Assembly: GCF_025791835.1 (NCBI RefSeq)
Contig: NZ_JAOXLP010000013.1
Span: 66,320 to 130,319, forward strand
Direction: 5' to 3'
DNA length: 64,000 bases
Source: Roseomonas xinghualingensis
GTDB lineage: Bacteria; Pseudomonadota; Alphaproteobacteria; Acetobacterales; Acetobacteraceae
Made by a program: the position numbers and the translations under genes. Numbering within the stretch: the first letter of the stretch is position 1; the number at the start of each line of letters is the position of its first letter. Positions 1 to 64,000 of the stretch are shown piece by piece. Below the pieces are notes generated by a model. It searched no databases, was not told the origin of the DNA, and saw only the letters and a program-made list of their open reading frames with translations.

Positions 1-2
1 CG

Positions 3-1259
3 CGCTGCGCCTTCACCAACACCACGCCGGTCGGCGCCTATCGCGGCGCGGGGCGGCCCGAGGGCAACTACTACATGGAACGGCTCGTCGATACCGCCGC
101 GCGCGAGATGGGTATCGACCGCGTGGAGTTGCGCCAGCGCAACCACATCCGCGCCGACCAGATCCCGTATGACGCGCCCTCGGGCATGCATTACGACAGC
201 GGCGACTTCCCCGCGATCCTGGAGGAGGCGCTGGCGGCGGCGGATTGGGATGGCTTCCCGGCCCGTCGTGCCGAGGCCCGCAGCCGTGGCAAGCTGCGTG
301 GCATCGGCATCGGCCATTACCTTGAGGTGACGGCGCCGCCCTCCAAGGAGATGGGTGGCATCCGCTTCGACGAGGATGGCGGCGTGACCATCCTCACCGG
401 CACGCTGGATTACGGGCAGGGCCATGCCTCGCCCTTCGCGCAGGTGCTGGTGGACCGGCTGGGCATTCCCTTCGACCGCATCCGCCTTTCCCAGGGAGAC
501 AGCGACCTGCTGATCGCGGGCGGTGGCACGGGCGGCTCGCGCTCGATCATGGCGAGCGGGCAGGCGATCGCCTCGGCCAGCGCGCTGGTGATCGAGAAGG
601 GCAAGCAGCTGGCGGGGCATGTGCTGGAGGCTTCGGCGGCGGATATCGAGTTCTCCGCCGGGCGCTTCGCCATCGCGGGCACGGATCGTGGAATCGGCAT
701 CCTCGAACTGGCCGCGAAGCTGCGCGAGATGCCGGAACTGCCGGAGGATCTGCCGCGCGGGCTGGATGTGTCGCACACGGATCAGTACGAGGATTCCGCC
801 TTCCCGAACGGCTGCCATGTTGCCGAGGTGGAAGTGGATCCGGAGACGGGCGAGGTGGCCGTGGTCAGCTATGTCACCGTCAATGACTTCGGCGTGCTGG
901 TGAACCCGATGCTGGTGGCGGGCCAGGCGCATGGCGGCATCATGCAGGGCATTGGCCAGGCGCTGACCGAGCAGACGGCCTATAGCGAGGAGGGCCAGCT
1001 GCTCAGCGGCTCCTATATGGATTACGGCCTGCCGCGCGCGCAGCACGCACCCTTCTTCGGCTTCGCCAGCCACCCGGTGCCGGCGCGTACCAACGCGCTC
1101 GGCGCCAAGGGCTGTGGCGAGGCGGGCTGCGCGGGATCCCTGCCTTCGGTGATGAACGCGCTGGTGGACGCGCTGTCCGGGCATGGCGTGAAGCATGTGG
1201 ACATGCCGGCGACGCCGCTGAAGGTATGGACCATTCTCAACGAGAAGGCTGCGGCATGA
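3..1259 (+). CDS. Xanthine dehydrogenase family molybdopterin-binding subunit (3' part)
   Basis: The reading frame is open from base 3, so the gene begins outside the window; the first Met at 75 is internal. The visible ~418 residues match the C-terminal half of the large subunit of xanthine dehydrogenase/aldehyde oxidoreductases, which holds molybdopterin cytosine dinucleotide and performs hydroxylation of aromatic or aldehyde substrates. The family motif GAYRGAGRPEG is seen at the start, then a Gly-rich stretch (GGGTGGSRS) and near the end GAKGCGEAGC, the usual place of the active-site Glu. The substrate cannot be told from this part. It overlaps the next gene by 4 nt (ATGA), so the reductase is probably in the same operon. 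Confidence 0.9.
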   Translation, partial: RCAFTNTTPVGAYRGAGRPEGNYYMERLVDTAAREMGIDRVELRQRNHIRADQIPYDAPSGMHYDSGDFPAILEEALAAADWDGFPARRAEARSRGKLRGIGIGHYLEVTAPPSKEMGGIRFDEDGGVTILTGTLDYGQGHASPFAQVLVDRLGIPFDRIRLSQGDSDLLIAGGGTGGSRSIMASGQAIASASALVIEKGKQLAGHVLEASAADIEFSAGRFAIAGTDRGIGILELAAKLREMPELPEDLPRGLDVSHTDQYEDSAFPNGCHVAEVEVDPETGEVAVVSYVTVNDFGVLVNPMLVAGQAHGGIMQGIGQALTEQTAYSEEGQLLSGSYMDYGLPRAQHAPFFGFASHPVPARTNALGAKGCGEAGCAGSLPSVMNALVDALSGHGVKHVDMPATPLKVWTILNEKAAA

Positions 1260-2008
1260 TCGTCTTTGTCACGGGCGCGACGGCGGGATTCGGGGCCGCC
1301 ATCGCACGGCGCTTCGCGCAGGATGGTGCGCGCATCATCGCCGCCGGGCGCCGCGCGGACCGGCTGGAGGCGCTGCGCGACGAGTTGGGGGCGGAGAAGC
1401 TTCTGCCCCTGGTGCTGGATGTGCGCGAGCGCGAGGCGGTGGAGAAGGCCGTGGAGGGCCTGCCGGCGGAATGGGCCGGGATCGACGTGCTGGTGAACAA
1501 TGCCGGCCTCGCGCGCGGACTGGAACCGGCGCAGGCGGCCAGCCTCGACGACTGGGACGCGATGGTGGACACCAATGTGAAGGGGGTGATGTACCTCACC
1601 CGCGCGGTGCTGCCGGGCATGATCGCACGCGGGCGCGGCCATGTGGTGAATATCGGCTCCACGGCGGGCGAGTGGCCTTATCCGGGTGGCAATGTCTATG
1701 GCGCGACCAAGGCCTTCGTCCGCCAGTTCAGCATGAACCTGCGCGCGGACCTGCATGGCACGCCGGTGCGGGTGACGGATATCGAGCCGGGCCTCGTTGG
1801 CGGCACGGAGTTCAGCAATGTGCGCTTCGGGGATGATGCGAAGGCATCGGCCGTCTATGAAGGCGCCGATGCGCTGACGCCGGAGGACATCGCCGATGCC
1901 GTGCATTGGGTGGCTACGCGGCCGGCGCGGGTGAATGTGAACACGCTGCAGGTAATGCCCGTCTGCCAGAGCTTCGGCCCGCTGCGCGTTCACAGGCAAG
2001 GAAAATAG
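1256..2008 (+). CDS. ydfG: YdfG-like NADP-dependent 3-hydroxy acid / malonic semialdehyde reductase
   Basis: A 250-residue classical short-chain dehydrogenase. It starts MIVFVTGATAGFG (NADP-binding TGxxxGxG), then has LVNNAG, the catalytic Ser in NIGSTAG and the YGATK pair (Tyr and Lys). From memory it follows the Escherichia coli YdfG sequence closely along its whole length, including DIEPGLVGGTEFSNVRF. E. coli YdfG oxidises L-allo-threonine and serine and reduces malonic semialdehyde. The ATG at 1256 overlaps the upstream stop codon; a longer frame from 1226 would add ten residues before the Rossmann strand and is less likely. Translational coupling to the molybdoenzyme suggests a shared catabolic operon. 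Confidence 0.88.
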   Translation: MIVFVTGATAGFGAAIARRFAQDGARIIAAGRRADRLEALRDELGAEKLLPLVLDVREREAVEKAVEGLPAEWAGIDVLVNNAGLARGLEPAQAASLDDWDAMVDTNVKGVMYLTRAVLPGMIARGRGHVVNIGSTAGEWPYPGGNVYGATKAFVRQFSMNLRADLHGTPVRVTDIEPGLVGGTEFSNVRFGDDAKASAVYEGADALTPEDIADAVHWVATRPARVNVNTLQVMPVCQSFGPLRVHRQGK

Positions 2009-2014
2009 GCGGAC

Positions 2015-2035
2015 CGGGGCGGCATCCCCGCCCCG
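2015..2035 (+). terminator. GC-rich hairpin after ydfG
   Basis: Stem CGGGGCGG, 5-nt loop, CCGCCCCG. There is no T-run, so it is only a possible terminator or mRNA 3' stabiliser. Confidence 0.4.
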
Positions 2036-2049
2036 CGCATCCTGAACCC

Positions 2050-2089
2050 GAGAAAAAAGATGGGGGTCCGGGGGAATTCCTTTCCCCGG
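2050..2089. repeat. Intergenic hairpin repeat, partial copy (family A)
   Basis: The stretch GAGAAAAAAGATGGGGGTC followed by a CCGGGG...CCCCGG hairpin (2068-2089) matches the right end of the longer elements at 24262-24384 and 54996-55122. Only this end module is present here. Confidence 0.6.
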
Positions 2090-2130
2090 CCTTTCGGCGT
2101 TCAAGGCCCGAGGCACCCCGAGGAGACCCG

Positions 2131-4578
2131 ATGGACCAGCACCACCCCGCCGACGAGGCCATCCGCGCCGCCGCCGAGGCCGCCGGCCTGGCACTGCAGC
2201 CGCATGAGATGCGCCCACTCCTGAAAGCGGTGGGCGAGCAGGTGCCGGATTCGGGGGCGCTGCGGCGGGCGGTGATCGAGATCCGCCGCCCATCCTGGCG
2301 CAACCGGCTTTCCGCCCTCTCCAAGAGGATCGAGGCGCTGCCGGCGCGGGCGGATGACCTGGATGTCGCCGTGGCGGGCATCACGGAGCCCGAGCCTAAG
2401 GAAGCGGAATTGCTGGCTGCCTTGCGCGAGGCGGTGGTGGCGCGGCTGGGCGGCTACGGCACCCCGGAGGCGGCGCTGGCCGCCGCGCTGGAGGATCTGC
2501 CGAGGGGCACCACCGGGGAGACCCCGCTGGAGGTGGTGGGACATTGCGCCGCGCTGGTGGCCGAGGCCTTCGCCATGCCCGCGCCGGATGCCGCCGGCTT
2601 CGCCCGCCGCGCGACCGAGGCCGAGAAGATGCGCCGGGGCGAGCGCCGCGCCGCGGCACGGGCCGCGCGGGAGAGCCAGGCCGAGGAGGAACGGCGCCTC
2701 AAGGCCTGGGAAAGCTCGCTGGTCGGGATCGAGGCCGTGCCTTCCCTGCTGGGTGCCACGCGGGAGGAGGTGACGCGCTGGACGCGGGCCGGAATCATCC
2801 CGGTGGCCCGGCGGGTGGAGGCCCGCAAGGGCGGCCGGACCTTCCGCGAAGCCGAGTTCGACCCCGCCGCCCTGGAGGCGCTGCGGGACGAGGTTCAGTC
2901 CTGGCGCGACGCCGAGGCCGGCAACCGTCCTGCCACGGCCGAGGCGCCCGCCGCGCCGATGCGGCGGATCAGCAACGCCGCCGTGGCCCGCATCGCGGGG
3001 CTGGACCGCTATGCGGCGCATTTCGCCACCGCACGGGCGCTGAACCGGCGGATCATCGCCTGCCTCGGCCCGACCAATTCGGGGAAGACTTATTTCGGCC
3101 TGTCGCGGCTGGCGGAGGCGGAGACTGGCATCGCCCTCGGCCCGCTGCGGCTGCTGGCGCATGAATACCGGGAGGCGCTGGAGGCGCGGGGCGTGCCGAC
3201 CTCCCTCTCCACCGGCGAGGAGCGCATCCGCGTCTCCGGCAGCCGCCATACGGCGGCGACGGTGGAGATGTGCCCCTTCCAGAATCCGGTCGATGTCGCG
3301 GTGATCGACGAGATCCAGATGCTGAGCGACCCCGAGCGCGGCGCGGCCTGGACCGCGGCGCTGATGGGCGTGCCGGCGCGGCAGGTGATCGTGCTGGGCG
3401 CGCCGGATGCGGCACCCATGATCCGGCGCATCGCGACGCTTTGCGGCGATCCGCTGGAGGAGGTGCGGCTGGAGCGCATGGGGCCGCTGACGGCGGCAAA
3501 GGTTCCGGTTCCGCTCTCCGAGATCGGGCGCGGGGATGCGGTGATCGCCTTCTCCCGCCGCGAGGTTTTCGCTCTCCGGGCCGAGTTGCTGCGGCGGGGG
3601 CGGACCGTGGCGGTGGTCTATGGGGCCCTGGGGCCGACGGTGCGGAAGGCGGAGGCCCGGCGCTTCCGCGAGGGTGAGGCGGAGGTGCTGGTGGCCACCG
3701 ATGCCATCGGCATGGGGCTGAATATCGGCCCGTTGCGCCGGGTGGTGTTCTCCTCCCTGACCAAATGGGACGGGAAGGAGGACCGCCCGCTATCCGTGCA
3801 GGAGATCAAGCAGATTGGCGGGCGGGCCGGGCGCTTCGGCGGGGAGCATGCGGAGGGCATCGTCGCGGTGCTGGAGCGCGGCGGCGACCCGAAGCAGATC
3901 GCCCGGGCGCTGAGGGCCGCGCCGGAGGCGCCGGAGGATCTGCGCCCGCCTGTTGCGCCCGATGCGGAGATCGTGGCGGCGGTGGCGGCGGAGATGGGCA
4001 CGGTCAGCCTGTTCGGCACACTGCGGCGGATCGAACGCGCGGTGCTGCGGCGGGATGATCCGAACTACCGTCTGGGCGACCTCTCCACCCAGATGGCCAT
4101 TGCGGCGGCGGTGGATGGGGTGCGGGAACTCTCCCTGATGGACCGCTGGACCTATGCCCTCTGCCCGGTGGATGAGCGGGATGAGGGCATCGCCAGGCTG
4201 GCGGACTGGGCGGTGGAGCATGCCCTGGGCATGCCCGTGGCGCCGCCCAAGGCGGGGCGGCTGCCTGCGCCCGACCGCGCCGGGCAGGACGCGCTGCAAC
4301 TCGCCGAGCGGGTGCATCGGCGGCTGGTGGCCTGGCGCTGGATGGCGATGCGCTTTCCCGGCACCTACCGGGACATCGAGGGGGCGCTGGCCGAAAGCCG
4401 GCGCCTGAACGAATGGATCGAGGCCGTGCTGGCCGCCCAGCCTTCCGGCCGGGCGCGCGCGGTGTCCGGCGGTGGGGAGATGCCGACGCGCCGGCCGGGC
4501 AGGCGGCGCAGCGGCGGGAGCGGGCCTTCGCCGGACAAGGGCGTGAAGCGCGGGGCAGGACAGGCGCGAGGGAACTGA
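2131..4578 (+). CDS. SUV3-like superfamily II RNA/DNA helicase
   Basis: An 815-residue protein starting at ATG 2131, with AGGAG six bases upstream; the open frame reaches further left but without a good start. The first ~300 residues are Ala/Arg/Glu-rich and helical and match no domain I know. The helicase core begins at about residue 305: Walker A GPTNSGKT, motif II VIDEIQ, motif III-like VLGAPDA, then ATDAIGMGLNIGPLRR and QIGGRAGRFG (motifs V and VI). This order and the GPTNSGKT/DEIQ pair are typical of SUV3, the helicase of the mitochondrial RNA degradosome, and its alphaproteobacterial homologues. The C-terminus is Arg/Gly-rich and probably binds RNA. A role in RNA decay is likely by family; partners are not visible here. 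Confidence 0.85.
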   Translation: MDQHHPADEAIRAAAEAAGLALQPHEMRPLLKAVGEQVPDSGALRRAVIEIRRPSWRNRLSALSKRIEALPARADDLDVAVAGITEPEPKEAELLAALREAVVARLGGYGTPEAALAAALEDLPRGTTGETPLEVVGHCAALVAEAFAMPAPDAAGFARRATEAEKMRRGERRAAARAARESQAEEERRLKAWESSLVGIEAVPSLLGATREEVTRWTRAGIIPVARRVEARKGGRTFREAEFDPAALEALRDEVQSWRDAEAGNRPATAEAPAAPMRRISNAAVARIAGLDRYAAHFATARALNRRIIACLGPTNSGKTYFGLSRLAEAETGIALGPLRLLAHEYREALEARGVPTSLSTGEERIRVSGSRHTAATVEMCPFQNPVDVAVIDEIQMLSDPERGAAWTAALMGVPARQVIVLGAPDAAPMIRRIATLCGDPLEEVRLERMGPLTAAKVPVPLSEIGRGDAVIAFSRREVFALRAELLRRGRTVAVVYGALGPTVRKAEARRFREGEAEVLVATDAIGMGLNIGPLRRVVFSSLTKWDGKEDRPLSVQEIKQIGGRAGRFGGEHAEGIVAVLERGGDPKQIARALRAAPEAPEDLRPPVAPDAEIVAAVAAEMGTVSLFGTLRRIERAVLRRDDPNYRLGDLSTQMAIAAAVDGVRELSLMDRWTYALCPVDERDEGIARLADWAVEHALGMPVAPPKAGRLPAPDRAGQDALQLAERVHRRLVAWRWMAMRFPGTYRDIEGALAESRRLNEWIEAVLAAQPSGRARAVSGGGEMPTRRPGRRRSGGSGPSPDKGVKRGAGQARGN

Positions 4579-5254
4579 TCGCCCCCCTCTTCGGGGCCGC
4601 TACGGCAACGATCTGGGTGACACGCTGAGAGCGGCCGGGTGTCTTGGGATCTCCATGACAATGGCACCCGGTCATGGGGGCGCTTGGCCGGAACTCTTGG
4701 GCCTGCCTGCCGGGACGGCGGCGGAGTTTTCTCCGTATGGCACCTCCTGGCCGTGCCGCAGGTCGTCATGAAAGATGGCCTGTGCTCCGCGTCCTTCCCG
4801 GTGGCTTTGATCACGGGGTTGGGTCTGGCGCGCCGGAAGAGCGTCTGCAGGCTGCAGGAAGCAGCCTCCGAATGACTTGGATGAATCGCCCGGAGGCATC
4901 CCACAGCGAAGAGGATGGAAGTAGACGATCACAAAAGCGTGAATTGTAGGTTTTGTATCCTAAAACCTTAGGTTGTATTTGCCTCAAATTTGCAATCATC
5001 AGCCACTATCACAAAACCGTGAGATTTCCGTTGCGAGTGCCCAGGCCCGGCTGATACCTACCCCTCAGCCAAGGGGTGCTTGATCAGTCAAGGAACCAAA
5101 GCAGCATCTCCCAGAAACGATAATAAAATTCGTCTCCGGGAAGCTATTTGGGCGCCCCAATACATCGGTCTTGCTTACAAACAAACGAGCCCTGGCGCCT
5201 GAAAACTGCCCTGGGAAAGCGCGGCATTGCCGTGCAACGGAGATTGCTGAGATC
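4579..5254. other. Long gene-free region upstream of the pectate lyase
   Basis: No convincing gene: short open frames on both strands lack start signals and resemble nothing I know. From about 4925 to 5040 the sequence becomes clearly AT-richer than the surroundings and carries two direct repeats and a palindrome, listed separately. This looks like a control region for the secreted pectate lyase; a decayed gene in 4600-4900 cannot be ruled out. Confidence 0.5.
4928..5022 (+). promoter_or_regulatory. Direct repeats and palindrome in the pectate lyase control region
   Basis: ATCACAAAAGCGTGA at 4928-4942 and ATCACAAAACCGTGA at 5008-5022 are identical at 14 of 15 positions and start exactly 80 bp apart. 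Between them AACCTTAGGTT (4964-4974) is a perfect palindrome around one base. The pair looks like two sites for one regulator, possibly cooperating across a loop. The regulator is unknown. Confidence 0.45.
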
Positions 5255-7099
5255 ATGACTACCCAAGCTCATGGCTTCGCTTCCATGAACGGCGGCACCA
5301 CCGGCGGCTCCGGTGGCGCGACGATCACCGTCACCACCGGCAAGGAACTGCTGGCCGCTGTCGCCAAGGCCGCCGACGCGCCCCTGACGATCTACGTCGC
5401 TGGCGAGATCACCGCCGCCAACACTGGCGCCAACGTGATCAACCTCAAGGATGTCCATAACCTCTCGATCATCGGCGCCGATGGCGGCGCGGAGTTCGAC
5501 GGCATCGGCTTCCATGTGAAGGGCGGCTCGTCGAACCTGATCTTCCAGAACCTGAAGATCCACGATGTGAAGAGCGGGCCCAAGGATGCCATCAGCATCG
5601 AGGGTGGATCCCACAACATCTGGATCGACCACAACGAGTTCTACAGCAGCATGTCGGTCAACAAGGACTACTATGATGGTCTGCTCGACATGAAGCGTGG
5701 CGTGGAATACGTCACCATCTCGAACAACTACTTCCACGACCACCACAAGGTTTCGCTGAACGGCTACTCCGACAGCGACCAGGGTGGCCGCTATGTCACC
5801 TATGACCACAACTTCTTCGAGAACATCGGCTCCCGTGCACCGAGCGTCCGCGACGGCTATGTCCATGTCTATGAGAACTACTACAAGGACATCGAGACCT
5901 CCGCGATCAACATGCGGATGGGTGCGGTCGGCCTGATCGAGAACAACGTCTTCGAGAACGCCCACAACCCGATCGTCAGCCTCGACAGCAAGGAGATCGG
6001 CTACTGGGAGCTGAACGGCAACGAGTTTGACAACGTCACCTGGGGGAAGGTTGGTTCCAAGGAGGCGACGGCCCAGAACGGCAAGTCCACCGGCAGCTAC
6101 GACGCGCCTTATGACTACACGCTGGATCCCGCCTCTACCGTAAAGGATTATGTCACGGCCAATGCCGGCGTCGGCAAGCTCGGCCAGACCATTCCGGTTG
6201 AGATCGCTCCGGCTCCGACGCCCGCCCCGACCACGCCCGCCCCGGTCCCGGCCACGCCTTCCGAGCCGGTAGAGACCGTACCTCCCAAGCCCGTGGAAAC
6301 TTCCCCGGTAGAGCTCAAGGGCACCGGCGCGGCGGACAAGCTGACCGGCACGGCCGGCAACGACACGATCGACGGTGCCGGCGGCAAGGACACCATCAAG
6401 GGCGGTGACGGCAACGACACGCTCATCGGTGGCAGCAACGACGACACGCTGCATGGCGACAACGGCAACGACACGCTGTTCGGCGACAGTGGCAACGATA
6501 AGCTGTACGGCGGTGCCGGCGATGATCGCCTGGAGGGCGGCGAGGGCAAGGACACGCTCGATGGCGGTGCCGGCAACGACATCCTCCTCGGCGGCGCGGG
6601 CGACGACAAGTTGGCGGGCGGGGATGGTAACGACCAGCTCGATGGCGGCGATGGCAAGGACACGCTCGACGGCGGCAACGGCAACGACATCCTGCTGGGT
6701 GGCGCGGGCAAGGACACGCTCCTGGGCGGCGCCGGCAATGACCGCCTGGTGGGCGGCCTCGATGCCGACAAGCTGACCGGCGGCGCAGGCAACGACACCT
6801 TCGTCTTCAGCCAGCTGGCGGACAGCAAGGTGGGCGGCAGCCGCGATGTCATCACGGACTTCGCCAAGGGCGACCTGATCGACCTCTCGGCCATCGACGC
6901 CATGGCCAAGCTCAATGGTGACCAGGCCTTCAGCTTCATCGGGAACCAGAAGTTCACCGGCAAGGCCGGCGAGCTGCATGCCATCCAGTCCGGCGGCGAC
7001 ACCCTCATCGAGGGCGATGTCAACGGCGACGGCAAGGCGGACTTCCAGATCGAGCTGTCCGGCTTCCACAACCTCGCCGCCAGCGACTTCATCCTCTGA
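5255..7099 (+). CDS. Secreted pectate lyase (PL1-type) with RTX repeats
   Basis: A 614-residue protein predicted to cleave polygalacturonate by Ca-dependent beta-elimination. Residues ~20-310 form a pectate lyase 1 parallel beta-helix: the WIDHNEF motif (123-129) and RAPSVR (194-199), which holds the catalytic and substrate Arg residues of this family. A Pro/Thr linker (~315-350) leads to about a dozen RTX nonapeptides GGxGxDxLx (~360-515), then a serralysin-type C-terminal domain (FVFSQLADS, DVITDFAKGD, ending DFIL). There is no N-terminal signal peptide, so export by a type I secretion system is expected; none is encoded in this window. ATG 5255 is preferred because the upstream extension from 5171 is not lyase-like. 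Confidence 0.92.
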   Translation: MTTQAHGFASMNGGTTGGSGGATITVTTGKELLAAVAKAADAPLTIYVAGEITAANTGANVINLKDVHNLSIIGADGGAEFDGIGFHVKGGSSNLIFQNLKIHDVKSGPKDAISIEGGSHNIWIDHNEFYSSMSVNKDYYDGLLDMKRGVEYVTISNNYFHDHHKVSLNGYSDSDQGGRYVTYDHNFFENIGSRAPSVRDGYVHVYENYYKDIETSAINMRMGAVGLIENNVFENAHNPIVSLDSKEIGYWELNGNEFDNVTWGKVGSKEATAQNGKSTGSYDAPYDYTLDPASTVKDYVTANAGVGKLGQTIPVEIAPAPTPAPTTPAPVPATPSEPVETVPPKPVETSPVELKGTGAADKLTGTAGNDTIDGAGGKDTIKGGDGNDTLIGGSNDDTLHGDNGNDTLFGDSGNDKLYGGAGDDRLEGGEGKDTLDGGAGNDILLGGAGDDKLAGGDGNDQLDGGDGKDTLDGGNGNDILLGGAGKDTLLGGAGNDRLVGGLDADKLTGGAGNDTFVFSQLADSKVGGSRDVITDFAKGDLIDLSAIDAMAKLNGDQAFSFIGNQKFTGKAGELHAIQSGGDTLIEGDVNGDGKADFQIELSGFHNLAASDFIL

Positions 7100-7119
7100 C
7101 CCTCAGGGGATAACGAAAA

Positions 7120-7153
7120 CAGGCCCGGATCCCTCCAAGGGGGTCCGGGCCTG
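7120..7153 (+). terminator. Terminator hairpin after the pectate lyase gene
   Basis: Stem CAGGCCCGGA (7120-7129) pairs with TCCGGGCCTG (7144-7153) around a 14-nt loop, 20 bases after the stop codon. The T-tract is weak (ATCCGTTTCC). Confidence 0.6.
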
Positions 7154-7221
7154 ATCCGTTTCCGGAAGCCGTCGCCGGTCCGGTGCGAAGCGCCTGCCGC
7201 ATTCCGGGCAGGCTCCTCCTT

Positions 7222-7248
7222 CCGCCTCTGAGGCGGAGTTTCTTTATT
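7222..7248 (+). terminator. Second hairpin with T-rich tail
   Basis: CCGCC-TCTGA-GGCGG followed by AGTTTCTTTATT. It reads as a plus-strand rho-independent terminator, a back-up for the pectate lyase transcript facing the convergent HU gene. Confidence 0.45.
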
Positions 7249-7351
7249 CCATCATGTGGAACTGCCCCACTGGCAGGCCGCTCCAGGCGATGGGCTCTCG
7301 TGCCAGCCATCGCCCGGTCTCCATGAGACCGGGCCTGTGGCCGGCCGGGCC

Positions 7352-7666
7352 TCAGCCCGCCTTGGCGGCCTTGCGCTTGGCCTTCTTCGCGCCAGCGAAA
7401 GCGGCGGCCTTCAGCGAGGGGCTCGCCTTGAACTTCACCGTGGCACCGGCCTTCACCGACACCTTCTCACCCGTACGCGGGTTCATCGCCGTGCGCTTCG
7501 GGGTCTCGCGGACCGCGAAGGAGCCGAAATCCGGCAGGGAGAAGCGGCCCGTCTCGACGATCTCCGCCTTGATGGCGCCGATGATCTCGGCAGCCAGGCG
7601 GCCGGCGGCCACGCCGGTCATGTCGGTGGACTGCTGGATGACATCGGTGAGGAACTTCTTCGACAT
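7352..7666 (-). CDS. HU family DNA-binding protein
   Basis: A 104-residue histone-like protein that bends DNA and compacts the nucleoid. The signature GSFAVRETPKRTAMNPRTGE (residues ~48-67) is the DNA-binding beta-arm and its Pro-containing tip; the N-terminal half is the two-helix dimer body. HU is usually about 90 residues; here a Lys/Ala-rich tail (AGAKKAKRKAAKAG) extends the C-terminus, as in some alphaproteobacterial HU proteins. AGGAAAG lies just upstream of the ATG. It is monocistronic, about 220 bp from hemN. Confidence 0.92.
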   Translation of the reverse strand: MSKKFLTDVIQQSTDMTGVAAGRLAAEIIGAIKAEIVETGRFSLPDFGSFAVRETPKRTAMNPRTGEKVSVKAGATVKFKASPSLKAAAFAGAKKAKRKAAKAG

Positions 7667-7885
7667 GGTCGCATCTTTCCTAGTGATCGGACCTGAAGCG
7701 CCGTTCCTGGAAGGCAGGCGCGAGCTTACAGTCCATTGACGAACGCGCTCTTAAGGCCTTCGGCCCTTGCCTGTGAAGGCGCCAGCGCAAGACAAACGGA
7801 AGAAGCGTTTCATAGCCTCGTAACTTCAGGCATGGGAAGGGCCGGTGTTGGCGGACCTGCCTGGGCCAGGGGCGCCGTTCCTGCC

Positions 7886-9250
7886 TCAAACGGCCGCGGA
7901 GTGCCCTTGCGGCGCGGGGGCCAGATAGGCATCGAAGCAGGCAGCGACCTGCCGCACGAAGCGCCGCCCCGCGGGTGTGACGCGCAGCCCGGCTTCTTCC
8001 GGCAGCACCATCCCCTGCGCCTCCAGCGGGGCCATGCGCTCCAGCGCCTCCCGTAGGATCGACTGTTCCTCAGCCCCCGCGCCGCGCAGGTCGAGGGCGA
8101 AGTCGCACATCACGCGCTCGATCATCCCGGCACGAAGCCGGTCCTCCCGCGTCGCGGCGCGGCCACGCGCGATGGGGAGGCGGCCTCCGGCGATGGCCTC
8201 CGCATAGCGCCGCTCATCCACCTCGTTCTGGGCGTGGTTGCCCGCAAGCCCGCCGATGGAGGAGGCGCCGAGGCCCAGCAGCACCGGCGCGTCATCCGTG
8301 GTGTAGCCCTGGAAGTTCCGGCGCAGTCGCCCTTCCGCGGCGGCCCGTGCCAGGCTGTCCCCGGGCAACGCGAAATGATCGAGGCCGAGCGCCTGGTAGC
8401 CGGACGCGACCAGCACGGCTTCCGCCGCTTCCGCCTGCTCCAGCCGCGCGGGGGCGTCCGGCAGGGTGGTGGCGTCGATGGCCTTCTGGTGCGGCTTCAT
8501 CCAGGCGACATGGGCGTAGCCGAAGACAGCAAGCCGGTCTGCGCCAAGAGAGGCGGCGAAGTGGGCGCTGGCTTCCACATGCGCGATGGTCTGGGTGGGC
8601 AGGCCGTACATCAGGTCGATGTTGATCTCCCGCACGCCGGCGCGACGCAGCCGTTCCACGGCCAGCTCCACCAGCGTGGTGGGCTGGGGGCGGCCGATGC
8701 GCGCCTGCACCGCCGGGTCGATGTCCTGCACGCCCAGGCTGGCGCGGGTGAAGCCGAGTTCGCCGAGTGTCTCCGCTGTCGCTTCGTCCAGTGTGCGTGG
8801 ATCGAGCTCGATCGCGAGTTCCGCGCCGGGGCGGATGCCGAACCGGTGGCGCAGCGTGCCGATCAGCGCGCGCAGCCCGTCGGGCCCGAGGATGGAGGGC
8901 GTGCCGCCGCCGAAATGCAGGTGGGAGACGCCGGCATGGGAGGGTAGCGCCTCCGCGAGCAGCGCCGCTTCGGCTTGCAGCGCTTCGGCATAGGCGCGCA
9001 CCCGCTCCTCCGAGCGCGTCGGCTTGGCATGGCAGGCGCAGTACCAGCAGAGATCCCGGCAGAAGGGAACATGGATGTAGAGGGAGAGGGCATCCGGCGC
9101 ATGGACTTCCTCGCGCAGCCAGCGGCGGTAGGTCGCCTCGTCCAGCGGGCCGAATTGCGCGGCCGTGGGATAGCTCGTGTAGCGGGGCACGCGGGCTTCG
9201 GCGAGCGCGAGCAGGGCGCGGGACGTAGCGGCTTCGGTGCGGTGGGTCAT
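7886..9250 (-). CDS. hemN: Oxygen-independent coproporphyrinogen III oxidase
   Basis: A 454-residue radical-SAM enzyme that converts coproporphyrinogen III to protoporphyrinogen IX without oxygen, for heme synthesis under low oxygen. The 4Fe-4S/SAM motif is C64-x3-C68-x2-C71-x-C73, the HemN form with an extra Cys; RYTSYP (23-28) and HFGGGTPS are further HemN signatures. Length agrees with bacterial HemN (~455). It is divergent from the hemerythrin-like gene, with an FNR box between them, which fits anaerobic induction. Confidence 0.93.
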   Translation of the reverse strand: MTHRTEAATSRALLALAEARVPRYTSYPTAAQFGPLDEATYRRWLREEVHAPDALSLYIHVPFCRDLCWYCACHAKPTRSEERVRAYAEALQAEAALLAEALPSHAGVSHLHFGGGTPSILGPDGLRALIGTLRHRFGIRPGAELAIELDPRTLDEATAETLGELGFTRASLGVQDIDPAVQARIGRPQPTTLVELAVERLRRAGVREINIDLMYGLPTQTIAHVEASAHFAASLGADRLAVFGYAHVAWMKPHQKAIDATTLPDAPARLEQAEAAEAVLVASGYQALGLDHFALPGDSLARAAAEGRLRRNFQGYTTDDAPVLLGLGASSIGGLAGNHAQNEVDERRYAEAIAGGRLPIARGRAATREDRLRAGMIERVMCDFALDLRGAGAEEQSILREALERMAPLEAQGMVLPEEAGLRVTPAGRRFVRQVAACFDAYLAPAPQGHSAAV

Positions 9251-9284
9251 GCCGCCTTGCTAATCGCGCGGCGATGCGCCGCCT

Positions 9285-9298
9285 TTGATCGAGGTCAA
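9285..9298. promoter_or_regulatory. FNR-type box (anaerobox) between hemN and the hemerythrin gene
   Basis: TTGATCGAGGTCAA matches the FNR/ANR/FixK consensus TTGAT-N4-ATCAA at 9 of 10 fixed positions. It is 35 bp upstream of the hemN start and 50 bp upstream of the hemerythrin start, so it could serve either gene or both. Confidence 0.8.
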
Positions 9299-9347
9299 GG
9301 CCATGCGGCCTCCCTGGGGGCAAACTCCCTCTCATGCTGGAGGCTGG

Positions 9348-9887
9348 ATGGTGAGCGAGCAGATGGGTGACAGCGCGGACGTGATTCGCCTCTGCGACGC
9401 CTGGCAGGCCCGGCTGGACGCGCGCATCCGGGCACTGCTGGCGGAACATGCGGCCCTGCGCGCCCTGTGCGATCGGCTGGAGGCCATTGCCGACGGGCTG
9501 CCCGGCCTTCCTCTGCTGGAGGAGCGGCATGCTGTCGCCGAACAGCTCACCGCCCTGCTTCTTGGCCACCAGCGGTGCGAAAGCGAGTTGCTGGACAACC
9601 TATTGCCATCGGATGAGGGCTCCGCGATGCGGCGCGTCCTGATCGAGCGCATCCGCAGCCAGCATGTCGAGGACATGGTGCATGCGCAGGATCTGGGCGC
9701 GGCGCTGGTGGATGGCAGAAGCGAGGCGCAGGCACTGGGCTACATGCTGCGCTGCTTCTTCGATGGTTGCCGGCGTGCCCTGGCCTTCGAGGAACTCGCC
9801 ATCCTGAAACTGGCGCGCCAGCGCCTTTCCCCGGTTACGCGGGAATTGCTCGTGGCCTCGCTCGGCGCGAGGCGGCAGCCCGGCTGA
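9348..9887 (+). CDS. Hemerythrin-like HHE-domain protein
   Basis: A ~179-residue all-helical protein. His and Glu residues sit at helix positions typical of the hemerythrin HHE cation-binding domain: LLAEHAALRAL, LLGHQRCE, SQHVEDMVHAQ and FEELAIL. Such proteins hold a di-iron centre and sense or buffer O2 or NO, or protect iron-sulfur centres. The longer frame from 9285 would start inside the FNR box, so I chose ATG 9348, with GGAGG close upstream; GTG at 9351 is equally possible. Its place between hemN and fnr suggests a low-oxygen or nitrosative-stress role. Confidence 0.65.
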   Translation: MVSEQMGDSADVIRLCDAWQARLDARIRALLAEHAALRALCDRLEAIADGLPGLPLLEERHAVAEQLTALLLGHQRCESELLDNLLPSDEGSAMRRVLIERIRSQHVEDMVHAQDLGAALVDGRSEAQALGYMLRCFFDGCRRALAFEELAILKLARQRLSPVTRELLVASLGARRQPG

Positions 9888-9889
9888 GG

Positions 9890-9996
9890 CTAGAGCGGTT
9901 TCCGTTCGCCTTGGCTCACTCCAACCGCTCCAGGCTGTTGTTTGTAGAGCATCTTCACCCGTTCCGGTGATCCCACCGGAACAGGATCTGCTCTAG
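9890..9996. repeat. Palindromic intergenic element
   Basis: CTAGAGC at 9890 and GCTCTAG ending at 9996 form inverted ends. Inside, GTTCCGGTG-ATCC-CACCGGAAC (9961-9982) is a perfect hairpin. It resembles palindromic repeats scattered through alphaproteobacterial genomes (recalled, not searched). It fills the space between two convergent genes and may end transcription both ways. Confidence 0.6.
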
Positions 9997-9999
9997 GGC

Positions 10000-10665
10000 T
10001 CAGGCGCTCTCGGCCCGCTCCCGCAGCGCGTTCCGGTTGCGGATGGTCACCAGCCGGTTGGAAGGCAGGCCGATCAACCCGTCACGCTTCAGCTTCGTCA
10101 TCTGCCGACTGACCGTCTCGATGGTCAGACCCAGCACATCGGCGATCTGGGAGCGGGTGAGCGGCAGGTCGAAGGTGACCTCGCATGCCTTCTGCTGTCC
10201 GCCCAGATGGCCGGCCATGTCGAGCAGAAAGCTCGCCACCTTCTCCTCGGCGGTCTTGCGGCCAAGCATCAGCATCCGTGCCCTGGCCTCATCCAGCGCC
10301 GCCAGCGTCCGGCGCAGCAGAAGACGTTCCATCCGCACATGATTCTCCAGCGCGGCCTCGAAAGGTTTGCGCGGGAAGACGCAGAGCTCGACATCGGTGA
10401 GGGCGGTGATGCTGTGCTCCACCTCCTCCGCGAAGGGGCGGCCGACGAAATCAGCGGGGTAGAGCAGGCCGACGATCTGCTCCCGCCCATCCGCCGTCAT
10501 GGCGCTGAGCTTGAGTACGCCCGAAAGCAGGTTGGCGCAGACCAGTGCCTCGCTCCCCGCCCAGGCGAGGGTTTCCCCGCGCGCCAGCTGGCGAGGGCGG
10601 CCAAGGCGGTTGAGCACCGCCAGCTCCTCATCGGTCAGGCTGCCACAGAGCGAGATGTCGCGCAC
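10000..10665 (-). CDS. FNR-type oxygen-responsive transcription regulator
   Basis: A Crp/Fnr protein with a cNMP-like beta-barrel and C-terminal winged helix. The recognition helix has E183-T-V-S186-R187, the FNR ExxSR pattern that reads TTGAT half-sites. C7 and C95 match the third and fourth cluster ligands of E. coli FNR. The first two ligands (CSEC) are encoded immediately upstream of the GTG at 10665, in the same open frame, which has no ATG, GTG or TTG before a stop at 10717-10719. GGGAGG followed after a short gap by ATC (10690-10692) marks a possible unusual start. Start is therefore uncertain; the true protein probably includes the Cys pair. It sits between its two likely target regions. 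Confidence 0.88.
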   Translation of the reverse strand: MRDISLCGSLTDEELAVLNRLGRPRQLARGETLAWAGSEALVCANLLSGVLKLSAMTADGREQIVGLLYPADFVGRPFAEEVEHSITALTDVELCVFPRKPFEAALENHVRMERLLLRRTLAALDEARARMLMLGRKTAEEKVASFLLDMAGHLGGQQKACEVTFDLPLTRSQIADVLGLTIETVSRQMTKLKRDGLIGLPSNRLVTIRNRNALRERAESA

Positions 10666-10790
10666 GGCGCACTCGGAACAGACCTGGCTGATGGCGCGGA
10701 CCTCCCATACCTTAACCTAGTTTATAGGGTAGATCGGCGGTTTTGGAGCCTTGTCTGCGGGTAGGCGGTTCGCGTGGGCAGAATGGCAAA

Positions 10791-10817
10791 GGCCCGGAGG
10801 AAGGATTCCTCCGGGCC
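10791..10817. terminator. Hairpin between cydX and the FNR-type gene
   Basis: GGCCCGGAGGAA-GGA-TTCCTCCGGGCC is a perfect 12-bp stem with a 3-nt loop. It follows the end of cydX on the minus strand. The plus-strand side carries the T-rich run TCTTTGTTTTT, so it may work in both directions. Confidence 0.7.
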
Positions 10818-10840
10818 TCTTTGTTTTTGCGTGCTCTTTT

Positions 10841-10957
10841 TTAGGAGGCCGGGTGGTCCCGGTCATCCAGCGGCAGGTGAAATTCGTGCCAGATGCCGTT
10901 CAGCACCCCGAAGGCGACGGCCAGGCCGAGGCCCAGGACCCAGGCGAAATACCACAT
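10841..10957 (-). CDS. cydX: Cytochrome bd oxidase small subunit CydX
   Basis: A 38-residue membrane peptide read directly from the sequence. It begins MWYFAWVLGLGLAVAFGVLN and continues GIWHE, matching the CydX signature (MWYFAWxLG) and its single transmembrane helix. CydX binds CydA and stabilises the heme groups of the bd oxidase. It starts 13 bp after cydB with GGAA upstream (AGGAACCTTCCC), so it is the last gene of cydABX. Confidence 0.93.
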   Translation of the reverse strand: MWYFAWVLGLGLAVAFGVLNGIWHEFHLPLDDRDHPAS

Positions 10958-10970
10958 GGGAAGGTTCCTC

Positions 10971-12119
10971 TCAGTAGAAGTGGGGGTTGCGGCCGACCTC
11001 CTCGCTCGTCACCCGGCCCCACAGCACCCGGTAGACCCAGGCGGTGTAGAGGAGGACGAGGGGGAGGAAGATGATGGTCACCACCAGCATGATGAAGAGC
11101 GTCGTCTGGCTGGAGGAGGCGTTCCAGACAGTCAGGCTGGAAGTGGGATCGACCGAGCTGGGCAGGATGTAGGGGAACATCGAGAGCCCGACGGTGGCGA
11201 TGATGCCGAAGGCGGAAAGGGACGATCCCGCGAAGGCCGGCACTTCCCACTTCGCCCGGATGCCCAGCAGGGCCAGGGCGGCGCCCGCGAAGCCCAGTGC
11301 GGGGGCGATCATCATCCAGGGATAGGCCTTGTAGTTGGCAAGCCACGCCCCGGCCTCCTGCACGCTGGTGGTGCGCAGCGGGTTGGAAGCGCCCGCCGGA
11401 TTCACGGTGTTGGTGATGCGGAAGCCCATGTCGCCCCAGGCCACATAGGCCCAGCCGGCCGCGAAGAGCGCCAGCGACAGCATGGCCGCCACCGTGCCGA
11501 AGGTCCGCGCCCGGTCATGCACCGGCCCGCGCTCGATCTTGATCGAGAGGAAGGCGGCGCCGTGCAGCACGATCATCGCCACCGAGAGTAGGCCGCAAAG
11601 GAGGGTGAAGGGCGTGAACAGCCCGAAGAAGCTGCCGTCGTAGAAGGCGCGCAGATTGCTATCCAGCCGGAAGGGAACACCCTGCAGCACGTTGCCGACC
11701 GCGACGCCGAAGACGAGGCTTGGCACGAAGCCGCCGATGAACAGCGCCCAGTCCCAGCGCGTGCGCCAGGCGGGATCGGGCTTCTTGGAACGGTACTTGA
11801 AGCCCACCGGCCGCAGGATCAGCGCGGCCAGCACCACGAACATGGCGAGGTAGAAGCCCGAGAAGCTGACCGCATAGACGAAGGGCCAGGCGGCGAAGAT
11901 CGCGCCGCCGCCGAGGATGAACCAGACCTGGTTGCCTTCCCAGGTCGGGCCGATGGCGTTGATGACCATCCGCCGCTCGACATCCGTGCGGGCGACGAAG
12001 GGCAGGAGGGAGGCGACGCCGAGGTCCCATCCATCGGTGAGGGCGAAGCCGATAAGCAGCACGCCCATCAGCCCCCACCAGATGACGCGGAGCGTCGCGT
12101 AGTCGTAGGCGAGATCCAT
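10971..12119 (-). CDS. cydB: Cytochrome bd ubiquinol oxidase subunit II
   Basis: A 382-residue integral membrane protein with about eight to nine hydrophobic segments. The N-terminal part IWWGLMGVLLIGFALTDGWD and GPTWEGNQVWFILGGG are hallmark CydB motifs. It is the structural partner of CydA in the high-affinity terminal oxidase that reduces O2 with quinol. The gap to cydA is 15 bp and to cydX 13 bp, so the three are co-transcribed. Confidence 0.95.
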   Translation of the reverse strand: MDLAYDYATLRVIWWGLMGVLLIGFALTDGWDLGVASLLPFVARTDVERRMVINAIGPTWEGNQVWFILGGGAIFAAWPFVYAVSFSGFYLAMFVVLAALILRPVGFKYRSKKPDPAWRTRWDWALFIGGFVPSLVFGVAVGNVLQGVPFRLDSNLRAFYDGSFFGLFTPFTLLCGLLSVAMIVLHGAAFLSIKIERGPVHDRARTFGTVAAMLSLALFAAGWAYVAWGDMGFRITNTVNPAGASNPLRTTSVQEAGAWLANYKAYPWMMIAPALGFAGAALALLGIRAKWEVPAFAGSSLSAFGIIATVGLSMFPYILPSSVDPTSSLTVWNASSSQTTLFIMLVVTIIFLPLVLLYTAWVYRVLWGRVTSEEVGRNPHFY

Positions 12120-12134
12120 GATGCGGTTCCTCCT

Positions 12135-13706
12135 TCAGGCGACCGCGGGGGTGGCGGGGATGGGGCCGCCTGGCGGCAGCTGCGGATCTTCCTGCCCCGC
12201 GAAGGGGCCCTTCTTCACCGTGCGGACGATGAGCCCGACCTCGATCACGGCGAGCACGCCGTAGATGACGGTGAAGCCGACGATGGTGATCCAGAGTGCC
12301 GTGCGGCTGAGCGAGGAGACGCCCATGAAGGTCGGCAGAACGCCTTCGATCGCCCAGGGCTGGCGGCCCATCTCCGCGATGATCCAGCCCAGTTCCGCCG
12401 CGATCCAGGGCAGCGGGATCGCGATCACGGCCAGGCGCAGGAACCAGCGCGTGTCATGCTTGCGCAGGCTGCACAGCAGGAAGGCGGTGGCGAAGAGCCC
12501 GATCATGGCGAAGCCGATCATGGCCATGATGCGGAAGCTCCAGAACATCAGCGGCACGTTCGGCACCGTGTCCCAGGCGGCCTGCTGGATCTGCGCCGCG
12601 GTCGCGTTGCGCGGATCCTCGACATAGCGGGTCAGCAGCAGGCCGTAGCCGAGGTCGCGGCCATGGCGTGCGAAGATCTCGCGTGCGGCCATGTCGTCCG
12701 GGTTGGCCTTCAGGGCCTCGACCGCACCGAAGGCGTGGCGGCCGGATTCGATCCGCTCCTGCGCCAGCAGCACCAGCTCCGACATGCCCGTCACCTCCTT
12801 GTCGAGGCTGCGGGTGGCGATGACGCCGAGCACCCAGGGGATGTTCACGGCGTATGCAGTCTCGCGCGTGGTGCTGTTGGGCATGCCGAACAGCGTCAGC
12901 CCGGCCGGTGCCGGCTCGGTATGCCAGGCGGCCTCGATGGCGGCGAGCTTCATCTTCTGGTTGTCGGTCAGCGCATAGCCGGATTCATCACCCAGCACGA
13001 CGACCGAGAGGGAGGAGGCCAGGCCGAAGGCGGCCGCGACCGTCATCGAGCGCTTGGCGAAGCCCACCCACTGCCCGCGCAGCAGGTAGAGGGCGGAGAT
13101 GCCCAGAACCATCGCGGAGGCGATGACATAGCCGGCGGAGACGGTGTGCACGAACTTCGCCTGGGCGATCGGGTTGAAGAGCACGGCGGCGAAGTCCACC
13201 ACCTCCATGCGCATCGTCTCGGGGTTGAACACCGCGCCTACCGGGTTCTGCATCCAGCCATTGGCAATCAGGATCCACAGCGCGGAGAAGTTCGTGCCCA
13301 GCGCCACCATGAAGGTCGCGAAAAGATGGCCGAGCTTCGAGAGGCGGTCCCAGCCGAAGAACATCAGCCCGACGAAGGTCGCTTCCAGGAAGAAGGCCAT
13401 CAGGCCCTCGATGGCGAGCGGCGCTCCGAAGATGTCGCCCACATAATGGGAGAAGTAGGACCAGTTCGTGCCGAACTGGAATTCCATCGTCAGCCCGGTG
13501 GCGACGCCGAGCACGAAGTTGATTCCGAAGATCGTGCCCCAGAACTGCGTGATCTGGCGCCAGATCTGGCGGCCGGTCATCACATAAACACTCTCCATGA
13601 TGACGAGCATGAAGGAGAGGCCGAGGGTCAGCGGCACGAAGAGGAAGTGATAGAGCGCGGTCAGCGCGAATTGCAGCCGCGATAGGTCGACGACACCGGG
13701 GTCCAT
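12135..13706 (-). CDS. cydA: Cytochrome bd ubiquinol oxidase subunit I
   Basis: A 523-residue catalytic subunit (E. coli CydA is 522). It begins MDPGVVDLSRLQFALTALYH, with the conserved His (H20) that ligates heme; GLTMEFQFGTNW, the Q-loop (DNQKMKLAAIEA) for quinol binding and the GRQPW motif near the C-terminus are all present. The region after the Q-loop is long, as in the E. coli (L-type) enzyme. The open frame extends to 13775, but the family start is at 13706, with GGAG upstream. A perfect FNR box lies 96 bp upstream. Confidence 0.95.
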   Translation of the reverse strand: MDPGVVDLSRLQFALTALYHFLFVPLTLGLSFMLVIMESVYVMTGRQIWRQITQFWGTIFGINFVLGVATGLTMEFQFGTNWSYFSHYVGDIFGAPLAIEGLMAFFLEATFVGLMFFGWDRLSKLGHLFATFMVALGTNFSALWILIANGWMQNPVGAVFNPETMRMEVVDFAAVLFNPIAQAKFVHTVSAGYVIASAMVLGISALYLLRGQWVGFAKRSMTVAAAFGLASSLSVVVLGDESGYALTDNQKMKLAAIEAAWHTEPAPAGLTLFGMPNSTTRETAYAVNIPWVLGVIATRSLDKEVTGMSELVLLAQERIESGRHAFGAVEALKANPDDMAAREIFARHGRDLGYGLLLTRYVEDPRNATAAQIQQAAWDTVPNVPLMFWSFRIMAMIGFAMIGLFATAFLLCSLRKHDTRWFLRLAVIAIPLPWIAAELGWIIAEMGRQPWAIEGVLPTFMGVSSLSRTALWITIVGFTVIYGVLAVIEVGLIVRTVKKGPFAGQEDPQLPPGGPIPATPAVA

Positions 13707-13801
13707 TGGTTTGCTCCGCCCAGTCCGGCCGCCCGCGCGCATCGCGGGCGCGGTTCGGGCCTTGGGTGGCGCCAATTGGGCCGGGCAGGGGAGGTGGTGC
13801 T

Positions 13802-13815
13802 TTGATCTCGATCAA
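13802..13815. promoter_or_regulatory. Perfect FNR box between cydA and cydD
   Basis: TTGATCTCGATCAA is an exact match to TTGAT-N4-ATCAA. It lies in the divergent space, 96 bp from the cydA start and ~35 bp from the cydD start, so one dimer could control both cydABX and cydDC. Confidence 0.88.
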
Positions 13816-13849
13816 GGCCCCGTGAAGGGGGATGGGCGATGGGGAGCCC

Positions 13850-15526
13850 ATGTCGCAGTCCTCCCCCGACACGCAACGCCCCGACAAGCAAGGCAACGCC
13901 CGCCGCCGGGCCTGGCTGAAGGAAGCCGTGAAGGCCGGCGGGCGCTGGAACGGCGCCGCCACCGGGCTGCTCTGCCTGGATGGGCTGGCCGCCATCGGCT
14001 TCGCCGCGGCGCTGGCGGGTGGGTTGACCTCTCTGGAAGGGGGGATGGAGGCGGTCTGGCCCTGGCTGGTACTCGGCATCCTGGCCGCCGCCGGGCGCGG
14101 GGTGTTCAGCACGCTTTCCGCCCGGGCCGGGGCTGAGGCCGCGCGCCGGGCGAAGACGGTGCTGCGCCGCCGGATGGTGGTGGCCAGCCTGGCCATTCCG
14201 GCCGGTGAGAGGCCGCCAGTGGGCAGCCTCATGACCTCGGCGGTGGATGAGGTGGAGGCGCTGGACGGCTACATCGCCCGCTTCATGCCCGCTCGCATGG
14301 CCGCCGCAGTCGTGCCCTTCCTGGTGCTAGGCGCAACGGCGCTGGCCAGCCCCTTCAGCGCCGGCATCCTGGCCTTCACCCTGCTGCCCTTCGTGCTGGC
14401 GCTCGCCCTGACCGGCGGGGCGGCGGCGGATCAGGCACGGCGGCAGTTCGATGCCCTTTCGCGCCTTTCGTCCCTTTTCGCCGACCGGGTGCGGAGCCTT
14501 CCCACCGTGCTTTCCTTCCAGGCGGAGGGGCGGGAGACCGCGCGCCTGGCCGGTGCGGCGGATGAGCTGCGGCGCCGCACGGTGAAGGTTCTGCGGGTGG
14601 CCTTCCTCTCCTCCGGCGCGCTGGAATTCTTCGCGGCGCTCTCGGTGGCGCTGGTCGCGGTCTATGCGGGCTTCAACCTGCTGGGCCTGCTGCCCTTCCC
14701 GGCACCGGAGGCGCTGGATCTGGGCCGCGCCTTCTTCGTGCTGGCGCTGGCGCCCGAATTCTACGCCCCCATGCGCCGCCTGGCGGCCGCCTATCACGAC
14801 AAGCAGGCCGCCGAAACCGCCGCCGACCGCCTGGAGGCGCTGGAAGCCATGGCCCGCGCCCCCGACGCCGGGGCCCGGCCCATCGCCCGGGCACCCGCCA
14901 TCCGCTTCGAGGATGTGGCGGTCCGTTTTCCTGGCGAGGACCGCGCGGTGGTGGAGGGCTTCAACCTCGACATCGCTCCCGGCCAAGTGGTGGCGCTGCT
15001 GGGCCCCAGCGGTTCGGGAAAGACGACGCTGCTGAACCTCCTTCTCGGCCTCGCGCCACTGACGGAGGGAGAAGTGCTGGTGGACGGGCTCGCGCTTTCC
15101 GAGGCCGGTTCCTTCGCGCCCTCCATCGCCTGGATGGGGCAGGCGCCGCTGATCGTGCCGGGCAGCATCGCGGAGAATGTCGCGCTTTCCCGCCAGGATG
15201 CGCCGGTGGAGGCGATCGCCCGGGCAGCCCGGCGCGCCGGCCTGGGCCCGATGCTGCTGGAGCGGCCGGGCGGGCTGGATGCCGTGCTGGATGAGCGCGG
15301 CGCCGGGCTTTCGGGTGGCGAGCGGCGGCGCATCGCGCTGGCACGGGCCCTGCTGAAGGATGCGCCGATCCTGCTTCTGGATGAGCCCACCGCGCATCTG
15401 GACGCGGAAGCCGAGGCCGCGCTGATCCCCGTGATCCGGGAAGGCGCGAAGGGCCGCACCACCATCATCGCCACCCATTCCGAGCGGCTGGCCGCCCTCG
15501 CCGACCAGGTCGTAAGGCTCGACTGA
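13850..15526 (+). CDS. cydD: Thiol reductant ABC exporter subunit CydD
   Basis: A ~558-residue half-transporter: an N-terminal membrane domain of six segments (residues ~25-310) and a C-terminal ATPase with Walker A GPSGSGKTT, signature LSGGERRR, Walker B ILLLDEP and the H-loop ATHS. CydDC exports cysteine and glutathione to the periplasm and is needed to assemble cytochrome bd. ATG 13850, preceded by GGGGAG, is preferred; ATG 13832 is in frame and possible. cydC follows after one base. Confidence 0.9.
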   Translation: MSQSSPDTQRPDKQGNARRRAWLKEAVKAGGRWNGAATGLLCLDGLAAIGFAAALAGGLTSLEGGMEAVWPWLVLGILAAAGRGVFSTLSARAGAEAARRAKTVLRRRMVVASLAIPAGERPPVGSLMTSAVDEVEALDGYIARFMPARMAAAVVPFLVLGATALASPFSAGILAFTLLPFVLALALTGGAAADQARRQFDALSRLSSLFADRVRSLPTVLSFQAEGRETARLAGAADELRRRTVKVLRVAFLSSGALEFFAALSVALVAVYAGFNLLGLLPFPAPEALDLGRAFFVLALAPEFYAPMRRLAAAYHDKQAAETAADRLEALEAMARAPDAGARPIARAPAIRFEDVAVRFPGEDRAVVEGFNLDIAPGQVVALLGPSGSGKTTLLNLLLGLAPLTEGEVLVDGLALSEAGSFAPSIAWMGQAPLIVPGSIAENVALSRQDAPVEAIARAARRAGLGPMLLERPGGLDAVLDERGAGLSGGERRRIALARALLKDAPILLLDEPTAHLDAEAEAALIPVIREGAKGRTTIIATHSERLAALADQVVRLD

Positions 15527-15527
15527 A

Positions 15528-17168
15528 ATGTCATCCCCAGGTCGTCTCCAGCAGCTTCTCGCCGCCGAGCGCGCGCGCCAGCGTGGCCGCTTCATCATCG
15601 CCGGACTCGCGGCGGCCACCGTTTCCGCCGCCTCGGTGCTCCTGCTCGGCCTGTCCGGCTGGTTCATCACCGGGGCGGCGCTGGCGGGGGCCGCAGGCTC
15701 GGCCTCGGCCCATGCCTTCAACTACATGCTACCGAGCGCCGGGATCCGGTTGCTGGCCATCCTTCGCACCGGCAGCCGCTATGGCGAGCGACTGGTGGGG
15801 CATGACGCCGCGCTGCGTGCCCTGGCCCGCATCCGGCCGGCCCTCTTCTCCTCGCTGGCCGCCGCGCCGCCTGCCAGATCCATGTCCCTGTCCACCGGCG
15901 AGGCCTCGGCGCGGCTGGTGCAGGATGTGGATGCGGTGGAGGCGCACTTCGTGCGGCTTTCCGCCAATTGGGGAATGGTGGCCTCCATCGCCAGCGGCAC
16001 GGCGCTGCTGCTTCTGGCCGGGATCGCGCCCGCGCTGGCGGCGGCGGGGATTGCTCTGGGCTTCCTGCTGCTGGCGCATCTCCTCGCCAATGCCCTGCAG
16101 GCGCGCGGGCGGGCCGCGCAGCGCGCCGCCGGGCGGCTGAAGGAGGATTTCGCCACCTATGCCGCCGCCGCTTCCGAACTGCGCGCCTATGGGCTGGAGG
16201 GCTGGGCCGCCGGGAGGATCGACGAGCGCAGCCAGGAACTGGCCTCCGCGCAGAGCCGCGTCACGGCCGGGGCGGGCTGGTTCGAACTGGGGCAGGCCGT
16301 CGCGACCGGGCTGGCGGCCGTCGCCGCCCTTGGCCTTTCCTATGGCGGGCCCCTGCCCATGGCGGCGCTGGCCGCCTTGGGGGCCGCCATGACGGTGGAT
16401 GGCGTTTCCAGCTTCGCCCGTGGCCTGGAACGCCGCGGCACGCTGCGCGAAGCCGAGGCGCGGCTGGAGTCGATGCTGGACGCGGAAATTCCGCCCCGGC
16501 CCTCCCGCCCGCTTATGGATGCGGCCCCTGCCATCCGCCTTTCCCGCCAGGACGCTCTGCTGCGGCCGGGCGAGGTGGTGGCAGTCACGGGCCCTTCCGG
16601 CTGCGGCAAGACCACCTTGCTGGAAACCCTGCTGGCGCTGCGCGAGGTGGAGCCAGGCCGGATCAGCCTGGGTGGCGCCGATCTCGCGATGCTTCCGCCG
16701 GATGTGGCGCGCCGCTGCTTCGCCCATGCGCCGCAGGATGCCGCCCTGCTGGCCGGCACGGTGCGGGACAATCTGCGCCTGGCGGCGCCGGATGCCAGCG
16801 ACGGCGAGTTGTGGGAGGCGCTGCGCGACGCGGCGCTGGCGGATCGCGTCGCCGCCCTTTCCGGCGGGCTGGATGCCTGGTTGGGCGAGAATGGCGCGCG
16901 GCTTTCAGGCGGCGAGCGGCGGCGGCTGGTGCTGACCCGCGCCTATCTCCGCCCGGCGCCCTGGCTGCTGCTGGACGAGCCCACCGAGGGCCTGGACGCT
17001 GCCACCGAGGCTCGTGTGCTGGACGCCCTGCAAGTCCGGCTGGAGCGCACGGGGCAGGGGGCGCTGATCGTCACCCATCGGCCAGGCCCGTTGGCTCTGT
17101 GCGGGCGGGTGGTGGCCCTGGGCGGACGGGAAGTGGCTGGGCCTGCGCTGGTTCCCATGATTGGGTGA
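15528..17168 (+). CDS. cydC: Thiol reductant ABC exporter subunit CydC
   Basis: A 546-residue partner of CydD. It has an N-terminal membrane domain with the CydC-typical GLSGWFITGAALAG and FNYMLPSAGIRLLAI stretches, then an ATPase with Walker A GPSGCGKTT, signature LSGGERRR, Walker B LLLDEP and VTHR. Only one base separates it from cydD. The ATPase is compact, and its A-loop region is short compared with CydD. Together with cydABX the window holds a full bd oxidase assembly set. Confidence 0.92.
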   Translation: MSSPGRLQQLLAAERARQRGRFIIAGLAAATVSAASVLLLGLSGWFITGAALAGAAGSASAHAFNYMLPSAGIRLLAILRTGSRYGERLVGHDAALRALARIRPALFSSLAAAPPARSMSLSTGEASARLVQDVDAVEAHFVRLSANWGMVASIASGTALLLLAGIAPALAAAGIALGFLLLAHLLANALQARGRAAQRAAGRLKEDFATYAAAASELRAYGLEGWAAGRIDERSQELASAQSRVTAGAGWFELGQAVATGLAAVAALGLSYGGPLPMAALAALGAAMTVDGVSSFARGLERRGTLREAEARLESMLDAEIPPRPSRPLMDAAPAIRLSRQDALLRPGEVVAVTGPSGCGKTTLLETLLALREVEPGRISLGGADLAMLPPDVARRCFAHAPQDAALLAGTVRDNLRLAAPDASDGELWEALRDAALADRVAALSGGLDAWLGENGARLSGGERRRLVLTRAYLRPAPWLLLDEPTEGLDAATEARVLDALQVRLERTGQGALIVTHRPGPLALCGRVVALGGREVAGPALVPMIG

Positions 17169-17192
17169 GATCGCTGTCGTGATGGTGGCCTT

Positions 17193-17427
17193 CGGAGGCT
17201 CTGCCTCCGGGCCTCCGCCGGGGTGGCGGCGGCCACCCCGGACCCCGCGTTCGGTTTTCAGGAGGACAGCAAAATTAGGCAGCGCCGCATACAAAAACCT
17301 GGGCCGTGCGGGCTGCCATGTCAGTCGCCTGAGGTCACGGACCTCAGGCGCGCTTCCAAAGAACAGATCGCGGGGTCCGGGGAGCCCGTGGCTCCCCGGC
17401 GGAGGGTCAGGGAGGCGGAGCCTCCCT
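17193..17427. repeat. Composite five-hairpin REP-like element (family B)
   Basis: Five perfect stem-loops in 235 bp: 17193-17209 (7 bp), 17218-17241 (10 bp), 17326-17350 (10 bp), 17377-17399 (10 bp) and 17409-17427 (8 bp). The second and fourth carry the same flank, CGCGGGGTCCGGGG, in opposite orientation, with CCCCGGCGGAG on the other side. The outer two also resemble each other in inverse. This is the layout of paired inverted REP sequences around a short core. It fills most of the gap between cydC and the tautomerase gene. Confidence 0.75.
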
Positions 17428-17515
17428 GGGTGACAGCCGGCACGCGGTGGTTTGATCGGGAAGAGGTTTCGCGGCACATGCATAGGCCGCAACGACAGGA
17501 CGGAGTTCCCGAACC

Positions 17516-17704
17516 ATGCCCCATGTCACGATCGAACTGCTCGCTGGCCGCACGGAAGAACAGAAGGCTGCCGTCGCGCGTGCGGTGACCGAGGCATTGC
17601 AGGCCCATGCAAACGCCTCGCCCGCCAGCACCAGCATCGTGTTCCGCGACGTGACGAAGGACAACTGGGCCTCGGGCGGCGAACTGATGTCGGCCAAGCG
17701 CTGA
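17516..17704 (+). CDS. 4-oxalocrotonate tautomerase family protein
   Basis: A 62-residue member of the tautomerase superfamily. After removal of Met, Pro1 is the catalytic base (MPHVTIELLAGRTEEQK). Such small enzymes form hexamers and isomerise enol/keto dicarboxylic acids, classically in aromatic ring-cleavage pathways. GGAG lies ~13 bp upstream. No catabolic neighbours are present, so the substrate is unknown. It converges with the ABC gene at 17769. Confidence 0.88.
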   Translation: MPHVTIELLAGRTEEQKAAVARAVTEALQAHANASPASTSIVFRDVTKDNWASGGELMSAKR

Positions 17705-17768
17705 TAACCAGGCGCTGAACGTCGGTGCGCGCGGCCTGGGGCCGCGCCACTTCCCCTGAGCGAGGCGG

Positions 17769-18533
17769 TCAGCCCATGCCGAGCAGGGCGTAGATCCGCT
17801 TCACATAGCCGCCGAAGGCCTCGCTGGTCTTGATAGCGAGGTCGCGCTCGGTGGGAAGGTCGATGTCGAAGTAATCGGCCATGCGTGCCGGGCCGGCGGT
17901 GAGCACGGCGCAGCGGGCGCCGAGGAAGACCGCTTCCTGGATGGAATGGGTGACGAACAGGATCGTCTTCCCGCTCTCCCGCCAGATGCGCAGCATCTCC
18001 AGGTTCATGCGTTCCCGCGTCAGCGCATCCAGCGCGCCGAAGGGCTCGTCCATCAGGATCAGCTTCGGATCATGCACCAGGGCGCGGGCGATGGCGGCAC
18101 GCTGCTGCATGCCGCCCGAGAGCTGGTAGGGGTATTTCGCCTCGAAGCCATGCAGCCCGACCAGGGCGAGCAGATACCGCGCGCGGTCCCGCGCCTCGCG
18201 CAGCGGCAGGCCCCGGATTTCGGCCGGAAGCGTCACATTGTCGATGATGTTGCGCCACTTCAGAAGCAGCGCCTGCTGGAAGACCATGCCCACATCGCGG
18301 CCGGGCACGAAGGTGGAGCCGGCATGGCCGATCCGCACCAGGCCGCTATCGGCATCGTGCAGCCCCGCCAGGATCTTCAGCACCGTTGTCTTGCCGCAGC
18401 CCGAGGGGCCGACGAGGGAGACGAGATCCCCCTCCTTCACCGCCATGGTGACGTCGGAGACGGCCACGAAGTCCTGGCCGTCGGTACGGTAGGTCTTGCG
18501 GACGTTCTCGAGGCGGATGAGGGGTTCGGTCAT
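17769..18533 (-). CDS. ABC transporter ATP-binding protein (NitT/TauT family)
   Basis: A 254-residue ATPase of the SsuB/TauB/ThiZ group: Walker A GPSGCGKTT, Q-loop GMVFQQALLLKW, signature LSGGMQQRAAIARAL, Walker B LILMDEPFGALD and H-loop VTHS. It would power uptake with the permease at 21510-22334 and the binding protein at 23228-24253. It is the last gene of a five-gene minus-strand operon and overlaps the preceding gene by 4 nt (ATGA). Confidence 0.9.
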   Translation of the reverse strand: MTEPLIRLENVRKTYRTDGQDFVAVSDVTMAVKEGDLVSLVGPSGCGKTTVLKILAGLHDADSGLVRIGHAGSTFVPGRDVGMVFQQALLLKWRNIIDNVTLPAEIRGLPLREARDRARYLLALVGLHGFEAKYPYQLSGGMQQRAAIARALVHDPKLILMDEPFGALDALTRERMNLEMLRIWRESGKTILFVTHSIQEAVFLGARCAVLTAGPARMADYFDIDLPTERDLAIKTSEAFGGYVKRIYALLGMG

Positions 18534-19591
18534 GATAACCAGCGCTCCAGGTTCCCGGCGACGAAGGCGTCATCCGAGAGCTCGGGGTAGAGCCTGCAGA
18601 TCCGGTCGATGGCCTCGGACTGGCCGGGGCTCAGCCCTTCCTGCGGGTTGAGGCACCAGGTGCCTTCCAGCAGGCCCTGGCGGCGCAGGATCTCGTGGCA
18701 GCCGGCGATGCAGCCGTGGAAGTCGTTCGCCACGTCGAAGAAGGCGGCGTTGCAGTCGGTGACCGCGGAATCCAGCGCCAGGATCTCCGGTGAAAGAGGA
18801 CCGGCGGCGACGGCGGCCTTCAGCTTTTCCAGCATCTGCACGGCGCCGCGCGTCCAGACTGACCAATGGCCGAGCAAGCCGCCCTGGAAGCGCACCGTCA
18901 CCGGCTCGCCATCGCGCTTGACGGTGAAGGGGGTGACGAGGTCCAGCACGATATGGTCGTCATTGCCGGTATAGAGCGTCACGCGCTCCTCGGCCCGTGC
19001 CTCGACCAACCCGCGGATCACGTCCAGCGTGCGGTAGCGGTTGAAGGGGGCGACCTTCACGGCGATGACGTTGTCGATGGCGCAGAACGCGCGCCAGAAA
19101 TCGGCCCCCAGCGAGACGCCGCCCACCGCCGGCTGGAGATAGAAGCCGACCAGCGGGATTTCCTGCGCCACGCTGCGGCAGTGGGCGAGGATCTCCTCCG
19201 TGGAGGAGCCCTTCATCGCGGCCAGGCTGAGCAGGCCGGCATGATAGCCGAGAGAGAGGGCGGTCCTGGCCTCGTTCACCGCCTGCTGGGTGCGGCCGGC
19301 GAGGCCCGCCACCATCACCAGCGGGCGGTCGGTCCAGGCGCGGCTGTCCTCCATCGCGGCTTCCAGCACGGGACGGTAGAGGCCGACATCGCGGATCTCG
19401 AACTGCGTGGTGTGCACGCCCACGGCCAGGCCGCCCGCGCCGGCATCGATGTAATAGCGGCTGAGGGCGCGCTGGCGGCGGCGGTCGAACTGGCGCTCGG
19501 CGTTCAGCGCGAGGGGATGCGCGGGGATCGCCACGCCTTGCCGGAACAGTCGCAGGATTTCGGGCGGCAGGTCGGTGCGGTGCAGGGCCAT
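18530..19591 (-). CDS. Dihydrodipicolinate synthase (DapA) family protein
   Basis: A 353-residue protein with a TIM-barrel pattern of the DapA/N-acetylneuraminate lyase family: GAGGLAVGVHTTQF near residues 52-65 (where the family has GttGE), LVMVAGLAGRT, and VGFYLQPAVGG. A candidate Schiff-base Lys is in VIAVKVAPFNRYRT. It is longer than DapA (~290), with a C-terminal extension rich in Cys, His and acidic residues. An aldolase or dehydratase role on a 2-keto acid is likely; the substrate probably relates to the imported compound. True lysine biosynthesis is unlikely in this context. Confidence 0.7.
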   Translation of the reverse strand: MALHRTDLPPEILRLFRQGVAIPAHPLALNAERQFDRRRQRALSRYYIDAGAGGLAVGVHTTQFEIRDVGLYRPVLEAAMEDSRAWTDRPLVMVAGLAGRTQQAVNEARTALSLGYHAGLLSLAAMKGSSTEEILAHCRSVAQEIPLVGFYLQPAVGGVSLGADFWRAFCAIDNVIAVKVAPFNRYRTLDVIRGLVEARAEERVTLYTGNDDHIVLDLVTPFTVKRDGEPVTVRFQGGLLGHWSVWTRGAVQMLEKLKAAVAAGPLSPEILALDSAVTDCNAAFFDVANDFHGCIAGCHEILRRQGLLEGTWCLNPQEGLSPGQSEAIDRICRLYPELSDDAFVAGNLERWLS

Positions 19592-19609
19592 GAGGTATCC
19601 TTGGAAGTG

Positions 19610-20446
19610 TCAGCCCAGTTCGGGGCCTGCCGCCACCATCAGGCGGGCGGGATCGCCGAAGGGCTCGGCCCGGTTGAGGGCCATGCGATTGAAGGGACGC
19701 TCGGGGGTGAGGCCACGCGTGCGGAGATGTTCGGCAAGCCCGGCCCAGCGGTCCGCGAGATCGAGCAGCACCGGGCCTTGTGCGGCGCCGAGGGCAGCAT
19801 CCAGCAGGCATGTTGCCTCGGCTTCGCTGTCCGCCACGAGCGGGCCGATCTGCAGCGCCCTGCGCCCAGGGCGCGCGAGGACGAAGCCGGTGCCATCGGT
19901 CGAGCGGAAGGCCTGGGCCGGGGCGCGCCGGAACAAGTCGTGCAGCAGCGTGCCTCGATCGGCGCCGAAGGTGGCGGCATCGCTGGCGGCGATGGCGGGC
20001 AGGTCCTCTGGCACCAAGGGGCGCGCGCCTGCGGAAGCCGCTTCGCCGCCCATCCCGCGCCAGCGCGTCAGGCCAAGCTGCGTCCGGAAGCCGAGGGGGC
20101 GGTAGATGCGCTCGCCAGCCGGGGTGGCATCCAGCACGGGGCACAGGCCATCCGAGCCCAGAGCCTCGATGCAGCGACGCAGGATACGCGTGCCGAGCCC
20201 CTGTCCGCGCTGCGTGGCGGAGACGAGCACCATGCTCACCCAACCGAAGCCGCCAGGATAGGGCAGGGCCGCGCCGGTCGCCAAAAGTTGGTCCGCATCC
20301 TCGATTCCGAAGACGGTGCCGTGCTGGAAGAAGACGTCCCAATCCTCGGCGCCCTGGTTCCACCCGGCCTCGTCCGACAAGACGAGGCAGCCTTTCATGG
20401 CCGCGGGCGTCAGCGCCGTGATGGAAAGGGTGTCAGTAGGCGCCAT
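19610..20446 (-). CDS. GNAT family N-acetyltransferase
   Basis: A ~278-residue acetyltransferase. The acetyl-CoA motif is [20 protein letters not shown] (motif A, RGQGLG), and the second half (from about residue 155) looks like a further, diverged GNAT-like domain, giving a two-domain protein. ATG 20446 lies inside the end of the upstream epimerase gene (14-bp overlap), and the open frame beyond it is a shadow of that gene. It probably modifies an amine derived from the substrate of this ABC locus. Confidence 0.72.
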
Positions 20447-21506
20447 CCCGCACCTCGAAATGCGTCGGCTTGCCGAGGCTCTTGCCGCCGCGCTGCACCC
20501 AATCCGCCACCCAATCGACCATGCGGGCGAGCGGGACCATGGAATAGCCGAAGAGGCGTGCCGCCTCCGCCGCATTGTTCAGCCAGGCGGTTGGCGCCTC
20601 CTCGCCGGTGACCATGGCGGGCTTGCCCAGCCGCTCGCCGAAGGCTTTCGCCAGCCAGCGTACGGAAATGGTCTCCGGCCCCGTGACGTTCAGCGGTGCG
20701 GAGGGGACCACGCAATGGCGGAGGGAGCGCAGCGCCTGGGCATTGGCGTCACCCTGCCAGATGACGTTCACATGGCCCATGGTGACATCCACCGGCTGGC
20801 CGTCGCGCACCTTGCAGGCGATATCGAACAGCACACCATAGCGCAGGTCGATCGCATAGTTCAGGCGGAACAGCCGGCCCGGTGTGTTGTGGGCGCCGGA
20901 GAAGTACTGCAGCAGCCTTTCCCGCCCGATGCAGGAGAAGGCGTATTCCCCCGGCGGGTTCAGCGGGCTGTCCTCGGTGGAGCCGCCGCTGCCGATGGGC
21001 ACGAACGGGTACACGCAGCCCGTGGAGAAGGCGACGATGCGGGATTCCCGGAAGGCCTCGCCCACCAGGGCCGGCACATACGAGTTCATCGCCCAGGTCA
21101 GCGCCTGATCGCCCGAGGCGCCGAACTTGCGGCCCGCCATCAGGATGAGGTTGCGGGCGCGCGGCAGCTTCTCCAGCGCGGCGCGGTCCAGCAGATCGCA
21201 GGCGATGGTCTCGACGCCGTTCTTCTCCAGCTGGCCGCGCAGCCCGGCCTCGCTGAAGCGGGCGACGCCGAAGACGCGCTTGCCCGGGGCCGCGTTGCGC
21301 GCCAGCCGGGCAAGGGTGGGGCCCATCTTGCCGCCCACGCCCAGAACCATGATGTCGCCATCCAGGGCGGCAAGATCCTCGGCCAGTGCACGGCTGGGGC
21401 GCGAGAGGAAGGCGTCCAGCGCCTCGTCGCTCTCGAAGTGCTCGGGGAAGCAGGCGGGATCAAGCCAGCCGGTCTCGGGGGCCTGGGGCAGCGCGGCTGC
21501 GGACAT
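20433..21506 (-). CDS. NAD-dependent epimerase/dehydratase family protein
   Basis: A 357-residue extended SDR. The Rossmann strand appears after an unusual ~50-residue N-terminal extension: [19 protein letters not shown] (GxGGxxG). FSTGCVYPF holds the Ser/Thr position; the usual YxxxK is not clear ([12 protein letters not shown] follows instead), so catalysis may be altered. The substrate is unknown. It lies 3 bp after the permease gene. Confidence 0.72.
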
Positions 21507-21509
21507 GGC

Positions 21510-22334
21510 TTATCCCTTTCTCGCGTCCCGCGGGACGAAGCGATGCTCAAGGCCCAGCACGATGAGATAAAGCGTGATGCCGAGCAGGCTGAGAAGAACG
21601 ACGGCCATGAACATGGCCGCCGTGTCGAGCGAGGACTGCACCTGGATCATGAGATAGGCGAGGCCACGCTCGGAGGCGACGAATTCACCGACCACCGCGC
21701 CGGCAACGGCAAGGATGGCGGCCACCTTCATGCCCGAGAAGATATAGGGCAGGGACCCCGGCAACTGGATGTAGCGGAAGACCTGCCAGCGCGATCCCTT
21801 CAGCGAATGCACAAGGTCCAGGAGGTCCGGCTCCACCTCCCGCAGACCGCGAGCCGTGGTCAGCAGGATGGGGAAGAAGCACAGGCTGAAGGTGATCAGC
21901 ACGTTGGTGAAGATGCCGTAGCTCAGCCATACGATCACGATGGGGCCAAGCGCCACCTTCGGGATCATGTTCAGCGTCACCAGCAGGGGAAAGACCAGCA
22001 GCGTCAGCAGGCGTGACCAGGTAAAGACGAGAGCGAGGGCGACACCCAGGCCCAGCGCGAGCATGTAGCCGCCGATGATCTCCGCGGCCGTCACCAGCGT
22101 GTTCGAGACCCAGGCATGGGTCGGCACGGCGAGCGTCGCCAGCACGTCGCTCGGCGCGGGCAGGATGAAGGCGGGTACCTGTGCGGCCCGAACCAGCACC
22201 TCCCAGAGCAGCACGACGGCGGCATGGACCAGCGCGATTACCGCCCAGCGGCGGCGCGTGGCGCGGGCGGCCGCGGCCATGCGGGCATCCGCGACCGGAA
22301 CGGGCTGGATGTCGGTGCTCGCCTCCGCGATCAT
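21510..22334 (-). CDS. ABC transporter permease (NitT/TauT family)
   Basis: A ~274-residue inner-membrane protein with about six transmembrane segments of the BPD_transp_1 fold. The cytoplasmic coupling loop GSRWQVFRYIQLPGSLPYIFSG carries the EAA-like motif. ATG 22334 is preferred over the frame start at 22367. It is the first gene of the operon permease-epimerase-GNAT-DapA-like-ATPase, and a putative TetR operator lies 75 bp upstream. Confidence 0.88.
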   Translation of the reverse strand: MIAEASTDIQPVPVADARMAAAARATRRRWAVIALVHAAVVLLWEVLVRAAQVPAFILPAPSDVLATLAVPTHAWVSNTLVTAAEIIGGYMLALGLGVALALVFTWSRLLTLLVFPLLVTLNMIPKVALGPIVIVWLSYGIFTNVLITFSLCFFPILLTTARGLREVEPDLLDLVHSLKGSRWQVFRYIQLPGSLPYIFSGMKVAAILAVAGAVVGEFVASERGLAYLMIQVQSSLDTAAMFMAVVLLSLLGITLYLIVLGLEHRFVPRDARKG

Positions 22335-22408
22335 TCCTGGCCCTTCCTGCGGAATCGCAGGGCCCACGGCCCTGTGGGAGAACGCTAGCGGAGGGGTTTT
22401 CTTGGTGT

Positions 22409-22422
22409 CAACTAACTGGTTG
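22409..22422. promoter_or_regulatory. Putative TetR operator upstream of the ABC operon
   Basis: CAACTA-AC-TGGTTG is a near-perfect inverted repeat. It matches the site at 23128-23141 at 11 of 14 positions. It overlaps the stop codon of the tetR gene and sits 75 bp upstream of the permease start. Confidence 0.65.
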
Positions 22423-23107
22423 ATAAACTGCCCTTCGGTGGAGAGCTCTGGGGGCGCAGCGCCGAGAGGACGAAATCGATGGTATGGCGCCGCCGCCGCG
22501 CAACCGCGGCCTTGCTGCCCAGGCGTGCCCCAAAGATCGCTGAAAGCGTGTGGTTGTTCGAGAAGTAGAAATAGGTGATGCCCGCGATGGAGATATAGAC
22601 ATCCACCGGGTCCAGGTCGTTCCTGAAAAGCCCTTCGGCCGCGCCGCGGGCCAGCGTTTCGCCAAGCAGATCGACCAGCGGCGAATGCATGGCCATCAGC
22701 CGCGGGGATTCACGCACATGGCGGGCGCCATGCTGGTTCTCGTCATTCAGAATCGCAACGAATTCCGGATGCTTCGCCAGGTAATCGAAGGAGAAGCCCA
22801 CCAGGCGCTCCATCGCTTCCAGGGGAGGCAGCTGGCTGAGCCGGAGGGCCTGCTCCTGCGTGCGGATCGCGGCATAGACCTCCTCAAGCGCTGCCGCGTA
22901 GAGGTCCTCCTTGGTGCCGAAATGGTGGTAGACAAGTTGCTTGTTCACACCGGCTCGCGCGGCGATCTCATCCACCCGTGCTCCCGCCAGCCCCTTCTCG
23001 GAAAACTCGGCGATGGCGGCCTCCAGCAGGGATCGGCGGGTGCTGTCCGGATCGCGCCGACCCTGGATGCGGCGCGAAGGTGGTGTCGTCGTGGCTGGGC
23101 GGCGCAT
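22412..23107 (-). CDS. TetR family transcriptional regulator
   Basis: A ~231-residue repressor: N-terminal HTH (VDEIAARAGVNKQLVYHHFGTKEDLY, cited here in part as AARAGVNKQLVYHHF) and a C-terminal ligand domain resembling the TetR_C group of RutR/CerR-like regulators that respond to pyrimidines or similar small molecules. The start is unclear: ATG 23107 and ATG 23134 are both in frame, and 23134 lies within an operator. Two matching 14-bp inverted repeats, one at each end of the gene, indicate control of itself, the divergent binding-protein gene and the downstream ABC operon. Confidence 0.85.
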   Translation of the reverse strand: MRRPATTTPPSRRIQGRRDPDSTRRSLLEAAIAEFSEKGLAGARVDEIAARAGVNKQLVYHHFGTKEDLYAAALEEVYAAIRTQEQALRLSQLPPLEAMERLVGFSFDYLAKHPEFVAILNDENQHGARHVRESPRLMAMHSPLVDLLGETLARGAAEGLFRNDLDPVDVYISIAGITYFYFSNNHTLSAIFGARLGSKAAVARRRRHTIDFVLSALRPQSSPPKGSLSTS

Positions 23108-23127
23108 GGCTCGCGGAACGTCCTTAC

Positions 23128-23141
23128 CAACCATTTGGTTG
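23128..23141. promoter_or_regulatory. Putative TetR operator between tetR and the binding-protein gene
   Basis: CAACCA-TT-TGGTTG is a perfect inverted repeat with a 2-nt centre. Its plus-strand copy lies 7 bp before a putative -35 element of the binding-protein promoter. Confidence 0.72.
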
Positions 23142-23148
23142 AATATTG

Positions 23149-23176
23149 TTGCGACTCCGGGGCTGCGTGTTAGACT
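23149..23176 (+). promoter_or_regulatory. Putative sigma-70 promoter of the binding-protein gene
   Basis: TTGCGA, 16 bp, TAGACT. It lies directly downstream of the TetR operator and ~50 bp before the start codon, a layout in which repressor would block RNA polymerase. Confidence 0.45.
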
Positions 23177-23227
23177 TTTTGCACGCTGCCCGTGGCCGGA
23201 GCCCGGGGCCGCCACCGATAAGGGGAT

Positions 23228-24253
23228 ATGCCTGGCATGAACAGGGACCGTTCCGCCTTCTCCCGCCGCGGAGTCCTTCTGGCGAGCCTTGCAGCCCCCT
23301 TCATCGCGCCGCGAGGAGCCTTGGCGCGGGAGCGAATCAACTTCGTGCTGAACTGGACGCCAACGGCGGACCACGCACCCTTTTTCCTCGCAAAGGCCCA
23401 GGGCTGGTACGAGGCTGCGGGGCTGGATGTGACGATCGAGACAGGGCGCGGTTCCGGCGCTTCGTCGCAGCGCGTGGCGGCCGGTACCGCGCAGCTTGGG
23501 ATATCCGAGATACCCACCGCGTTGCTGGCGCGCAGCCGTGGTGGAAAGCTGGCCGCCGTGATGGCGGTTTATGCGAATACGCCGCAGACCTTCTACTGGC
23601 TGCGCAGCAACGGCATCTCCGGACCGAAGGATTTTCCAGGCCGCTCGATTGGAAATCCCCCCGGTGACGCGGCCCGCGTGATGTGGCCGGCCTTTGCGAA
23701 GCGTGTCGGAATTGATCCGGCCTCCGTCCGCTTCGTCAACATCACACCCGCGGCCAAGGTCCCTTCGTTGAAGAGCAAGGTGATCGACATCACCACGGAT
23801 TTCTACAATTCGCATGATGTGAAAATCCGCGAGCTTGGCGACGATCTCGGATTTCTGCGCTGGAACGATATCGGCCTGAACTCCTATGGCAATTCAATCA
23901 TCGCGAATGCGGATGTCCTGGCGAGACAGCCGGATCTCGTGCGCAACTTCATCAAGGTATCGCAGCGCGCCTTCGCGGCCTGTGTCACCGATGCCCGGCC
24001 AGGGCTGGAAGCCCTCATGGCAGCCGCTTCCGGCCTGGAGGAGCGCGCCCAGCGGGACCAGTGGGAACGCGTGAAGGAGATGATGCGCGATCCCACCACC
24101 ACCACGGTCGCGCTCGGGGCCTTCAATGCGGAGCGGATGAAGGCGGATTACGACCTCATCCAGGGCCACTTCGAAGGCGCGCAGCCCTTCGACATCGAGA
24201 AGGCCTATACGAATGCCTTCCTTGATACCTCGATCAAGATGGCGGCGGCCTGA
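23228..24253 (+). CDS. ABC transporter substrate-binding protein (NMT1/THI5-like)
   Basis: A 341-residue periplasmic binding protein. The N-terminus FSRRGVLLASLAAPF is a twin-arginine-type signal, with cleavage likely after ARGALA-like GALARE. The mature part begins INFVLNWTPTADHAPFFLAK, the hallmark of NMT1/THI5-like proteins, which bind pyrimidines (thiamine precursors), riboflavin-like or aromatic compounds. Its genes for permease and ATPase are on the opposite strand, separated by tetR. AAGGGG precedes the ATG. Confidence 0.88.
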   Translation: MPGMNRDRSAFSRRGVLLASLAAPFIAPRGALARERINFVLNWTPTADHAPFFLAKAQGWYEAAGLDVTIETGRGSGASSQRVAAGTAQLGISEIPTALLARSRGGKLAAVMAVYANTPQTFYWLRSNGISGPKDFPGRSIGNPPGDAARVMWPAFAKRVGIDPASVRFVNITPAAKVPSLKSKVIDITTDFYNSHDVKIRELGDDLGFLRWNDIGLNSYGNSIIANADVLARQPDLVRNFIKVSQRAFAACVTDARPGLEALMAAASGLEERAQRDQWERVKEMMRDPTTTTVALGAFNAERMKADYDLIQGHFEGAQPFDIEKAYTNAFLDTSIKMAAA

Positions 24254-24261
24254 AGGAAAAG

Positions 24262-24384
24262 GCCGGGGAAGTATCCCCCGGCCCCCTTCTGTTTTTGCCT
24301 GTGGCGCTGTAGCGCCGACGGCACTGGCGCATTCCAGCCTCGAAGAAAAAGATGAGGGGTCCGGGGAGAATTCCTTCTCCCCGG
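24262..24384. repeat. Intergenic element with two terminator hairpins (family A, full copy)
   Basis: Left hairpin GCCGGGG...CCCCCGGC (24262-24282) is followed by CCCCTTCTGTTTTTG. A middle GC-rich stem-forming stretch follows, then CGAAGAAAAAGATGAGGGGT and the right hairpin CCGGGGAGAA-TTCC-TTCTCCCCGG (24361-24384), followed by ATTTTTTC. Both ends work as rho-independent terminators, one for each of the two convergent genes. The same arrangement recurs in inverted orientation at 54996-55122. Confidence 0.8.
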
Positions 24385-24391
24385 ATTTTTT

Positions 24392-25294
24392 CTACCCACG
24401 CGCAGCCCGCACCACCGCGCGATGGATCGGGCTTTCCGGCTGCATGTACTGGTCGATGATGTCGAAGTGGTCATAGCCCGGCAGCACATGCACCTCCGGA
24501 TCCCCTTCATGGCGCCGCAGGTGATGGGCGTAGCGGAAGGTCATGTCGATCCAGTGCCAGGGCTCGCGCCCGCCGACGAAGAGATGCACCGGGCAGCGCG
24601 CGGTGGGTGGGCGCCGTTCCAGATCGTGCCGCACAGCGAGCTCCGGCGTTAGGCGCAAATCAGTGTTCACCGTGGTGAGGATGGCCGGCGCCGGATCATA
24701 GATGCCGCTGATCATCACCGCGCCGCGCAGGAAGGCGGGGTCCAGCCCGCGCGCGCGCCAGTCCACCGCCAGCACCGCCGCGCAGAGATGTGCCCCGGCA
24801 GAATGGCCGGAAAGGCTGATAGCCATGGGGTCGCCGCCATATTCGGCGATGTGGCGGTGGGTCCATTCCACTGCGGCGATGGCGGAATCCACCGTCCCAT
24901 CCAGGGTAGAATCGGGGCACAACTCGTAGCTGGCGATGACGGCGGTGATGCCCTGCCGCACCAGAGGCTCGGCGATAAAGGCGAAGCTTTCTTTGTCATT
25001 CGCGCGCCAATAGCCGCCATGGAAGAACACATGCACCGGGGCTCCGGGGCTGGCAGCAGGATAGACATCCAGGCGCCGCCGCGGGTGTTCGCCATAGGCG
25101 ATGTCACCATGCTTGCGCAGCCCGGCATGGGCTGCGTCATTCGCCGGCGCGCGGCGGATGCGGTGCGATGCGAAATTTGGAAAGGCGCGCTGGGGATTGT
25201 AGTGGAACTCGTGCTCCTCCGGCGAAAGCGAGGACCATGGCGGCGCGGCTTGGCTCAAGTCATGCACTCCAGTGACGGGCGCTTCCGAGACCAC
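24392..25294 (-). CDS. Alpha/beta hydrolase (esterase / kynurenine formamidase-like)
   Basis: A 300-residue hydrolase. HVFFHGGYW gives the HGG oxyanion-hole motif, and LSGHSAGAHL gives the nucleophile elbow GHSAG; the Asp is probably in FVGGREPW's vicinity and the His in PGYDHFDI. This set matches the hormone-sensitive-lipase-like/arylformamidase group. It cleaves an ester or N-formyl amide; the substrate is unknown. It may form a transcription unit with the glycosidase gene 87 bp upstream. Confidence 0.82.
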   Translation of the reverse strand: MVSEAPVTGVHDLSQAAPPWSSLSPEEHEFHYNPQRAFPNFASHRIRRAPANDAAHAGLRKHGDIAYGEHPRRRLDVYPAASPGAPVHVFFHGGYWRANDKESFAFIAEPLVRQGITAVIASYELCPDSTLDGTVDSAIAAVEWTHRHIAEYGGDPMAISLSGHSAGAHLCAAVLAVDWRARGLDPAFLRGAVMISGIYDPAPAILTTVNTDLRLTPELAVRHDLERRPPTARCPVHLFVGGREPWHWIDMTFRYAHHLRRHEGDPEVHVLPGYDHFDIIDQYMQPESPIHRAVVRAARG

Positions 25295-25381
25295 CGGAAG
25301 CGCATGGCGGCGATCATGGCCCCCCGCGCCAGGACGGGCCAGATGCCACCATGCGGCGTGGCTTGCAGCCGAAGCTATGGC

Positions 25382-26566
25382 TCAATCGGCGGCCGCGAAG
25401 ATCTTCGTGCCGCCCAGGAGTTCCCGGAACAGGCGCTGCTGCTCCCGTAGCTCGGCTGCGAGCGGTTCATGCACCGGGCGCCGGTCATCCCCGTCGGAAC
25501 CGAGTTCGAACAGCCCGTTCGGGCAATAGCGGTCGTCGTCCCAGCCGGGATGGGAGAGCACCGGGTAGAGGCAGATGCCCTCGATCGGCACGCCGGCACG
25601 CATCGCGGCGCGCACCTCCTCGCAGACATAGCGGAACCAGGGCGCGCGTTGCTCACCCTCGATGCTGGTTTCCGCCATGAAGATCGGGCGGCGGTAGCGC
25701 TCATACACATCGGCGAAAAGTTGGCGCAGCGGCCGGTGCCTTGAGTCGGAAGGCAGCACGGCCTCGCGCTCGCCGCCATGCAGCCACTGGTTGTTCCAGT
25801 AATAGTTCACCCCGACGATATCGAGCACGTCAGGACCGCCGCCCAGTTCAGGCGCCTGCCTGCCGGAGAGCATGTCCCAGGCATGGAACTGGCCCTCATT
25901 GCGCCCCAGCGCATCCTCCGGATCCTGGCCTTCGCGGGGAATGATGTTGATCATGGGGTCAATGGCCAGGATGCGCGCCCCTGGTGCCGCCTCATGCGTG
26001 GCCTTGGCTCCGGCGATCGCGGCGCGGATAAGCTGCAGTTTCAGCTCATCGCTGTAGATGCGGTCCGTGTGGCCGGGATTCATCAGCCCTGCCTCGCCGC
26101 CAGCCCAGGCGAAGAAGGAGATCTCATTCACCGGGCAGACCATGGGGGCATGGCCTGTCTCCTCCAGATGCAGTCTGGCGAAGGCACGGGAGAAGGCCGC
26201 AAAGCGGTCCACGAAGGCGGTGGAATAGACATCCAGCCCATCGGGCCAGCCGTAATGGCACAGGTCCCAGGCCACCTGGGTGCCGGTCAGCGTCGCGGCC
26301 TGCAGCATGGGCAGCACCGAGGACCAGTCGTAATGGCCTGGGGTGGTCTCCACCAGATGCCAGCGCACACCATCGCGGGCGGCGCGCATGCCATGCTCAG
26401 CCAGCTGCCGGTAGTCCTGGGTCACCATCGCGTCGTGCCGGGTGCTGTGGGTCACATCCAGCCGGCGGCCATCTCGGCGACGATGGGTGGAGCATTCGAA
26501 CCCGCCCATGAAGAAGCTGCGGAACAGGCCGGGGCGGGGCAGGGGCGTCACCTCCGCGTCCCGCAT
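25382..26566 (-). CDS. Glycoside hydrolase-like protein (clan A barrel)
   Basis: A 394-residue TIM-barrel protein resembling GH1/GH5 beta-glucosidases. MGGFECSTHRRRDGRR opens the barrel; the acid/base pair is N147-E148 (CPVNEIS), and the nucleophile Glu is in IFMAETSIEG near residue 305, the normal order for clan A. Absence of a signal peptide places it in the cytoplasm. Similar proteins occur next to sugar-nucleotide genes; the natural substrate is not known. The Met at residue 20 is a possible later start. Confidence 0.68.
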   Translation of the reverse strand: MRDAEVTPLPRPGLFRSFFMGGFECSTHRRRDGRRLDVTHSTRHDAMVTQDYRQLAEHGMRAARDGVRWHLVETTPGHYDWSSVLPMLQAATLTGTQVAWDLCHYGWPDGLDVYSTAFVDRFAAFSRAFARLHLEETGHAPMVCPVNEISFFAWAGGEAGLMNPGHTDRIYSDELKLQLIRAAIAGAKATHEAAPGARILAIDPMINIIPREGQDPEDALGRNEGQFHAWDMLSGRQAPELGGGPDVLDIVGVNYYWNNQWLHGGEREAVLPSDSRHRPLRQLFADVYERYRRPIFMAETSIEGEQRAPWFRYVCEEVRAAMRAGVPIEGICLYPVLSHPGWDDDRYCPNGLFELGSDGDDRRPVHEPLAAELREQQRLFRELLGGTKIFAAAD

Positions 26567-26673
26567 CGCATTCCGGAGGGTGCTGCATTCGCGCCATGCC
26601 CACTGCCCTGATCATGATGCATCCTGTTCACTCCAGAAATCCGCAAACCCTTGCGTCCACACGGCGGATCGGT

Positions 26674-27807
26674 TCAGCCGCCGGCGGCGCTCTCCGCATA
26701 GCGTGGCAGCGCCTTCGCCCGGCGCTTGGCGCCGGTCTCCAGCACCAGCCGCGCCGCGGCCTCGACCCCGCCTCCGCCCGTGATGAGGGACTTCGCGCGG
26801 GCCAGCATCGCCTCCGTTCTCACGGGGTCGCCCAGCACGGAGCGGAAGGCTTCAGCCAACCCGTCCGCGCTGACGGCATCCGGCGGAAAATGATGCGCTG
26901 CCTGGTGCCGGCCCAGCGCTGCACCGAGCAGCAGCGTTTCCGAGATCGGGCCCGGCACCAGCACCAGCGGTGTTTCCAGCCCGGCCGCTTCATGCATGGT
27001 GCTCGTACCTTCGCCGATCATGATGTCGGCCGCGCGAATATGCAGAAGCGCTTCGGCCTGCGAGACAACGCCCTTCAGCCAGACCCAGTCGGGAAAAGCT
27101 TCCAGCCCGAGGACATTCCGTAGTTCCTCCTGGTCCCGCACGGCGATGAGGTGCAGTTCGAGATCCGGATGCGGGCCCTGCCGCAGCCGTTCCACGGCAC
27201 CATACAAGCCGTGCAGCACGCGGGATGCGACATCCTGGCCAAATGGAAAGTTCCGCACGGCGTAAAGCACCGTTGGCTTTCCGGAGAAGCCCACCCGTGC
27301 GCGGGCTTCCGCCTTGCCAGGCACGCCGGCGAGATCGAGGAAGGGGCCGGTCTTCACGATCTTGTCCTCGACGAGGGACAGTTCTTCCGGCAGCGCGACC
27401 AGCGGCGCATAGGCCCAGATGATCGCGTCCATCTGCTTCATGAAAGGCCAGTCCCCGAACAGCTCGTCGCCGACAGGCGGGATGGGGATGGATACCCAGG
27501 CCGCATCGGGCACGCAGGCGCGGAGCGGCAAGAGGTAGCGCGCTGTGTCATCCACGATCACATCGGCATCGCCAAGGCAAGCTTGGGTGATGGCGTTGCG
27601 GTTCTCTCGCGTGATGGGTGGCAGAAGGCGCGGCTGATAGCCCATCTGCACCGTCATCTCGACATTGAGCGGGCGAAGCCGCACCGTATCGAGCACATAT
27701 TCGATCTCGACGGACGGATCGAGGCGCCGCAGGGCCCGTGCCAGGGTCGCCGTGCGCGAGATATGGCCGATGCCGCCTTCCACGCAGGGAAGCATGATGA
27801 TCTTCAC
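26674..27807 (-). CDS. Glycosyltransferase, GT28/MurG-like fold
   Basis: A 377-residue GT-B protein. The N-terminus MKIIMLPCVEGGIGHISRT has the Gly-rich loop that contacts the acceptor in GT28 enzymes; the C-terminal donor-binding half has the GEGTSTMHEAA motif (compare MurG GGxxxxxE). No signal peptide or membrane segment is seen. The donor sugar cannot be told. A perfect TGTCA-T-TGACA palindrome lies upstream of its start. Confidence 0.7.
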   Translation of the reverse strand: MKIIMLPCVEGGIGHISRTATLARALRRLDPSVEIEYVLDTVRLRPLNVEMTVQMGYQPRLLPPITRENRNAITQACLGDADVIVDDTARYLLPLRACVPDAAWVSIPIPPVGDELFGDWPFMKQMDAIIWAYAPLVALPEELSLVEDKIVKTGPFLDLAGVPGKAEARARVGFSGKPTVLYAVRNFPFGQDVASRVLHGLYGAVERLRQGPHPDLELHLIAVRDQEELRNVLGLEAFPDWVWLKGVVSQAEALLHIRAADIMIGEGTSTMHEAAGLETPLVLVPGPISETLLLGAALGRHQAAHHFPPDAVSADGLAEAFRSVLGDPVRTEAMLARAKSLITGGGGVEAAARLVLETGAKRRAKALPRYAESAAGG

Positions 27808-27832
27808 GAGAGCTGGCCTCGATCAAACGGTG

Positions 27833-27843
27833 TGTCATTGACA
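27833..27843. promoter_or_regulatory. Palindrome upstream of the GT28-like gene
   Basis: TGTCA-T-TGACA, an 11-bp perfect inverted repeat, lies 26 bp upstream of the start codon. It is a candidate operator; no cognate regulator is identified. Confidence 0.35.
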
Positions 27844-28009
27844 AGGCCAGGATTCATCCGTCCCTCCGTTTGCGCGCCGGAGCCATCAGCCATCGAACAA
27901 TGGCAAGGATGCGGCACAGTGGATCCGGTCGGGCGCATCGGCGCCGAAGATGCCCCAGCACCCCGAAGGCCACAACGCGCTCGTGGCAGGGTTGATCGGA
28001 AATTGCGCT

Positions 28010-28070
28010 CCAGGTGAATGGAATTTCCTGGGCGAAGATTCGCGTGAAACTTTCACCTGGTTGAGTGAAA
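28010..28070. promoter_or_regulatory. Cluster of GTGAA half-sites upstream of the GH1 gene
   Basis: CCAGGTGAA (28010-28018) and TTCACCTGG (28052-28060) are perfect inverted 9-mers. GTGAAA-C-TTTCAC (28044-28056) is a perfect 13-bp palindrome, and another GTGAAA is at 28065-28070. The rest of the 338-bp divergent space 27808-28145 holds no gene. Confidence 0.5.
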
Positions 28071-28145
28071 TAAAGATAAGGCGCGGGCAATGGAGGCGTT
28101 TTGGGCCGCTGCGCATTGAGCAGCGCCTGGCCGGGAGAGTCATAC

Positions 28146-29462
28146 ATGGGCTTGCAACTCTGGGGCGGTATCGAATGCACGGTCCTGCGAACGCAGGGAG
28201 AATGGCGCGACCAGCTGAAGGAGACAGGCCATCATGATCGCCTGACCGATCTGGATCTCGTCGCATCGCTGGGCATCCGCAAGCTGCGCTACCCCGTGCT
28301 CTGGGAGAGGGTCGCGCCCACGGATCTCCGCAGTCCGGATTGGAGCTGGTCTGATGCGAGGCTCGGACGGTTGCGGGAGCTGGGCTGCGATCCCATTGCC
28401 GGCCTCGTGCATCATGGCTCGGGCCCGGCCTATACAAGCCTTCTCGATCCTCTCTTCCCGGAGAAGCTGGCCGATTACGCAAGGCAGGTGGCGGAACGCT
28501 ATCCTTGGGTGCGTGACTGGACGCCGGTCAATGAGCCACTGACCACCGCGCGCTTCTCCGGCCTCTACGGCCATTGGCATCCGCATGGGCGCGACGGGCG
28601 CAGCTTCCTGACGGCCCTCACCAATGAATGCCGCGGCGTGCTTCTGGCCATGCGGGAAATCCGCAAGATCCGCCCCGATGCACGCCTGATCCAGACCGAG
28701 GATATGGGCAGGGTCTTTTCGACGCCGCCGCTCGCGGAGCAGGCCGAGCATGAGAATGAGCGCCGTTGGCTGAGCCTGGACCTGCTCTGCGGGCGTGTGG
28801 ACAGCAACCATCCCTGGTACGGGATCATGCTTCGGGAGGGCGTGCCGCAGGAGCATCTGGACCAGCTGGTGGAAGAGGCCCGCGCGCCCGATGTCATCGG
28901 TATCAACCATTATGTCACCAGCGATCGCTACCTGGATCACCGCGTCCATCTCTATCCGCCCGCCACGATCGGCGGGAATGCCGATGGCCCTTATGCCGAT
29001 GTCGAGGCCGTGCGCGTGCCCATCACGCCGCATGGGCAGACGGGGGCTGAGGCGCGGCTGCGCGAGGTCTGGGAGCGCTACCGCCTGCCCCTGGCCATCA
29101 CCGAGGCGCATCTCGGCTGCCGTGAGCCTGAGGAATCCGTGCGTTGGCTGGTGGAGGTCTGGAATGGTGCCGCGCGGCTTCGGCAGGAAGGTGTGGATCT
29201 GTGCGCGGTCACGGTATGGTCGATGTTCGGGGCCATGGATTGGTGCTCGCTGCTGCGGCGGCGGGACGGCATGTATGAGCCAGGCGTCTTCGATGTTCGT
29301 CATGAGCCGCCACGCCCGACCCCTCTGGCCGAGGCCGTGCATGCCCTGGCAACGACGGGCCGCTTCGAGCATGCGATGGTGGCGGATCCCGGCTGGTGGC
29401 GGCGTGATGACCGCTACATCATCCAACCTGAGGACTTCCGGCTTCAGCCGCAGGAGGCCTGA
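28146..29462 (+). CDS. Family 1 glycoside hydrolase-like protein
   Basis: A 438-residue TIM-barrel protein. The acid/base motif is TPVNEP (E130), equivalent to the GH1 TFNEP, and the nucleophile Glu is in LAITEAHLG (GH1 ITENG). Barrel strands appear in normal order (LRYPVLWERV first). ATG 28146 has GGGAG 8 nt upstream; the frame start at 28101 is not GH1-like. I recall that related proteins are fused to dTDP-4-dehydrorhamnose reductase domains elsewhere; here the barrel stands alone. It is probably cytoplasmic and linked to the GT at 26674-27807, which it faces divergently. Confidence 0.75.
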   Translation: MGLQLWGGIECTVLRTQGEWRDQLKETGHHDRLTDLDLVASLGIRKLRYPVLWERVAPTDLRSPDWSWSDARLGRLRELGCDPIAGLVHHGSGPAYTSLLDPLFPEKLADYARQVAERYPWVRDWTPVNEPLTTARFSGLYGHWHPHGRDGRSFLTALTNECRGVLLAMREIRKIRPDARLIQTEDMGRVFSTPPLAEQAEHENERRWLSLDLLCGRVDSNHPWYGIMLREGVPQEHLDQLVEEARAPDVIGINHYVTSDRYLDHRVHLYPPATIGGNADGPYADVEAVRVPITPHGQTGAEARLREVWERYRLPLAITEAHLGCREPEESVRWLVEVWNGAARLRQEGVDLCAVTVWSMFGAMDWCSLLRRRDGMYEPGVFDVRHEPPRPTPLAEAVHALATTGRFEHAMVADPGWWRRDDRYIIQPEDFRLQPQEA

Positions 29463-29498
29463 AGGCCCAGGGGGCTGAATCATCGTTCCCTGGCATGC

Positions 29499-30857
29499 TC
29501 ATCCGTCTTGCCCGGCATGGGCTTCCGCGCGCCGGGGGGCTCCCATGGTGCGCGCGGATGCCTGGCCGCTGGCGGGCGTTTGCTTGGCAGCAGGCCGCTG
29601 CGCGATCCGTGTGATCAGCCGCGCGCCGCGCTGGAAGGTGAGATAGCTCCAGAGCCACTCGAAGGAGACGACCACGCGGCTGCGGAAGCCGATCAGGTAC
29701 CAGACATGGGCGATGCCCCAGAACCACCAGCCCAGAAGCCCTTTCAGCTGGAAGCTGTCCATGGCCACCACGGCCGAGCGGCGCCCGATGGTCGCCAGGT
29801 CCCCATGGTGCCGGTAGGAGAAGGGCCCTGGGGAAGGGCGCCCGGTGGCACGGGCGGCGATCACCTGGCCGATATAGCGGCCCATCTGCTTTGCCGCCGG
29901 GGCAATGCCTGGGATCGGCCTGCCTTTTCCGTCCTTGGCGCTGGCAAGATCGCCGGCCACGAAGATCTCCGGATGGCCGGGTACTGAAAGATCGGGGCTT
30001 ACCGCCACGCGGCCCGCGCGGTCCCGCTCCGCCCCGATCCATGCCCCGGCGGGGGAGGCGACGACGCCCGCCGCCCAGACGGTGGTGCTCGTCCCGATCC
30101 GCTCATCGCCCAGGGAGACGCCTTCGGCATCGCAATCCGTCACCCGGGCATTGGTCCGTACCTCCACCCCCATGCGCCGCAGGGAACGGGTGGCGTAATC
30201 CGATAATTCCTCGGGGAAGGTGGCAAGAAGGCGTGGTCCGGCCTCGATCAGCACGATCCGGGCGGAACGCGGATCGAAATGGCGGAATTCCCGCCGCAGC
30301 GCGTGGCGGGCCAGTTCCGCCATGGCGCCGGCCAGCTCCACTCCGGTGGGGCCGCCGCCGATGACCACGAAGGTCAGCAGGCGTTTCCGTTCCGCCTCAT
30401 CCGTGGACAGCTCAGCCCTCTCAAAGGCGACGAGGAGCCGTTGGCGGATGCCGGTGGCGTCCTCGATGGTCTTGAGGCCGGGCGCCACTTCGGCCCATTC
30501 GTCCTTGCCGAAATAGGAGTGTGTTGCCCCGGTCGCGAGAACGAGCACGTCATAGGGAATGGCCTTGCCATCCGCATGGACGGTGCGTGCCTCGGTATCC
30601 ACCCCTGTCACCTCGGCCATCAGGACGGCGACGTTCTTCTGCCGGCGAAAGATGGTGCGCACGGGCCAGGCGATATCGCCCGGCGAAAGGGCGGCGGTGG
30701 CCACCTGGTAGAGCAGGGGCTGGAAAAGGTGGTGGTTCTGCCGGTCCAGGATGGTCAGCGAAACGGGTGCTCCGGCAAGGGCCCGGGCCGCTTCCAGCCC
30801 GCCGAAGCCGGCGCCTATGATCACCACACGCAGGGGAGGTTTCGCCATACCGTCCAT
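29499..30857 (-). CDS. ndh: Type II NADH:quinone oxidoreductase (NDH-2)
   Basis: A 452-residue FAD protein that passes electrons from NADH to quinone without pumping protons. Two dinucleotide folds are visible: VVIIGAGFGGLEAAR (residues ~11-25, FAD) and FVVIGGGPTGVELAGAMAEL (NADH). VFVAGD-type IFVAGDLAS and the AAKQMG motif are NDH-2 features. The C-terminal part GLLGWWFWGIAHVWYLIGFR is hydrophobic/amphipathic and anchors the protein to the membrane. A second ATG lies three codons downstream. Confidence 0.9.
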   Translation of the reverse strand: MDGMAKPPLRVVIIGAGFGGLEAARALAGAPVSLTILDRQNHHLFQPLLYQVATAALSPGDIAWPVRTIFRRQKNVAVLMAEVTGVDTEARTVHADGKAIPYDVLVLATGATHSYFGKDEWAEVAPGLKTIEDATGIRQRLLVAFERAELSTDEAERKRLLTFVVIGGGPTGVELAGAMAELARHALRREFRHFDPRSARIVLIEAGPRLLATFPEELSDYATRSLRRMGVEVRTNARVTDCDAEGVSLGDERIGTSTTVWAAGVVASPAGAWIGAERDRAGRVAVSPDLSVPGHPEIFVAGDLASAKDGKGRPIPGIAPAAKQMGRYIGQVIAARATGRPSPGPFSYRHHGDLATIGRRSAVVAMDSFQLKGLLGWWFWGIAHVWYLIGFRSRVVVSFEWLWSYLTFQRGARLITRIAQRPAAKQTPASGQASARTMGAPRRAEAHAGQDG

Positions 30858-31156
30858 TTACCGCCCGCCACTCCTGCCAAAGGTTGAGTCTCCGCCATGG
30901 CCGTTCAGGTCGAAGCGGATGCCATGGCGGAGCAGATGGAGGCGGGGATCGCGGATGGAGGATGCGCGGCCCGCCCCGGCTTGCGCGATGTTGGAAGGCG
31001 TGATGCCGCCGCCATCCACAAAATGGACTCCACCGCTCCCGATCACCTCGAGTTTATGGCCGTGCAGGGAGAGCGCCCTCCACAAGGATGCGCACCACCC
31101 TGAACGGAATAACGGCGAAATAGCTCATCACGCCGTGGCGTGGGTGGGTGGGAGCC

Positions 31157-31723
31157 TCATTGCGTTTTCCATTCGCGGTGTTCAGGCGCGGCCGTGCCGG
31201 TGGCTTCGGGGACGCGGCCGATGGCGGCGATCTGCCGCGCTGTGGTGAGCATCTCTTCCGCCGACATCTCCAGCAACCGTGCCGCCTGGTACTCGGCGCA
31301 GTCATGCGCCAGGGCACGCAGATCGAGCATCCGGCATGCCATGCGCCCGAGCGCCCATCGCGCGAGCGACACCAGCCCCGCATCACCGGCTGACCCGGGA
31401 ACAACCAGATCGTCCTGGCCGATCCAGGGTGCGGCACCCTGGGTGCCATGGCCAAGACAGGAGAGGATGTACTCGATCCGGCGCACTCCTTCCTCGGCCT
31501 CTTCGCGCAACAGGCCGAAAGCCTGGGCAAGTGGTCCGGGTTGCGTCATCCGCATCCATGCTTCGGCCGCGGAAGCCAGCGCCGCCTCGCTGCGATGCGC
31601 GGCCCGGAGTTCGTGCAGGAAGATGGCGCGGCTCCGTCGCTCGCCCCCGGCCTGCGGGGTACCAAGCGCGGGCAGCCAGGAATACGGCAGCGCGCCACCG
31701 GCATTCGTATCAGCTCCCCTCAT
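31157..31723 (-). CDS. DUF892 (YciE/YciF)-like ferritin-fold protein
   Basis: A 188-residue, mostly helical protein. AIFLHELRAAHRSEAALASA matches the opening LxxxLrDxysAExqL helix of YciE/YciF stress proteins, and later helices (LREEAEEGVRRIEYIL and LRALAHDCAEYQAARL) place Glu and His at ferritin-like positions. YciF-type proteins are linked to stress response; their function is not established. The first ~30 residues look disordered. The 299 bp between it and ndh hold no convincing gene. Confidence 0.5.
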   Translation of the reverse strand: MRGADTNAGGALPYSWLPALGTPQAGGERRSRAIFLHELRAAHRSEAALASAAEAWMRMTQPGPLAQAFGLLREEAEEGVRRIEYILSCLGHGTQGAAPWIGQDDLVVPGSAGDAGLVSLARWALGRMACRMLDLRALAHDCAEYQAARLLEMSAEEMLTTARQIAAIGRVPEATGTAAPEHREWKTQ

Positions 31724-32176
31724 CAGATCCTCTCATGGGGCGCATCCATCCGGAGGACGCCCGCTTCCGCGAAGCTCCCGTCAGTCGTGCCGTCATCGGT
31801 ACCCCCGGGGCGTATGGCTTTGCTCCGCAGCGGATACACAATGGAAGGGCGGGCCTGCGATCATGACCGGGCATGATGCCGGGCGTGATCACCGGATGAC
31901 GGGGTGCTCTTTTCTGCCCGCCCTGGAATGCTGCCTTTAACCTGCGTTAGGCGGCTACAACGCTCACGCTCTTCTCCCGAATGAGTGATTTATGCGTCCT
32001 GCGTGTCCACGCCTCACATGAGCCATGGAGCGAAGGCAACGGGCGGGGCGAGTGGGCCTGGCGCCTCCACTGGGATGCCTGGCGCGAAAGGCTTCCTGCC
32101 GCAGAAGCACAAGGGTGAACCGCGCCTTTTCCGGGGCGTTCTGGTCCCGGTTGCTGCGAGAGGAAGGGATCAGGCG
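31724..32176. other. Gene-free region before the patatin gene
   Basis: Open frames here on both strands are low-complexity and lack good starts. I see no repeat or clear regulatory palindrome. Confidence 0.4.
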
Positions 32177-32272
32177 ATGGCGAAGGCGAAGAAGGACAAC
32201 CGACGCAATATCGCTGGAATGGGCTCCGGGACGGCCGCAAATGGCCGGCCGCGCCATAAGGCCGATGCTTGA
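32177..32272 (+). CDS. Possible 31-residue basic peptide
   Basis: MAKAKKDNRRNIAGMGSGTA then ANGRPRHKADA, preceded by AGGAAGGG at a good 8-nt distance. It is very basic and ends 35 bp before the patatin start. It could be a leader peptide or a chance frame; I recognise no family. Confidence 0.3.
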   Translation: MAKAKKDNRRNIAGMGSGTAANGRPRHKADA

Positions 32273-32307
32273 GCGGGCCGCTCCCCCGAGGAGGATCGGG
32301 CGGCGGG

Positions 32308-33447
32308 ATGAGCGGTCCGGAACGGGCGGAGCCGGCGCAGCCGGGAATGGCCATGGTGCTGTCGGGCGGGGTCGCCCTCGGCGCTTATGAGGCTGGTGCC
32401 TATCAGGCACTTGAGGAAGCGGGTGGCCTGCGGCCCGATTGGCTGCTGGGCTCCTCCGCCGGTGCCATCAACGCCGCCATCATAGCCGGCAATCCACCGG
32501 AGCGCCGTGTGGAGCGCCTTCGCCACTTCTGGGCTTCCATCGGCAATGATCCGTCGCCCTGGACCTCCTTCTGGTTCGGTTCTCCACCGGAAACGGGTGC
32601 ATGGCGGCGGGCCTATAATGAGGCGGCCGCCATGCAGACGCTCCTGCTTGGCCGGCCTGGCCTGTTCCAGCCGCGCCTCATGCCGGGAAGGCTGTCCGGC
32701 GCCGCGCCGGCCCTTTACGATCTTGAACCGCTGCGGCGCCGCCTGCCGGAATGCCTCGACTTCGACCTGCTCAACCATCCGGACGCGCCGCGGATCTGTG
32801 TGGTGGCGACGGATGTGGTCAGCGGGGAGCGCGTCGTCTTCGACACGGCGCGCGGGGCACGCATAACACCGGAGCATCTCGTCGCATCCTGTGCGCTGCT
32901 GCCGCTCTTCGCCCCGCTTGAGATCGAGGGGAGGTTGCTCTGCGATGGCGGGCTTGCCTCGAACGCCCCGCTGGACCTGCTGCTCGCGGAACCGGCTGGC
33001 GGGCCTTTGCTCTGCTGCGTGGTGGAACTCTTTGCCCAGCAGGGCAGCCGCCCACGCTCCCTTGCCGCATCGGCGGCGCGCGCGGGTGACCTCGCCTTCG
33101 GCAACCAGACGCGCCGACTTCTGGAGGCTTGCGCGCGCGAATACCGCCTGCGCGCCCTGGTCGGGCGCCTTGCCGCGGAACTGCCGCCGGATCGCCGCGA
33201 AAGCCCGGAAATCGCGCCTCTCCTTGCTGAGGCGGAACCGCGCGAGCTGACCTTTCTCCTGCTTGGCTATCGTGCCGGGTTGGATGAGGCCGGGCCCGGC
33301 AAGGTCTTCGATTTCTCACATGTGACCCTCGCGGAGCGCTGGCAGGCGGGGGCGGAGGCCATGCGCAAGGGGCTGCGGCAACTGGAAGCAAAGGACGAGG
33401 CGGCAATGCTTGCTCCGGGCCTCGCACTGCATGAACTGGACGGGTAA
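32308..33447 (+). CDS. Patatin-like phospholipase family protein
   Basis: A ~379-residue lipid acyl hydrolase with a Ser-Asp dyad. VLSGGVALGAYEAG gives the Gly-rich oxyanion hole, LGSSAGAIN the GxSxG nucleophile and LCDGGLASNAPL the DGG motif with the catalytic Asp. ATG 32308 is preferred; the frame also opens at a TTG (32269) overlapping the small peptide. GAGGAGG lies 13 nt upstream of ATG 32308, a little far. Targets may be membrane phospholipids or polyhydroxyalkanoate-like esters. Confidence 0.85.
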   Translation: MSGPERAEPAQPGMAMVLSGGVALGAYEAGAYQALEEAGGLRPDWLLGSSAGAINAAIIAGNPPERRVERLRHFWASIGNDPSPWTSFWFGSPPETGAWRRAYNEAAAMQTLLLGRPGLFQPRLMPGRLSGAAPALYDLEPLRRRLPECLDFDLLNHPDAPRICVVATDVVSGERVVFDTARGARITPEHLVASCALLPLFAPLEIEGRLLCDGGLASNAPLDLLLAEPAGGPLLCCVVELFAQQGSRPRSLAASAARAGDLAFGNQTRRLLEACAREYRLRALVGRLAAELPPDRRESPEIAPLLAEAEPRELTFLLLGYRAGLDEAGPGKVFDFSHVTLAERWQAGAEAMRKGLRQLEAKDEAAMLAPGLALHELDG

Positions 33448-33531
33448 GGCTTTCGGCTGGTGCTGCCGCGGGCCCGGTTCCTGCCTCGCCCGTTGCTCTG
33501 ATGGGCGGATGGTGGGACAGGCTGAAGCTAC

Positions 33532-33545
33532 ATCATGGCCATGAT
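33532..33545. promoter_or_regulatory. 14-bp perfect palindrome upstream of the XRE gene
   Basis: ATCATGGCCATGAT lies 107 bp upstream of the regulator's start. It is a possible operator. Confidence 0.35.
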
Positions 33546-33584
33546 TTGCCTGTTCCCGTAACGGCCTTCTCTAACATAGAGTGG

Positions 33585-33598
33585 TTGCGATATCGTAA
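33585..33598. promoter_or_regulatory. Putative operator of the XRE regulator
   Basis: TTGCGATATCGTAA is a 14-bp inverted repeat with one mismatched pair around a perfect CGATATCG core. Its position 54 bp before the start codon fits autoregulation. Confidence 0.45.
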
Positions 33599-33651
33599 GA
33601 TTTCGTTGCCGCTGCAGGCCGCAGCAGGCTTGCATGGGTGGAGGTCCTTCT

Positions 33652-34122
33652 GTGACGGATACCGTGACTTATGATGGAAAGGCTTGGCCACAACCCGGAC
33701 GATCGCATCGGGGCAGGGACCCACGCTCGACCGTGATCGGTGCGCATGTGGGCAGCCGCATCCGGCTTCGCCGGAACATGCTCGGTATCAGCCAGGGCGA
33801 GTTGGGGGCGGCGCTGGGCGTCACCTTCCAGCAGATCCAGAAATACGAGAGCGGAGCGAACCGTATCGGCGCGAGCCGGCTGTTCGACCTGGTTCAGGTG
33901 CTGGACGTACCGATCAGCTACTTCTTCGAGGGAATGCCCGCCATGGTCGGTGGGGCCATCGTCCCGGACACCGCCTCCGACACACCCCTGGGCTATATGA
34001 ACGGCGATACGCTGCGGCAGCGGGAGACGCTGGACCTGGTGCGCGCCTATTACTGCATATCGGATCCCGGCGTGCGCAAGCGGGTCATGGCGCTGCTGAA
34101 GAGCCTTGCCTCCGAGGAGTGA
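33652..34122 (+). CDS. XRE-family helix-turn-helix regulator
   Basis: A ~156-residue DNA-binding protein. The Cro/CI-type HTH is at about residues 28-83: RIRLRRNMLGISQGELG, then VTFQQIQKYESGANRIGASRL. The C-terminal region is a short helical dimerisation part ending KRVMALLKSLASEE. This architecture is common in alphaproteobacteria (PraR/SinR-like). I chose GTG 33652, which has GGAGG 8 nt upstream; ATG 33634 has no ribosome-binding site. It converges with the response-regulator gene. Confidence 0.83.
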   Translation: MTDTVTYDGKAWPQPGRSHRGRDPRSTVIGAHVGSRIRLRRNMLGISQGELGAALGVTFQQIQKYESGANRIGASRLFDLVQVLDVPISYFFEGMPAMVGGAIVPDTASDTPLGYMNGDTLRQRETLDLVRAYYCISDPGVRKRVMALLKSLASEE

Positions 34123-34170
34123 CGGGGGAGAGCCGCCGGCCACGAGCAAGCCTGAAGCGCCGGAGGGGCA

Positions 34171-34193
34171 CCGCCGCGGTCCCTGCGCGGCGG
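34171..34193. terminator. GC hairpin between convergent xre and response-regulator genes
   Basis: CCGCCGCG-GTCCCTG-CGCGGCGG, an 8-bp stem without a T-run, lies between the two stop codons. Confidence 0.4.
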
Positions 34194-34202
34194 CGGCTTA
34201 CT

Positions 34203-34580
34203 TCAGTTCAGGCTCGCAAGGGCACGCACCAGCGTGTCGGGATCGAAGGGTTTTTCCCAGTGCGGCACATTCTGGAAGCGGGGTGGCAGGGTGCTACGCG
34301 CATAGCCTGTCGCGATCACGAAGGGCACCCCCCGGGCGTTGAGCGCATCCGCCACGGGAAAGACACCCTCGCCCTGCAGATTCACGTCCAGGACGGCGAA
34401 ATCGATCCGCTCCTCCCCGGCCAGCAGATCGAGCGCCTGCTGTCGGGTCGGTGCCGGTCCAAGTACCTCGGCCCCCAGGTCCTGCAACGCCTGTACCAGA
34501 TCGTCGGCGATGAAAAATTCGTCCTCGACGATCAGAACGCGGCGGCCGGTCAAATCCCCTTTCGGCCCTGCTTCTGCCAT
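34203..34580 (-). CDS. Single-domain response regulator
   Basis: A ~125-residue CheY-like receiver without an output domain. VLIVEDEFFIADDL provides the acidic pocket, FAVLDVNLQGE the phospho-accepting Asp, VIATGYA the Thr/Ala switch and WEKPFD the conserved Lys. GAGGAAGGG precedes ATG 34580. It is divergent from a Crp/Fnr gene and close to the HWE kinase at 35569-37122; such stand-alone receivers are often partners of HWE kinases, so these two may form a pair. Confidence 0.87.
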   Translation of the reverse strand: MAEAGPKGDLTGRRVLIVEDEFFIADDLVQALQDLGAEVLGPAPTRQQALDLLAGEERIDFAVLDVNLQGEGVFPVADALNARGVPFVIATGYARSTLPPRFQNVPHWEKPFDPDTLVRALASLN

Positions 34581-34736
34581 TGTGGCTTGCCCTTCCTCAT
34601 GCAGCCTGTGAGGGCAGAATATGGCATTCCGCCGGAACGGTCTCAAACCGGCTCCAATCCGCTCGATTGCCGGTAACCCATGTTAAAGCGGTCGGGCTCC
34701 AAGGCGCTACAGCCCTGGCGGCACACAGGATCAGCC

Positions 34737-35477
34737 ATGAACAACCCTCTCATACGCAAGCTGGAGAAGTTCACGAAACTGTCATCGGGGGAGATGCAGG
34801 TTCTGGAGCAGGTTGCAGCCGAGGGTCTGCGCCAACTCGGAACGCGGGAGGATATTATCCGCGAAGGCGACAGGCCCCAGGCCCTGAACCTCATCCTTTC
34901 CGGCTGGGCTTGTCGCTACAAGCATCTGGAGGACGGGCGGAGGCAGATCATGGCCTTCTTCCTGCCGGGCGATCTCTGCGACAACCACGTCTTCGTCCTG
35001 CGGGAGATGGACCATTCGGTTGGCACGCTGACCCCTGTGACCTTCGCGCAGATCCCGCGCCGGCGGATCGACGAGATCACGCTCAGCCATCCGCGGGTCA
35101 CCCAGGCGCTATGGTGGGCATCGCTCGTCAGCACGGCGATCCAGCGCGAATGGACCGTCAGCCTCGGTCAGCGTGACGCACTGGAACGCATGGCCCATCT
35201 TCTCTGTGAACTGTTCGTGCGCCTGCGGGTTGTCGGGCTGACGGAAGAGAACCGCTGCGAGCTGCCGCTCACCCAGGCGGAACTGGCCGATGCCATGGGG
35301 CTGTCCACGGTCCATGTGAACCGTACCCTGCAGGAGCTTCGCGCGGCGAAGCTGATCATCCTCAAGGGCCGGACACTGACCATTCCGGATCTGGAGGCAC
35401 TGCAGAGCGCCGCGCAGTTCAATCCCAATTATTTGCATCTTGAGCATGAGGGACAGCATCTTGATGCGAATGATTAA
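34737..35477 (+). CDS. Crp/Fnr family transcriptional regulator (non-FNR type)
   Basis: A 246-residue protein with an N-terminal cyclic-nucleotide-type barrel (REGDRPQALNLILSGWACRY) and a C-terminal winged helix (LTQAELADAMGLSTVHVNRT). It lacks the FNR-type Cys cluster, and its recognition helix has STVHVNR rather than ExxSR, so it should read a different site. The pattern resembles the Crp/Fnr proteins that accompany HWE kinases in Roseomonas and methylobacteria (recalled). AGGA lies upstream of ATG 34737. Confidence 0.87.
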   Translation: MNNPLIRKLEKFTKLSSGEMQVLEQVAAEGLRQLGTREDIIREGDRPQALNLILSGWACRYKHLEDGRRQIMAFFLPGDLCDNHVFVLREMDHSVGTLTPVTFAQIPRRRIDEITLSHPRVTQALWWASLVSTAIQREWTVSLGQRDALERMAHLLCELFVRLRVVGLTEENRCELPLTQAELADAMGLSTVHVNRTLQELRAAKLIILKGRTLTIPDLEALQSAAQFNPNYLHLEHEGQHLDAND

Positions 35478-35568
35478 GCTGCCCCTCTCCTGTGCCAGGC
35501 GCTGAAGCGCCAGGGAGAAGCCTGACGAGGTTCTGACGACACTCACGGGCCTGCCGCCCGCATACGGC

Positions 35569-37122
35569 ATGAACTCTGGTGAGGGATGGATCTTGGCCAG
35601 CGAGATCGGCACCAACGGGACCGGCTCCAACGGGACCGGCGTGAACACTCCCACCGGCTGGCCTGTGGGCGGTGGTGCGATGGGCGAACGGATCCGGGCA
35701 CGGGACTGGGCCAGCACGCCGCTCGGCCCATCCTCGGAATGGCCGTCCTGCCTCCGCACGGCGATCGAGCTCTGTCTTGCCTCGGCTTTCCCGAGCTTCG
35801 TCTTCTGGGGGCCGGACCTCCTGCAATTCCATAACGACGCCGCCCTGCGGCTGATTGGCCCGCAAGGGCTGGAGAAGAAGCTCGGCCTCCCGATGCGGGA
35901 GACCTGGCCAGTAAGCTGGGGACTGGTACGGCCACTGACCGAGCGCATCCTTCAGGGCGAGACGATCTACCTGGAGGATTTCAGCTTCCCGGTGGCGTCG
36001 CCGAGGCCCGCCGGGGAGGCGCTTTTCACCTGTTCCGGCAGTCCGCTGCGCGATGGGGAGGGGCTTGTTGTCGGGCTGTTCGCCACCATGGTGGAGACGA
36101 CCCGCCACGCGCAGACGGAGAGAGGGCTGCAGGAGAACCAGAGGCAGTTGAGTTCCCTTGTCGAGGGTATTCCGCAGCTCATCTGGCGCGCGACATCGGG
36201 CGGGCGCTGGAACTGGGCCAGCCCGCAATGGAGCGCCCATACCGGCCAGTCAGCGGAGGAGGGCCTGGACCATGGCTGGCTCCGGGCCCTGCATCCGGAC
36301 GACCGCGAGATCGCCCTCGAGGCCTGGCGGCGTGCCGATGCGGGGGAGAGATACGATGCCGAGTACCGCATCCTCCATGCTGGCGAGCAGCGCTACCGTT
36401 GGTTCCAGACCCGTGCCACGCCCATACGGGACGAGGAAGGCCGGATCACCGAATGGCTGGGGACCTCCACCGATGTGGACGAGCTGCGCCGCATGGAGGA
36501 GCATCAGCGCCTGCTCCTGGCCGAGCTGCAGCATCGCGGACGGAACATGCTCAGCGTGATCCGCTCCATCATCCGCCGCACGGTGCGGGCGAGTGACACG
36601 GTCGAGGATCTTGCCATGCATCTGGACGGGCGCATCAACGCCTTCGCCCGCGTGCAGGCCGCCGTGACCCGCGATCCCGGCGCCGGGATCGATCTGGCCC
36701 AGATGGTCGCGGATGAGTTGCTCGCCCATGCCGCTCGGGAGGAAAAGCGGCTGTGGATGGAAGGACCGCCCGTGCATCTGCGGCCGAAGGCCGCCGAGGC
36801 GCTGGGCCTCGCCATTCATGAGCTGACCACCAATGCCGTGAAATACGGGGCGCTCTCCGTGCCCCAGGGACGCATCGATGTCACCTGGCGGACCGAACCT
36901 TCCCGGCTTGTCATCAACTGGCGCGAGAGCGGCGTGCCAGGCCCGGTCATCCCATTGCGCGAGGGCTTCGGCACAGACCTCCTGGAACGGACCCTGCCCT
37001 ATGAGCTGAACGCCAAGGTTCGGCAGTCCTTCGAGGAAAGCGGGCTGCACTGCACCATCGAACTGCCCCTCACGGGCCGGATCCTGGCTGCTCCGGCGCC
37101 ACCCAGCCCGATCCCGGCCTGA
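35569..37122 (+). CDS. PAS-containing HWE-family sensor histidine kinase
   Basis: A 517-residue soluble kinase. Residues ~60-175 look like a PAS/GAF-like sensor, and ~190-310 form a clear PAS fold (IPQLIWRAT, YRILHAGEQRYRWFQTRATP). The H-box LLLAELQHRGRNMLSVIRSI carries phospho-His H322. The HWE signature is complete: HELTTNAVKYG (417-427) and WRES (451-454). There are no membrane segments, so it senses a cytoplasmic or light/redox signal. The N-terminal ~35 residues are Gly/Thr/Asn-rich; a TTG at 35593 is an alternative start. Confidence 0.88.
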   Translation: MNSGEGWILASEIGTNGTGSNGTGVNTPTGWPVGGGAMGERIRARDWASTPLGPSSEWPSCLRTAIELCLASAFPSFVFWGPDLLQFHNDAALRLIGPQGLEKKLGLPMRETWPVSWGLVRPLTERILQGETIYLEDFSFPVASPRPAGEALFTCSGSPLRDGEGLVVGLFATMVETTRHAQTERGLQENQRQLSSLVEGIPQLIWRATSGGRWNWASPQWSAHTGQSAEEGLDHGWLRALHPDDREIALEAWRRADAGERYDAEYRILHAGEQRYRWFQTRATPIRDEEGRITEWLGTSTDVDELRRMEEHQRLLLAELQHRGRNMLSVIRSIIRRTVRASDTVEDLAMHLDGRINAFARVQAAVTRDPGAGIDLAQMVADELLAHAAREEKRLWMEGPPVHLRPKAAEALGLAIHELTTNAVKYGALSVPQGRIDVTWRTEPSRLVINWRESGVPGPVIPLREGFGTDLLERTLPYELNAKVRQSFEESGLHCTIELPLTGRILAAPAPPSPIPA

Positions 37123-37218
37123 GGCCGACCGGCAACGTCGATCCGCCCTGCGCCTGGTTGGCGCGGCGGGCGGTGCGTCCTAGCCTTCGCCGCTCAACGT
37201 CAGGCAAGGCCAACAAGC

Positions 37219-38235
37219 ATGAATCTCGCCCGCTTCCCACGCATCCGGCTGGGCCACCTGCCTACGCCGCTGGAGCCGATGGAGAACCTGTCGAAGCATC
37301 TCGGCGGGCCGAAGCTCTGGATCAAGCGGGACGATTGCACCGGGCTTTCCACCGGCGGCAACAAGACCCGTAAGCTGGAATACCTGATGGCCGAGGCCCG
37401 CGCGCAGGGCGCCGACACGGTCATCACCCAGGGCGCCACCCAGTCCAACCATGCCCGCCAGACCGCGGCCGCGGCGGCGAAGCTGGGCATGGCCTGCCAC
37501 ATCCTCCTGGAGGACCGCACGGGCTACACGGATGCCGCCTATACCCGCTCCGCCAATGTGATGCTGGACAAGCTGCATGGCGCGCAGGTCTCCCGCCGCC
37601 CGGGCGGCGCGGACATGCAGGCGGAAATGGAGGTGCTGGCCGCGGAACTGCGGAAGTCGGGCAAGCGCCCCTATGTCATTCCCGGGGGCGGTTCCAACCC
37701 CGTAGGTGCCCTTGGCTATGTCGGCGCCGCGCTGGAGCTGGTGGCGCAGGCCGCCGAGATGGGCCTGAGGATCGACCATGTGGTCCATGCCACCGGCAGC
37801 GCCGGCACCCAGGCCGGGCTGGTCGCGGGGCTGGTGGGCCTGAACAGCGGCATTCCCGTGCTCGGCATTGGCGTGCGCGCTCCGCGCGAAAAGCAGGAGG
37901 CCAATGTCCTGGCTCTGGCGCAGCGCACCGCCGATCACCTCGGCCTGCCGAAGGACACGGTGCGCGCCGAGCATGTGCGCGCGAATTGCGACTATGTCGG
38001 CCAGGGCTACGGCATCCCGACCCAGGGTATGGCGGAGGCGGTGAAACTGCTGGCGGAGAAGGAGGGCATCCTTCTCGACCCCGTCTATTCCGGGAAGGGC
38101 ATGGCCGGGTTGATCGACCTGATCGGCAAGGGGCACTTCAAGCCGGAAGAGAACGTGGTCTTCATCCACACCGGCGGCGCTGTCGGCCTCTTTGGCTATC
38201 CGGATGCCTTCGACCTGCCGGCGGATGTGGCCTGA
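37219..38235 (+). CDS. dcyD: D-cysteine desulfhydrase / related PLP lyase
   Basis: A 338-residue type II PLP enzyme of the ACC deaminase family. [14 protein letters not shown] holds the PLP Lys (K49); [15 protein letters not shown] binds the cofactor phosphate/carboxylate, and [12 protein letters not shown] is the Gly loop. DcyD splits D-cysteine to pyruvate, sulfide and ammonia; CuyA (L-cysteate sulfo-lyase) has the same signature and cannot be excluded. It appears to be a single gene converging with the oxidoreductase at 38272. Confidence 0.85.
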
Positions 38236-38271
38236 AGGGCAAGGCCTGAATGCGGGGCCATCGCAGCACCC

Positions 38272-39330
38272 TCAGGCGGGCGCTGCGATGGCCTCGGCCG
38301 TTGCGCGCGGGATGAGAGGATCCTGGCGCCCATAGATCCGGTCCAGCACCTCGGAGACTGTCACCAGCTGTTCGGCGACCGGATCGAAGCGCGTTCCGCC
38401 AGCGAGGCGCAGCGCCCAGCCGGCCGCCGCCCGCCCGCCCCATTCATCGGGCGGCACCGCCAGCGTCTCGCGCGAGGTCCCGTGGAAGCGCTCGGCCGTG
38501 AAGTCGTAGAAGGAGCCGTTCACATTGCGCAGCGCCGCGCCGCCCGAGGTGCCGTGGAAGTCGGCGGCGATCACCGCGTCGCAACCCGCATGGAGGTTCC
38601 AGGAGCAGGCGAGCCGTACCACCGCGCCGGTTTCCAGCTCGATGGTGGCAACCGCGTAGTCCTCCACCCGGTCCGTGCGCCCGGCGAGCGGCTCCCCGCC
38701 CGCGAAGAGCGAGCCCGACACCCGCGCCACCCTGGGGAAGTCCAGCGCCCAGAGGGCGAGGTCCACCAGATGCACCCCCAGGTCCATGACGCAGCCGCCG
38801 CCCGAGAGTGCTGGGTCGCGGAACCATGGCTTGTCCGGGCCATAGGCGTTGTGGAAGACGAGATCGATGGCATAGGGGCTGCCAAGTTCCCCGGCCCGGA
38901 TCGCTTCCCGGATACGGCGCATGCCCTCGGTGAAGCGGTAGGAGAGGTCCACCTCCAGCAGCCGGTCCGCCGCGCGGGCGGCGGCCACCACGGCCCGCAC
39001 CTCCGTCGCCGTGCGGCCCAGCGGCTTCTGGCAGAACACCGCGGCGCCCTGTGTGAGCGCCTGGATGGATTGCGCGGCATGCATCGCGCTGGGGGTGGCG
39101 ATCACCACCCCATCCAGGCCGAGCGACAGCATCTCCTCCAGCGAGTCCACGAGCTTCGCGCCGGGCGCCAGCTTCTGCGCCTCGGCGGCCATCTCGGGCG
39201 AGGGATCGCAGATGGCGGCGGCCTCCGCCGCGCCGGTGGCGAGGATGGCCTGCATGCGGTGGCGGCCGATCCAGCCGACGCCGAGGAAGCCGAGGCGGGG
39301 AGGGCCCTTGCTGGAAATCACAGCCGTCAT
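38272..39330 (-). CDS. Gfo/Idh/MocA family oxidoreductase
   Basis: A 352-residue NAD(P)-dependent sugar or inositol dehydrogenase. RLGFLGVGWIGRHRMQAI is the Rossmann GxGxxG, and CQKPLGRT gives the EKP-like motif (here QKP, with Gln replacing the usual Glu). The middle GGCVMDLGVHLVDLALW is the family's GGG.l.D.GiH motif with the catalytic His. Position at the end of an operon that faces inositol-1-phosphate synthase makes a cyclitol or sugar-nucleotide substrate plausible. It overlaps the upstream gene by 4 nt. Confidence 0.82.
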   Translation of the reverse strand: MTAVISSKGPPRLGFLGVGWIGRHRMQAILATGAAEAAAICDPSPEMAAEAQKLAPGAKLVDSLEEMLSLGLDGVVIATPSAMHAAQSIQALTQGAAVFCQKPLGRTATEVRAVVAAARAADRLLEVDLSYRFTEGMRRIREAIRAGELGSPYAIDLVFHNAYGPDKPWFRDPALSGGGCVMDLGVHLVDLALWALDFPRVARVSGSLFAGGEPLAGRTDRVEDYAVATIELETGAVVRLACSWNLHAGCDAVIAADFHGTSGGAALRNVNGSFYDFTAERFHGTSRETLAVPPDEWGGRAAAGWALRLAGGTRFDPVAEQLVTVSEVLDRIYGRQDPLIPRATAEAIAAPA

Positions 39331-40313
39331 GCGAAGCGCACCACGGCCTTGAGGAAGCCATCGGGCCGGTCGCGCGTGGCATCCAGTGCCGCGTCCAGCC
39401 GTTCCAACGGGAAGTCGTGGGTGAAGAGCGGCCGGGGATCGAAGCGGCCGGCGGTGATCGCCTCCACCGCCTCGCGGATGCCCTGCACATAGATCTTCGG
39501 ATCGCGCTCATGCGCGTTGATCACGTCCAGCCCGCGCCAGTTCCAGAGCCACATGTTCACCTGGCGCGGCCCATCCTGGTGATAGCCGGCGACGATCAGG
39601 CGCCCACGCTCACGGCACAGCTCGGCGGCGAGATCCAGCGGCCATTGCTTGCCCACGGCCTCGATCACCACGTCGCAGAACGTGCCGCCGGTCAGTTCCT
39701 TCACCCGCTCGATGATGCCGTGGTGGTCATCCATCGGGATGGTTTCGGCCGCGCCCATGCCGCGCGCGAGGTCCAGCGAGAAGGGACGGCGGGAGATGGC
39801 GATCACCCGCGCGCCGGCCTCGGTGGCCAGCTTCGTCAGGATGGCGCCAAGGAAGCCGATGCCGATGATGGCCACCGTCTGCCCGGCCTCGATCCCGCTG
39901 CGGCGGAAGATGTTCATGGCGCAGCCCAGCGGCTCGCCAGGAAAGGGCTGATCGCTGAGCGATGCCGGCAGGCGCACGACATTCGCCACATCGGCGATGT
40001 CGTATTCCGCATAGCCGCGATAGGTGAGGGCGGCGACACGGTCGCCCACCGCAACTCCCTCCACGCCCTCGCCCAGCGCATCCACCGCGCCCCAGGCCTC
40101 ATGGCCCAGGTCGCCAGGCTCGGTGGGGAAGCGCATCCAGTCCGGCCCGGCCCAGGGGGTGAGGTTGGAGGCGCAGACGCCGCAGCCTTCCAGGCGCAGC
40201 CGCACCTGCCCCGGCCCGGGCACCGGCCGCGCCACCTCCCACACCTCCATCTGGCCCGGCCCGGTCAGGACCGCGGCCCGCATGCGCTCCGCAGCGGCGG
40301 GCGTCCCACTCAT
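39327..40313 (-). CDS. Zinc-type alcohol dehydrogenase-like oxidoreductase
   Basis: A ~328-residue MDR protein. GCGVCASNLTPW replaces the catalytic-zinc Cys region (usual GxCGTD), GHEAWGAV is the conserved GHE, and IIGIGFLGAILTKLA the NAD-binding loop. The four-Cys structural zinc lobe is missing, as in several sugar/polyol dehydrogenases. Start ATG 40313 has AGGAAAG upstream; ATG 40328 is possible. The substrate is likely a sugar or cyclitol of this locus. Confidence 0.8.
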   Translation of the reverse strand: MSGTPAAAERMRAAVLTGPGQMEVWEVARPVPGPGQVRLRLEGCGVCASNLTPWAGPDWMRFPTEPGDLGHEAWGAVDALGEGVEGVAVGDRVAALTYRGYAEYDIADVANVVRLPASLSDQPFPGEPLGCAMNIFRRSGIEAGQTVAIIGIGFLGAILTKLATEAGARVIAISRRPFSLDLARGMGAAETIPMDDHHGIIERVKELTGGTFCDVVIEAVGKQWPLDLAAELCRERGRLIVAGYHQDGPRQVNMWLWNWRGLDVINAHERDPKIYVQGIREAVEAITAGRFDPRPLFTHDFPLERLDAALDATRDRPDGFLKAVVRFA

Positions 40314-40397
40314 CAGCTCTTTCCTCATACAGCCTCGCCGGTGGCGCGATGGCCACCGGCGATCCGAATCAATCAGAAGCGTCCAGTCCTGGCCGGA

Positions 40398-41309
40398 TCA
40401 GGCTGCGACCACGGCTGCCTTCGCCGGGGCGTAGCGCCGGATCATGGAGGCGCAGAATTCCGCGAATTCCTCCGGCACCTGGGGCGGGCTGGTGTGGTGC
40501 GGCGCGATGCCGCGATGCTCCGGCGTGAAGCAGAAGGTGACGGTGACGTCGAAATCCGCCAGCGCCTCCATCTGCCGGTCGAACCAGTCCAGCGCATTCG
40601 GGCGGAAGCTGTCGGCCCAGGAGAGGCCGGTGCGGAGATAGGTGACGCCCAGCCGCTTCATCCAGGCCACCGCGTCATACAGGCGGTGGTCCTCGTAGTG
40701 GAACCACTGGCACAGGCCCATCTGCGGCGCGTGCTTCACGAAATGCTCCATGGAGGGCTTGGGCGATCCGTCCTCGCGCAGCAGCCCCATGTAGAAATGG
40801 CGGTAGTAGGAGGAGCCCTCGGCCTCGCGGTGGCGCGTGGTGGCGCCCCAGGCCTGCGGCAGGTCGTAGAGGCTGTACCAATGGATGCGCGGCGCCTTGC
40901 CGATCAGCAGCTCGGCGGTGCGGTTGAGGCCCCAGACCTGCACTTCCTCCGCACCGAAGGTGGAGATACCGACTTCCGACACCCAGATGGGCTTGTCGGT
41001 CACCGCGCGGATCTCATCGATCTTCGCCGGCCACTCATCGATCTTCCAGAGGTTCCAGTCGAGCGGGAAGCCGTGCACGGCCACCACATCCACCTCGTCC
41101 AGCACGCCGCGCTCGGACATGTTCACGATGAAGGCCGGATCGATCGGGGAGATGCCGCCCAGCACGCGCGGCAGGTCCGGATTCGCTTCGCGGATCGCGC
41201 GGCCGGCCAGCTTCGCGGTCTCGGCGAACATGGCCCAGCCGGGATCGATCTCAGGGTCCCAATGGGACTTGTTGTTGGGCTCGTTCCAGATCATCGCGGC
41301 TTCGATCAC
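40398..41309 (-). CDS. Beta-xylosidase-like glycosidase with permuted barrel order
   Basis: A 303-residue protein. The acid/base motif IWNEPN is right at the N-terminus (residues 7-12) and the nucleophile motif WVSEVG at 109-114. The elements that normally precede NEPN in GH39-like clan A barrels come afterwards: MGLCQWFHYED (197-207), LGVTYLRTGLSWAD (220-233) and VTFCFTPEHRG (257-267), ending RRYAP. The motif order therefore suggests a circularly permuted TIM barrel. GTG 41309 overlaps the methyltransferase stop by 4 nt; ATG 41294 is the alternative. It has no signal peptide. It may remodel a glycan intermediate or have lost hydrolase activity. Confidence 0.7.
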   Translation of the reverse strand: MIEAAMIWNEPNNKSHWDPEIDPGWAMFAETAKLAGRAIREANPDLPRVLGGISPIDPAFIVNMSERGVLDEVDVVAVHGFPLDWNLWKIDEWPAKIDEIRAVTDKPIWVSEVGISTFGAEEVQVWGLNRTAELLIGKAPRIHWYSLYDLPQAWGATTRHREAEGSSYYRHFYMGLLREDGSPKPSMEHFVKHAPQMGLCQWFHYEDHRLYDAVAWMKRLGVTYLRTGLSWADSFRPNALDWFDRQMEALADFDVTVTFCFTPEHRGIAPHHTSPPQVPEEFAEFCASMIRRYAPAKAAVVAA

Positions 41310-42076
41310 GCGCGCTTCTCCTTCGCGGGATAGGCGGCGCCGGCGCCCCAGGGGGCTTCCACGCGCCGGCAGAGATACACCTCCTGTTCGGGGTGCTCGA
41401 TGATGGCGAAACCGGCCGAGCGGAGCATCGCCTCCGCGCAGGCGGCATTCGGCACCCACCAATTGGTCAGGTCGCCGGTGTAGCGGTGTTCCACGAAATG
41501 CATCTTCGGGAATCCGGGGCGGTTGAAGACTTCCGTTTCCTCGAAGGAGTAGTCCGCCGCCACCGGCTCGATCTCGCGTGAACCGCGCTGCATGGACTGA
41601 AACAGCAGGAGGTCCTTGGCGGCATGCTCATGGATCAGGTCCAGCGCCAGCAAGGGGTGGCGCAGATGATAGAGCACGCCCATGAAGATCACGAGGTCGA
41701 AGCGCTCGCCCAGCGCCGCCACGTCATAGACGGAGAGGTTGCGGAACTCCGCCTCCAGCCCCGTGACCTCGGCGGCCAGCCGCGCCTGGGACAGGTAGCG
41801 GTCATCCGAATCGATGCCCAGCACGCGAGAGGCGCCGCGCCGCTTCATCTCCAGCGAGTAGAAGCCGGCATTGCAGCCGATATCGAGCACCGTCTTGCCG
41901 GTCAGGTCCTGCGGGACCGCATGGGCGAAGCGCTGGAACTTGTTCGCTGGGTAGTCATAGAGAAAGTGATTCGGCGCGGTCTTCACCCCGCCCAGGTCGA
42001 GATTATGGAACCAGTCGCCGAGGGCCTCGACCCGCTTCCGGATCTCATCCTTCGACAGCATCACGGTCTGGCTCAT
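41306..42076 (-). CDS. SAM-dependent methyltransferase (TIGR04290-like)
   Basis: A 256-residue class I methyltransferase. VLDIGCNAGFYSLEMKRRGA is motif I for SAM; FDLVIFMGVLYHLRHPLLAL is motifs II-III. It resembles tRNA-wobble uridine CmoB-like methyltransferases in its FDLVIFMGVLYH segment, but I recall the close family as TIGR04290 (Rta_06860), found in a conserved neighbourhood with glycosyltransferases. It likely O-methylates a sugar or cyclitol. It overlaps genes on both sides by 4 nt. Confidence 0.8.
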   Translation of the reverse strand: MSQTVMLSKDEIRKRVEALGDWFHNLDLGGVKTAPNHFLYDYPANKFQRFAHAVPQDLTGKTVLDIGCNAGFYSLEMKRRGASRVLGIDSDDRYLSQARLAAEVTGLEAEFRNLSVYDVAALGERFDLVIFMGVLYHLRHPLLALDLIHEHAAKDLLLFQSMQRGSREIEPVAADYSFEETEVFNRPGFPKMHFVEHRYTGDLTNWWVPNAACAEAMLRSAGFAIIEHPEQEVYLCRRVEAPWGAGAAYPAKEKRA

Positions 42077-43221
42077 CCCGCCGGTATCTCCCCTGACAGC
42101 GAATGTTGCACGGGGCCGAGCCGCCGCGCCGGCGCCGCATCCAGCCGCGCCAACACCTCCAGCAACTCGTCCACGCGATGCGCGCAGCTGTGCCGCGCGC
42201 GGATCGTCTCCAGCCCGCTTTCCACCAGCGAGCGCCGCAGCCCAGGATCGTCCCGAAGGGTAGAGAGATGGTGCGCCATCTCCACCTCGTCACGCGCCGT
42301 CAGGTAATCCTGGCCAGGACGGAACAACCCCTCGGAATCCCGCCAGGGGGCGGAGACGAGTGGGATGCCGCAGGCCAGCGCCTCGAAGACGCGGATGGTC
42401 GGGATGCCCGGCAGCATCTCCACATAGAAGCGCCGCGGCACATGCACGGTGGCAAGGTGGTGCGCGAAAAGCTCCGGCGCGCGCGCATTGGGCAGCCAGC
42501 CACGATAGCGCACGCCATAACGCTGCAGCATGGCGAGCGCCTCATCGGGGTAGCGCACGCCATAGATGTCGAGCTGCAGGCGGGTGGTCTGCGCCGGCCG
42601 CATAAGGAAGCTTTCCAGCTCCGCCGTGCGTTCGCCATCGCCCCAGTTGCCGATCCAGATCAGCCCCTCGCGCGGGCCTTCCTGCGCGGGCGGCTGAAAG
42701 AGGCGCGTATCCGCCGCCTCATGCCAGACGAAGACACGATCGCCCCATCCCCAGCCGCGATACACCTCGGCCAGGGTGGCACCGAAGGCGAGCACCGCAT
42801 CATAGCCATCCAGGTCGAAACGCCGGATCGCCTCCGGGTCGCTGACCGCGCGGTGATGCGTGTCGTGGAAGAGCAGGGTGAAGGGCGCGCCGCGCCGACG
42901 CATCCGCCCGATGGCGGCGACCAGTTCCGGCTCATTCCATTCATGCACCACCACCACATTGGCGCCGTCCAGTGCCGCCTCCACCTCCTCGAAAGAGGAG
43001 AAGACGCGGGAGTTCAGCTCGGGATAGCTGGCGCGGAAGGCATCCAGCCCCGCCTCGCCATGGTCGCGCAGCAGGTTTTCCAGGCTCCAGGCCCCCTTGG
43101 GCTCCAGGGAGAGCACCTCATGCCCGCGATGCACCAGATCCCGCAGCACGCCGCGCAGGAAATGCGCGTTGCCGTGGTTCCAGCAGGAGGTGAGCGAATG
43201 GGTGAGATAAACGAGCTTCAA
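42073..43221 (-). CDS. Glycosyltransferase, CgeB-like
   Basis: A 382-residue GT-B protein. MKLVYLTHSLTSCWNHGNAH opens the N-terminal fold; the donor-binding part contains GIPTIRVFEALACGIPLVSA, which is the CgeB/GT4-like ExxxxG nucleotide-sugar site. The start codon is TTG (43219-43221) overlapping the upstream stop as TTGA. Two homologous-looking proteins are encoded at 48617-50835 on the other strand, so the locus has three related CgeB-type transferases. Confidence 0.8.
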   Translation of the reverse strand: MKLVYLTHSLTSCWNHGNAHFLRGVLRDLVHRGHEVLSLEPKGAWSLENLLRDHGEAGLDAFRASYPELNSRVFSSFEEVEAALDGANVVVVHEWNEPELVAAIGRMRRRGAPFTLLFHDTHHRAVSDPEAIRRFDLDGYDAVLAFGATLAEVYRGWGWGDRVFVWHEAADTRLFQPPAQEGPREGLIWIGNWGDGERTAELESFLMRPAQTTRLQLDIYGVRYPDEALAMLQRYGVRYRGWLPNARAPELFAHHLATVHVPRRFYVEMLPGIPTIRVFEALACGIPLVSAPWRDSEGLFRPGQDYLTARDEVEMAHHLSTLRDDPGLRRSLVESGLETIRARHSCAHRVDELLEVLARLDAAPARRLGPVQHSLSGEIPAG

Positions 43222-44345
43222 GCGGCGGCAGTCCCCGTCAGCAGCAATGAGCGGTGCACCGCATGCATGGCTTCCGCCATCGCGCCCACGGTGTAGCGCG
43301 CCGCCCTCTCGCGCCCCGCGGCGGCCAGGCGCGAGCGCTCCCCGGCATCCCCCGCCAGGCGCCCGATGGCCTCCGCGGCAGCTGCGTCATCCCGCGCCGG
43401 CACGAAGAGGGCGGCGTCGCCCCATAATTCCCGGAAGGTCGGGATGTCGGACAGCACCAGCGGACAGCCTGCCTGCGCGGCTTCGAGGACGGCAAGGCCA
43501 AAGGGTTCATAGAGGGCCAGCGACACATAGATCGGCGCCTGGGCGAGCCAGCCGGCCAGCGTGCCCTCATCCAGCCACCCCAGGGCGCGCAGATACCGCG
43601 CCTCCACCAGCGTTCCATCCGGCCCATCCAGCGGCCCGGCGGCCAGCACAGGCAGATCCAGCCGCGCCGCCGCGCGATCAAGCGTTTCGAGGTTCTTCCC
43701 GGCATCCCATAGCCGCCCGGCGGTGAAGGCGAAGAGTGGTGGCGCCTTGTCCGGCACGCCGGATGGCGGGGGCAGGGGGGCACGCCCGTTATGAACCACG
43801 CGCGGCAGGCGCGGCAGCGCATAGCGGCGCGCCATCGCCTCGGCCAGTGCATGGCTGGGCACCACCAGCGCTGAAGCGGCCAGGGCACCGCGGCGGACGA
43901 GTTCCGTGCGCCAGGAAAAATCCTCGGGCAGATCTCCGTCGCGCACCGCATCCCACCAGGTGGCGACGCAGGAGTGGGAGACGGCAACGATCGGAACCGG
44001 AAAACCCGCACCTGCCGCATGGGCCGGGCTGTTGAGCTGGACGATGTCCACCCCCGCCTCCCGTGCCAGGGCGGCGAGCGCGACACCGGCCTGCGTCACC
44101 TCCCCTGGCTCATTCGCCAGCCAATCCAGCGGCAGGCCGGTGATCCGAAGCTCAAGCCCCGGAATCCCGGCGGCCTGTGTCATCTGGTCCGGTGTCGGCG
44201 CCGGGCCGAGCACCGCCAGCACCGTCACCACGCCATGGAGGGCAAGCCCCGCCGCCAGATCCAGCGCATAGGTCCAGACACCGCCGGCCGCATCAGCCGT
44301 CATCAGCAACCGAGTGGCGGGAACCCTCTGCGGATCGGCTGTCAC
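43218..44345 (-). CDS. Glycosyltransferase family 4
   Basis: A ~375-residue GT-B enzyme. LLMTADAAGGVWTYALDLA is the acceptor-side Gly loop; the donor site shows FTAGRLWDAGKNL and YEPFGLAVLEAAQAGCPLVL (the EPFGLxxxEA motif of retaining GT4). GTG 44345 overlaps the preceding gene by 4 nt; ATG 44303 is the alternative. It would add a sugar from a nucleotide donor to the product of this locus. Confidence 0.85.
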   Translation of the reverse strand: MTADPQRVPATRLLMTADAAGGVWTYALDLAAGLALHGVVTVLAVLGPAPTPDQMTQAAGIPGLELRITGLPLDWLANEPGEVTQAGVALAALAREAGVDIVQLNSPAHAAGAGFPVPIVAVSHSCVATWWDAVRDGDLPEDFSWRTELVRRGALAASALVVPSHALAEAMARRYALPRLPRVVHNGRAPLPPPSGVPDKAPPLFAFTAGRLWDAGKNLETLDRAAARLDLPVLAAGPLDGPDGTLVEARYLRALGWLDEGTLAGWLAQAPIYVSLALYEPFGLAVLEAAQAGCPLVLSDIPTFRELWGDAALFVPARDDAAAAEAIGRLAGDAGERSRLAAAGRERAARYTVGAMAEAMHAVHRSLLLTGTAAA

Positions 44346-45445
44346 GCGTTGGCCAGTGGCACCGGTGCGTGGAGCACCTCCGGGCCGGCGCGCTCCTGCC
44401 GCAGCCATTGCGCGAGGGCTACGACGCCTTCACGCCATGGCCGTGCCGTACGCAGCCCCAGTTCCTGTGCCGCGCGGCTTGTATCCGAGACGTAGTAGCG
44501 TTGGTCGCCCGCCCGCCAATCGGCGTAGTGTGTCTCTACCGGCTGATTCGTCAGATCTCCGATATGATCGAGCAGCTGGCGCAGGCTGATCGCATTGGCT
44601 GGCCCGCCGCCGAGATTGAAGGCGCGCCCGGAGACGGCATCGATCCTCCGCCAGGCCGCGAGATAGGCTTCCACCGCATCGCCCACATCCATCACGTCCC
44701 GCACCTGACAGCCATCGCCATAGATGCTGACCGGCTCGCCCCGCAGGGCACTGAGGACAAAATGCGCCACCCAGCCCTGATCCTCGGTGCCCATCTGCCG
44801 CTGACCGTAGATACAGCTCATTCGCAGCACGGCTGTTGGCAGGCCGAAAGAGCGGCCGAAATCGAGCACATACTGGTCGGCAGCGCCCTTGGAGCAGCCA
44901 TAGGGCGTGTGGAAGTCGAGCGGCCGGTCCTCCCCGATGCCGCGTGCGCGGATCGCCGGATCGCACGGCACATAGGCATCGCCTTCCAGCTCCAGCGCGA
45001 CATCCGCCAGATCGCCATAAACCTTGTTGGTGCTGGCGAAGATCAGCGGCACCCGGTCACCCCGCCGGCGCAACGCGTCGAGCAGGTTGAAGCTGGCGCC
45101 GAGATTGATCTCGAAGTCCTCACGAGGATCGGCCATGCTGGTCGTGACCGCGACCTGCGCTGCCAGATGGAAGACCGCGCTTGCCTCGGAGGCGGCCGCC
45201 ACCAGGGAACCGGCTTCCCGCACATCGGCAACCACGGCCGAGATCCGCTCCGGATGCCGGCGCTTCAGCCAGTCCAGATTCGACTTCACGCCCGGCCGCA
45301 GCAATGCGTCATAGATGAGGACGTCATGTCCTTCCGCGGCGAGCCGGTCCGCCAGATTGGAGCCGATGAAGCCGGCGCCGCCCGTGACCAGGATCGGCTG
45401 CCGCCCCGTGACGGCCGGAGCGGACGGTGCCGCCTTGTTCGTCAC
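44342..45445 (-). CDS. NAD-dependent sugar epimerase, CDP-paratose 2-epimerase-like
   Basis: A 367-residue extended SDR. ILVTGGAGFIGSNLADRL is the NAD site; ASTNKVYGD matches the STNKVYG sequence of CDP-tyvelose/paratose epimerase (RfbE) rather than the usual SSxxVYG; YGCSKGAADQY holds the catalytic Tyr and Lys. It probably epimerises a nucleotide-activated hexose or deoxyhexose. It begins with GTG 45445 in a GTGA overlap. Confidence 0.82.
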   Translation of the reverse strand: MTNKAAPSAPAVTGRQPILVTGGAGFIGSNLADRLAAEGHDVLIYDALLRPGVKSNLDWLKRRHPERISAVVADVREAGSLVAAASEASAVFHLAAQVAVTTSMADPREDFEINLGASFNLLDALRRRGDRVPLIFASTNKVYGDLADVALELEGDAYVPCDPAIRARGIGEDRPLDFHTPYGCSKGAADQYVLDFGRSFGLPTAVLRMSCIYGQRQMGTEDQGWVAHFVLSALRGEPVSIYGDGCQVRDVMDVGDAVEAYLAAWRRIDAVSGRAFNLGGGPANAISLRQLLDHIGDLTNQPVETHYADWRAGDQRYYVSDTSRAAQELGLRTARPWREGVVALAQWLRQERAGPEVLHAPVPLANA

Positions 45446-46557
45446 GCGACGAGTCCCCGCAGTTCAAGCTCGCTCCGCGCCTGGCTGACGCGGTCCTGTG
45501 CCTGCTGGCGTGCCACCCACTCCGCCAGTTCCGCGAGATCGGCCCGGAAATCGAGATGGCGTGTTTCGTAGCCCAACTCCTGCCGCGCCTTGGTGATGTC
45601 CGGGATATTATGGCGAATGTCGCCAGCGCGGGTCTTGCCGGCGATCTCCGGCGCAAGGCCGGTGCGCCCCATGGCACTGGCCAGTTCGGCCGCCACCTCC
45701 TGCACCGTGCGGTCGATGCCGCTGGCGATATTGTACACCCCGCCTGGCGCCTTCGGATGATCGAGTGCAAGGAGGAAGGCACGTGCCACATCCTCAACGT
45801 GCACAAAGTCGCGCCGCTGCAATCCATCCTCGAAGATCATCGGCGGTTGCCCGTTCTGCAACCGCGCCGCGAAGATCGCGAGAACGCCCGTATAGGGATT
45901 CGAGAGTGCCTGCCCCGCCCCATAGACATTCCACAACCGCAGCGCCACGCCCTCCATTCCATAGGCCGGCGCAACGGTGAGGGTCAGGCGCTCCTGCGTG
46001 AACTTCGTGATGGCATAGACGGAGGCAAGATTCGTCCGCTTCCACTCCGGCGTCGGAACCGGCACCAGCGGTCGGCCCTTTGCATCCAGCGGATCCCAGG
46101 GCGCATCCGGCCCGCTGCGGGGCAGGCGCACCGCATCCTCGACGAGATTGCCGTCAGCGTCCTTGTACAGGCCCTCGCCATAGACGCTCATGGAGGAGGC
46201 AACGACCACGCGCTTCACCGGCTGTTCGATCAGTTGCTGGAACAGCATCGCCGTGCCGCAGTCATTCACCGCGACATACCGGTCGATCGCATACATGCTC
46301 TGCCCGACGCCAACCTCGGCGGCCAGATGAACCACCTTGTCGATGCCCTTCAGGGCACGGCGCACGGCATCGGCATCGCGGACATCGCCCCGCATAACCT
46401 CGACTTCGGAGTCGAGGCCATCGGCGCCACGGTCGGCATGCACCTGCTCGATAAAGCTGTCGAGCACGCGCACATGATCGCCGCGGTCGAGCAAGGCGCG
46501 CGACACATAGCGCCCGATGAAGCCGGCTCCGCCGGTGATCAGGATCGATTCCGCCAA
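45442..46557 (-). CDS. NAD-dependent epimerase/dehydratase (sugar nucleotide)
   Basis: A ~371-residue extended SDR: ILITGGAGFIGRYVSRAL, ASSMSVYGEG and VYAITKFTQE (Tyr-x3-Lys). ATG 46620 gives 25 residues before the Rossmann strand; TTG 46557, with GGAGG 7 nt upstream, starts MAESILITGG like other family members and is preferred. Insertions after the active site (residues ~140-170) distinguish it from GalE. It is first in the minus-strand operon. Confidence 0.8.
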   Translation of the reverse strand: MAESILITGGAGFIGRYVSRALLDRGDHVRVLDSFIEQVHADRGADGLDSEVEVMRGDVRDADAVRRALKGIDKVVHLAAEVGVGQSMYAIDRYVAVNDCGTAMLFQQLIEQPVKRVVVASSMSVYGEGLYKDADGNLVEDAVRLPRSGPDAPWDPLDAKGRPLVPVPTPEWKRTNLASVYAITKFTQERLTLTVAPAYGMEGVALRLWNVYGAGQALSNPYTGVLAIFAARLQNGQPPMIFEDGLQRRDFVHVEDVARAFLLALDHPKAPGGVYNIASGIDRTVQEVAAELASAMGRTGLAPEIAGKTRAGDIRHNIPDITKARQELGYETRHLDFRADLAELAEWVARQQAQDRVSQARSELELRGLVA

Positions 46558-46931
46558 ACGCTTGCCCTCCAGCTCATGCCGAGCCCGACGCCGTCCGGAA
46601 AAGACCGAGAGCGCCCGCATTCACCACCAGGGTGAAGGAAGGCGCGTCTTTTGTCATTTCCGTCCGCCGTTGAGTCACGCCATTTCTTAGCCGTGTCAGC
46701 ATGTTTGAAGAAGAGTGGAGACGACATCACATTTACTTGTAACTAAACCATTATGGCATGCTGCATCCTATCGCTGCATTGAACGCTTGCACCGCGGGCA
46801 GCTAAGTTGATGCGGCTCTGGCGGATTGCCGGACCGGGGGGCAGGAACCATTCTCACTTGATGATCGATCCGCGCTGCGACCTTACCCGTTTTTCATTTT
46901 CCGCGCCCCGGCGGTTGGAAAGCGCCCGCTC
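46558..46931. other. Divergent promoter region of the glycan/inositol locus
   Basis: 374 bp without a gene between the two operons. It is AT-richer at about 46715-46780 (ACATTTACTTGTAACTAAA), where promoters are expected. I see no strong palindrome. Confidence 0.5.
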
Positions 46932-48011
46932 GTGAATCAGAGAACGGTCCGCGTTGCTGTCGTCGGTGTAGGAAACTGTGCTTCTTCCTTCGTGCAAGGG
47001 CTCGCCTATTACCGTGATGCCGCGGCGAATGAGCCGGTTCCGGGGCTGATGAATGTCGAGCTTGGTGGCTACCATGTGCGCGACATCGAGGTGTCTGCGG
47101 CCTTCGATGTGAATGCCGCCAAGGTAGGGCGCGACCTTGCGGATGCCATTCTGGCGCCGCCGAACAATACCCACCAATTCGCCCAGGTCGCTCCCACCGG
47201 CGTCAAAGTGGAGCGGGGCGCGACACTGGATGGAATCGGGCGCTACATGGCCGCCGAGATCCCCGAATCGGATGCCCCCGTCGCCGATGTCGCTGGCATC
47301 CTGGAGTGGTCGCGTACCGATGTGGTCGTCTCCTACCTGCCGGTAGGATCCCAGCGGGCAACGGAATGGTACGCCGAGCAGGCGCTGAAGGCGGGATGCG
47401 CCTTCGTGAACTGCATCCCTGTCTTCATTGCCTCCAATCCTGAATGGCGGAAGCGCTTCGAGGCGCGTGGCCTGCCGATCATCGGGGACGACATCAAGAG
47501 CCAGGTCGGCGCCACCATCGTGCATCGCGTGCTGGCCAACCTGTTCCGTGAGCGTGGTGTGCGGCTGGACCGTACCTACCAGCTGAACTTCGGCGGCAAT
47601 GCCGACTTCCTGAACATGCTGGAACGCGAACGCCTCGAATCGAAGAAGATCTCCAAGACCCAGGCAGTGACGAGCCAGCTTGAGATCCCCCTGCCGGCGC
47701 AGGATGTGCATGTTGGCCCCAGCGACCATGTGCCCTGGCTGACCGATCGCAAATGGGCACAGATCCGGCTGGAGGGTACCGGCTTTGGCGGAATGCCGCT
47801 GAATATCGAACTGAAGCTGGAGGTATGGGATTCGCCCAACTCCGCCGGCATCGTCATCGATGCTGTGCGATGCGCGAAGCTCGGCCTCGATCGTGGCATC
47901 GGCGGCGCACTGTTCGGGCCGTCCAGCTATTTCATGAAGTCACCGCCGCAGCAGTTCCAGGATGGCGAGGCCAGGGAGCGTACATTGCGTTTCGTGGCCG
48001 GTGAGAGTTGA
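46932..48011 (+). CDS. ino1: Inositol-3-phosphate (myo-inositol-1-phosphate) synthase
   Basis: A 359-residue NAD enzyme converting glucose-6-phosphate to L-myo-inositol-1-phosphate. [17 protein letters not shown] is the NAD site; [16 protein letters not shown] and [12 protein letters not shown] carry the conserved Lys and substrate residues; [19 protein letters not shown] is typical of the actinobacterial/archaeal short form. The start codon is GTG. It heads the plus-strand operon and supplies the cyclitol expected in the product. Confidence 0.9.
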
Positions 48012-48020
48012 GGTGGGCCG

Positions 48021-48620
48021 GTGGCCACCACCTTCTTCCTGGTGCGCCATGCCGCGCATGATCGTGTGGGCAGCGTGCTCTGCGGCCGGATGCCAGCAGT
48101 GAATCTCGGTGAACTCGGCCGGCGCCAGGCCGATGCCCTTGCGGATCGCTTGGGGGGGGAACGGATCAGCGCGATCTATACGAGCCCACTGGAACGCGCG
48201 AGGGAGACCGCCGCACCCATTGCCCAGAGGATCGGACTTCATCCGCAGGCCAGTGATCCGATCACCGAGATCGATTTCGGCAGATGGACGGGGCGCTCCT
48301 TCGATTCGCTCGGCTCTGATCCGGATTGGACCCGCTGGAATGAATCGCGCTCCACCGCACGTCCGCCAGGTGGGGAAAGCATGGGCGAGGTGCAGTCCCG
48401 CGTGACCGGGGAATTGAGCCGCCTGCAACAGGATCATCCGGAGGGCCGCATCGTGCTCGTCAGCCACTGTGATGTGATCAAGGCGGCGCTGGCTTCCCAT
48501 CTTAGGTTATCGCTTAACGATCTCGGCCGGTTTGAAATCGCTCCCGCATCCGTGAGCATCCTGGTTGCTTGGGGCAGCGAAGGGAAAGTCCTGGGCATGA
48601 ACGAGGCGGTTGCGTCATGA
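48021..48620 (+). CDS. Histidine phosphatase family protein
   Basis: A 199-residue phosphoglycerate-mutase-like phosphatase. FFLVRHAAH has the RH nucleophile motif, YTSPLERARETA the second Arg, and VSHCDVIKA the second His. It begins at GTG 48021, nine bases after ino1. It could dephosphorylate inositol-1-phosphate, completing inositol formation in the operon, but this is inferred only from position. Confidence 0.85.
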   Translation: MATTFFLVRHAAHDRVGSVLCGRMPAVNLGELGRRQADALADRLGGERISAIYTSPLERARETAAPIAQRIGLHPQASDPITEIDFGRWTGRSFDSLGSDPDWTRWNESRSTARPPGGESMGEVQSRVTGELSRLQQDHPEGRIVLVSHCDVIKAALASHLRLSLNDLGRFEIAPASVSILVAWGSEGKVLGMNEAVAS

Positions 48621-49714
48621 GGATCGCCTTCTACGGATCAAGCCTGCTCTCCTCCTACTGGAATGGTGCCGCCACTTATTATCGTGGCCTCCTGCGCGAT
48701 CTCGCCGCGCGTGGCCATTCCATCATTTTCTATGAACCGGACGCCTTTGATCGTCAGCAGCATCGCGACATCGAGCCGCCGCCCTGGGCCGAGGTGCGCG
48801 TTTATCCTGCAACGGAAGAAGCTGTCCGTGAGGTGATCGCCGAGGCGGTCCGTGCCGATGTGGTGGTGAAGGCAAGCGGCGTCGGCGTGTTTGACGACGT
48901 GCTGATCGAGGGGCTCATCGCCGCCGCGCGCCCCGATGCCATCCGTATCTTCTGGGATGTGGATGCGCCCGCCACCCTCGCGGAGATCGGCGACGCGCCG
49001 GACCATGCGCTACGCCGGGCTCTGCCCGCGTTGAATTTCGTGCTGACCTATGGCGGTGGCCCGCCGGTGGTCGATGCCTATGAAGGACTGGGCGCACGGC
49101 GCTGTATCCCGATCTACAACGCGCTGGATCCCGAGACGCATCACCCGGTGCCGGCGGACCCGCGCTTCACGGCCGACCTCTCCTTCCTCGCCAACCGCCT
49201 GCCGGATCGCGAGACGCGGGTGGAACGCTTCTTCCTGGACGCCGCCGCGCGCCTGCCGGAACGCCGTTTCCTGCTCGGAGGCAATGGCTGGGACGACAAG
49301 CCGATGCCGTCCAATGTGCAGCGAATCGGCCATGTCGGCACGCGCGACCACAACGCCTTCAACACCTCGTCGCTGGCGGTGCTGAACATCGCGCGCGACA
49401 GCATGGCCTCCACCGGTTATTCGCCCGCGACACGCGTCTTCGAGGCGGCGGGCGCCGGCGCCTGCCTGATCACCGATGCTTGGGTCGGGCTCGACCTCTT
49501 CCTGAAGGAGGACGAAGAGGTGCTGGTCGCGCGGGACGGCGCCGAGGTGGCGGCGCATCTGCAAAGCCTTACGCCCGCGCGTGCCAGGGCCATTGGTGAG
49601 GCCGCTCGCGCTCGCATCCTCTCCGAACACACCTATACACGTCGTGGAGCGGAGGTGGACGCACTGCTTCGCCGGGAAGCGGCGCGCATACGCGAAGGGG
49701 GCGTCCCGGCGTGA
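48617..49714 (+). CDS. Glycosyltransferase, CgeB family
   Basis: A 365-residue GT-B-like protein: MRIAFYGSSLLSSYWNGAAT at the N-terminus, LTYGGGPPVVDAYEGLGARR in the middle, and YSPATRVFEAAGAGACLITD, the CgeB donor motif. ATG 48617 overlaps the phosphatase stop (ATGA). It is a paralogue of the next gene and related to that at 42073-43221. Confidence 0.82.
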   Translation: MRIAFYGSSLLSSYWNGAATYYRGLLRDLAARGHSIIFYEPDAFDRQQHRDIEPPPWAEVRVYPATEEAVREVIAEAVRADVVVKASGVGVFDDVLIEGLIAAARPDAIRIFWDVDAPATLAEIGDAPDHALRRALPALNFVLTYGGGPPVVDAYEGLGARRCIPIYNALDPETHHPVPADPRFTADLSFLANRLPDRETRVERFFLDAAARLPERRFLLGGNGWDDKPMPSNVQRIGHVGTRDHNAFNTSSLAVLNIARDSMASTGYSPATRVFEAAGAGACLITDAWVGLDLFLKEDEEVLVARDGAEVAAHLQSLTPARARAIGEAARARILSEHTYTRRGAEVDALLRREAARIREGGVPA

Positions 49715-50835
49715 TGGCGGGCGCACCGCTCCGCATCGTCGTACTCGGACTCAGCCTTTCCTCCTCCTGGGGGAATGGGCACGCAACGACCTTCCGCGCC
49801 CTGCTGCGTTCCTTCGCCGAACGAGGTCATGATGTCCTCTTCCTGGAGCGCGACGTACCCTGGTATGCGCAGAACCGGGACATGCCCTCACCGGATTTCT
49901 GCCGGCTAGAGTTCTACCCCGATCTGGCGGCGCTCGAATCCTGGCGCGATGCCATGGCGCAGGCGGATGCGGTGATCGTTGGCTCCTATGTGCCGGAAGG
50001 CGTGGCTGTCGGCCGCATGGTGCAGGAGACCGCAGGTGGCGTGACCGCCTTCTACGACATCGACACGCCCGTGACCCTGGCCAAGCTGGAACGCGGCGAC
50101 GAGGAGTATCTCTCCCCCGCGCTGATCCCAGGCTATGACCTTTATCTCTCCTTCACGGGCGGCCCGACGCTCGAACGGCTGGAACGGCAATACGGATCGC
50201 CGGCCGCGCGGCAACTCTATTGCTCCGTGGACGCAAAGGCCTATCGCCCGCTTGATCTGCCGCCGCGCTGGGATCTGAGCTATCTCGGCACCTACAGTCC
50301 CGATCGCCAGCCCACTCTGGAGCGCCTGCTGCTGGAACCAGCACGGCGTGCGCCGGAGTTGTGCTTCGCTGTCGCCGGGCCGCAATACCCGGCCGATATC
50401 GAATGGCCTGCCAATGTCGAGCGGATCGAGCATGTGCCGCCCGCCGATCATCCTGCCTTTTACGCGCAGAGCCGTTTCACACTGAACGTCACGCGCGCCG
50501 ACATGATTCGCGCGGGCTACAGCCCCAGTGTGCGGCTGTTCGAGGCGGGCGCCTGCGGCGTGCCGATCATCTCCGACAAGTGGGACGGAATTGACACACT
50601 GCTCCATCCCGATGCGGAGATCATCCTCGCGGATAATGCCGAAGCGGTGCTCCGCGCGTTAACCGACATGCCCGAGGCGCGGCGACGCGAGATGGGGCGG
50701 GTACTGCGCGAACGCGTCCTGGGCGAGCACACCGCGGCTCACCGGGCCGAGGAACTGGAAGGATACTTCCGCAAGGTCCTGGCCAGGCGCGCGGCGGCGC
50801 TCGACCAACCCGCGGATGAACAGGTGACCTCGTGA
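49711..50835 (+). CDS. Glycosyltransferase, CgeB family (second copy)
   Basis: A 374-residue relative of its upstream neighbour: VVLGLSLSSSWGNGHATTFR, LSFTGGPTLERLERQYGSPA, and YSPSVRLFEAGACGVPIISD at the donor site. It starts at GTG 49711 or ATG 49714; the GTG overlaps the previous stop. Tandem CgeB-type enzymes suggest two successive sugar additions. Confidence 0.82.
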   Translation: MMAGAPLRIVVLGLSLSSSWGNGHATTFRALLRSFAERGHDVLFLERDVPWYAQNRDMPSPDFCRLEFYPDLAALESWRDAMAQADAVIVGSYVPEGVAVGRMVQETAGGVTAFYDIDTPVTLAKLERGDEEYLSPALIPGYDLYLSFTGGPTLERLERQYGSPAARQLYCSVDAKAYRPLDLPPRWDLSYLGTYSPDRQPTLERLLLEPARRAPELCFAVAGPQYPADIEWPANVERIEHVPPADHPAFYAQSRFTLNVTRADMIRAGYSPSVRLFEAGACGVPIISDKWDGIDTLLHPDAEIILADNAEAVLRALTDMPEARRREMGRVLRERVLGEHTAAHRAEELEGYFRKVLARRAAALDQPADEQVTS

Positions 50836-51857
50836 GGAACGGCAAGACCAAGCTCGTCATGGTCGTCGGCGGTGCCGGCTTCCTCGGTTCCCATCTCTGC
50901 GATCTGCTCATCAGTGAAGGCAAGCAGGTCATCTGCGTCGACAACTTCCAGACGGGGCAGCGCGACAATCTGCGGCACCTGCAGCGCGATCCCCGCTTCG
51001 ACATGATTGAGGCCGATATTGCCGAGCCGCTCCCGGCTTCGCTTTCCTCCGAGCGCCTGCATTTCAGCGAGATCTACAATATGGCCTGTGCCGCCTCGCC
51101 GCGGCATTACCAGGCCGATCCCGAGCACACGATGCTCACCTGCGTTCTCGGCACGCGCTCGCTTTTGCGGCTGGCCGAGGCGAATGGCGCGCGCTTCCTC
51201 CAGGCCTCCACCAGTGAGATCTATGGCGATCCGGAGACGCATCCGCAGCGAGAAGACTATTGGGGCCATGTAAACCCGACTGGGCCGCGCGCCTGCTATG
51301 ACGAAGGCAAGCGCGCCGCTGAGACTCTTGCCTTTGACTTCATCCGAGCCGGACGCGCGGAGGTGCGCGTGGCACGTATCTTCAACACCTATGGCCCGCG
51401 CATGTGCGCCGATGATGGCCGCGTCGTTTCCAACGTCATCTGCCAGGCGCTGGCGAGCGAGGACATCACCATCTATGGCGATGGCAGCCAGACCCGTTCC
51501 TTCTGCTATGTCGATGATCTGGTGGATGGCCTCGCACGGCTGATGGCCTGCGGGACTGAGCCGCCGGGCGCGGTGAATCTGGGAAATCCGGTGGAACTGA
51601 CGGTGCTCGATCTCGCGGAACGCGTGCTGACCCTCACCGGTTCCCGGTCGCGCATCGTGCACCGCCCTCTGCCGGTGGATGATCCCCGCCGCCGCCGCCC
51701 TGATATCTCCCGCGCGAAGGCTCTGCTCGGCTGGGTGCCGCGCGTGTCGCTTCAGGCCGGGTTGGAGGCGACGGTCGCCTGGTTCCGGCGCGAGATGGCC
51801 CATCCGGTGCTGCCGACGCAGCCTGCGCTGCCAGCCACCGCCAGCCGCGCCGACTGA
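50832..51857 (+). CDS. UDP-glucuronate decarboxylase (UDP-xylose synthase)-like SDR
   Basis: A 341-residue extended SDR. VVGGAGFLGSHLCDLLI is the NAD site; QASTSEIYGDPETHPQ and the segment NPTGPRACYDEGKRAAETL follow the UXS signature closely, including the catalytic Tyr and Lys and the Arg that fixes the carboxylate. It should convert UDP-glucuronate to UDP-xylose, giving the donor for pentosyl transfer and fitting the xylosidase-like gene opposite. The start is GTG 50832 in a GTGA overlap. Confidence 0.87.
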   Translation: MRNGKTKLVMVVGGAGFLGSHLCDLLISEGKQVICVDNFQTGQRDNLRHLQRDPRFDMIEADIAEPLPASLSSERLHFSEIYNMACAASPRHYQADPEHTMLTCVLGTRSLLRLAEANGARFLQASTSEIYGDPETHPQREDYWGHVNPTGPRACYDEGKRAAETLAFDFIRAGRAEVRVARIFNTYGPRMCADDGRVVSNVICQALASEDITIYGDGSQTRSFCYVDDLVDGLARLMACGTEPPGAVNLGNPVELTVLDLAERVLTLTGSRSRIVHRPLPVDDPRRRRPDISRAKALLGWVPRVSLQAGLEATVAWFRREMAHPVLPTQPALPATASRAD

Positions 51858-51892
51858 GGCGCCAAGAGCCGCACCTCATCCGGGGCTCCGCA

Positions 51893-53647
51893 ATGCTGGT
51901 CTATGGCGATGCCCCACGCCGCGAGGATCCGCGCCGCAAGCTTGCGGAGCTTGCCAATGCACTCCGCGAACTCGCCAGCCTGCCGCCTGGAATCTGTCGC
52001 CATTCCGCCCTGGCTGCCGCGCTGATCGAGGCTGGGGAACTCGCGCAGGGCATCGCGGATGCTGATTTCGCCGAACGGGGCGTGGATGATTTGGCACCGG
52101 CACCGGAAGCGGCCATGGCGCTGCTGGTGCGGATCGCGGAGGCGCTGTGCCTCTCCTGGAATACCGGCTTCACCCAGCTGGGCGCCTGGCCCGAGGCCGA
52201 GTGGGCCGCCTTGGCCACCACGCCACTGCCCGGTTCCATTCGGACCAAGCGGGCGGAGGGCTTTGCCTATTACGCCCTCTATCCCGAGGTCTATGCGATG
52301 GCGGCGGCTTCCCTGCCATCTGGCGTGCCGCTGCGGGTGATCGGCCTTCGCTCCATCGGGGTGACGCTGGCGGCGATGGTGGCCGCCCGGCTTGGCGGAG
52401 CGCCACCCCGCAGCCTGCGCCCGGTGGGTCATCCCTTCCGGCGCAAGCTGGCGGTGTCGGACGCCTTGGCTGCGGATCTCCTCGCCGGTCCCGAAGCGCA
52501 TTTCGCGGTGGTGGATGAAGGGCCCGGCCTGTCCGGCAGCAGCTTTGGCGCCGTGATCGAGTTCCTGGAAGGGCGCGGGGTGCCGCTGTCGCGGATCCAT
52601 CTTCTTCCTGGCCATGGGGACGAGCCTGGATCGCAGGCCAGTCCGGAATTGCGTGCGCGCTGGGCGCAGGCGCAACGCCATTCCGCCTCCTTCGAGGACC
52701 TCCTCCTCCATGCCGTGCGGCCGGAACACCGGCTGGAAAGTTGGGCGGCGGATTTGCTGGGGGCGCCGGACAGGCCGCTGGAGGACATTTCGGGTGGCGC
52801 CTGGCGTCGGTTGCGCAGCGCGGAGGTGCCCTGGCCACCCATCCATCCCTTCATGGAGCGCCGGAAGTTCCTGTTTCATCGGGGCGGCACGGCCTGGCTG
52901 CTCAAATTCGCGGGGCTTGGCCACCGTGGCGAGAAGCAGGCGGAGCATGCCCGATTGCTTCACGCGGCCGGCTTCACGCCGGAGGTCGCGGGCTTCCGGC
53001 ACGGCTTCCTGATTGAGCGCTGGATGGAGGAGGCGCGTCCCCTCGATCCGGCCCGGTATGATCGGAGCCGGCTGATCGCGCATCTGGGCCGCTATCTCGC
53101 ATTCCGGGCGCGCAGCTTGCCGGCGGGGCCGGAAGGTGGCGCCTCGGCAGAGGCACTTTGGGAAATGGCCCGCCACAACACCGCCCAGGCATTGGGCCAG
53201 GAACTGGCGGCACGGATGGACCGGTGGAAGCCCTCCCTTCCGTCCTTCGACGCGCAGATCCGGTGGGTCTGGACCGACAACCGCCTGCATGCCTGGGAAT
53301 GGCTGGTGCTTCCCGATGGCCGTCTGCTCAAGACAGATGCGGTGGACCATGCGGCCGCGCATGACCTGATCGGCTGCCAGGACATCGCCTGGGATGTGGC
53401 GGGAGCGGTGGTGGAACTTGGCCTGTCCTCCGCCGAGCAGGACCGGCTGGGCCATATCATCGGACAGGAGAGCGGCCGGGCCGTGGATCCGGAACTCCTG
53501 GCCTTCCTTACGCCCTGCTACCTGGCGTTCCAGCTTGGCTATCACGCCATGGCTGCGGATGCGTCTGGTGGTGAGGAGGTAGCGCGGGCGGGCGATGCCG
53601 CCGCCCGTTATGCCGAAGCCCTGAAAGCCGCGCTGCTGGCCGGCTGA
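51893..53647 (+). CDS. Phosphoribosyltransferase-kinase fusion protein of unknown function
   Basis: A 584-residue protein with two apparent domains. Residues ~130-235 look like a type I phosphoribosyltransferase: GLRSIGVTLAAMV then VVDEGPGLSGSSFGAV (206-221), the PRPP loop position. Residues ~320-510 look like an aminoglycoside-phosphotransferase-type kinase: LLKFAGLG (K338), FLIERWMEE hinge, WTDNRLHAWEW and KTDAVDH (D482) as catalytic and metal sites. The key kinase HxDxxxxN motif is changed. It lies 35 bp after the UXS gene and probably belongs to the operon. It could make a ribosylated or phosphorylated intermediate. No family name can be assigned. Confidence 0.6.
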   Translation: MLVYGDAPRREDPRRKLAELANALRELASLPPGICRHSALAAALIEAGELAQGIADADFAERGVDDLAPAPEAAMALLVRIAEALCLSWNTGFTQLGAWPEAEWAALATTPLPGSIRTKRAEGFAYYALYPEVYAMAAASLPSGVPLRVIGLRSIGVTLAAMVAARLGGAPPRSLRPVGHPFRRKLAVSDALAADLLAGPEAHFAVVDEGPGLSGSSFGAVIEFLEGRGVPLSRIHLLPGHGDEPGSQASPELRARWAQAQRHSASFEDLLLHAVRPEHRLESWAADLLGAPDRPLEDISGGAWRRLRSAEVPWPPIHPFMERRKFLFHRGGTAWLLKFAGLGHRGEKQAEHARLLHAAGFTPEVAGFRHGFLIERWMEEARPLDPARYDRSRLIAHLGRYLAFRARSLPAGPEGGASAEALWEMARHNTAQALGQELAARMDRWKPSLPSFDAQIRWVWTDNRLHAWEWLVLPDGRLLKTDAVDHAAAHDLIGCQDIAWDVAGAVVELGLSSAEQDRLGHIIGQESGRAVDPELLAFLTPCYLAFQLGYHAMAADASGGEEVARAGDAAARYAEALKAALLAG

Positions 53648-53695
53648 AGCTTCGCTTCCAGAAGGAGGGCTAGCAAAGGCCTTTATTGAGAGATA

Positions 53696-53705
53696 TGATA
53701 TATCA
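53696..53705. promoter_or_regulatory. Palindrome upstream of the aminotransferase gene
   Basis: TGATATATCA is a perfect 10-bp palindrome 25 bp before the start codon, in a short AT-rich patch. It resembles GntR-type operators. Confidence 0.4.
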
Positions 53706-53729
53706 AGAATGACGTGAAGGACCGGCGCC

Positions 53730-54986
53730 ATGTCGCAGGCATTGGCTCCCCACCCGCAGCAGGCGGTGAACCGCCCCAACGACACTGCTTTGCGCGCTCG
53801 CGCGCGGCAGGTCATTCCCGGTGGCCTTTGGGGCCATCTGAACGCCGCCAAACTGCCGGAAGGCTATCCGCAATTCTTCCAGAGTGCCGAAGGCTGCCGC
53901 CTGACCGATGTGGATGGGCGCGAGTTCATCGACTTCATGTGCTCCTGGGGGCCGATCGTGCTGGGCCATCACCATCCGGCGGTGGAAGAGGCGGCGGCCC
54001 GCCAGGCGGAGCTTGGCGACTGCCTGAATGGCCCCGCCCCGGTGCTGGTGGAATTGGCGGAACTGCTGGTTGGCATGATCCCGCATGCCGATTGGTGCCT
54101 CCTGGCGAAGAACGGCACGGATGCCACCACCGCCTGCGTCACCATCGCCCGCGCCGGTACGGGGCGGCGCAAGGTCCTGGTTGCGCGAGGCAGCTATCAT
54201 GGCGCGGTGCCCTGGTGCTCGCCTTCCATCGCGGGCGTCACGGCGGAGGACCGGGCGCATCTGCTTCCTTTCGAGTATAACGATGTCGCCAGCCTTGAGG
54301 CCGCGGCGGATCAGGCGGGGCACGATCTGGCGGGCATCATCGTCACCGCCTTCCGCCATGACATGAGCCGCGCGCTGGAAATGCCGGAGACGGATTTCGT
54401 GCGCCGCGCACGGGCGGTCTGCGATGCGACCGGGGCGGCGCTGATCCTGGATGACGTGCGCGCGGGCTTCCGGCTGAATCTCGGCGGCTCCTGGGAGGAT
54501 CTGGGCGTGCGGCCGGACCTTGCCGCCTACAGCAAGGCGATCGCCAATGGCCATGCGATGGCGGCGCTCACGGGGGCGGAGCGCTTCCGCGAGACGGCAA
54601 CGAAGGTCTACACCACCGGTTCCTTCTGGTGCACGGCGGTTCCGATGGCCGCCGCGCTGGCGACGCTGACGGAACTGCGCCGTATCGATGGCCCCGCGCG
54701 AATGCGTGCGATGGGTGAGCGCCTGCGCGCGGGCTTCGACCGCCTGGCCGCGCGGCACGGGCTTTCCATCCGCAACAGCGGCCCGCCCTCCATGCCGCTG
54801 CTGCAATTCGAGGGCGATCAGGATTTCCGCCTGGGTGAGGCCTTCTGCGCGGAGGCGCTGCGCCATGGGGCCTACTTCCACCCCCGGCACAACATGTTCC
54901 TCTCCTGCGCCCATACGGAGGCTGATATCGACGCGGCGTTGCAGGCCGCCGATGCGGCCTTTGCCGCTGTGGCGCGGATGGGATGA
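53730..54986 (+). CDS. Class III PLP aminotransferase (glutamate-1-semialdehyde aminomutase-like)
   Basis: A 418-residue fold-type I aminotransferase. NGTDATTACVTIAR binds the PLP phosphate, ALILDDVRAGFR holds the conserved Asp, and AAYSKAIANG the PLP Lys. It follows the HemL layout, but HemL's KVIGGGLP loop is replaced by KAIANGHAM, so it more probably acts on another amino compound. Its position 83 bp after the sugar/inositol operon leaves open a role in aminating a product of that locus. GAAGGA is upstream of the ATG. Confidence 0.82.
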   Translation: MSQALAPHPQQAVNRPNDTALRARARQVIPGGLWGHLNAAKLPEGYPQFFQSAEGCRLTDVDGREFIDFMCSWGPIVLGHHHPAVEEAAARQAELGDCLNGPAPVLVELAELLVGMIPHADWCLLAKNGTDATTACVTIARAGTGRRKVLVARGSYHGAVPWCSPSIAGVTAEDRAHLLPFEYNDVASLEAAADQAGHDLAGIIVTAFRHDMSRALEMPETDFVRRARAVCDATGAALILDDVRAGFRLNLGGSWEDLGVRPDLAAYSKAIANGHAMAALTGAERFRETATKVYTTGSFWCTAVPMAAALATLTELRRIDGPARMRAMGERLRAGFDRLAARHGLSIRNSGPPSMPLLQFEGDQDFRLGEAFCAEALRHGAYFHPRHNMFLSCAHTEADIDAALQAADAAFAAVARMG

Positions 54987-54995
54987 AGAGAAAGG

Positions 54996-55122
54996 CCGGG
55001 GAGAAGGAATTCTCCCCGGGCCCCTCATCTTTTTCTTCGAGTTTTTGGGCGCGCCAGTGTCACCGGCGCATCAGCGCTACAAACAAAAAAATAAAAGGGG
55101 GCCGGGGGATACTTCCCCCGGC
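54996..55122. repeat. Intergenic element with two terminator hairpins (family A, inverted full copy)
   Basis: Hairpin 54996-55019 (CCGGGGAGAA-GGAA-TTCTCCCCGG), then GGCCCCTCATCTTTTTCTTCG, a GC stem-forming middle, and hairpin GCCGGGGGA-TACT-TCCCCCGGC (55101-55122), which on the minus strand is followed by CCCCCTTTTATTTTTTTG. Read in reverse it aligns end to end with 24262-24384. It forms terminators for both convergent genes. Confidence 0.82.
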
Positions 55123-55127
55123 ATTTC

Positions 55128-56591
55128 CTACCTGAACACCCTGGGCAACCTGCCGATCCAGGGGCAGGCCGCCTCATAGGCCGCGGCCGCGCGCAGCACC
55201 TCCCTGTCGCCGCGTGGCGGTCCGATGATCTGCATGCCCATCGGAAGCCCATCCGCGCTGAAGCCCGCCGGAACGCTGATGGAGGGGAGGCCCGCCATGG
55301 TGGCGCCGGCGACGACTTCCATCCAGCGATGATAGCTGTCCATCGCGCGGCCATTGATCTCCTTCGGCCAATGCAGATCGGCCGAGAAGGGAAAGACCTG
55401 AGCCGAGGGGATGAGTAGGAAGTCGAAGCGCTCGAACAGGGCGGTGAAGGCCTTGTACCAGGCACCGCGCGCGATCCCGGCCTCATAGATGTCGAGGCCG
55501 GTGAGGCGGTGGCTCTGCTCGATCTCCCAGATCGCTTCGGGCTTCAGCAGGGCGCGCGTGCGCGGGTCCCGGTAGGCCGCGTCATGGCGGCCGCCAATGC
55601 TCTGCTGGCGCAGCGTGACGAAAGCGCGCCAGAGACGCTCGGGATCGAAATCCACCTTCGTCGGCTCAACGCTGGCGCCGGTTCCGGCCAGCACATCGCA
55701 GGCGCCGGCGCAGAGTTCCAGCACACCCGGCTCGAAGGGAAGGTGGCCACCGAGGTCGCCGAGCCAACCGAAGCGCAAGGTGCGGGGATCGGCCGAAAGC
55801 GCGTCCTCGAAGCGGAAGTCAGGCGCTTCGAGCGAAAGCGGCGCACGCCGGTCATGGCCGGACTGCACCGTGAGGAGCATGGCGACATCTTCGATCGTGC
55901 GCCCCATCGGGCCATCGGTGGAGAGCTGGCCATAGAAGGGATCGAGTCCTTCTGACGGGACACGTCCCTGGGAAGGCCGGAAGCCGAAGACATTGTTGAA
56001 GGCCGCGGGATTGCGCAGCGAGCCGCCCATGTCGCTGCCATCCGCCACGGGCAGCATGCGCAGCGCGAGGGCCACCGCCGCGCTGCCGCTCGAACCGCCA
56101 CCGATGCGCGACGGGTCATAGGCGTTGCGGGTAACGCCGAAGATGGGGTTGTAGGTGTTGGAGCCGTAGCCGAACTCCGGAACATTCGTCTTGCCGATGA
56201 TGATGGCGCCGGCTGCCCGCATGCGGGCAACGAAGATCGAGTCTGTTTCCGGGACCAGATCGGCGAAGAGCGGCGAGCCATAGGTGGTGCGCAGGCCCCG
56301 TGTCAGCGCGAGGTCCTTGATGGCCTGGGGCAACCCATGCAGCGGCCCGACCGCCTCGCCACGCGCAACCGCCGCATCGGCCGCCCGCGCCTCGGCCATC
56401 AGCTCCTCCCGCGGGCGCAGGGAAACGATGGCATTGCAGACCGGATTCACCGCCTCGATATGATCGAGATAGGCCGACATCACCTCGGCGGCGGAAAGCT
56501 TCCTCTCGCGGATCATGCGGGCGAGCGGCACCGCGTTGATCCCGCAAATCTCCGGCAGGGAGACCTGTTGCGGATACCAAGCTTCATTCAT
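55128..56591 (-). CDS. Amidase (amidase signature family)
   Basis: A 487-residue Ser-cisSer-Lys hydrolase: Lys in LPQAIKDLAL, the Gly/Ser-rich GGGSSGSAAVALAL with the cis-Ser, and GSDMGGSLRNPAAF with the nucleophile Ser. Substrates in this family vary from carboxamides to peptides and urethanes. ATG 56591 opens a sequence like other members (MNEAWYPQQVSLPEICGIN in part); the longer frame from 56705 is not supported. Its end lies on a shared terminator element with the aminotransferase. Confidence 0.88.
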   Translation of the reverse strand: MNEAWYPQQVSLPEICGINAVPLARMIRERKLSAAEVMSAYLDHIEAVNPVCNAIVSLRPREELMAEARAADAAVARGEAVGPLHGLPQAIKDLALTRGLRTTYGSPLFADLVPETDSIFVARMRAAGAIIIGKTNVPEFGYGSNTYNPIFGVTRNAYDPSRIGGGSSGSAAVALALRMLPVADGSDMGGSLRNPAAFNNVFGFRPSQGRVPSEGLDPFYGQLSTDGPMGRTIEDVAMLLTVQSGHDRRAPLSLEAPDFRFEDALSADPRTLRFGWLGDLGGHLPFEPGVLELCAGACDVLAGTGASVEPTKVDFDPERLWRAFVTLRQQSIGGRHDAAYRDPRTRALLKPEAIWEIEQSHRLTGLDIYEAGIARGAWYKAFTALFERFDFLLIPSAQVFPFSADLHWPKEINGRAMDSYHRWMEVVAGATMAGLPSISVPAGFSADGLPMGMQIIGPPRGDREVLRAAAAYEAACPWIGRLPRVFR

Positions 56592-56874
56592 CGGGCCGAA
56601 TACGCTCCATGCGAAGGGGAAGGCACCTGCGTGATAGCGCGCGGCTCGGCGCCGGGTCCAATCGGTGGGCGGAAGCGCGGCGGCCGCCGGAACCGATCCT
56701 GGCATGATCCGGTGGGCCGCTTCGGCACGCCGGATGATTCGCCCGAAAGGGCTCAGGACCGGGCCGGATCTTGTGAACGGTCTTTCTTCAGGATCCGCAA
56801 CGTTATGCGTCCGCCGGGGTTAATGGCCGGCGCCTTTCGACCGACGGGGTGCGTTTGTCGTTAGGGTTTTCACG

Positions 56875-57132
56875 ATGACCACCGAACTTCTTGTCGATTC
56901 CGATGCGCTCGAGATGGCGTTCCGCCAGCTCCTGGAAGTACGGCTTCTGGCATGCCCGCAGGCGGTGGACGAAACCCATACCCTTCTGCAGATCAGGGAT
57001 GAGTTGTCGCTCCTGCTGCATCGTTCCGAGCTGGGTCCAGACCCTGTGCAGGAAACAGCCAGGCGCGCGCGTCTTGCGGCTGGGCTGGATGCGGCGCTGC
57101 GCGACATGCTCGCAGACCGTGCCAGTGCCTGA
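56875..57132 (+). CDS. Small hypothetical helical protein
   Basis: An 85-residue, Leu/Glu/Arg-rich protein, predicted to be mostly helical (LEMAFRQLLEVRLLACPQ, LLQIRDELSLLLHR). There is a weak TAGGG before the ATG. I recognise no family. The 283-bp space to its left holds the divergent amidase promoter. Confidence 0.45.
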   Translation: MTTELLVDSDALEMAFRQLLEVRLLACPQAVDETHTLLQIRDELSLLLHRSELGPDPVQETARRARLAAGLDAALRDMLADRASA

Positions 57133-57216
57133 AAGGGCGGGTGCCTGAAAGGGCCGTTTTTAGCGTTGAATCCGCTTTCGCCGCCCCGGCCCCGCCATCC
57201 CCTGGCATGCCGTTCC

Positions 57217-57441
57217 TCAACCCGATGGGTGGGGAGGCCAGCCTTGCCGGCCTGTGTCGCGGGAACGGAGGGCCTGCTCCACCTCCCGCAGGAAGCTGAG
57301 CACCAGCTTCAGGCGTTGCCGCAGCGCGAAATCTTCGAGATTGGATAGCCTCTCATCCTGGCTGCCCTGACGGCCGAGATAACCGGCGTGGCCCAGTGTA
57401 ATGGTGACCCTGGGCTGGCGTCTCGCCCTGGTTCGCGGCAT
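57217..57441 (-). CDS. Small basic hypothetical protein downstream of mfd's opposite end
   Basis: A 74-residue protein starting MPRTRARRQPRVTITLGHAG, with GGGAGG six bases upstream. It is Arg-rich and has a Leu-rich helix (LRQRLKLVLSFLREVEQAL). I know no homologue. It is the next gene after mfd on the minus strand, 162 bp beyond it. Confidence 0.42.
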   Translation of the reverse strand: MPRTRARRQPRVTITLGHAGYLGRQGSQDERLSNLEDFALRQRLKLVLSFLREVEQALRSRDTGRQGWPPHPSG

Positions 57442-57603
57442 GGCCGCCTCCCAACATGGCCATTGGTTGGTCCAGGCCGGAAGGCGCCTGGACTGGCTGA
57501 ACCATAAGTGCCGCGACTCCATAGGGTTGCATCGCGAAATGACGCGCCGGCCCATCGGCGCCTGAGTTTGGCGCCTGCCGTAAGGGCGCGCCTTCCCGGC
57601 TTC

Positions 57604-60600
57604 TCAGGCGGCCCTCGCCAGCCGCCGGTTCCGCGCCAGGCGGTTCAGCAGTTCCGTCGCCGTGGCGAGTAGCCCCGCCACGTCCTGGCTGGCCTTCGGA
57701 AGCAGGATCCGTTCTCCGCGCAACTCCAGCGGCGCCTCGGCCGCCGGGGGCTTGCCGCGGAAGGTGGCGGCGGCCGCGTTGGGGCCGACTTCCAGCTTGG
57801 CGATGCCAAGCCGGTGGCACTGCACCCGCAGCCGGGCCAGGGCCAGGAGGTTGGCGGCGGGTTCGGGCGGCGGGCCGAAGCGGTCGGCCAGCTCTTCCGC
57901 GAAATCACCGAGCGCCACCGCATCGCCGCGTCGCAGGATAGCGGCGAGGCGGGCATGCAGTTCCACCCGCAGCGCTTCTTCCTCGACATAGTCCCTGGGA
58001 AAGCCTGCCGAGACACCGATGGCGAGAACCGGCGTCCACTCCTCCGACGGCTTCTCGCCGCGGGCGACATGCAGCGCGCCCTCGATGAGGTGCTGGTACA
58101 GCTCCATCCCGATCAGCTTCATATGGCCGGCCTGGCTTTCGCCCAGAAGATCGCCGGCGCCGCGCAGGTCCATGTCCCGCGCGCTGATGGCGAAGCCGGC
58201 ACCGATGCGGTCCAGGGCCTCCAGCGTCTTGAGCCGCTTCAGCGTCAGCGGGGAGGGGGGGGCCTCGGGATCGGTCAGCAGGATGATGGAACCACGCACC
58301 CGCCCGCGCCCGACGCGGCCGCGCAGCTGGTGCAGCTGGCCCAGGCCGAAGCGGTCGGCCCGCCAGACGAGCATGGTGTTGGCGCGCGGTACGTCGAGGC
58401 CGGTCTCGACGATGTTGGTGGAGAGAAGGACGTCGCCCTTGCCCTCGGCGAAGCGCACCAGGGCGGTGTCCACCTCCTCAGCCGGCAGATCGCCATGGGC
58501 CTCGATGATCTCCAGCTCCGGCAGCAGGGCATTGATGCGCGCGCGCATGCCGGGCAGGTCCTCGATGCGGGAGCAGACCACGAAGCTCTGCCCGCCCCGC
58601 CGGTGCTCGCGGGCGAGGGCCTGGCGCAGCACCGCATCGTCCAGTGGGACATGCGCGGTGTGGATGGGCTGGCGGCGGCCCGGGGGCGTGGCGATGACGC
58701 TGAGATCCTCCAGCCCCAGCAGGGCCGCCTGCAGGGTGCGGGGGATCGGGGTGGCGGTCATGGCCAGGACATGCACATCCGCGCCCAGCCGTCGGATCAT
58801 CTCCTTCTGGCGCGTGCCGAAGCGCTGCTCCTCATCGATCACCACCAGGCCGAGATCGCTGAAGCGCACGCCCTTGCCGGCCAGTGCCTGGGTGCCGATG
58901 ACGATCCGCACGCTGCCATCCGCCAGCCCGGCCTTGACCGATTTCGCCTCGGCGGCGGAGGAGAGGCGGGAGAGCTGCTCGATCCGGATGGGCTTGCCGC
59001 CCAACCTCATGCCCGCGAAACGGCGGCGGAAGGTGTTGAGGTGCTGGCGCACCAGGACGGTGGTGGGGGCCAGCAGCGCCACCTGCTTGCCGGCCAGCGC
59101 CGCCACCGCCGCGGCCCGCAACGCCACCTCGGTCTTGCCGAAGCCGACATCGCCGCAGACCAGCCGGTTCATCGGGCGGCCGGAGGCAAGATCGGCCAGC
59201 ACGGCGTCGATCGCCTCGGCCTGATCCTGGGTCAGCGCATAAGGGAAGCGGGCAGCGAAGCGGTCATAGGCACTGCCGCGCGCCTTCAGCGCGGGGGCGG
59301 TCCGCCGCTCCGCCTCCTGCGCCATCCGCACCAGCACCTTCGCGGTTTCAGCAACCTGCGCCTGGACCTCGGCCCGGCGCTTAGGCCATGCCTCGGTGCC
59401 GAGCCGATCCAGCGTCACGCTGGCGGCCTCGGCTCCGTAGCGCCAGATGCGGTCCATTTCCTCCAGCGGCACCAACTGCATCGCGCCGCCGGCATATTCG
59501 AGCCTGAGGCAATCCAGCGTCGCATCGCCGACCGTCACGGCCTCCACGCAGCGAAGGGCGCCAAGGCCGTGGTCGAGATGGACCACCGCATCGCCGGGCT
59601 GGAGGCCTGGCCCGGCCAGGTCGAGCATTCGTTCCCGCTCCGGCCCCTGGGCACGCGCCGGGGCTGGGCGGATGTCGTTGGGGGCGACCACCACCGCGTC
59701 TCCGGCCGTGAAGCCTGCCTCCAGCAGCCCATCCATCACGCCGAAACTGCCGGGAGGCGAGGCCCGCAGCGCGGCCCAGCCGGAAAACTGCCGCGGTTCC
59801 AGTTCCAGGCGCTGGCGGACCAGCCGCAGCATGGCGCGGGTGCGCTGGCGCGTGCGGCCCGAGAGGGCGACCCGACGGCCCGCGGCGAGTTGCTCCTCGA
59901 GGAAGCGGAGGAAGGCTTCCTCCGGCTCCCGCTCGTTGACGAAACGGGGGATGAGGCCCTCGGGCTCCTCGGGCGGTTCCTCCAGCCGTGTCACCGGGTG
60001 CCCGGCGAGGGCTTCCGACCAGGCTTTCTCATCCAGATAGAGGCGGGCGGGTTCCGAGGCCTGGCGCTGGCCCTCCTGCGGTGCCGCCAGGGCGAAGCGG
60101 GACCGGTAGGCGTCTGCGACATCCGCCACGCGCTGGGGGAGCAGTTCCTCCACCTCCGGGTCCAGCACAACAGGGGCTTTGGGGAGAAGGGAGAAGAGCG
60201 TTACGAGGGCCGGGTGAAGATCGGCCAGGGTGTGCTCCACCCCCTGGGTGTGGGTCTCCTCCGAATCCTCTGGCCAGACGACTTCCGAGGCCGGGCCGAG
60301 CGTGACGGATTCCACCTCCTCCAGGCTGCGCTGGGTCAGCGGGTCGTAGCGGCGGATGGAGGTGATCCGCCCTTCTTCATGTTCGATCCGGCAGGGCAGA
60401 TCGGCCTCGCCCGCCGGGTAGAGGTCCAGCACCGATCCACGCAGCGCGGCCTCGCCGGGCTCGTCCACCCGCTCATCGAGGATATAGCCCAGCCGCTCCA
60501 GGCGGCGTTCCACGGTTTCCGTATCCAGCGGCTGCCCGATGCGGAACTCCAGCTCGGCATAGGTTTCTGGCGGTGGCAGGCGCAGGGTGGCGGCGTCCAG

Positions 60601-60888
60601 GCTGGCGATCACCAGCCATGGCTTCCCCTCACGGGTGACGAGGCCGTGCAGCACCGCCATGCGCTGGCCCATGATCTGGCGGGAAGGGGAGGTGCGGTCA
60701 TAGGGCAGGCAATCCCAGGCCGGCAGGAATGCGACAGGCAGTTCCGGGGCAAGGGCCCGCGCTGCCTGGGCCAGGCGAGAGGCCCGGGCCTCGCTTCGCG
60801 CCACATGGATGGCGCCCCCGGCTTCCGCGGCCAGTTCCAGCAGCCGCGCGGCCAGCCGGCCTTCCGGTTCCGCCACCAATCCTGTCAT
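57604..60888 (-). CDS. mfd: Transcription-repair coupling factor
   Basis: A 1094-residue translocase that removes RNA polymerase stalled at DNA lesions and recruits UvrA. The N-terminal UvrB-like part has FLPAWDCLPYDRTSPS; the RNA-polymerase-interacting and central region includes LDHGLGALRCVEAV; the RecG-like motor has Walker A GDVGFGKTE near residue 580, motif II DEEQRFG near 685, TATPIPRTL, and GRVGRGRVRG (motif VI). A C-terminal TRCF domain follows. ATG 60888 has AGGGGG upstream; the TTG at 60909 is less likely. Length is near the usual ~1150. Confidence 0.95.
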   Translation of the reverse strand: MTGLVAEPEGRLAARLLELAAEAGGAIHVARSEARASRLAQAARALAPELPVAFLPAWDCLPYDRTSPSRQIMGQRMAVLHGLVTREGKPWLVIASLDAATLRLPPPETYAELEFRIGQPLDTETVERRLERLGYILDERVDEPGEAALRGSVLDLYPAGEADLPCRIEHEEGRITSIRRYDPLTQRSLEEVESVTLGPASEVVWPEDSEETHTQGVEHTLADLHPALVTLFSLLPKAPVVLDPEVEELLPQRVADVADAYRSRFALAAPQEGQRQASEPARLYLDEKAWSEALAGHPVTRLEEPPEEPEGLIPRFVNEREPEEAFLRFLEEQLAAGRRVALSGRTRQRTRAMLRLVRQRLELEPRQFSGWAALRASPPGSFGVMDGLLEAGFTAGDAVVVAPNDIRPAPARAQGPERERMLDLAGPGLQPGDAVVHLDHGLGALRCVEAVTVGDATLDCLRLEYAGGAMQLVPLEEMDRIWRYGAEAASVTLDRLGTEAWPKRRAEVQAQVAETAKVLVRMAQEAERRTAPALKARGSAYDRFAARFPYALTQDQAEAIDAVLADLASGRPMNRLVCGDVGFGKTEVALRAAAVAALAGKQVALLAPTTVLVRQHLNTFRRRFAGMRLGGKPIRIEQLSRLSSAAEAKSVKAGLADGSVRIVIGTQALAGKGVRFSDLGLVVIDEEQRFGTRQKEMIRRLGADVHVLAMTATPIPRTLQAALLGLEDLSVIATPPGRRQPIHTAHVPLDDAVLRQALAREHRRGGQSFVVCSRIEDLPGMRARINALLPELEIIEAHGDLPAEEVDTALVRFAEGKGDVLLSTNIVETGLDVPRANTMLVWRADRFGLGQLHQLRGRVGRGRVRGSIILLTDPEAPPSPLTLKRLKTLEALDRIGAGFAISARDMDLRGAGDLLGESQAGHMKLIGMELYQHLIEGALHVARGEKPSEEWTPVLAIGVSAGFPRDYVEEEALRVELHARLAAILRRGDAVALGDFAEELADRFGPPPEPAANLLALARLRVQCHRLGIAKLEVGPNAAAATFRGKPPAAEAPLELRGERILLPKASQDVAGLLATATELLNRLARNRRLARAA

Positions 60889-61114
60889 CGCGCCCCCTGA
60901 GTGGATCAAGCTTCCCAGAACGCGGAACGGGCGCGCGGGGCGGCACGCTCACCGCCACCATCGCATCTGGACCGGCGCCGCGTGCATTTCGTCAGGCGGA
61001 TCGATCTGGCCCGCAACCAGACGGGGTGATGCCTGTTCCTGCGCTGGCGCAGCCGATGGGGGTTGGCGCCGGGAAGGGGCCACCCGGCGAACGGGTGGCA
61101 GTGCCGACACACGC

Positions 61115-62962
61115 ATGACACTCGACCAGGGTTTGGCGTTCGGGTTGATGGGCGTCACGATCGCCCTCTTCCTCTGGGGGCGTTTTGCCTATGACGCGGT
61201 CGCCCTCGGGGCGCTGCTGGCGGGCATCCTTCTGGGCATCGTCCCGCTGGACCGTGCCTTCTCCGGCTTTTCCGACGATGTGGTGGTGATCGTCGCGGCG
61301 GCGCTGGTGATCAGCCATGCCGTGGCCCGTTCGGGCGCGGTGGAGACCATCATGCGGCCGGTGACGCCGCATCTGCGCAGCGTGGCCGTGCAGGTGCCGG
61401 CGCTGGCCGGGGTCACCATGGTGCTGGCGATGGTCACCAAGAATGTGGGCGCGCTGGCGATCCTGATGCCGGTGGCGATGCAGCTGGCCCGCCGCACCGG
61501 CACCCCGCCCGCGGCACTGCTGATGCCCATGTCCTTCGCGGCGATGATGGGCGGCGTCGTCACCTTGGTCGGCACCGCGCCCAACATCATCATGTCCCGC
61601 GTGCGGGAGGATCTGACCGGCGCGCCCTTCCGCATGTTCGATTATGCCCCTGTGGGGCTGGGGATCTGCGTCGTCGCGTTGCTGTTCCTGGCGATCGGCT
61701 GGCGCCTGCTGCCCGGCGGGCGGCGCGGCGCGGCCTCCATGGATGCCGCTTTCAATATCGGCCAGTACACGGTGGAGGCGCGAATCCCCGAGGAGAGCGC
61801 GGCCATTGGCATGACGGTGGCGGAGCTGGAGGCCCTGGCCGAGGAGGAGGTGCGGGTTTCCGCCATCCTGCCGGCCAAGGAGGACTTCCGGGTGCTGGAG
61901 GGAGCGGGCGCGCCCCTGCCCCTGCCCATCATCCCGCCAGACTCCACCCATCCATCGCCCGGCCGGCGCCTTCAGGCCCATGAAGGGCTGATGCTGCGGG
62001 GGGAGGCGACGGATCTGGAGCGTCTGGTCGCCCGCGCCGGGCTGGTCCTGGCTGGGGATGCCCCGGTGCCCGACAATCCCGAGACCACCGAGGACGACAT
62101 GAAGGTGGTGGAGGGGGTGGTGACGAGCGAGAGCCCGTTGGTCGGCCGTTCCCCGGCGGCGCTGACACTGCGCAGCCGCCATGGCGTCTCGTTGCTGGCT
62201 GTCAGCCGCCGGGGAGAGACCCGGATCCGGGATCGCCTCTCCCAGCTTCGGCTGCGGGCGGGTGATGTGGTGCTGCTGCGGGGTCTGGCGGCCACCATGC
62301 CTGACAATCTGGGCGAGCTTCGGGTGCTGCCCCTGGCGGAGCGCGGCATGGTGCTGGGCCGCGGCCACCGGTCCTGGGTCCCGCTCGGGGTGCTGGCGGC
62401 GGCGATGGCGCTGGTGGCGGTGGGGCTGCTGCCGGTGTCGGTCGCCTTCTTCGGTGCCGTGGTGGCGCTCTTTGTCTTCCGGGTGATGACCACCCGGGAG
62501 GCCTATGAGGCGGTGGACTGGCCGGTGATCGTGCTGTTGGCGGCGCTGATCCCGGTGAGCGGCGCCATCCAGCATACAGGCGGCACAGATCTGCTGGCCG
62601 GCTGGCTGACCGGGGCTGTGGAGGGGCTGCCCGCGATAGCCGCCCTGGCCGTGACCATGCTGCTGGCCATGGCGGTGACACCCTTCCTGAACAATGCCGC
62701 CACCGTGCTGGTGATGGGGCCGATCGCCGCGACGCTGGCCAGCAAACTGGGGCTGAACCCGGATCCCTTCCTGATGGCGGTGGCGCTGGGGGCCGCCAGC
62801 GACTTCCTCACCCCCATCGGACATCAGTGCAACACGCTGGTGATGGGGCCGGGCGGCTATCGCTTCGGCGACTACGCCCGGCTGGGGCTTCCGCTCTCGC
62901 TCCTGGTGGTGGCGGCGGGGGTGCCGCTGATCGCCTGGTTCTGGCCGTTGGCGCCGCATTGA
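61115..62962 (+). CDS. SLC13 / divalent anion:sodium symporter-type permease with TrkA-C domains
   Basis: A 615-residue membrane protein. About 10-11 hydrophobic segments are split by a cytoplasmic insert (~205-415) with two RCK_C/TrkA-C regulatory domains (TVEARIPEESAAIGMTVAEL and VVTSESPLVGRSPAALTLRS). The substrate-binding hairpins show LVGTAPNIIMS (152-161) and FLNNAATVLVMGP, conserved in sulfate/dicarboxylate transporters. The likely substrate is sulfate, a dicarboxylate or similar anion. ATG 61115 is chosen from the first predicted membrane helix; its ribosome-binding site is weak. Confidence 0.87.
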   Translation: MTLDQGLAFGLMGVTIALFLWGRFAYDAVALGALLAGILLGIVPLDRAFSGFSDDVVVIVAAALVISHAVARSGAVETIMRPVTPHLRSVAVQVPALAGVTMVLAMVTKNVGALAILMPVAMQLARRTGTPPAALLMPMSFAAMMGGVVTLVGTAPNIIMSRVREDLTGAPFRMFDYAPVGLGICVVALLFLAIGWRLLPGGRRGAASMDAAFNIGQYTVEARIPEESAAIGMTVAELEALAEEEVRVSAILPAKEDFRVLEGAGAPLPLPIIPPDSTHPSPGRRLQAHEGLMLRGEATDLERLVARAGLVLAGDAPVPDNPETTEDDMKVVEGVVTSESPLVGRSPAALTLRSRHGVSLLAVSRRGETRIRDRLSQLRLRAGDVVLLRGLAATMPDNLGELRVLPLAERGMVLGRGHRSWVPLGVLAAAMALVAVGLLPVSVAFFGAVVALFVFRVMTTREAYEAVDWPVIVLLAALIPVSGAIQHTGGTDLLAGWLTGAVEGLPAIAALAVTMLLAMAVTPFLNNAATVLVMGPIAATLASKLGLNPDPFLMAVALGAASDFLTPIGHQCNTLVMGPGGYRFGDYARLGLPLSLLVVAAGVPLIAWFWPLAPH

Positions 62963-63033
62963 TGAGGGGCGCGCAACCGGGATGGTGCCCGCATACTTTT
63001 GTCATGCGTCTTTACCCGGACGCGGAGGTGACC

Positions 63034-63249
63034 ATGACCGAAAGCGGAAAAGGCGGTTCCAGGCATGACCCGGGCGATTCCGTTCCCCCTGGCGTGGCCC
63101 CGGAGGACCCTGCACCGCTGAGCGAAGAAGAGCGTGAGGTGAAGCGGAAGCTGGAGGAGCTGGGTGAAGGCTCCGGTGATCCGCCCCCTCGCCGGGGTGA
63201 GCCGCAGGGTCGGGCGGAGCCTGAGGGGCCGGAGAAGAAGGGCGCATAA
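63034..63249 (+). CDS. Small acidic hypothetical protein
   Basis: A 71-residue, charged and probably disordered protein (MTESGKGGSRHDPGDSVPPG..., with LSEEEREVKRKLEELGEG in the middle). GGAGG lies six bases before ATG 63034, a strong signal. It may be a stress-related small protein; no family known to me fits. Confidence 0.6.
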   Translation: MTESGKGGSRHDPGDSVPPGVAPEDPAPLSEEEREVKRKLEELGEGSGDPPPRRGEPQGRAEPEGPEKKGA

Positions 63250-63477
63250 CAACGCCTAGCCGCCAGCTTGGTTACGCTGCGATTTCACGAAGGGGCGAGA
63301 TTCTTGGGAATACCCACTTGCGTTGTGTGCGTTGATGGCTCATATCCCCGTTCACCGGCAGGGCGCTGAGGCGCTTCCGCCGGGCCGGTTTCCGGGGGTT
63401 GGATAGGGGCTGCGAGGTCCTGGTTCAAGCGCTTCGGGTGGGGGTTTCGGCTCCTGCGGGCCTTTGAAAAAGGGCTC

Positions 63478-63506
63478 TTGCCAGCCGGACCGGGCGGTGC
63501 TAGATA
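63478..63506 (+). promoter_or_regulatory. rrn operon promoter
   Basis: TTGCCA, exactly 17 bp, TAGATA; transcription would start near 63514, about 360 bp before 16S rRNA. Confidence 0.65.
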
Positions 63507-63690
63507 CCGCCTCCCGCTGACGAGGCGGTCGTTCTTTCCGGGTCACCGGTTGGTGGTCTGGGGTTGGGGCGCGTCTTCGTGGCGGTTTCCGATCTTTGTG
63601 CTTTCGGGCGCTGTTCTTTGTCCCTGCAGAGATGTGGGGCCATTCTGGTCGGCTGGATGCGGCGCCTGGCGCGGTGTTTGGGTGATCGGG

Positions 63691-63702
63691 TTGTTCTCTG
63701 AC
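63691..63702 (+). promoter_or_regulatory. boxA-like antitermination sequence in the rrn leader
   Basis: TGTTCTCTGACA resembles the bacterial rrn boxA (TGCTCTTTAACA), where NusB/S10 bind to prevent early termination. It lies 175 bp before 16S rRNA. Confidence 0.6.
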
Positions 63703-63876
63703 AATCGTATCTGTCTTTTGGAAGTGAATGTGCTTCCGGCTTTGCTGGCTGCGGCTGCCTCTCTGGGGTGGTGGCGGGCGGCGGGATCGGGAGGTGCATT
63801 ATGCGTCGAGAATGGTGAGCGGAGCCTAGGTCGATGGTCATCTGCGGAGCCGGGCTTTGGCCTGGCGAGGCGAGAT

Positions 63877-64000
63877 GAACTTGAGAGTTTGATCCTGGCT
63901 CAGAGCGAACGCTGGCGGCATGCTTAACACATGCAAGTCGCACGGACCTTTCGGGGTCAGTGGCGGACGGGTGAGTAACGCGTAGGAACATGTCCAGAGG
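63877..64000 (+). rRNA. rrs: 16S ribosomal RNA, 5' end (partial)
   Basis: AGAGTTTGATCCTGGCTCAG at 63884 is the universal 16S 5' region (E. coli position 8 onward), followed by ACACATGCAAGTCG and the GGACGGGTGAGTAACG segment. The start is set by alignment with E. coli position 1. The gene runs off the window after ~124 nt. Its sequence fits an alphaproteobacterium. Confidence 0.95.

Follow-up and report, generated by a model that had tools for sequence, protein, structure and literature searches.

Here we describe a block of fourteen adjoining genes in Roseomonas xinghualingensis that is a conserved, co-inherited system and not a set of chance neighbours. The product would most likely be a stress protectant of cytoplasmic origin, an oligosaccharide or glycoside that contains pentose and is methylated. 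We give about even chances to the full proposal, in which the block is a dedicated system for such a compound, assembled in the cytoplasm and switched by EcfG (RpoE2) in sphingomonads and rhizobia; the main rival reading is an exported surface glycan. The DNA analysed, called the window throughout, is a stretch of 64,000 nt from assembly GCF_025791835.1 (contig NZ_JAOXLP010000013.1, positions 66,320-130,319 of the forward strand).

Locus layout and gene families

A first-pass annotation of this DNA had placed fourteen genes on two divergent operons, and these proved to be real (38272-46620 on the minus strand and 46932-53647 on the plus strand; Table 1). The marker gene of the system, a SAM methyltransferase, passes the cut-off of NCBIfam family TIGR04290, and an Azospirillum copy of the radical SAM gene passes that of TIGR04295 (B12 radical SAM, 'B12_rSAM_oligo'). 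Both models are hypothetical equivalogs and neither has a named product; a radical SAM gene is absent from the window block, from 10 Roseomonas-type loci and from 48 sphingomonad-group loci. Three of the four glycosyltransferases had been called CgeB-like: the three genes stand, but the only family found for them is PF13524. The open reading frame at 51893 is likewise real, but its description as a phosphoribosyltransferase-kinase fusion was made by eye, the putative 'PRTase' part from the motif VVDEGPGLSGSS; the protein matched no NCBIfam model at E 0.001 and no Pfam model at E 5, and each PDB search returned just one weak, seemingly unrelated chain.

Three flanking genes were considered as members and rejected, each being found in 0/80 related loci: CuyA (37219-38235), an amidase (55128-56705) and a class III aminotransferase (53730-54986). 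The last is a real gene, but the suggestion that it could aminate the product is not supported by this distribution.

Table 1. Features of the block, in window coordinates
Feature	Position	Strand	Evidence and occurrence
Gfo/Idh/MocA dehydrogenase	38272..39330	-	Inositol 2-dehydrogenase and sugar 3-dehydrogenase models score best, none above its cut-off; 52/80 related loci
Zn-dependent dehydrogenase (TDH / scyllo-inosose dehydrogenase-like)	39327..40328	-	Below cut-offs; 49/80 loci
Circularly permuted clan GH-A-like glycosidase, 303 aa	40398..41309	-	E10 (WNEP) and E112 invariant; 75/80 loci
TIGR04290 SAM methyltransferase (marker gene)	41306..42076	-	386 bits against cut-off of 300; 16/385 class genomes
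Glycosyltransferase PF13524	42073..43221	-	58/80 loci
GT4-type glycosyltransferase	43218..44408	-	60/80 loci; true start may be further in
NDP-sugar 2-epimerase-like SDR ('SDR7')	44342..45445	-	CDP-tyvelose 2-epimerase match, E 2.5e-76; 60/80 loci
NDP-sugar epimerase ('SDR8')	45442..46620	-	Nearest solved: an epimerase/dehydratase, MoeE5, UDP-glucose 4-epimerase; 61/80 loci
Divergent promoter region	46621..46931		No strict EcfG motif
Inositol-3-phosphate synthase (Ino1), actinobacterial type	46932..48011	+	Family models, PDB match 1gr0
Histidine phosphatase, MSMEG_4193-like (below cut-off)	48021..48620	+	Candidate inositol-phosphate phosphatase; 55/80 loci
Glycosyltransferase PF13524 ('GT_c')	48617..49714	+	Same 16 genomes as TIGR04290 methyltransferase
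Glycosyltransferase PF13524 ('GT_d')	49711..50835	+	55/80 loci
UDP-glucuronate decarboxylase (UDP-xylose synthase, UXS)	50832..51857	+	UXS1 match, E 2e-102; 28/80 loci, many cut before UXS
PRTase-like and kinase-like protein (labels by eye)	51893..53647	+	16/80 loci and S. meliloti pSymB

Distribution and co-inheritance

The genes had been proposed to form one functional locus, with a genome-neighbourhood comparison as the check, and that comparison bears the proposal out. The gene set is found again in Roseomonas, Azospirillum, Sphingomonas and Paracoccus, and portions of it occur in Myxococcus, Acidobacteria and Verrucomicrobia. Sinorhizobium meliloti 1021 has all of it on pSymB, where the operon from the SDR8 homologue to the TIGR04290 gene lies at about 242-251 kb of NC_003078. 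The TIGR04290 methyltransferase and GT_c, which lie on different operons, are found in the identical 16 of 385 genomes of the class. Where a methyltransferase locus lacks GT_c, the transferase was found elsewhere in the genome in 14 of the 15 named genomes checked (15 tried out of 23 such loci). In one genome (G348) the modules lie ~450 kb apart and yet co-occur. Each of these last three observations contradicts the reading of the genes as unrelated neighbours in a gene-rich region, which we regard as practically out of the question.

The inositol synthase and the nature of the pathway

Ino1 passes Pfam PF01658 (123 vs 27 bits) and matches the solved INOSITOL-3-PHOSPHATE SYNTHASE 1gr0 at E 3e-146, which we take to be the M. 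tuberculosis enzyme. The gene is present in 8 of the 16 locus genomes against 28 of 369 other genomes of the class. The description of an inositol locus may fit the window block but not the family: with Ino1 in only half of the locus genomes, a universal requirement for inositol is rejected, and the inositol part is lineage-specific. The start of the mycothiol pathway (Ino1, MshA) offers a likeness, in that the window has an Ino1 of actinobacterial type and an MSMEG_4193-like phosphatase. However, Ino1 stays under the TIGR03450 cut-off (537 against 638 bits), the GT4 enzyme falls far under that of MshA, and models for MshB, MshC and MshD are absent from the matches listed for the window block, where long lists stop at 25. 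A mycothiol-like pathway was rejected, the MshA score among the transferases being 24.5 vs 462.5 bits.

The same enzymes might make an aminocyclitol-like, methylated pseudo-oligosaccharide that diffuses as a small natural product: Ino1 also matches the cyclitol-phosphate synthase 6k96, and the Gfo/Idh enzyme is related to DgpA and to 6jw6 ('Dehydrogenase'), presumably GenD2 of gentamicin synthesis. We nonetheless think this improbable, since the aminotransferase is in 0/80 loci, no resistance or efflux gene was recognised in the window block, and presence across phyla combined with stress promoters in relatives would seem unlike most antibiotic clusters.

Promoter motifs and stress control

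The strict motif GGAAC-N16/17-CGTT occurs 23 times in operon-upstream windows, in 22 of 98 loci, against 0.52 expected (~45-fold). The relaxed motif gives 63 matches in 231 core windows vs 11 in 353 other windows, where some near-palindromic sites are counted both ways and the counts ignore relatedness; it is found in 47 of 86 alphaproteobacterial loci and in 0/11 myxobacterial, acidobacterial, verrucomicrobial, gemmatimonad and Ramlibacter loci. In the rhizobia, GGAAC-N16/17-nGTT lies within 150 bp upstream of 4/5 first genes in S. meliloti and 3/3 in R. etli, with 0.02-0.03 expected per window. The motif stands before operons of many sphingomonads and of these two rhizobia, and it agrees with the published EcfG motifs, which read GGAAC-N17-20-GTT for S. 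melonis (PMC6599016) and GGAAC-N16-CGTT for both R. etli (PMC3892343) and S. granuli (PMC7083833). Glycosyltransferase genes are included in Table 1 of the S. melonis study (PMC6599016), and these may or may not belong to the cluster described here.

The likeness to the EcfG/PhyR/NepR regulon, which we know here from motifs, extends to the window's genome in the presence of NepR, whose locus with its sigma factor has no clear local motif; the difference lies with the Roseomonas group. No EcfG motif was found in the window's own divergent promoter, and the three strict matches elsewhere in the window are not upstream of the block. Nor does it occur in the core upstream windows of 10 Roseomonas-type, 4 Azospirillum and 2 Alsobacter loci, or at the two first genes examined for Tistrella and the two for R. 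mucosa. The promoter region does hold short blocks common, with variants, to most of 11 Roseomonas-type sequences; a by-eye reading as GGAAC-N17-CGAT fitted only the window and R. harenae and was dropped. No motif-based sign of EcfG control was found for the window copy, and stress control of this and other Roseomonas copies is something we infer from their relatives.

Neighbouring stress genes were also counted. Among 18 cluster stretches from 15 genomes, topoisomerase IB occurred in 4, Ku in 2, LigD in 2, DUF892 in 5 and OtsA in 1, and each of the five in 0/20 control stretches from 7 of those 15 genomes; an SDR neighbour was found in 6/18 vs 3/20. Because the probe proteins were drawn from the cluster stretches themselves and 3 of the 4 topoisomerases come from one genus, these counts are supporting evidence only. 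Across 95 loci of at least 8 kb, topoisomerase IB was found 5 times, DUF892 11, SDR 9 and DUF1003 22.

The permuted glycosidase

The glycosidase starts at 41309, not 41462. It had been called permuted, and a doubling test upholds this: relative to an epimerase-fused twin, the doubled sequence aligns contiguously at 137 bits, against 98 + 37 bits when split. Six of the 8 locus genomes without the permuted enzyme carry the unpermuted form, fused, where read, to the next (NAD-type) epimerase, so that SDR7 in some relatives has an N-terminal unpermuted glycosidase domain. The presumed catalytic residues E10 and E112 are invariant in 29 sequences, and would sit after strands 4 and 7, on a strand assignment made by eye. 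By sequence, PslG is the closest enzyme of solved structure (profile match 6e-7), and both presumed catalytic Glu residues of such GH39-type clan GH-A enzymes are kept; the window enzyme differs in its barrel order, permuted relative to its own twin, and in its probable location. A PDB search with the profile of the twin gave no chain at 0.01. Fusion to an epimerase suggests action inside the cell, and the window enzyme, which has no hydrophobic N-terminus in a crude hydropathy scan, is probably intracellular.

Surface glycan or cytoplasmic product

This fusion also weighs against the main rival, an exported surface glycan (a capsule, a minor exopolysaccharide or the head group of a glycolipid). 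In that reading the gene for the flippase or exporter lies outside the locus, elsewhere in the genome. An exporter, flippase, polymerase, synthase or initiating sugar-phosphate transferase was not seen in the window block. The first-pass statement that flippase, polymerase and export genes are lacking holds here, and the gene tables of the R. etli, Tistrella and R. mucosa copies, which are incomplete, also list none of these, nor a synthase or an initiating sugar-phosphate transferase. No characterised lipopolysaccharide or capsule pathway was recognised. The exception is the Myxococcus copy, which contains an MsbA/glucan-type ABC exporter; five further loci (L131, L133, L139, L140, L210) give weaker ABC matches (29-37%). 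A surface product would also account for a pyruvyl transferase in 15/80 and an FrhB-like protein in 17/80 loci, both also beside the S. meliloti pSymB block, for a GT9-like gene in 28/80, and for the kinship to PslG, which we take to be the hydrolase of the Psl exopolysaccharide locus. GT4 reached 2.03 in the crude hydropathy scan (ADH 1.82, UXS 1.69) and may have a membrane link. The proposal of a small cytoplasmic glycoside thus gains from the missing exporter and the probably intracellular glycosidase but is weakened by the pyruvyl transferase, the FrhB-like genes and the Myxococcus exporter, and we hold export to be a serious, if tentative, possibility.

Discussion

Under the preferred reading of a cytoplasmic protectant, UXS would supply UDP-xylose and the two epimerases a 2-epimer (mannose-like) and a 4-epimer of NDP-sugars, while Ino1 and the histidine phosphatase would yield myo-inositol as acceptor or building block in the window's lineage. 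The two dehydrogenases would change stereochemistry via a keto intermediate, the four transferases would add sugars one after another, and the TIGR04290 enzyme would cap the product by O-methylation. The glycosidase, probably cytoplasmic, would trim or recycle it. Most likely the compound would act as a protectant in drying, salt or stationary phase, either staying inside the cell or being loosely exported. The EcfG signature in relatives, the unpermuted twin and the far-apart yet co-occurring modules are additions to the first-pass annotation.

No published product for the block was found among the literature matches listed, and the cluster is not named in the available parts of PMC6599016, PMC7083833, PMC3892343, PMC6180224, PMC2912261, PMC12239276, PMC8877191 and PMC3164672.

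The replacement of an unpermuted twin by the permuted glycosidase is a natural case of circular permutation, supported by distribution. More speculatively, and we think rather unlikely in this specific form, stressed alphaproteobacteria might make a dedicated methylated inositol/pentose oligosaccharide that protects against desiccation, by analogy with the galactosyl-cyclitols that occur in drying seeds. They would recycle it with the intracellular glycosidase, which would have arisen by circular permutation. Alphaproteobacterial general stress regulons comprise many genes but, to our knowledge, few known end products. The present block of ~14 genes bears the stress signature upstream of operons in many sphingomonads and in two rhizobia. 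Since the signature is found in many relatives, the compound may aid survival of drying or salt, and since the block is complete in S. meliloti 1021, a strain with good genetics, its product can be sought directly.

Results

The block comprises fourteen adjoining open reading frames in two divergent operons, and family scans concur with the first-pass annotation for nearly all of them. UXS is a clear UDP-glucuronate decarboxylase, the closest solved protein to the epimerase SDR7 is CDP-tyvelose 2-epimerase, and Ino1 is of the mycothiol type, yet scores below that model's cut-off. At the thresholds applied, neither Pfam nor NCBIfam gave a match for the PRT-kinase protein, and the PDB yielded only single weak chains for it, seemingly unrelated and none credible; the protein is conserved from Roseomonas to Myxococcus. 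Just outside the block, between it and a histidine kinase gene, lies a gene for CuyA that scores above its NCBIfam cut-off.

Features of the window and the number of related loci (of 80) carrying each gene
Feature	Window position	Strand	Loci
PAS/HWE-family histidine kinase	35569-37122	+	
CuyA (D-cysteate sulfo-lyase)	37219-38235	+	
Block	38272-53647		
Left operon	38272-46620	-	
Gfo/Idh dehydrogenase	38272-39330	-	52
ADH, Zn-dehydrogenase	39327-40328	-	49
Permuted glycosidase	start 41309 (refined)	-	75
TIGR04290 methyltransferase	41306-42076	-	
GT4 glycosyltransferase	43218-44408	-	60
SDR7 epimerase	44342-45445	-	60
SDR8 epimerase	45442-46620	-	61
GT_a, PF13524 glycosyltransferase			58
Divergent promoter	46621-46931		
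Right operon	46932-53647	+	
Ino1, inositol-3-phosphate synthase	46932-48011	+	46
HisP, histidine phosphatase	48021-48620	+	55
GT_c glycosyltransferase	48617-49714	+	57
GT_d glycosyltransferase	49711-50835	+	55
UXS	50832-51857	+	28
PRT-kinase	51893-53647	+	16

The loci counted in the table are the best 80 of 86 confirmed, named loci from a scan with the TIGR04290 methyltransferase. Because they span at most 10 kb per side (18 of the 80, at most 20 kb in total), genes at the edges are undercounted, which explains why UXS appears in only 2 of 10 Roseomonas-type loci. None of the 80 contains the aminotransferase, CuyA or amidase genes that flank the block, and these three were rejected as members. 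Across 385 genomes of the class, the methyltransferase and GT_c (E <= 1e-60) occur in the same 16 (Fisher p 1e-28, kinship ignored), and the permuted glycosidase in 8, all within these 16. GT_c is missing from 23 loci; it was encoded elsewhere in 14 of the 15 genomes tried.

Two modules can be distinguished: module A contains SDR8, SDR7, an optional B12 radical SAM gene, GT4, three further transferases and UXS, while module B contains Ino1, HisP, the methyltransferase and the permuted glycosidase. In one genome (G348) they lie about 450 kb apart. ADH and Gfo/Idh are additions to roughly 60% of the named loci, and some relatives add a nucleotidyltransferase (10/80) or an extra transferase (9/80). 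Ino1 (PF01658, E <= 1e-10) is present in 36 of the 385 genomes, in 8 of 16 with the locus against 28 of 369 without it (p 2e-5). Among locus genomes, the permuted glycosidase is accompanied by Ino1 in 7 of 8 cases, and Ino1 occurs in 1 of the 8 that lack this enzyme (p 0.01). Inositol thus looks like a feature of one pathway version, that found in the window.

The window glycosidase begins with VIEAAMIWNEPNN and carries its strand 1-3 part at the C-terminus (strand numbers assigned by eye). When its sequence was doubled it gave one contiguous match of 137 bits, compared with 98 + 37 bits for the single copy, and both presumed catalytic glutamates are invariant in 29 sequences. In G015, G095 and G159 the domain is fused in frame N-terminal to SDR7, the presumed strands 1-3 leading; R. 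etli and Tistrella also show long frames there, and a Tistrella-type locus (L137) is truncated at its end. Among the 16 genomes, six have only the unpermuted form, six only the permuted form, one (G348) the permuted form together with an unpermuted copy whose catalytic motifs were not seen, one (G205) the permuted form plus a copy broken by a contig end and perhaps intact, and two neither form (G071 and G137, fragmented assemblies 82 and 83% complete). Of the two plasmid records compared, that of R. etli (p42b) encodes the unpermuted form and that of S. meliloti (pSymB) the permuted. One form usually substitutes for the other, which suggests that the glycosidase catalyses a needed step. At L141:3834-4736 neither catalytic motif was seen in an SDR7-fused domain; that genome also has the permuted enzyme.

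Motifs for the general-stress sigma factor EcfG precede the first genes of many related operons. The strict motif (GGAAC-N16/17-CGTT) was found in 22 of 98 loci, with 23 matches against 0.52 expected from a background that includes coding DNA; an unclassified MAG (L035) has two. In alphaproteobacterial loci a relaxed form of the motif gave 63 matches across 231 core windows, compared with 11 among 353 other upstream windows, and is present in 47 of 86 loci. These counts are of matches rather than windows, count a few near-palindromic sites in both directions and include related, non-independent species; window definitions differ slightly between the two scans. The relaxed motif was absent from core windows of the 11 myxobacterial, acidobacterial, verrucomicrobial, gemmatimonad and Ramlibacter loci. 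On pSymB, where tblastn placed the whole gene set at about 242-261 kb of a record without a gene table (L210), a looser motif (GGAAC-N16/17-nGTT) precedes 4 of 5 first genes, and on p42b 3 of 3. No EcfG motif was found in the window's own divergent promoter, in core upstream windows of Roseomonas, Azospirillum and Alsobacter loci, or ahead of those first genes that were scanned in Tistrella and R. mucosa. The blocks ATCAACTTAGCT, CGATCAA and ACAAGAAAATGTGATG recur, with variants, in most of 11 divergent promoters of the Roseomonas type. The window's genome encodes NepR, adjoining a putative ECF sigma gene (by eye). In Tistrella, topoisomerase IB lies within the operon and Ku and LigD just outside; both topoisomerase IB and Ku have been listed as EcfG-dependent in S. 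melonis (Table 1 of PMC6599016). On the Tistrella plasmid pTM1 (L212:1771-13950) a sigma-70 family sigma factor gene is immediately upstream of the operon.

Discussion

TIGR04290 and TIGR04295 are existing NCBIfam models, both hypothetical, so parts of this neighbourhood had been noticed earlier. In the library searched, which covers open-licence PubMed Central, no paper contained the word TIGR04290, and none among the matches listed was titled on this cluster. The methyltransferase occurs on 132 plasmid records, 66 of them from Sinorhizobium, and Roseomonas mucosa plasmid p1-AD2 (L213) carries the whole cluster with transposase genes on either side. pSymB carries several polysaccharide clusters with no known product.

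A surface glycan is a product that we keep under consideration: some loci contain a pyruvyl transferase (15/80) and an FrhB-like gene (17/80), among the 80 only in sphingomonad-group and Paracoccus loci, and the Myxococcus copy has an ABC exporter. Five other loci have weaker ABC matches nearby. A crude hydropathy scan peaked at 2.03 for GT4, 1.82 for ADH and 1.69 for UXS; soluble Rossmann proteins can attain such values, so the scan is neutral on a membrane link. In relatives the glycosidase is fused to an NAD-type epimerase, and the window protein has no hydrophobic N-terminus; together these features suggest that the enzyme acts in the cytoplasm. Since conserved genes for export or polymerisation were not seen among related loci, and the glycosidase is probably intracellular, we prefer a cytoplasmic product. 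The gene families, their linkage, the relatives' promoter motifs and the conserved residues are direct observations; the substrates, the sequence of reactions, the product and its role are inferred, and the product would be a cytoplasmic stress protectant.
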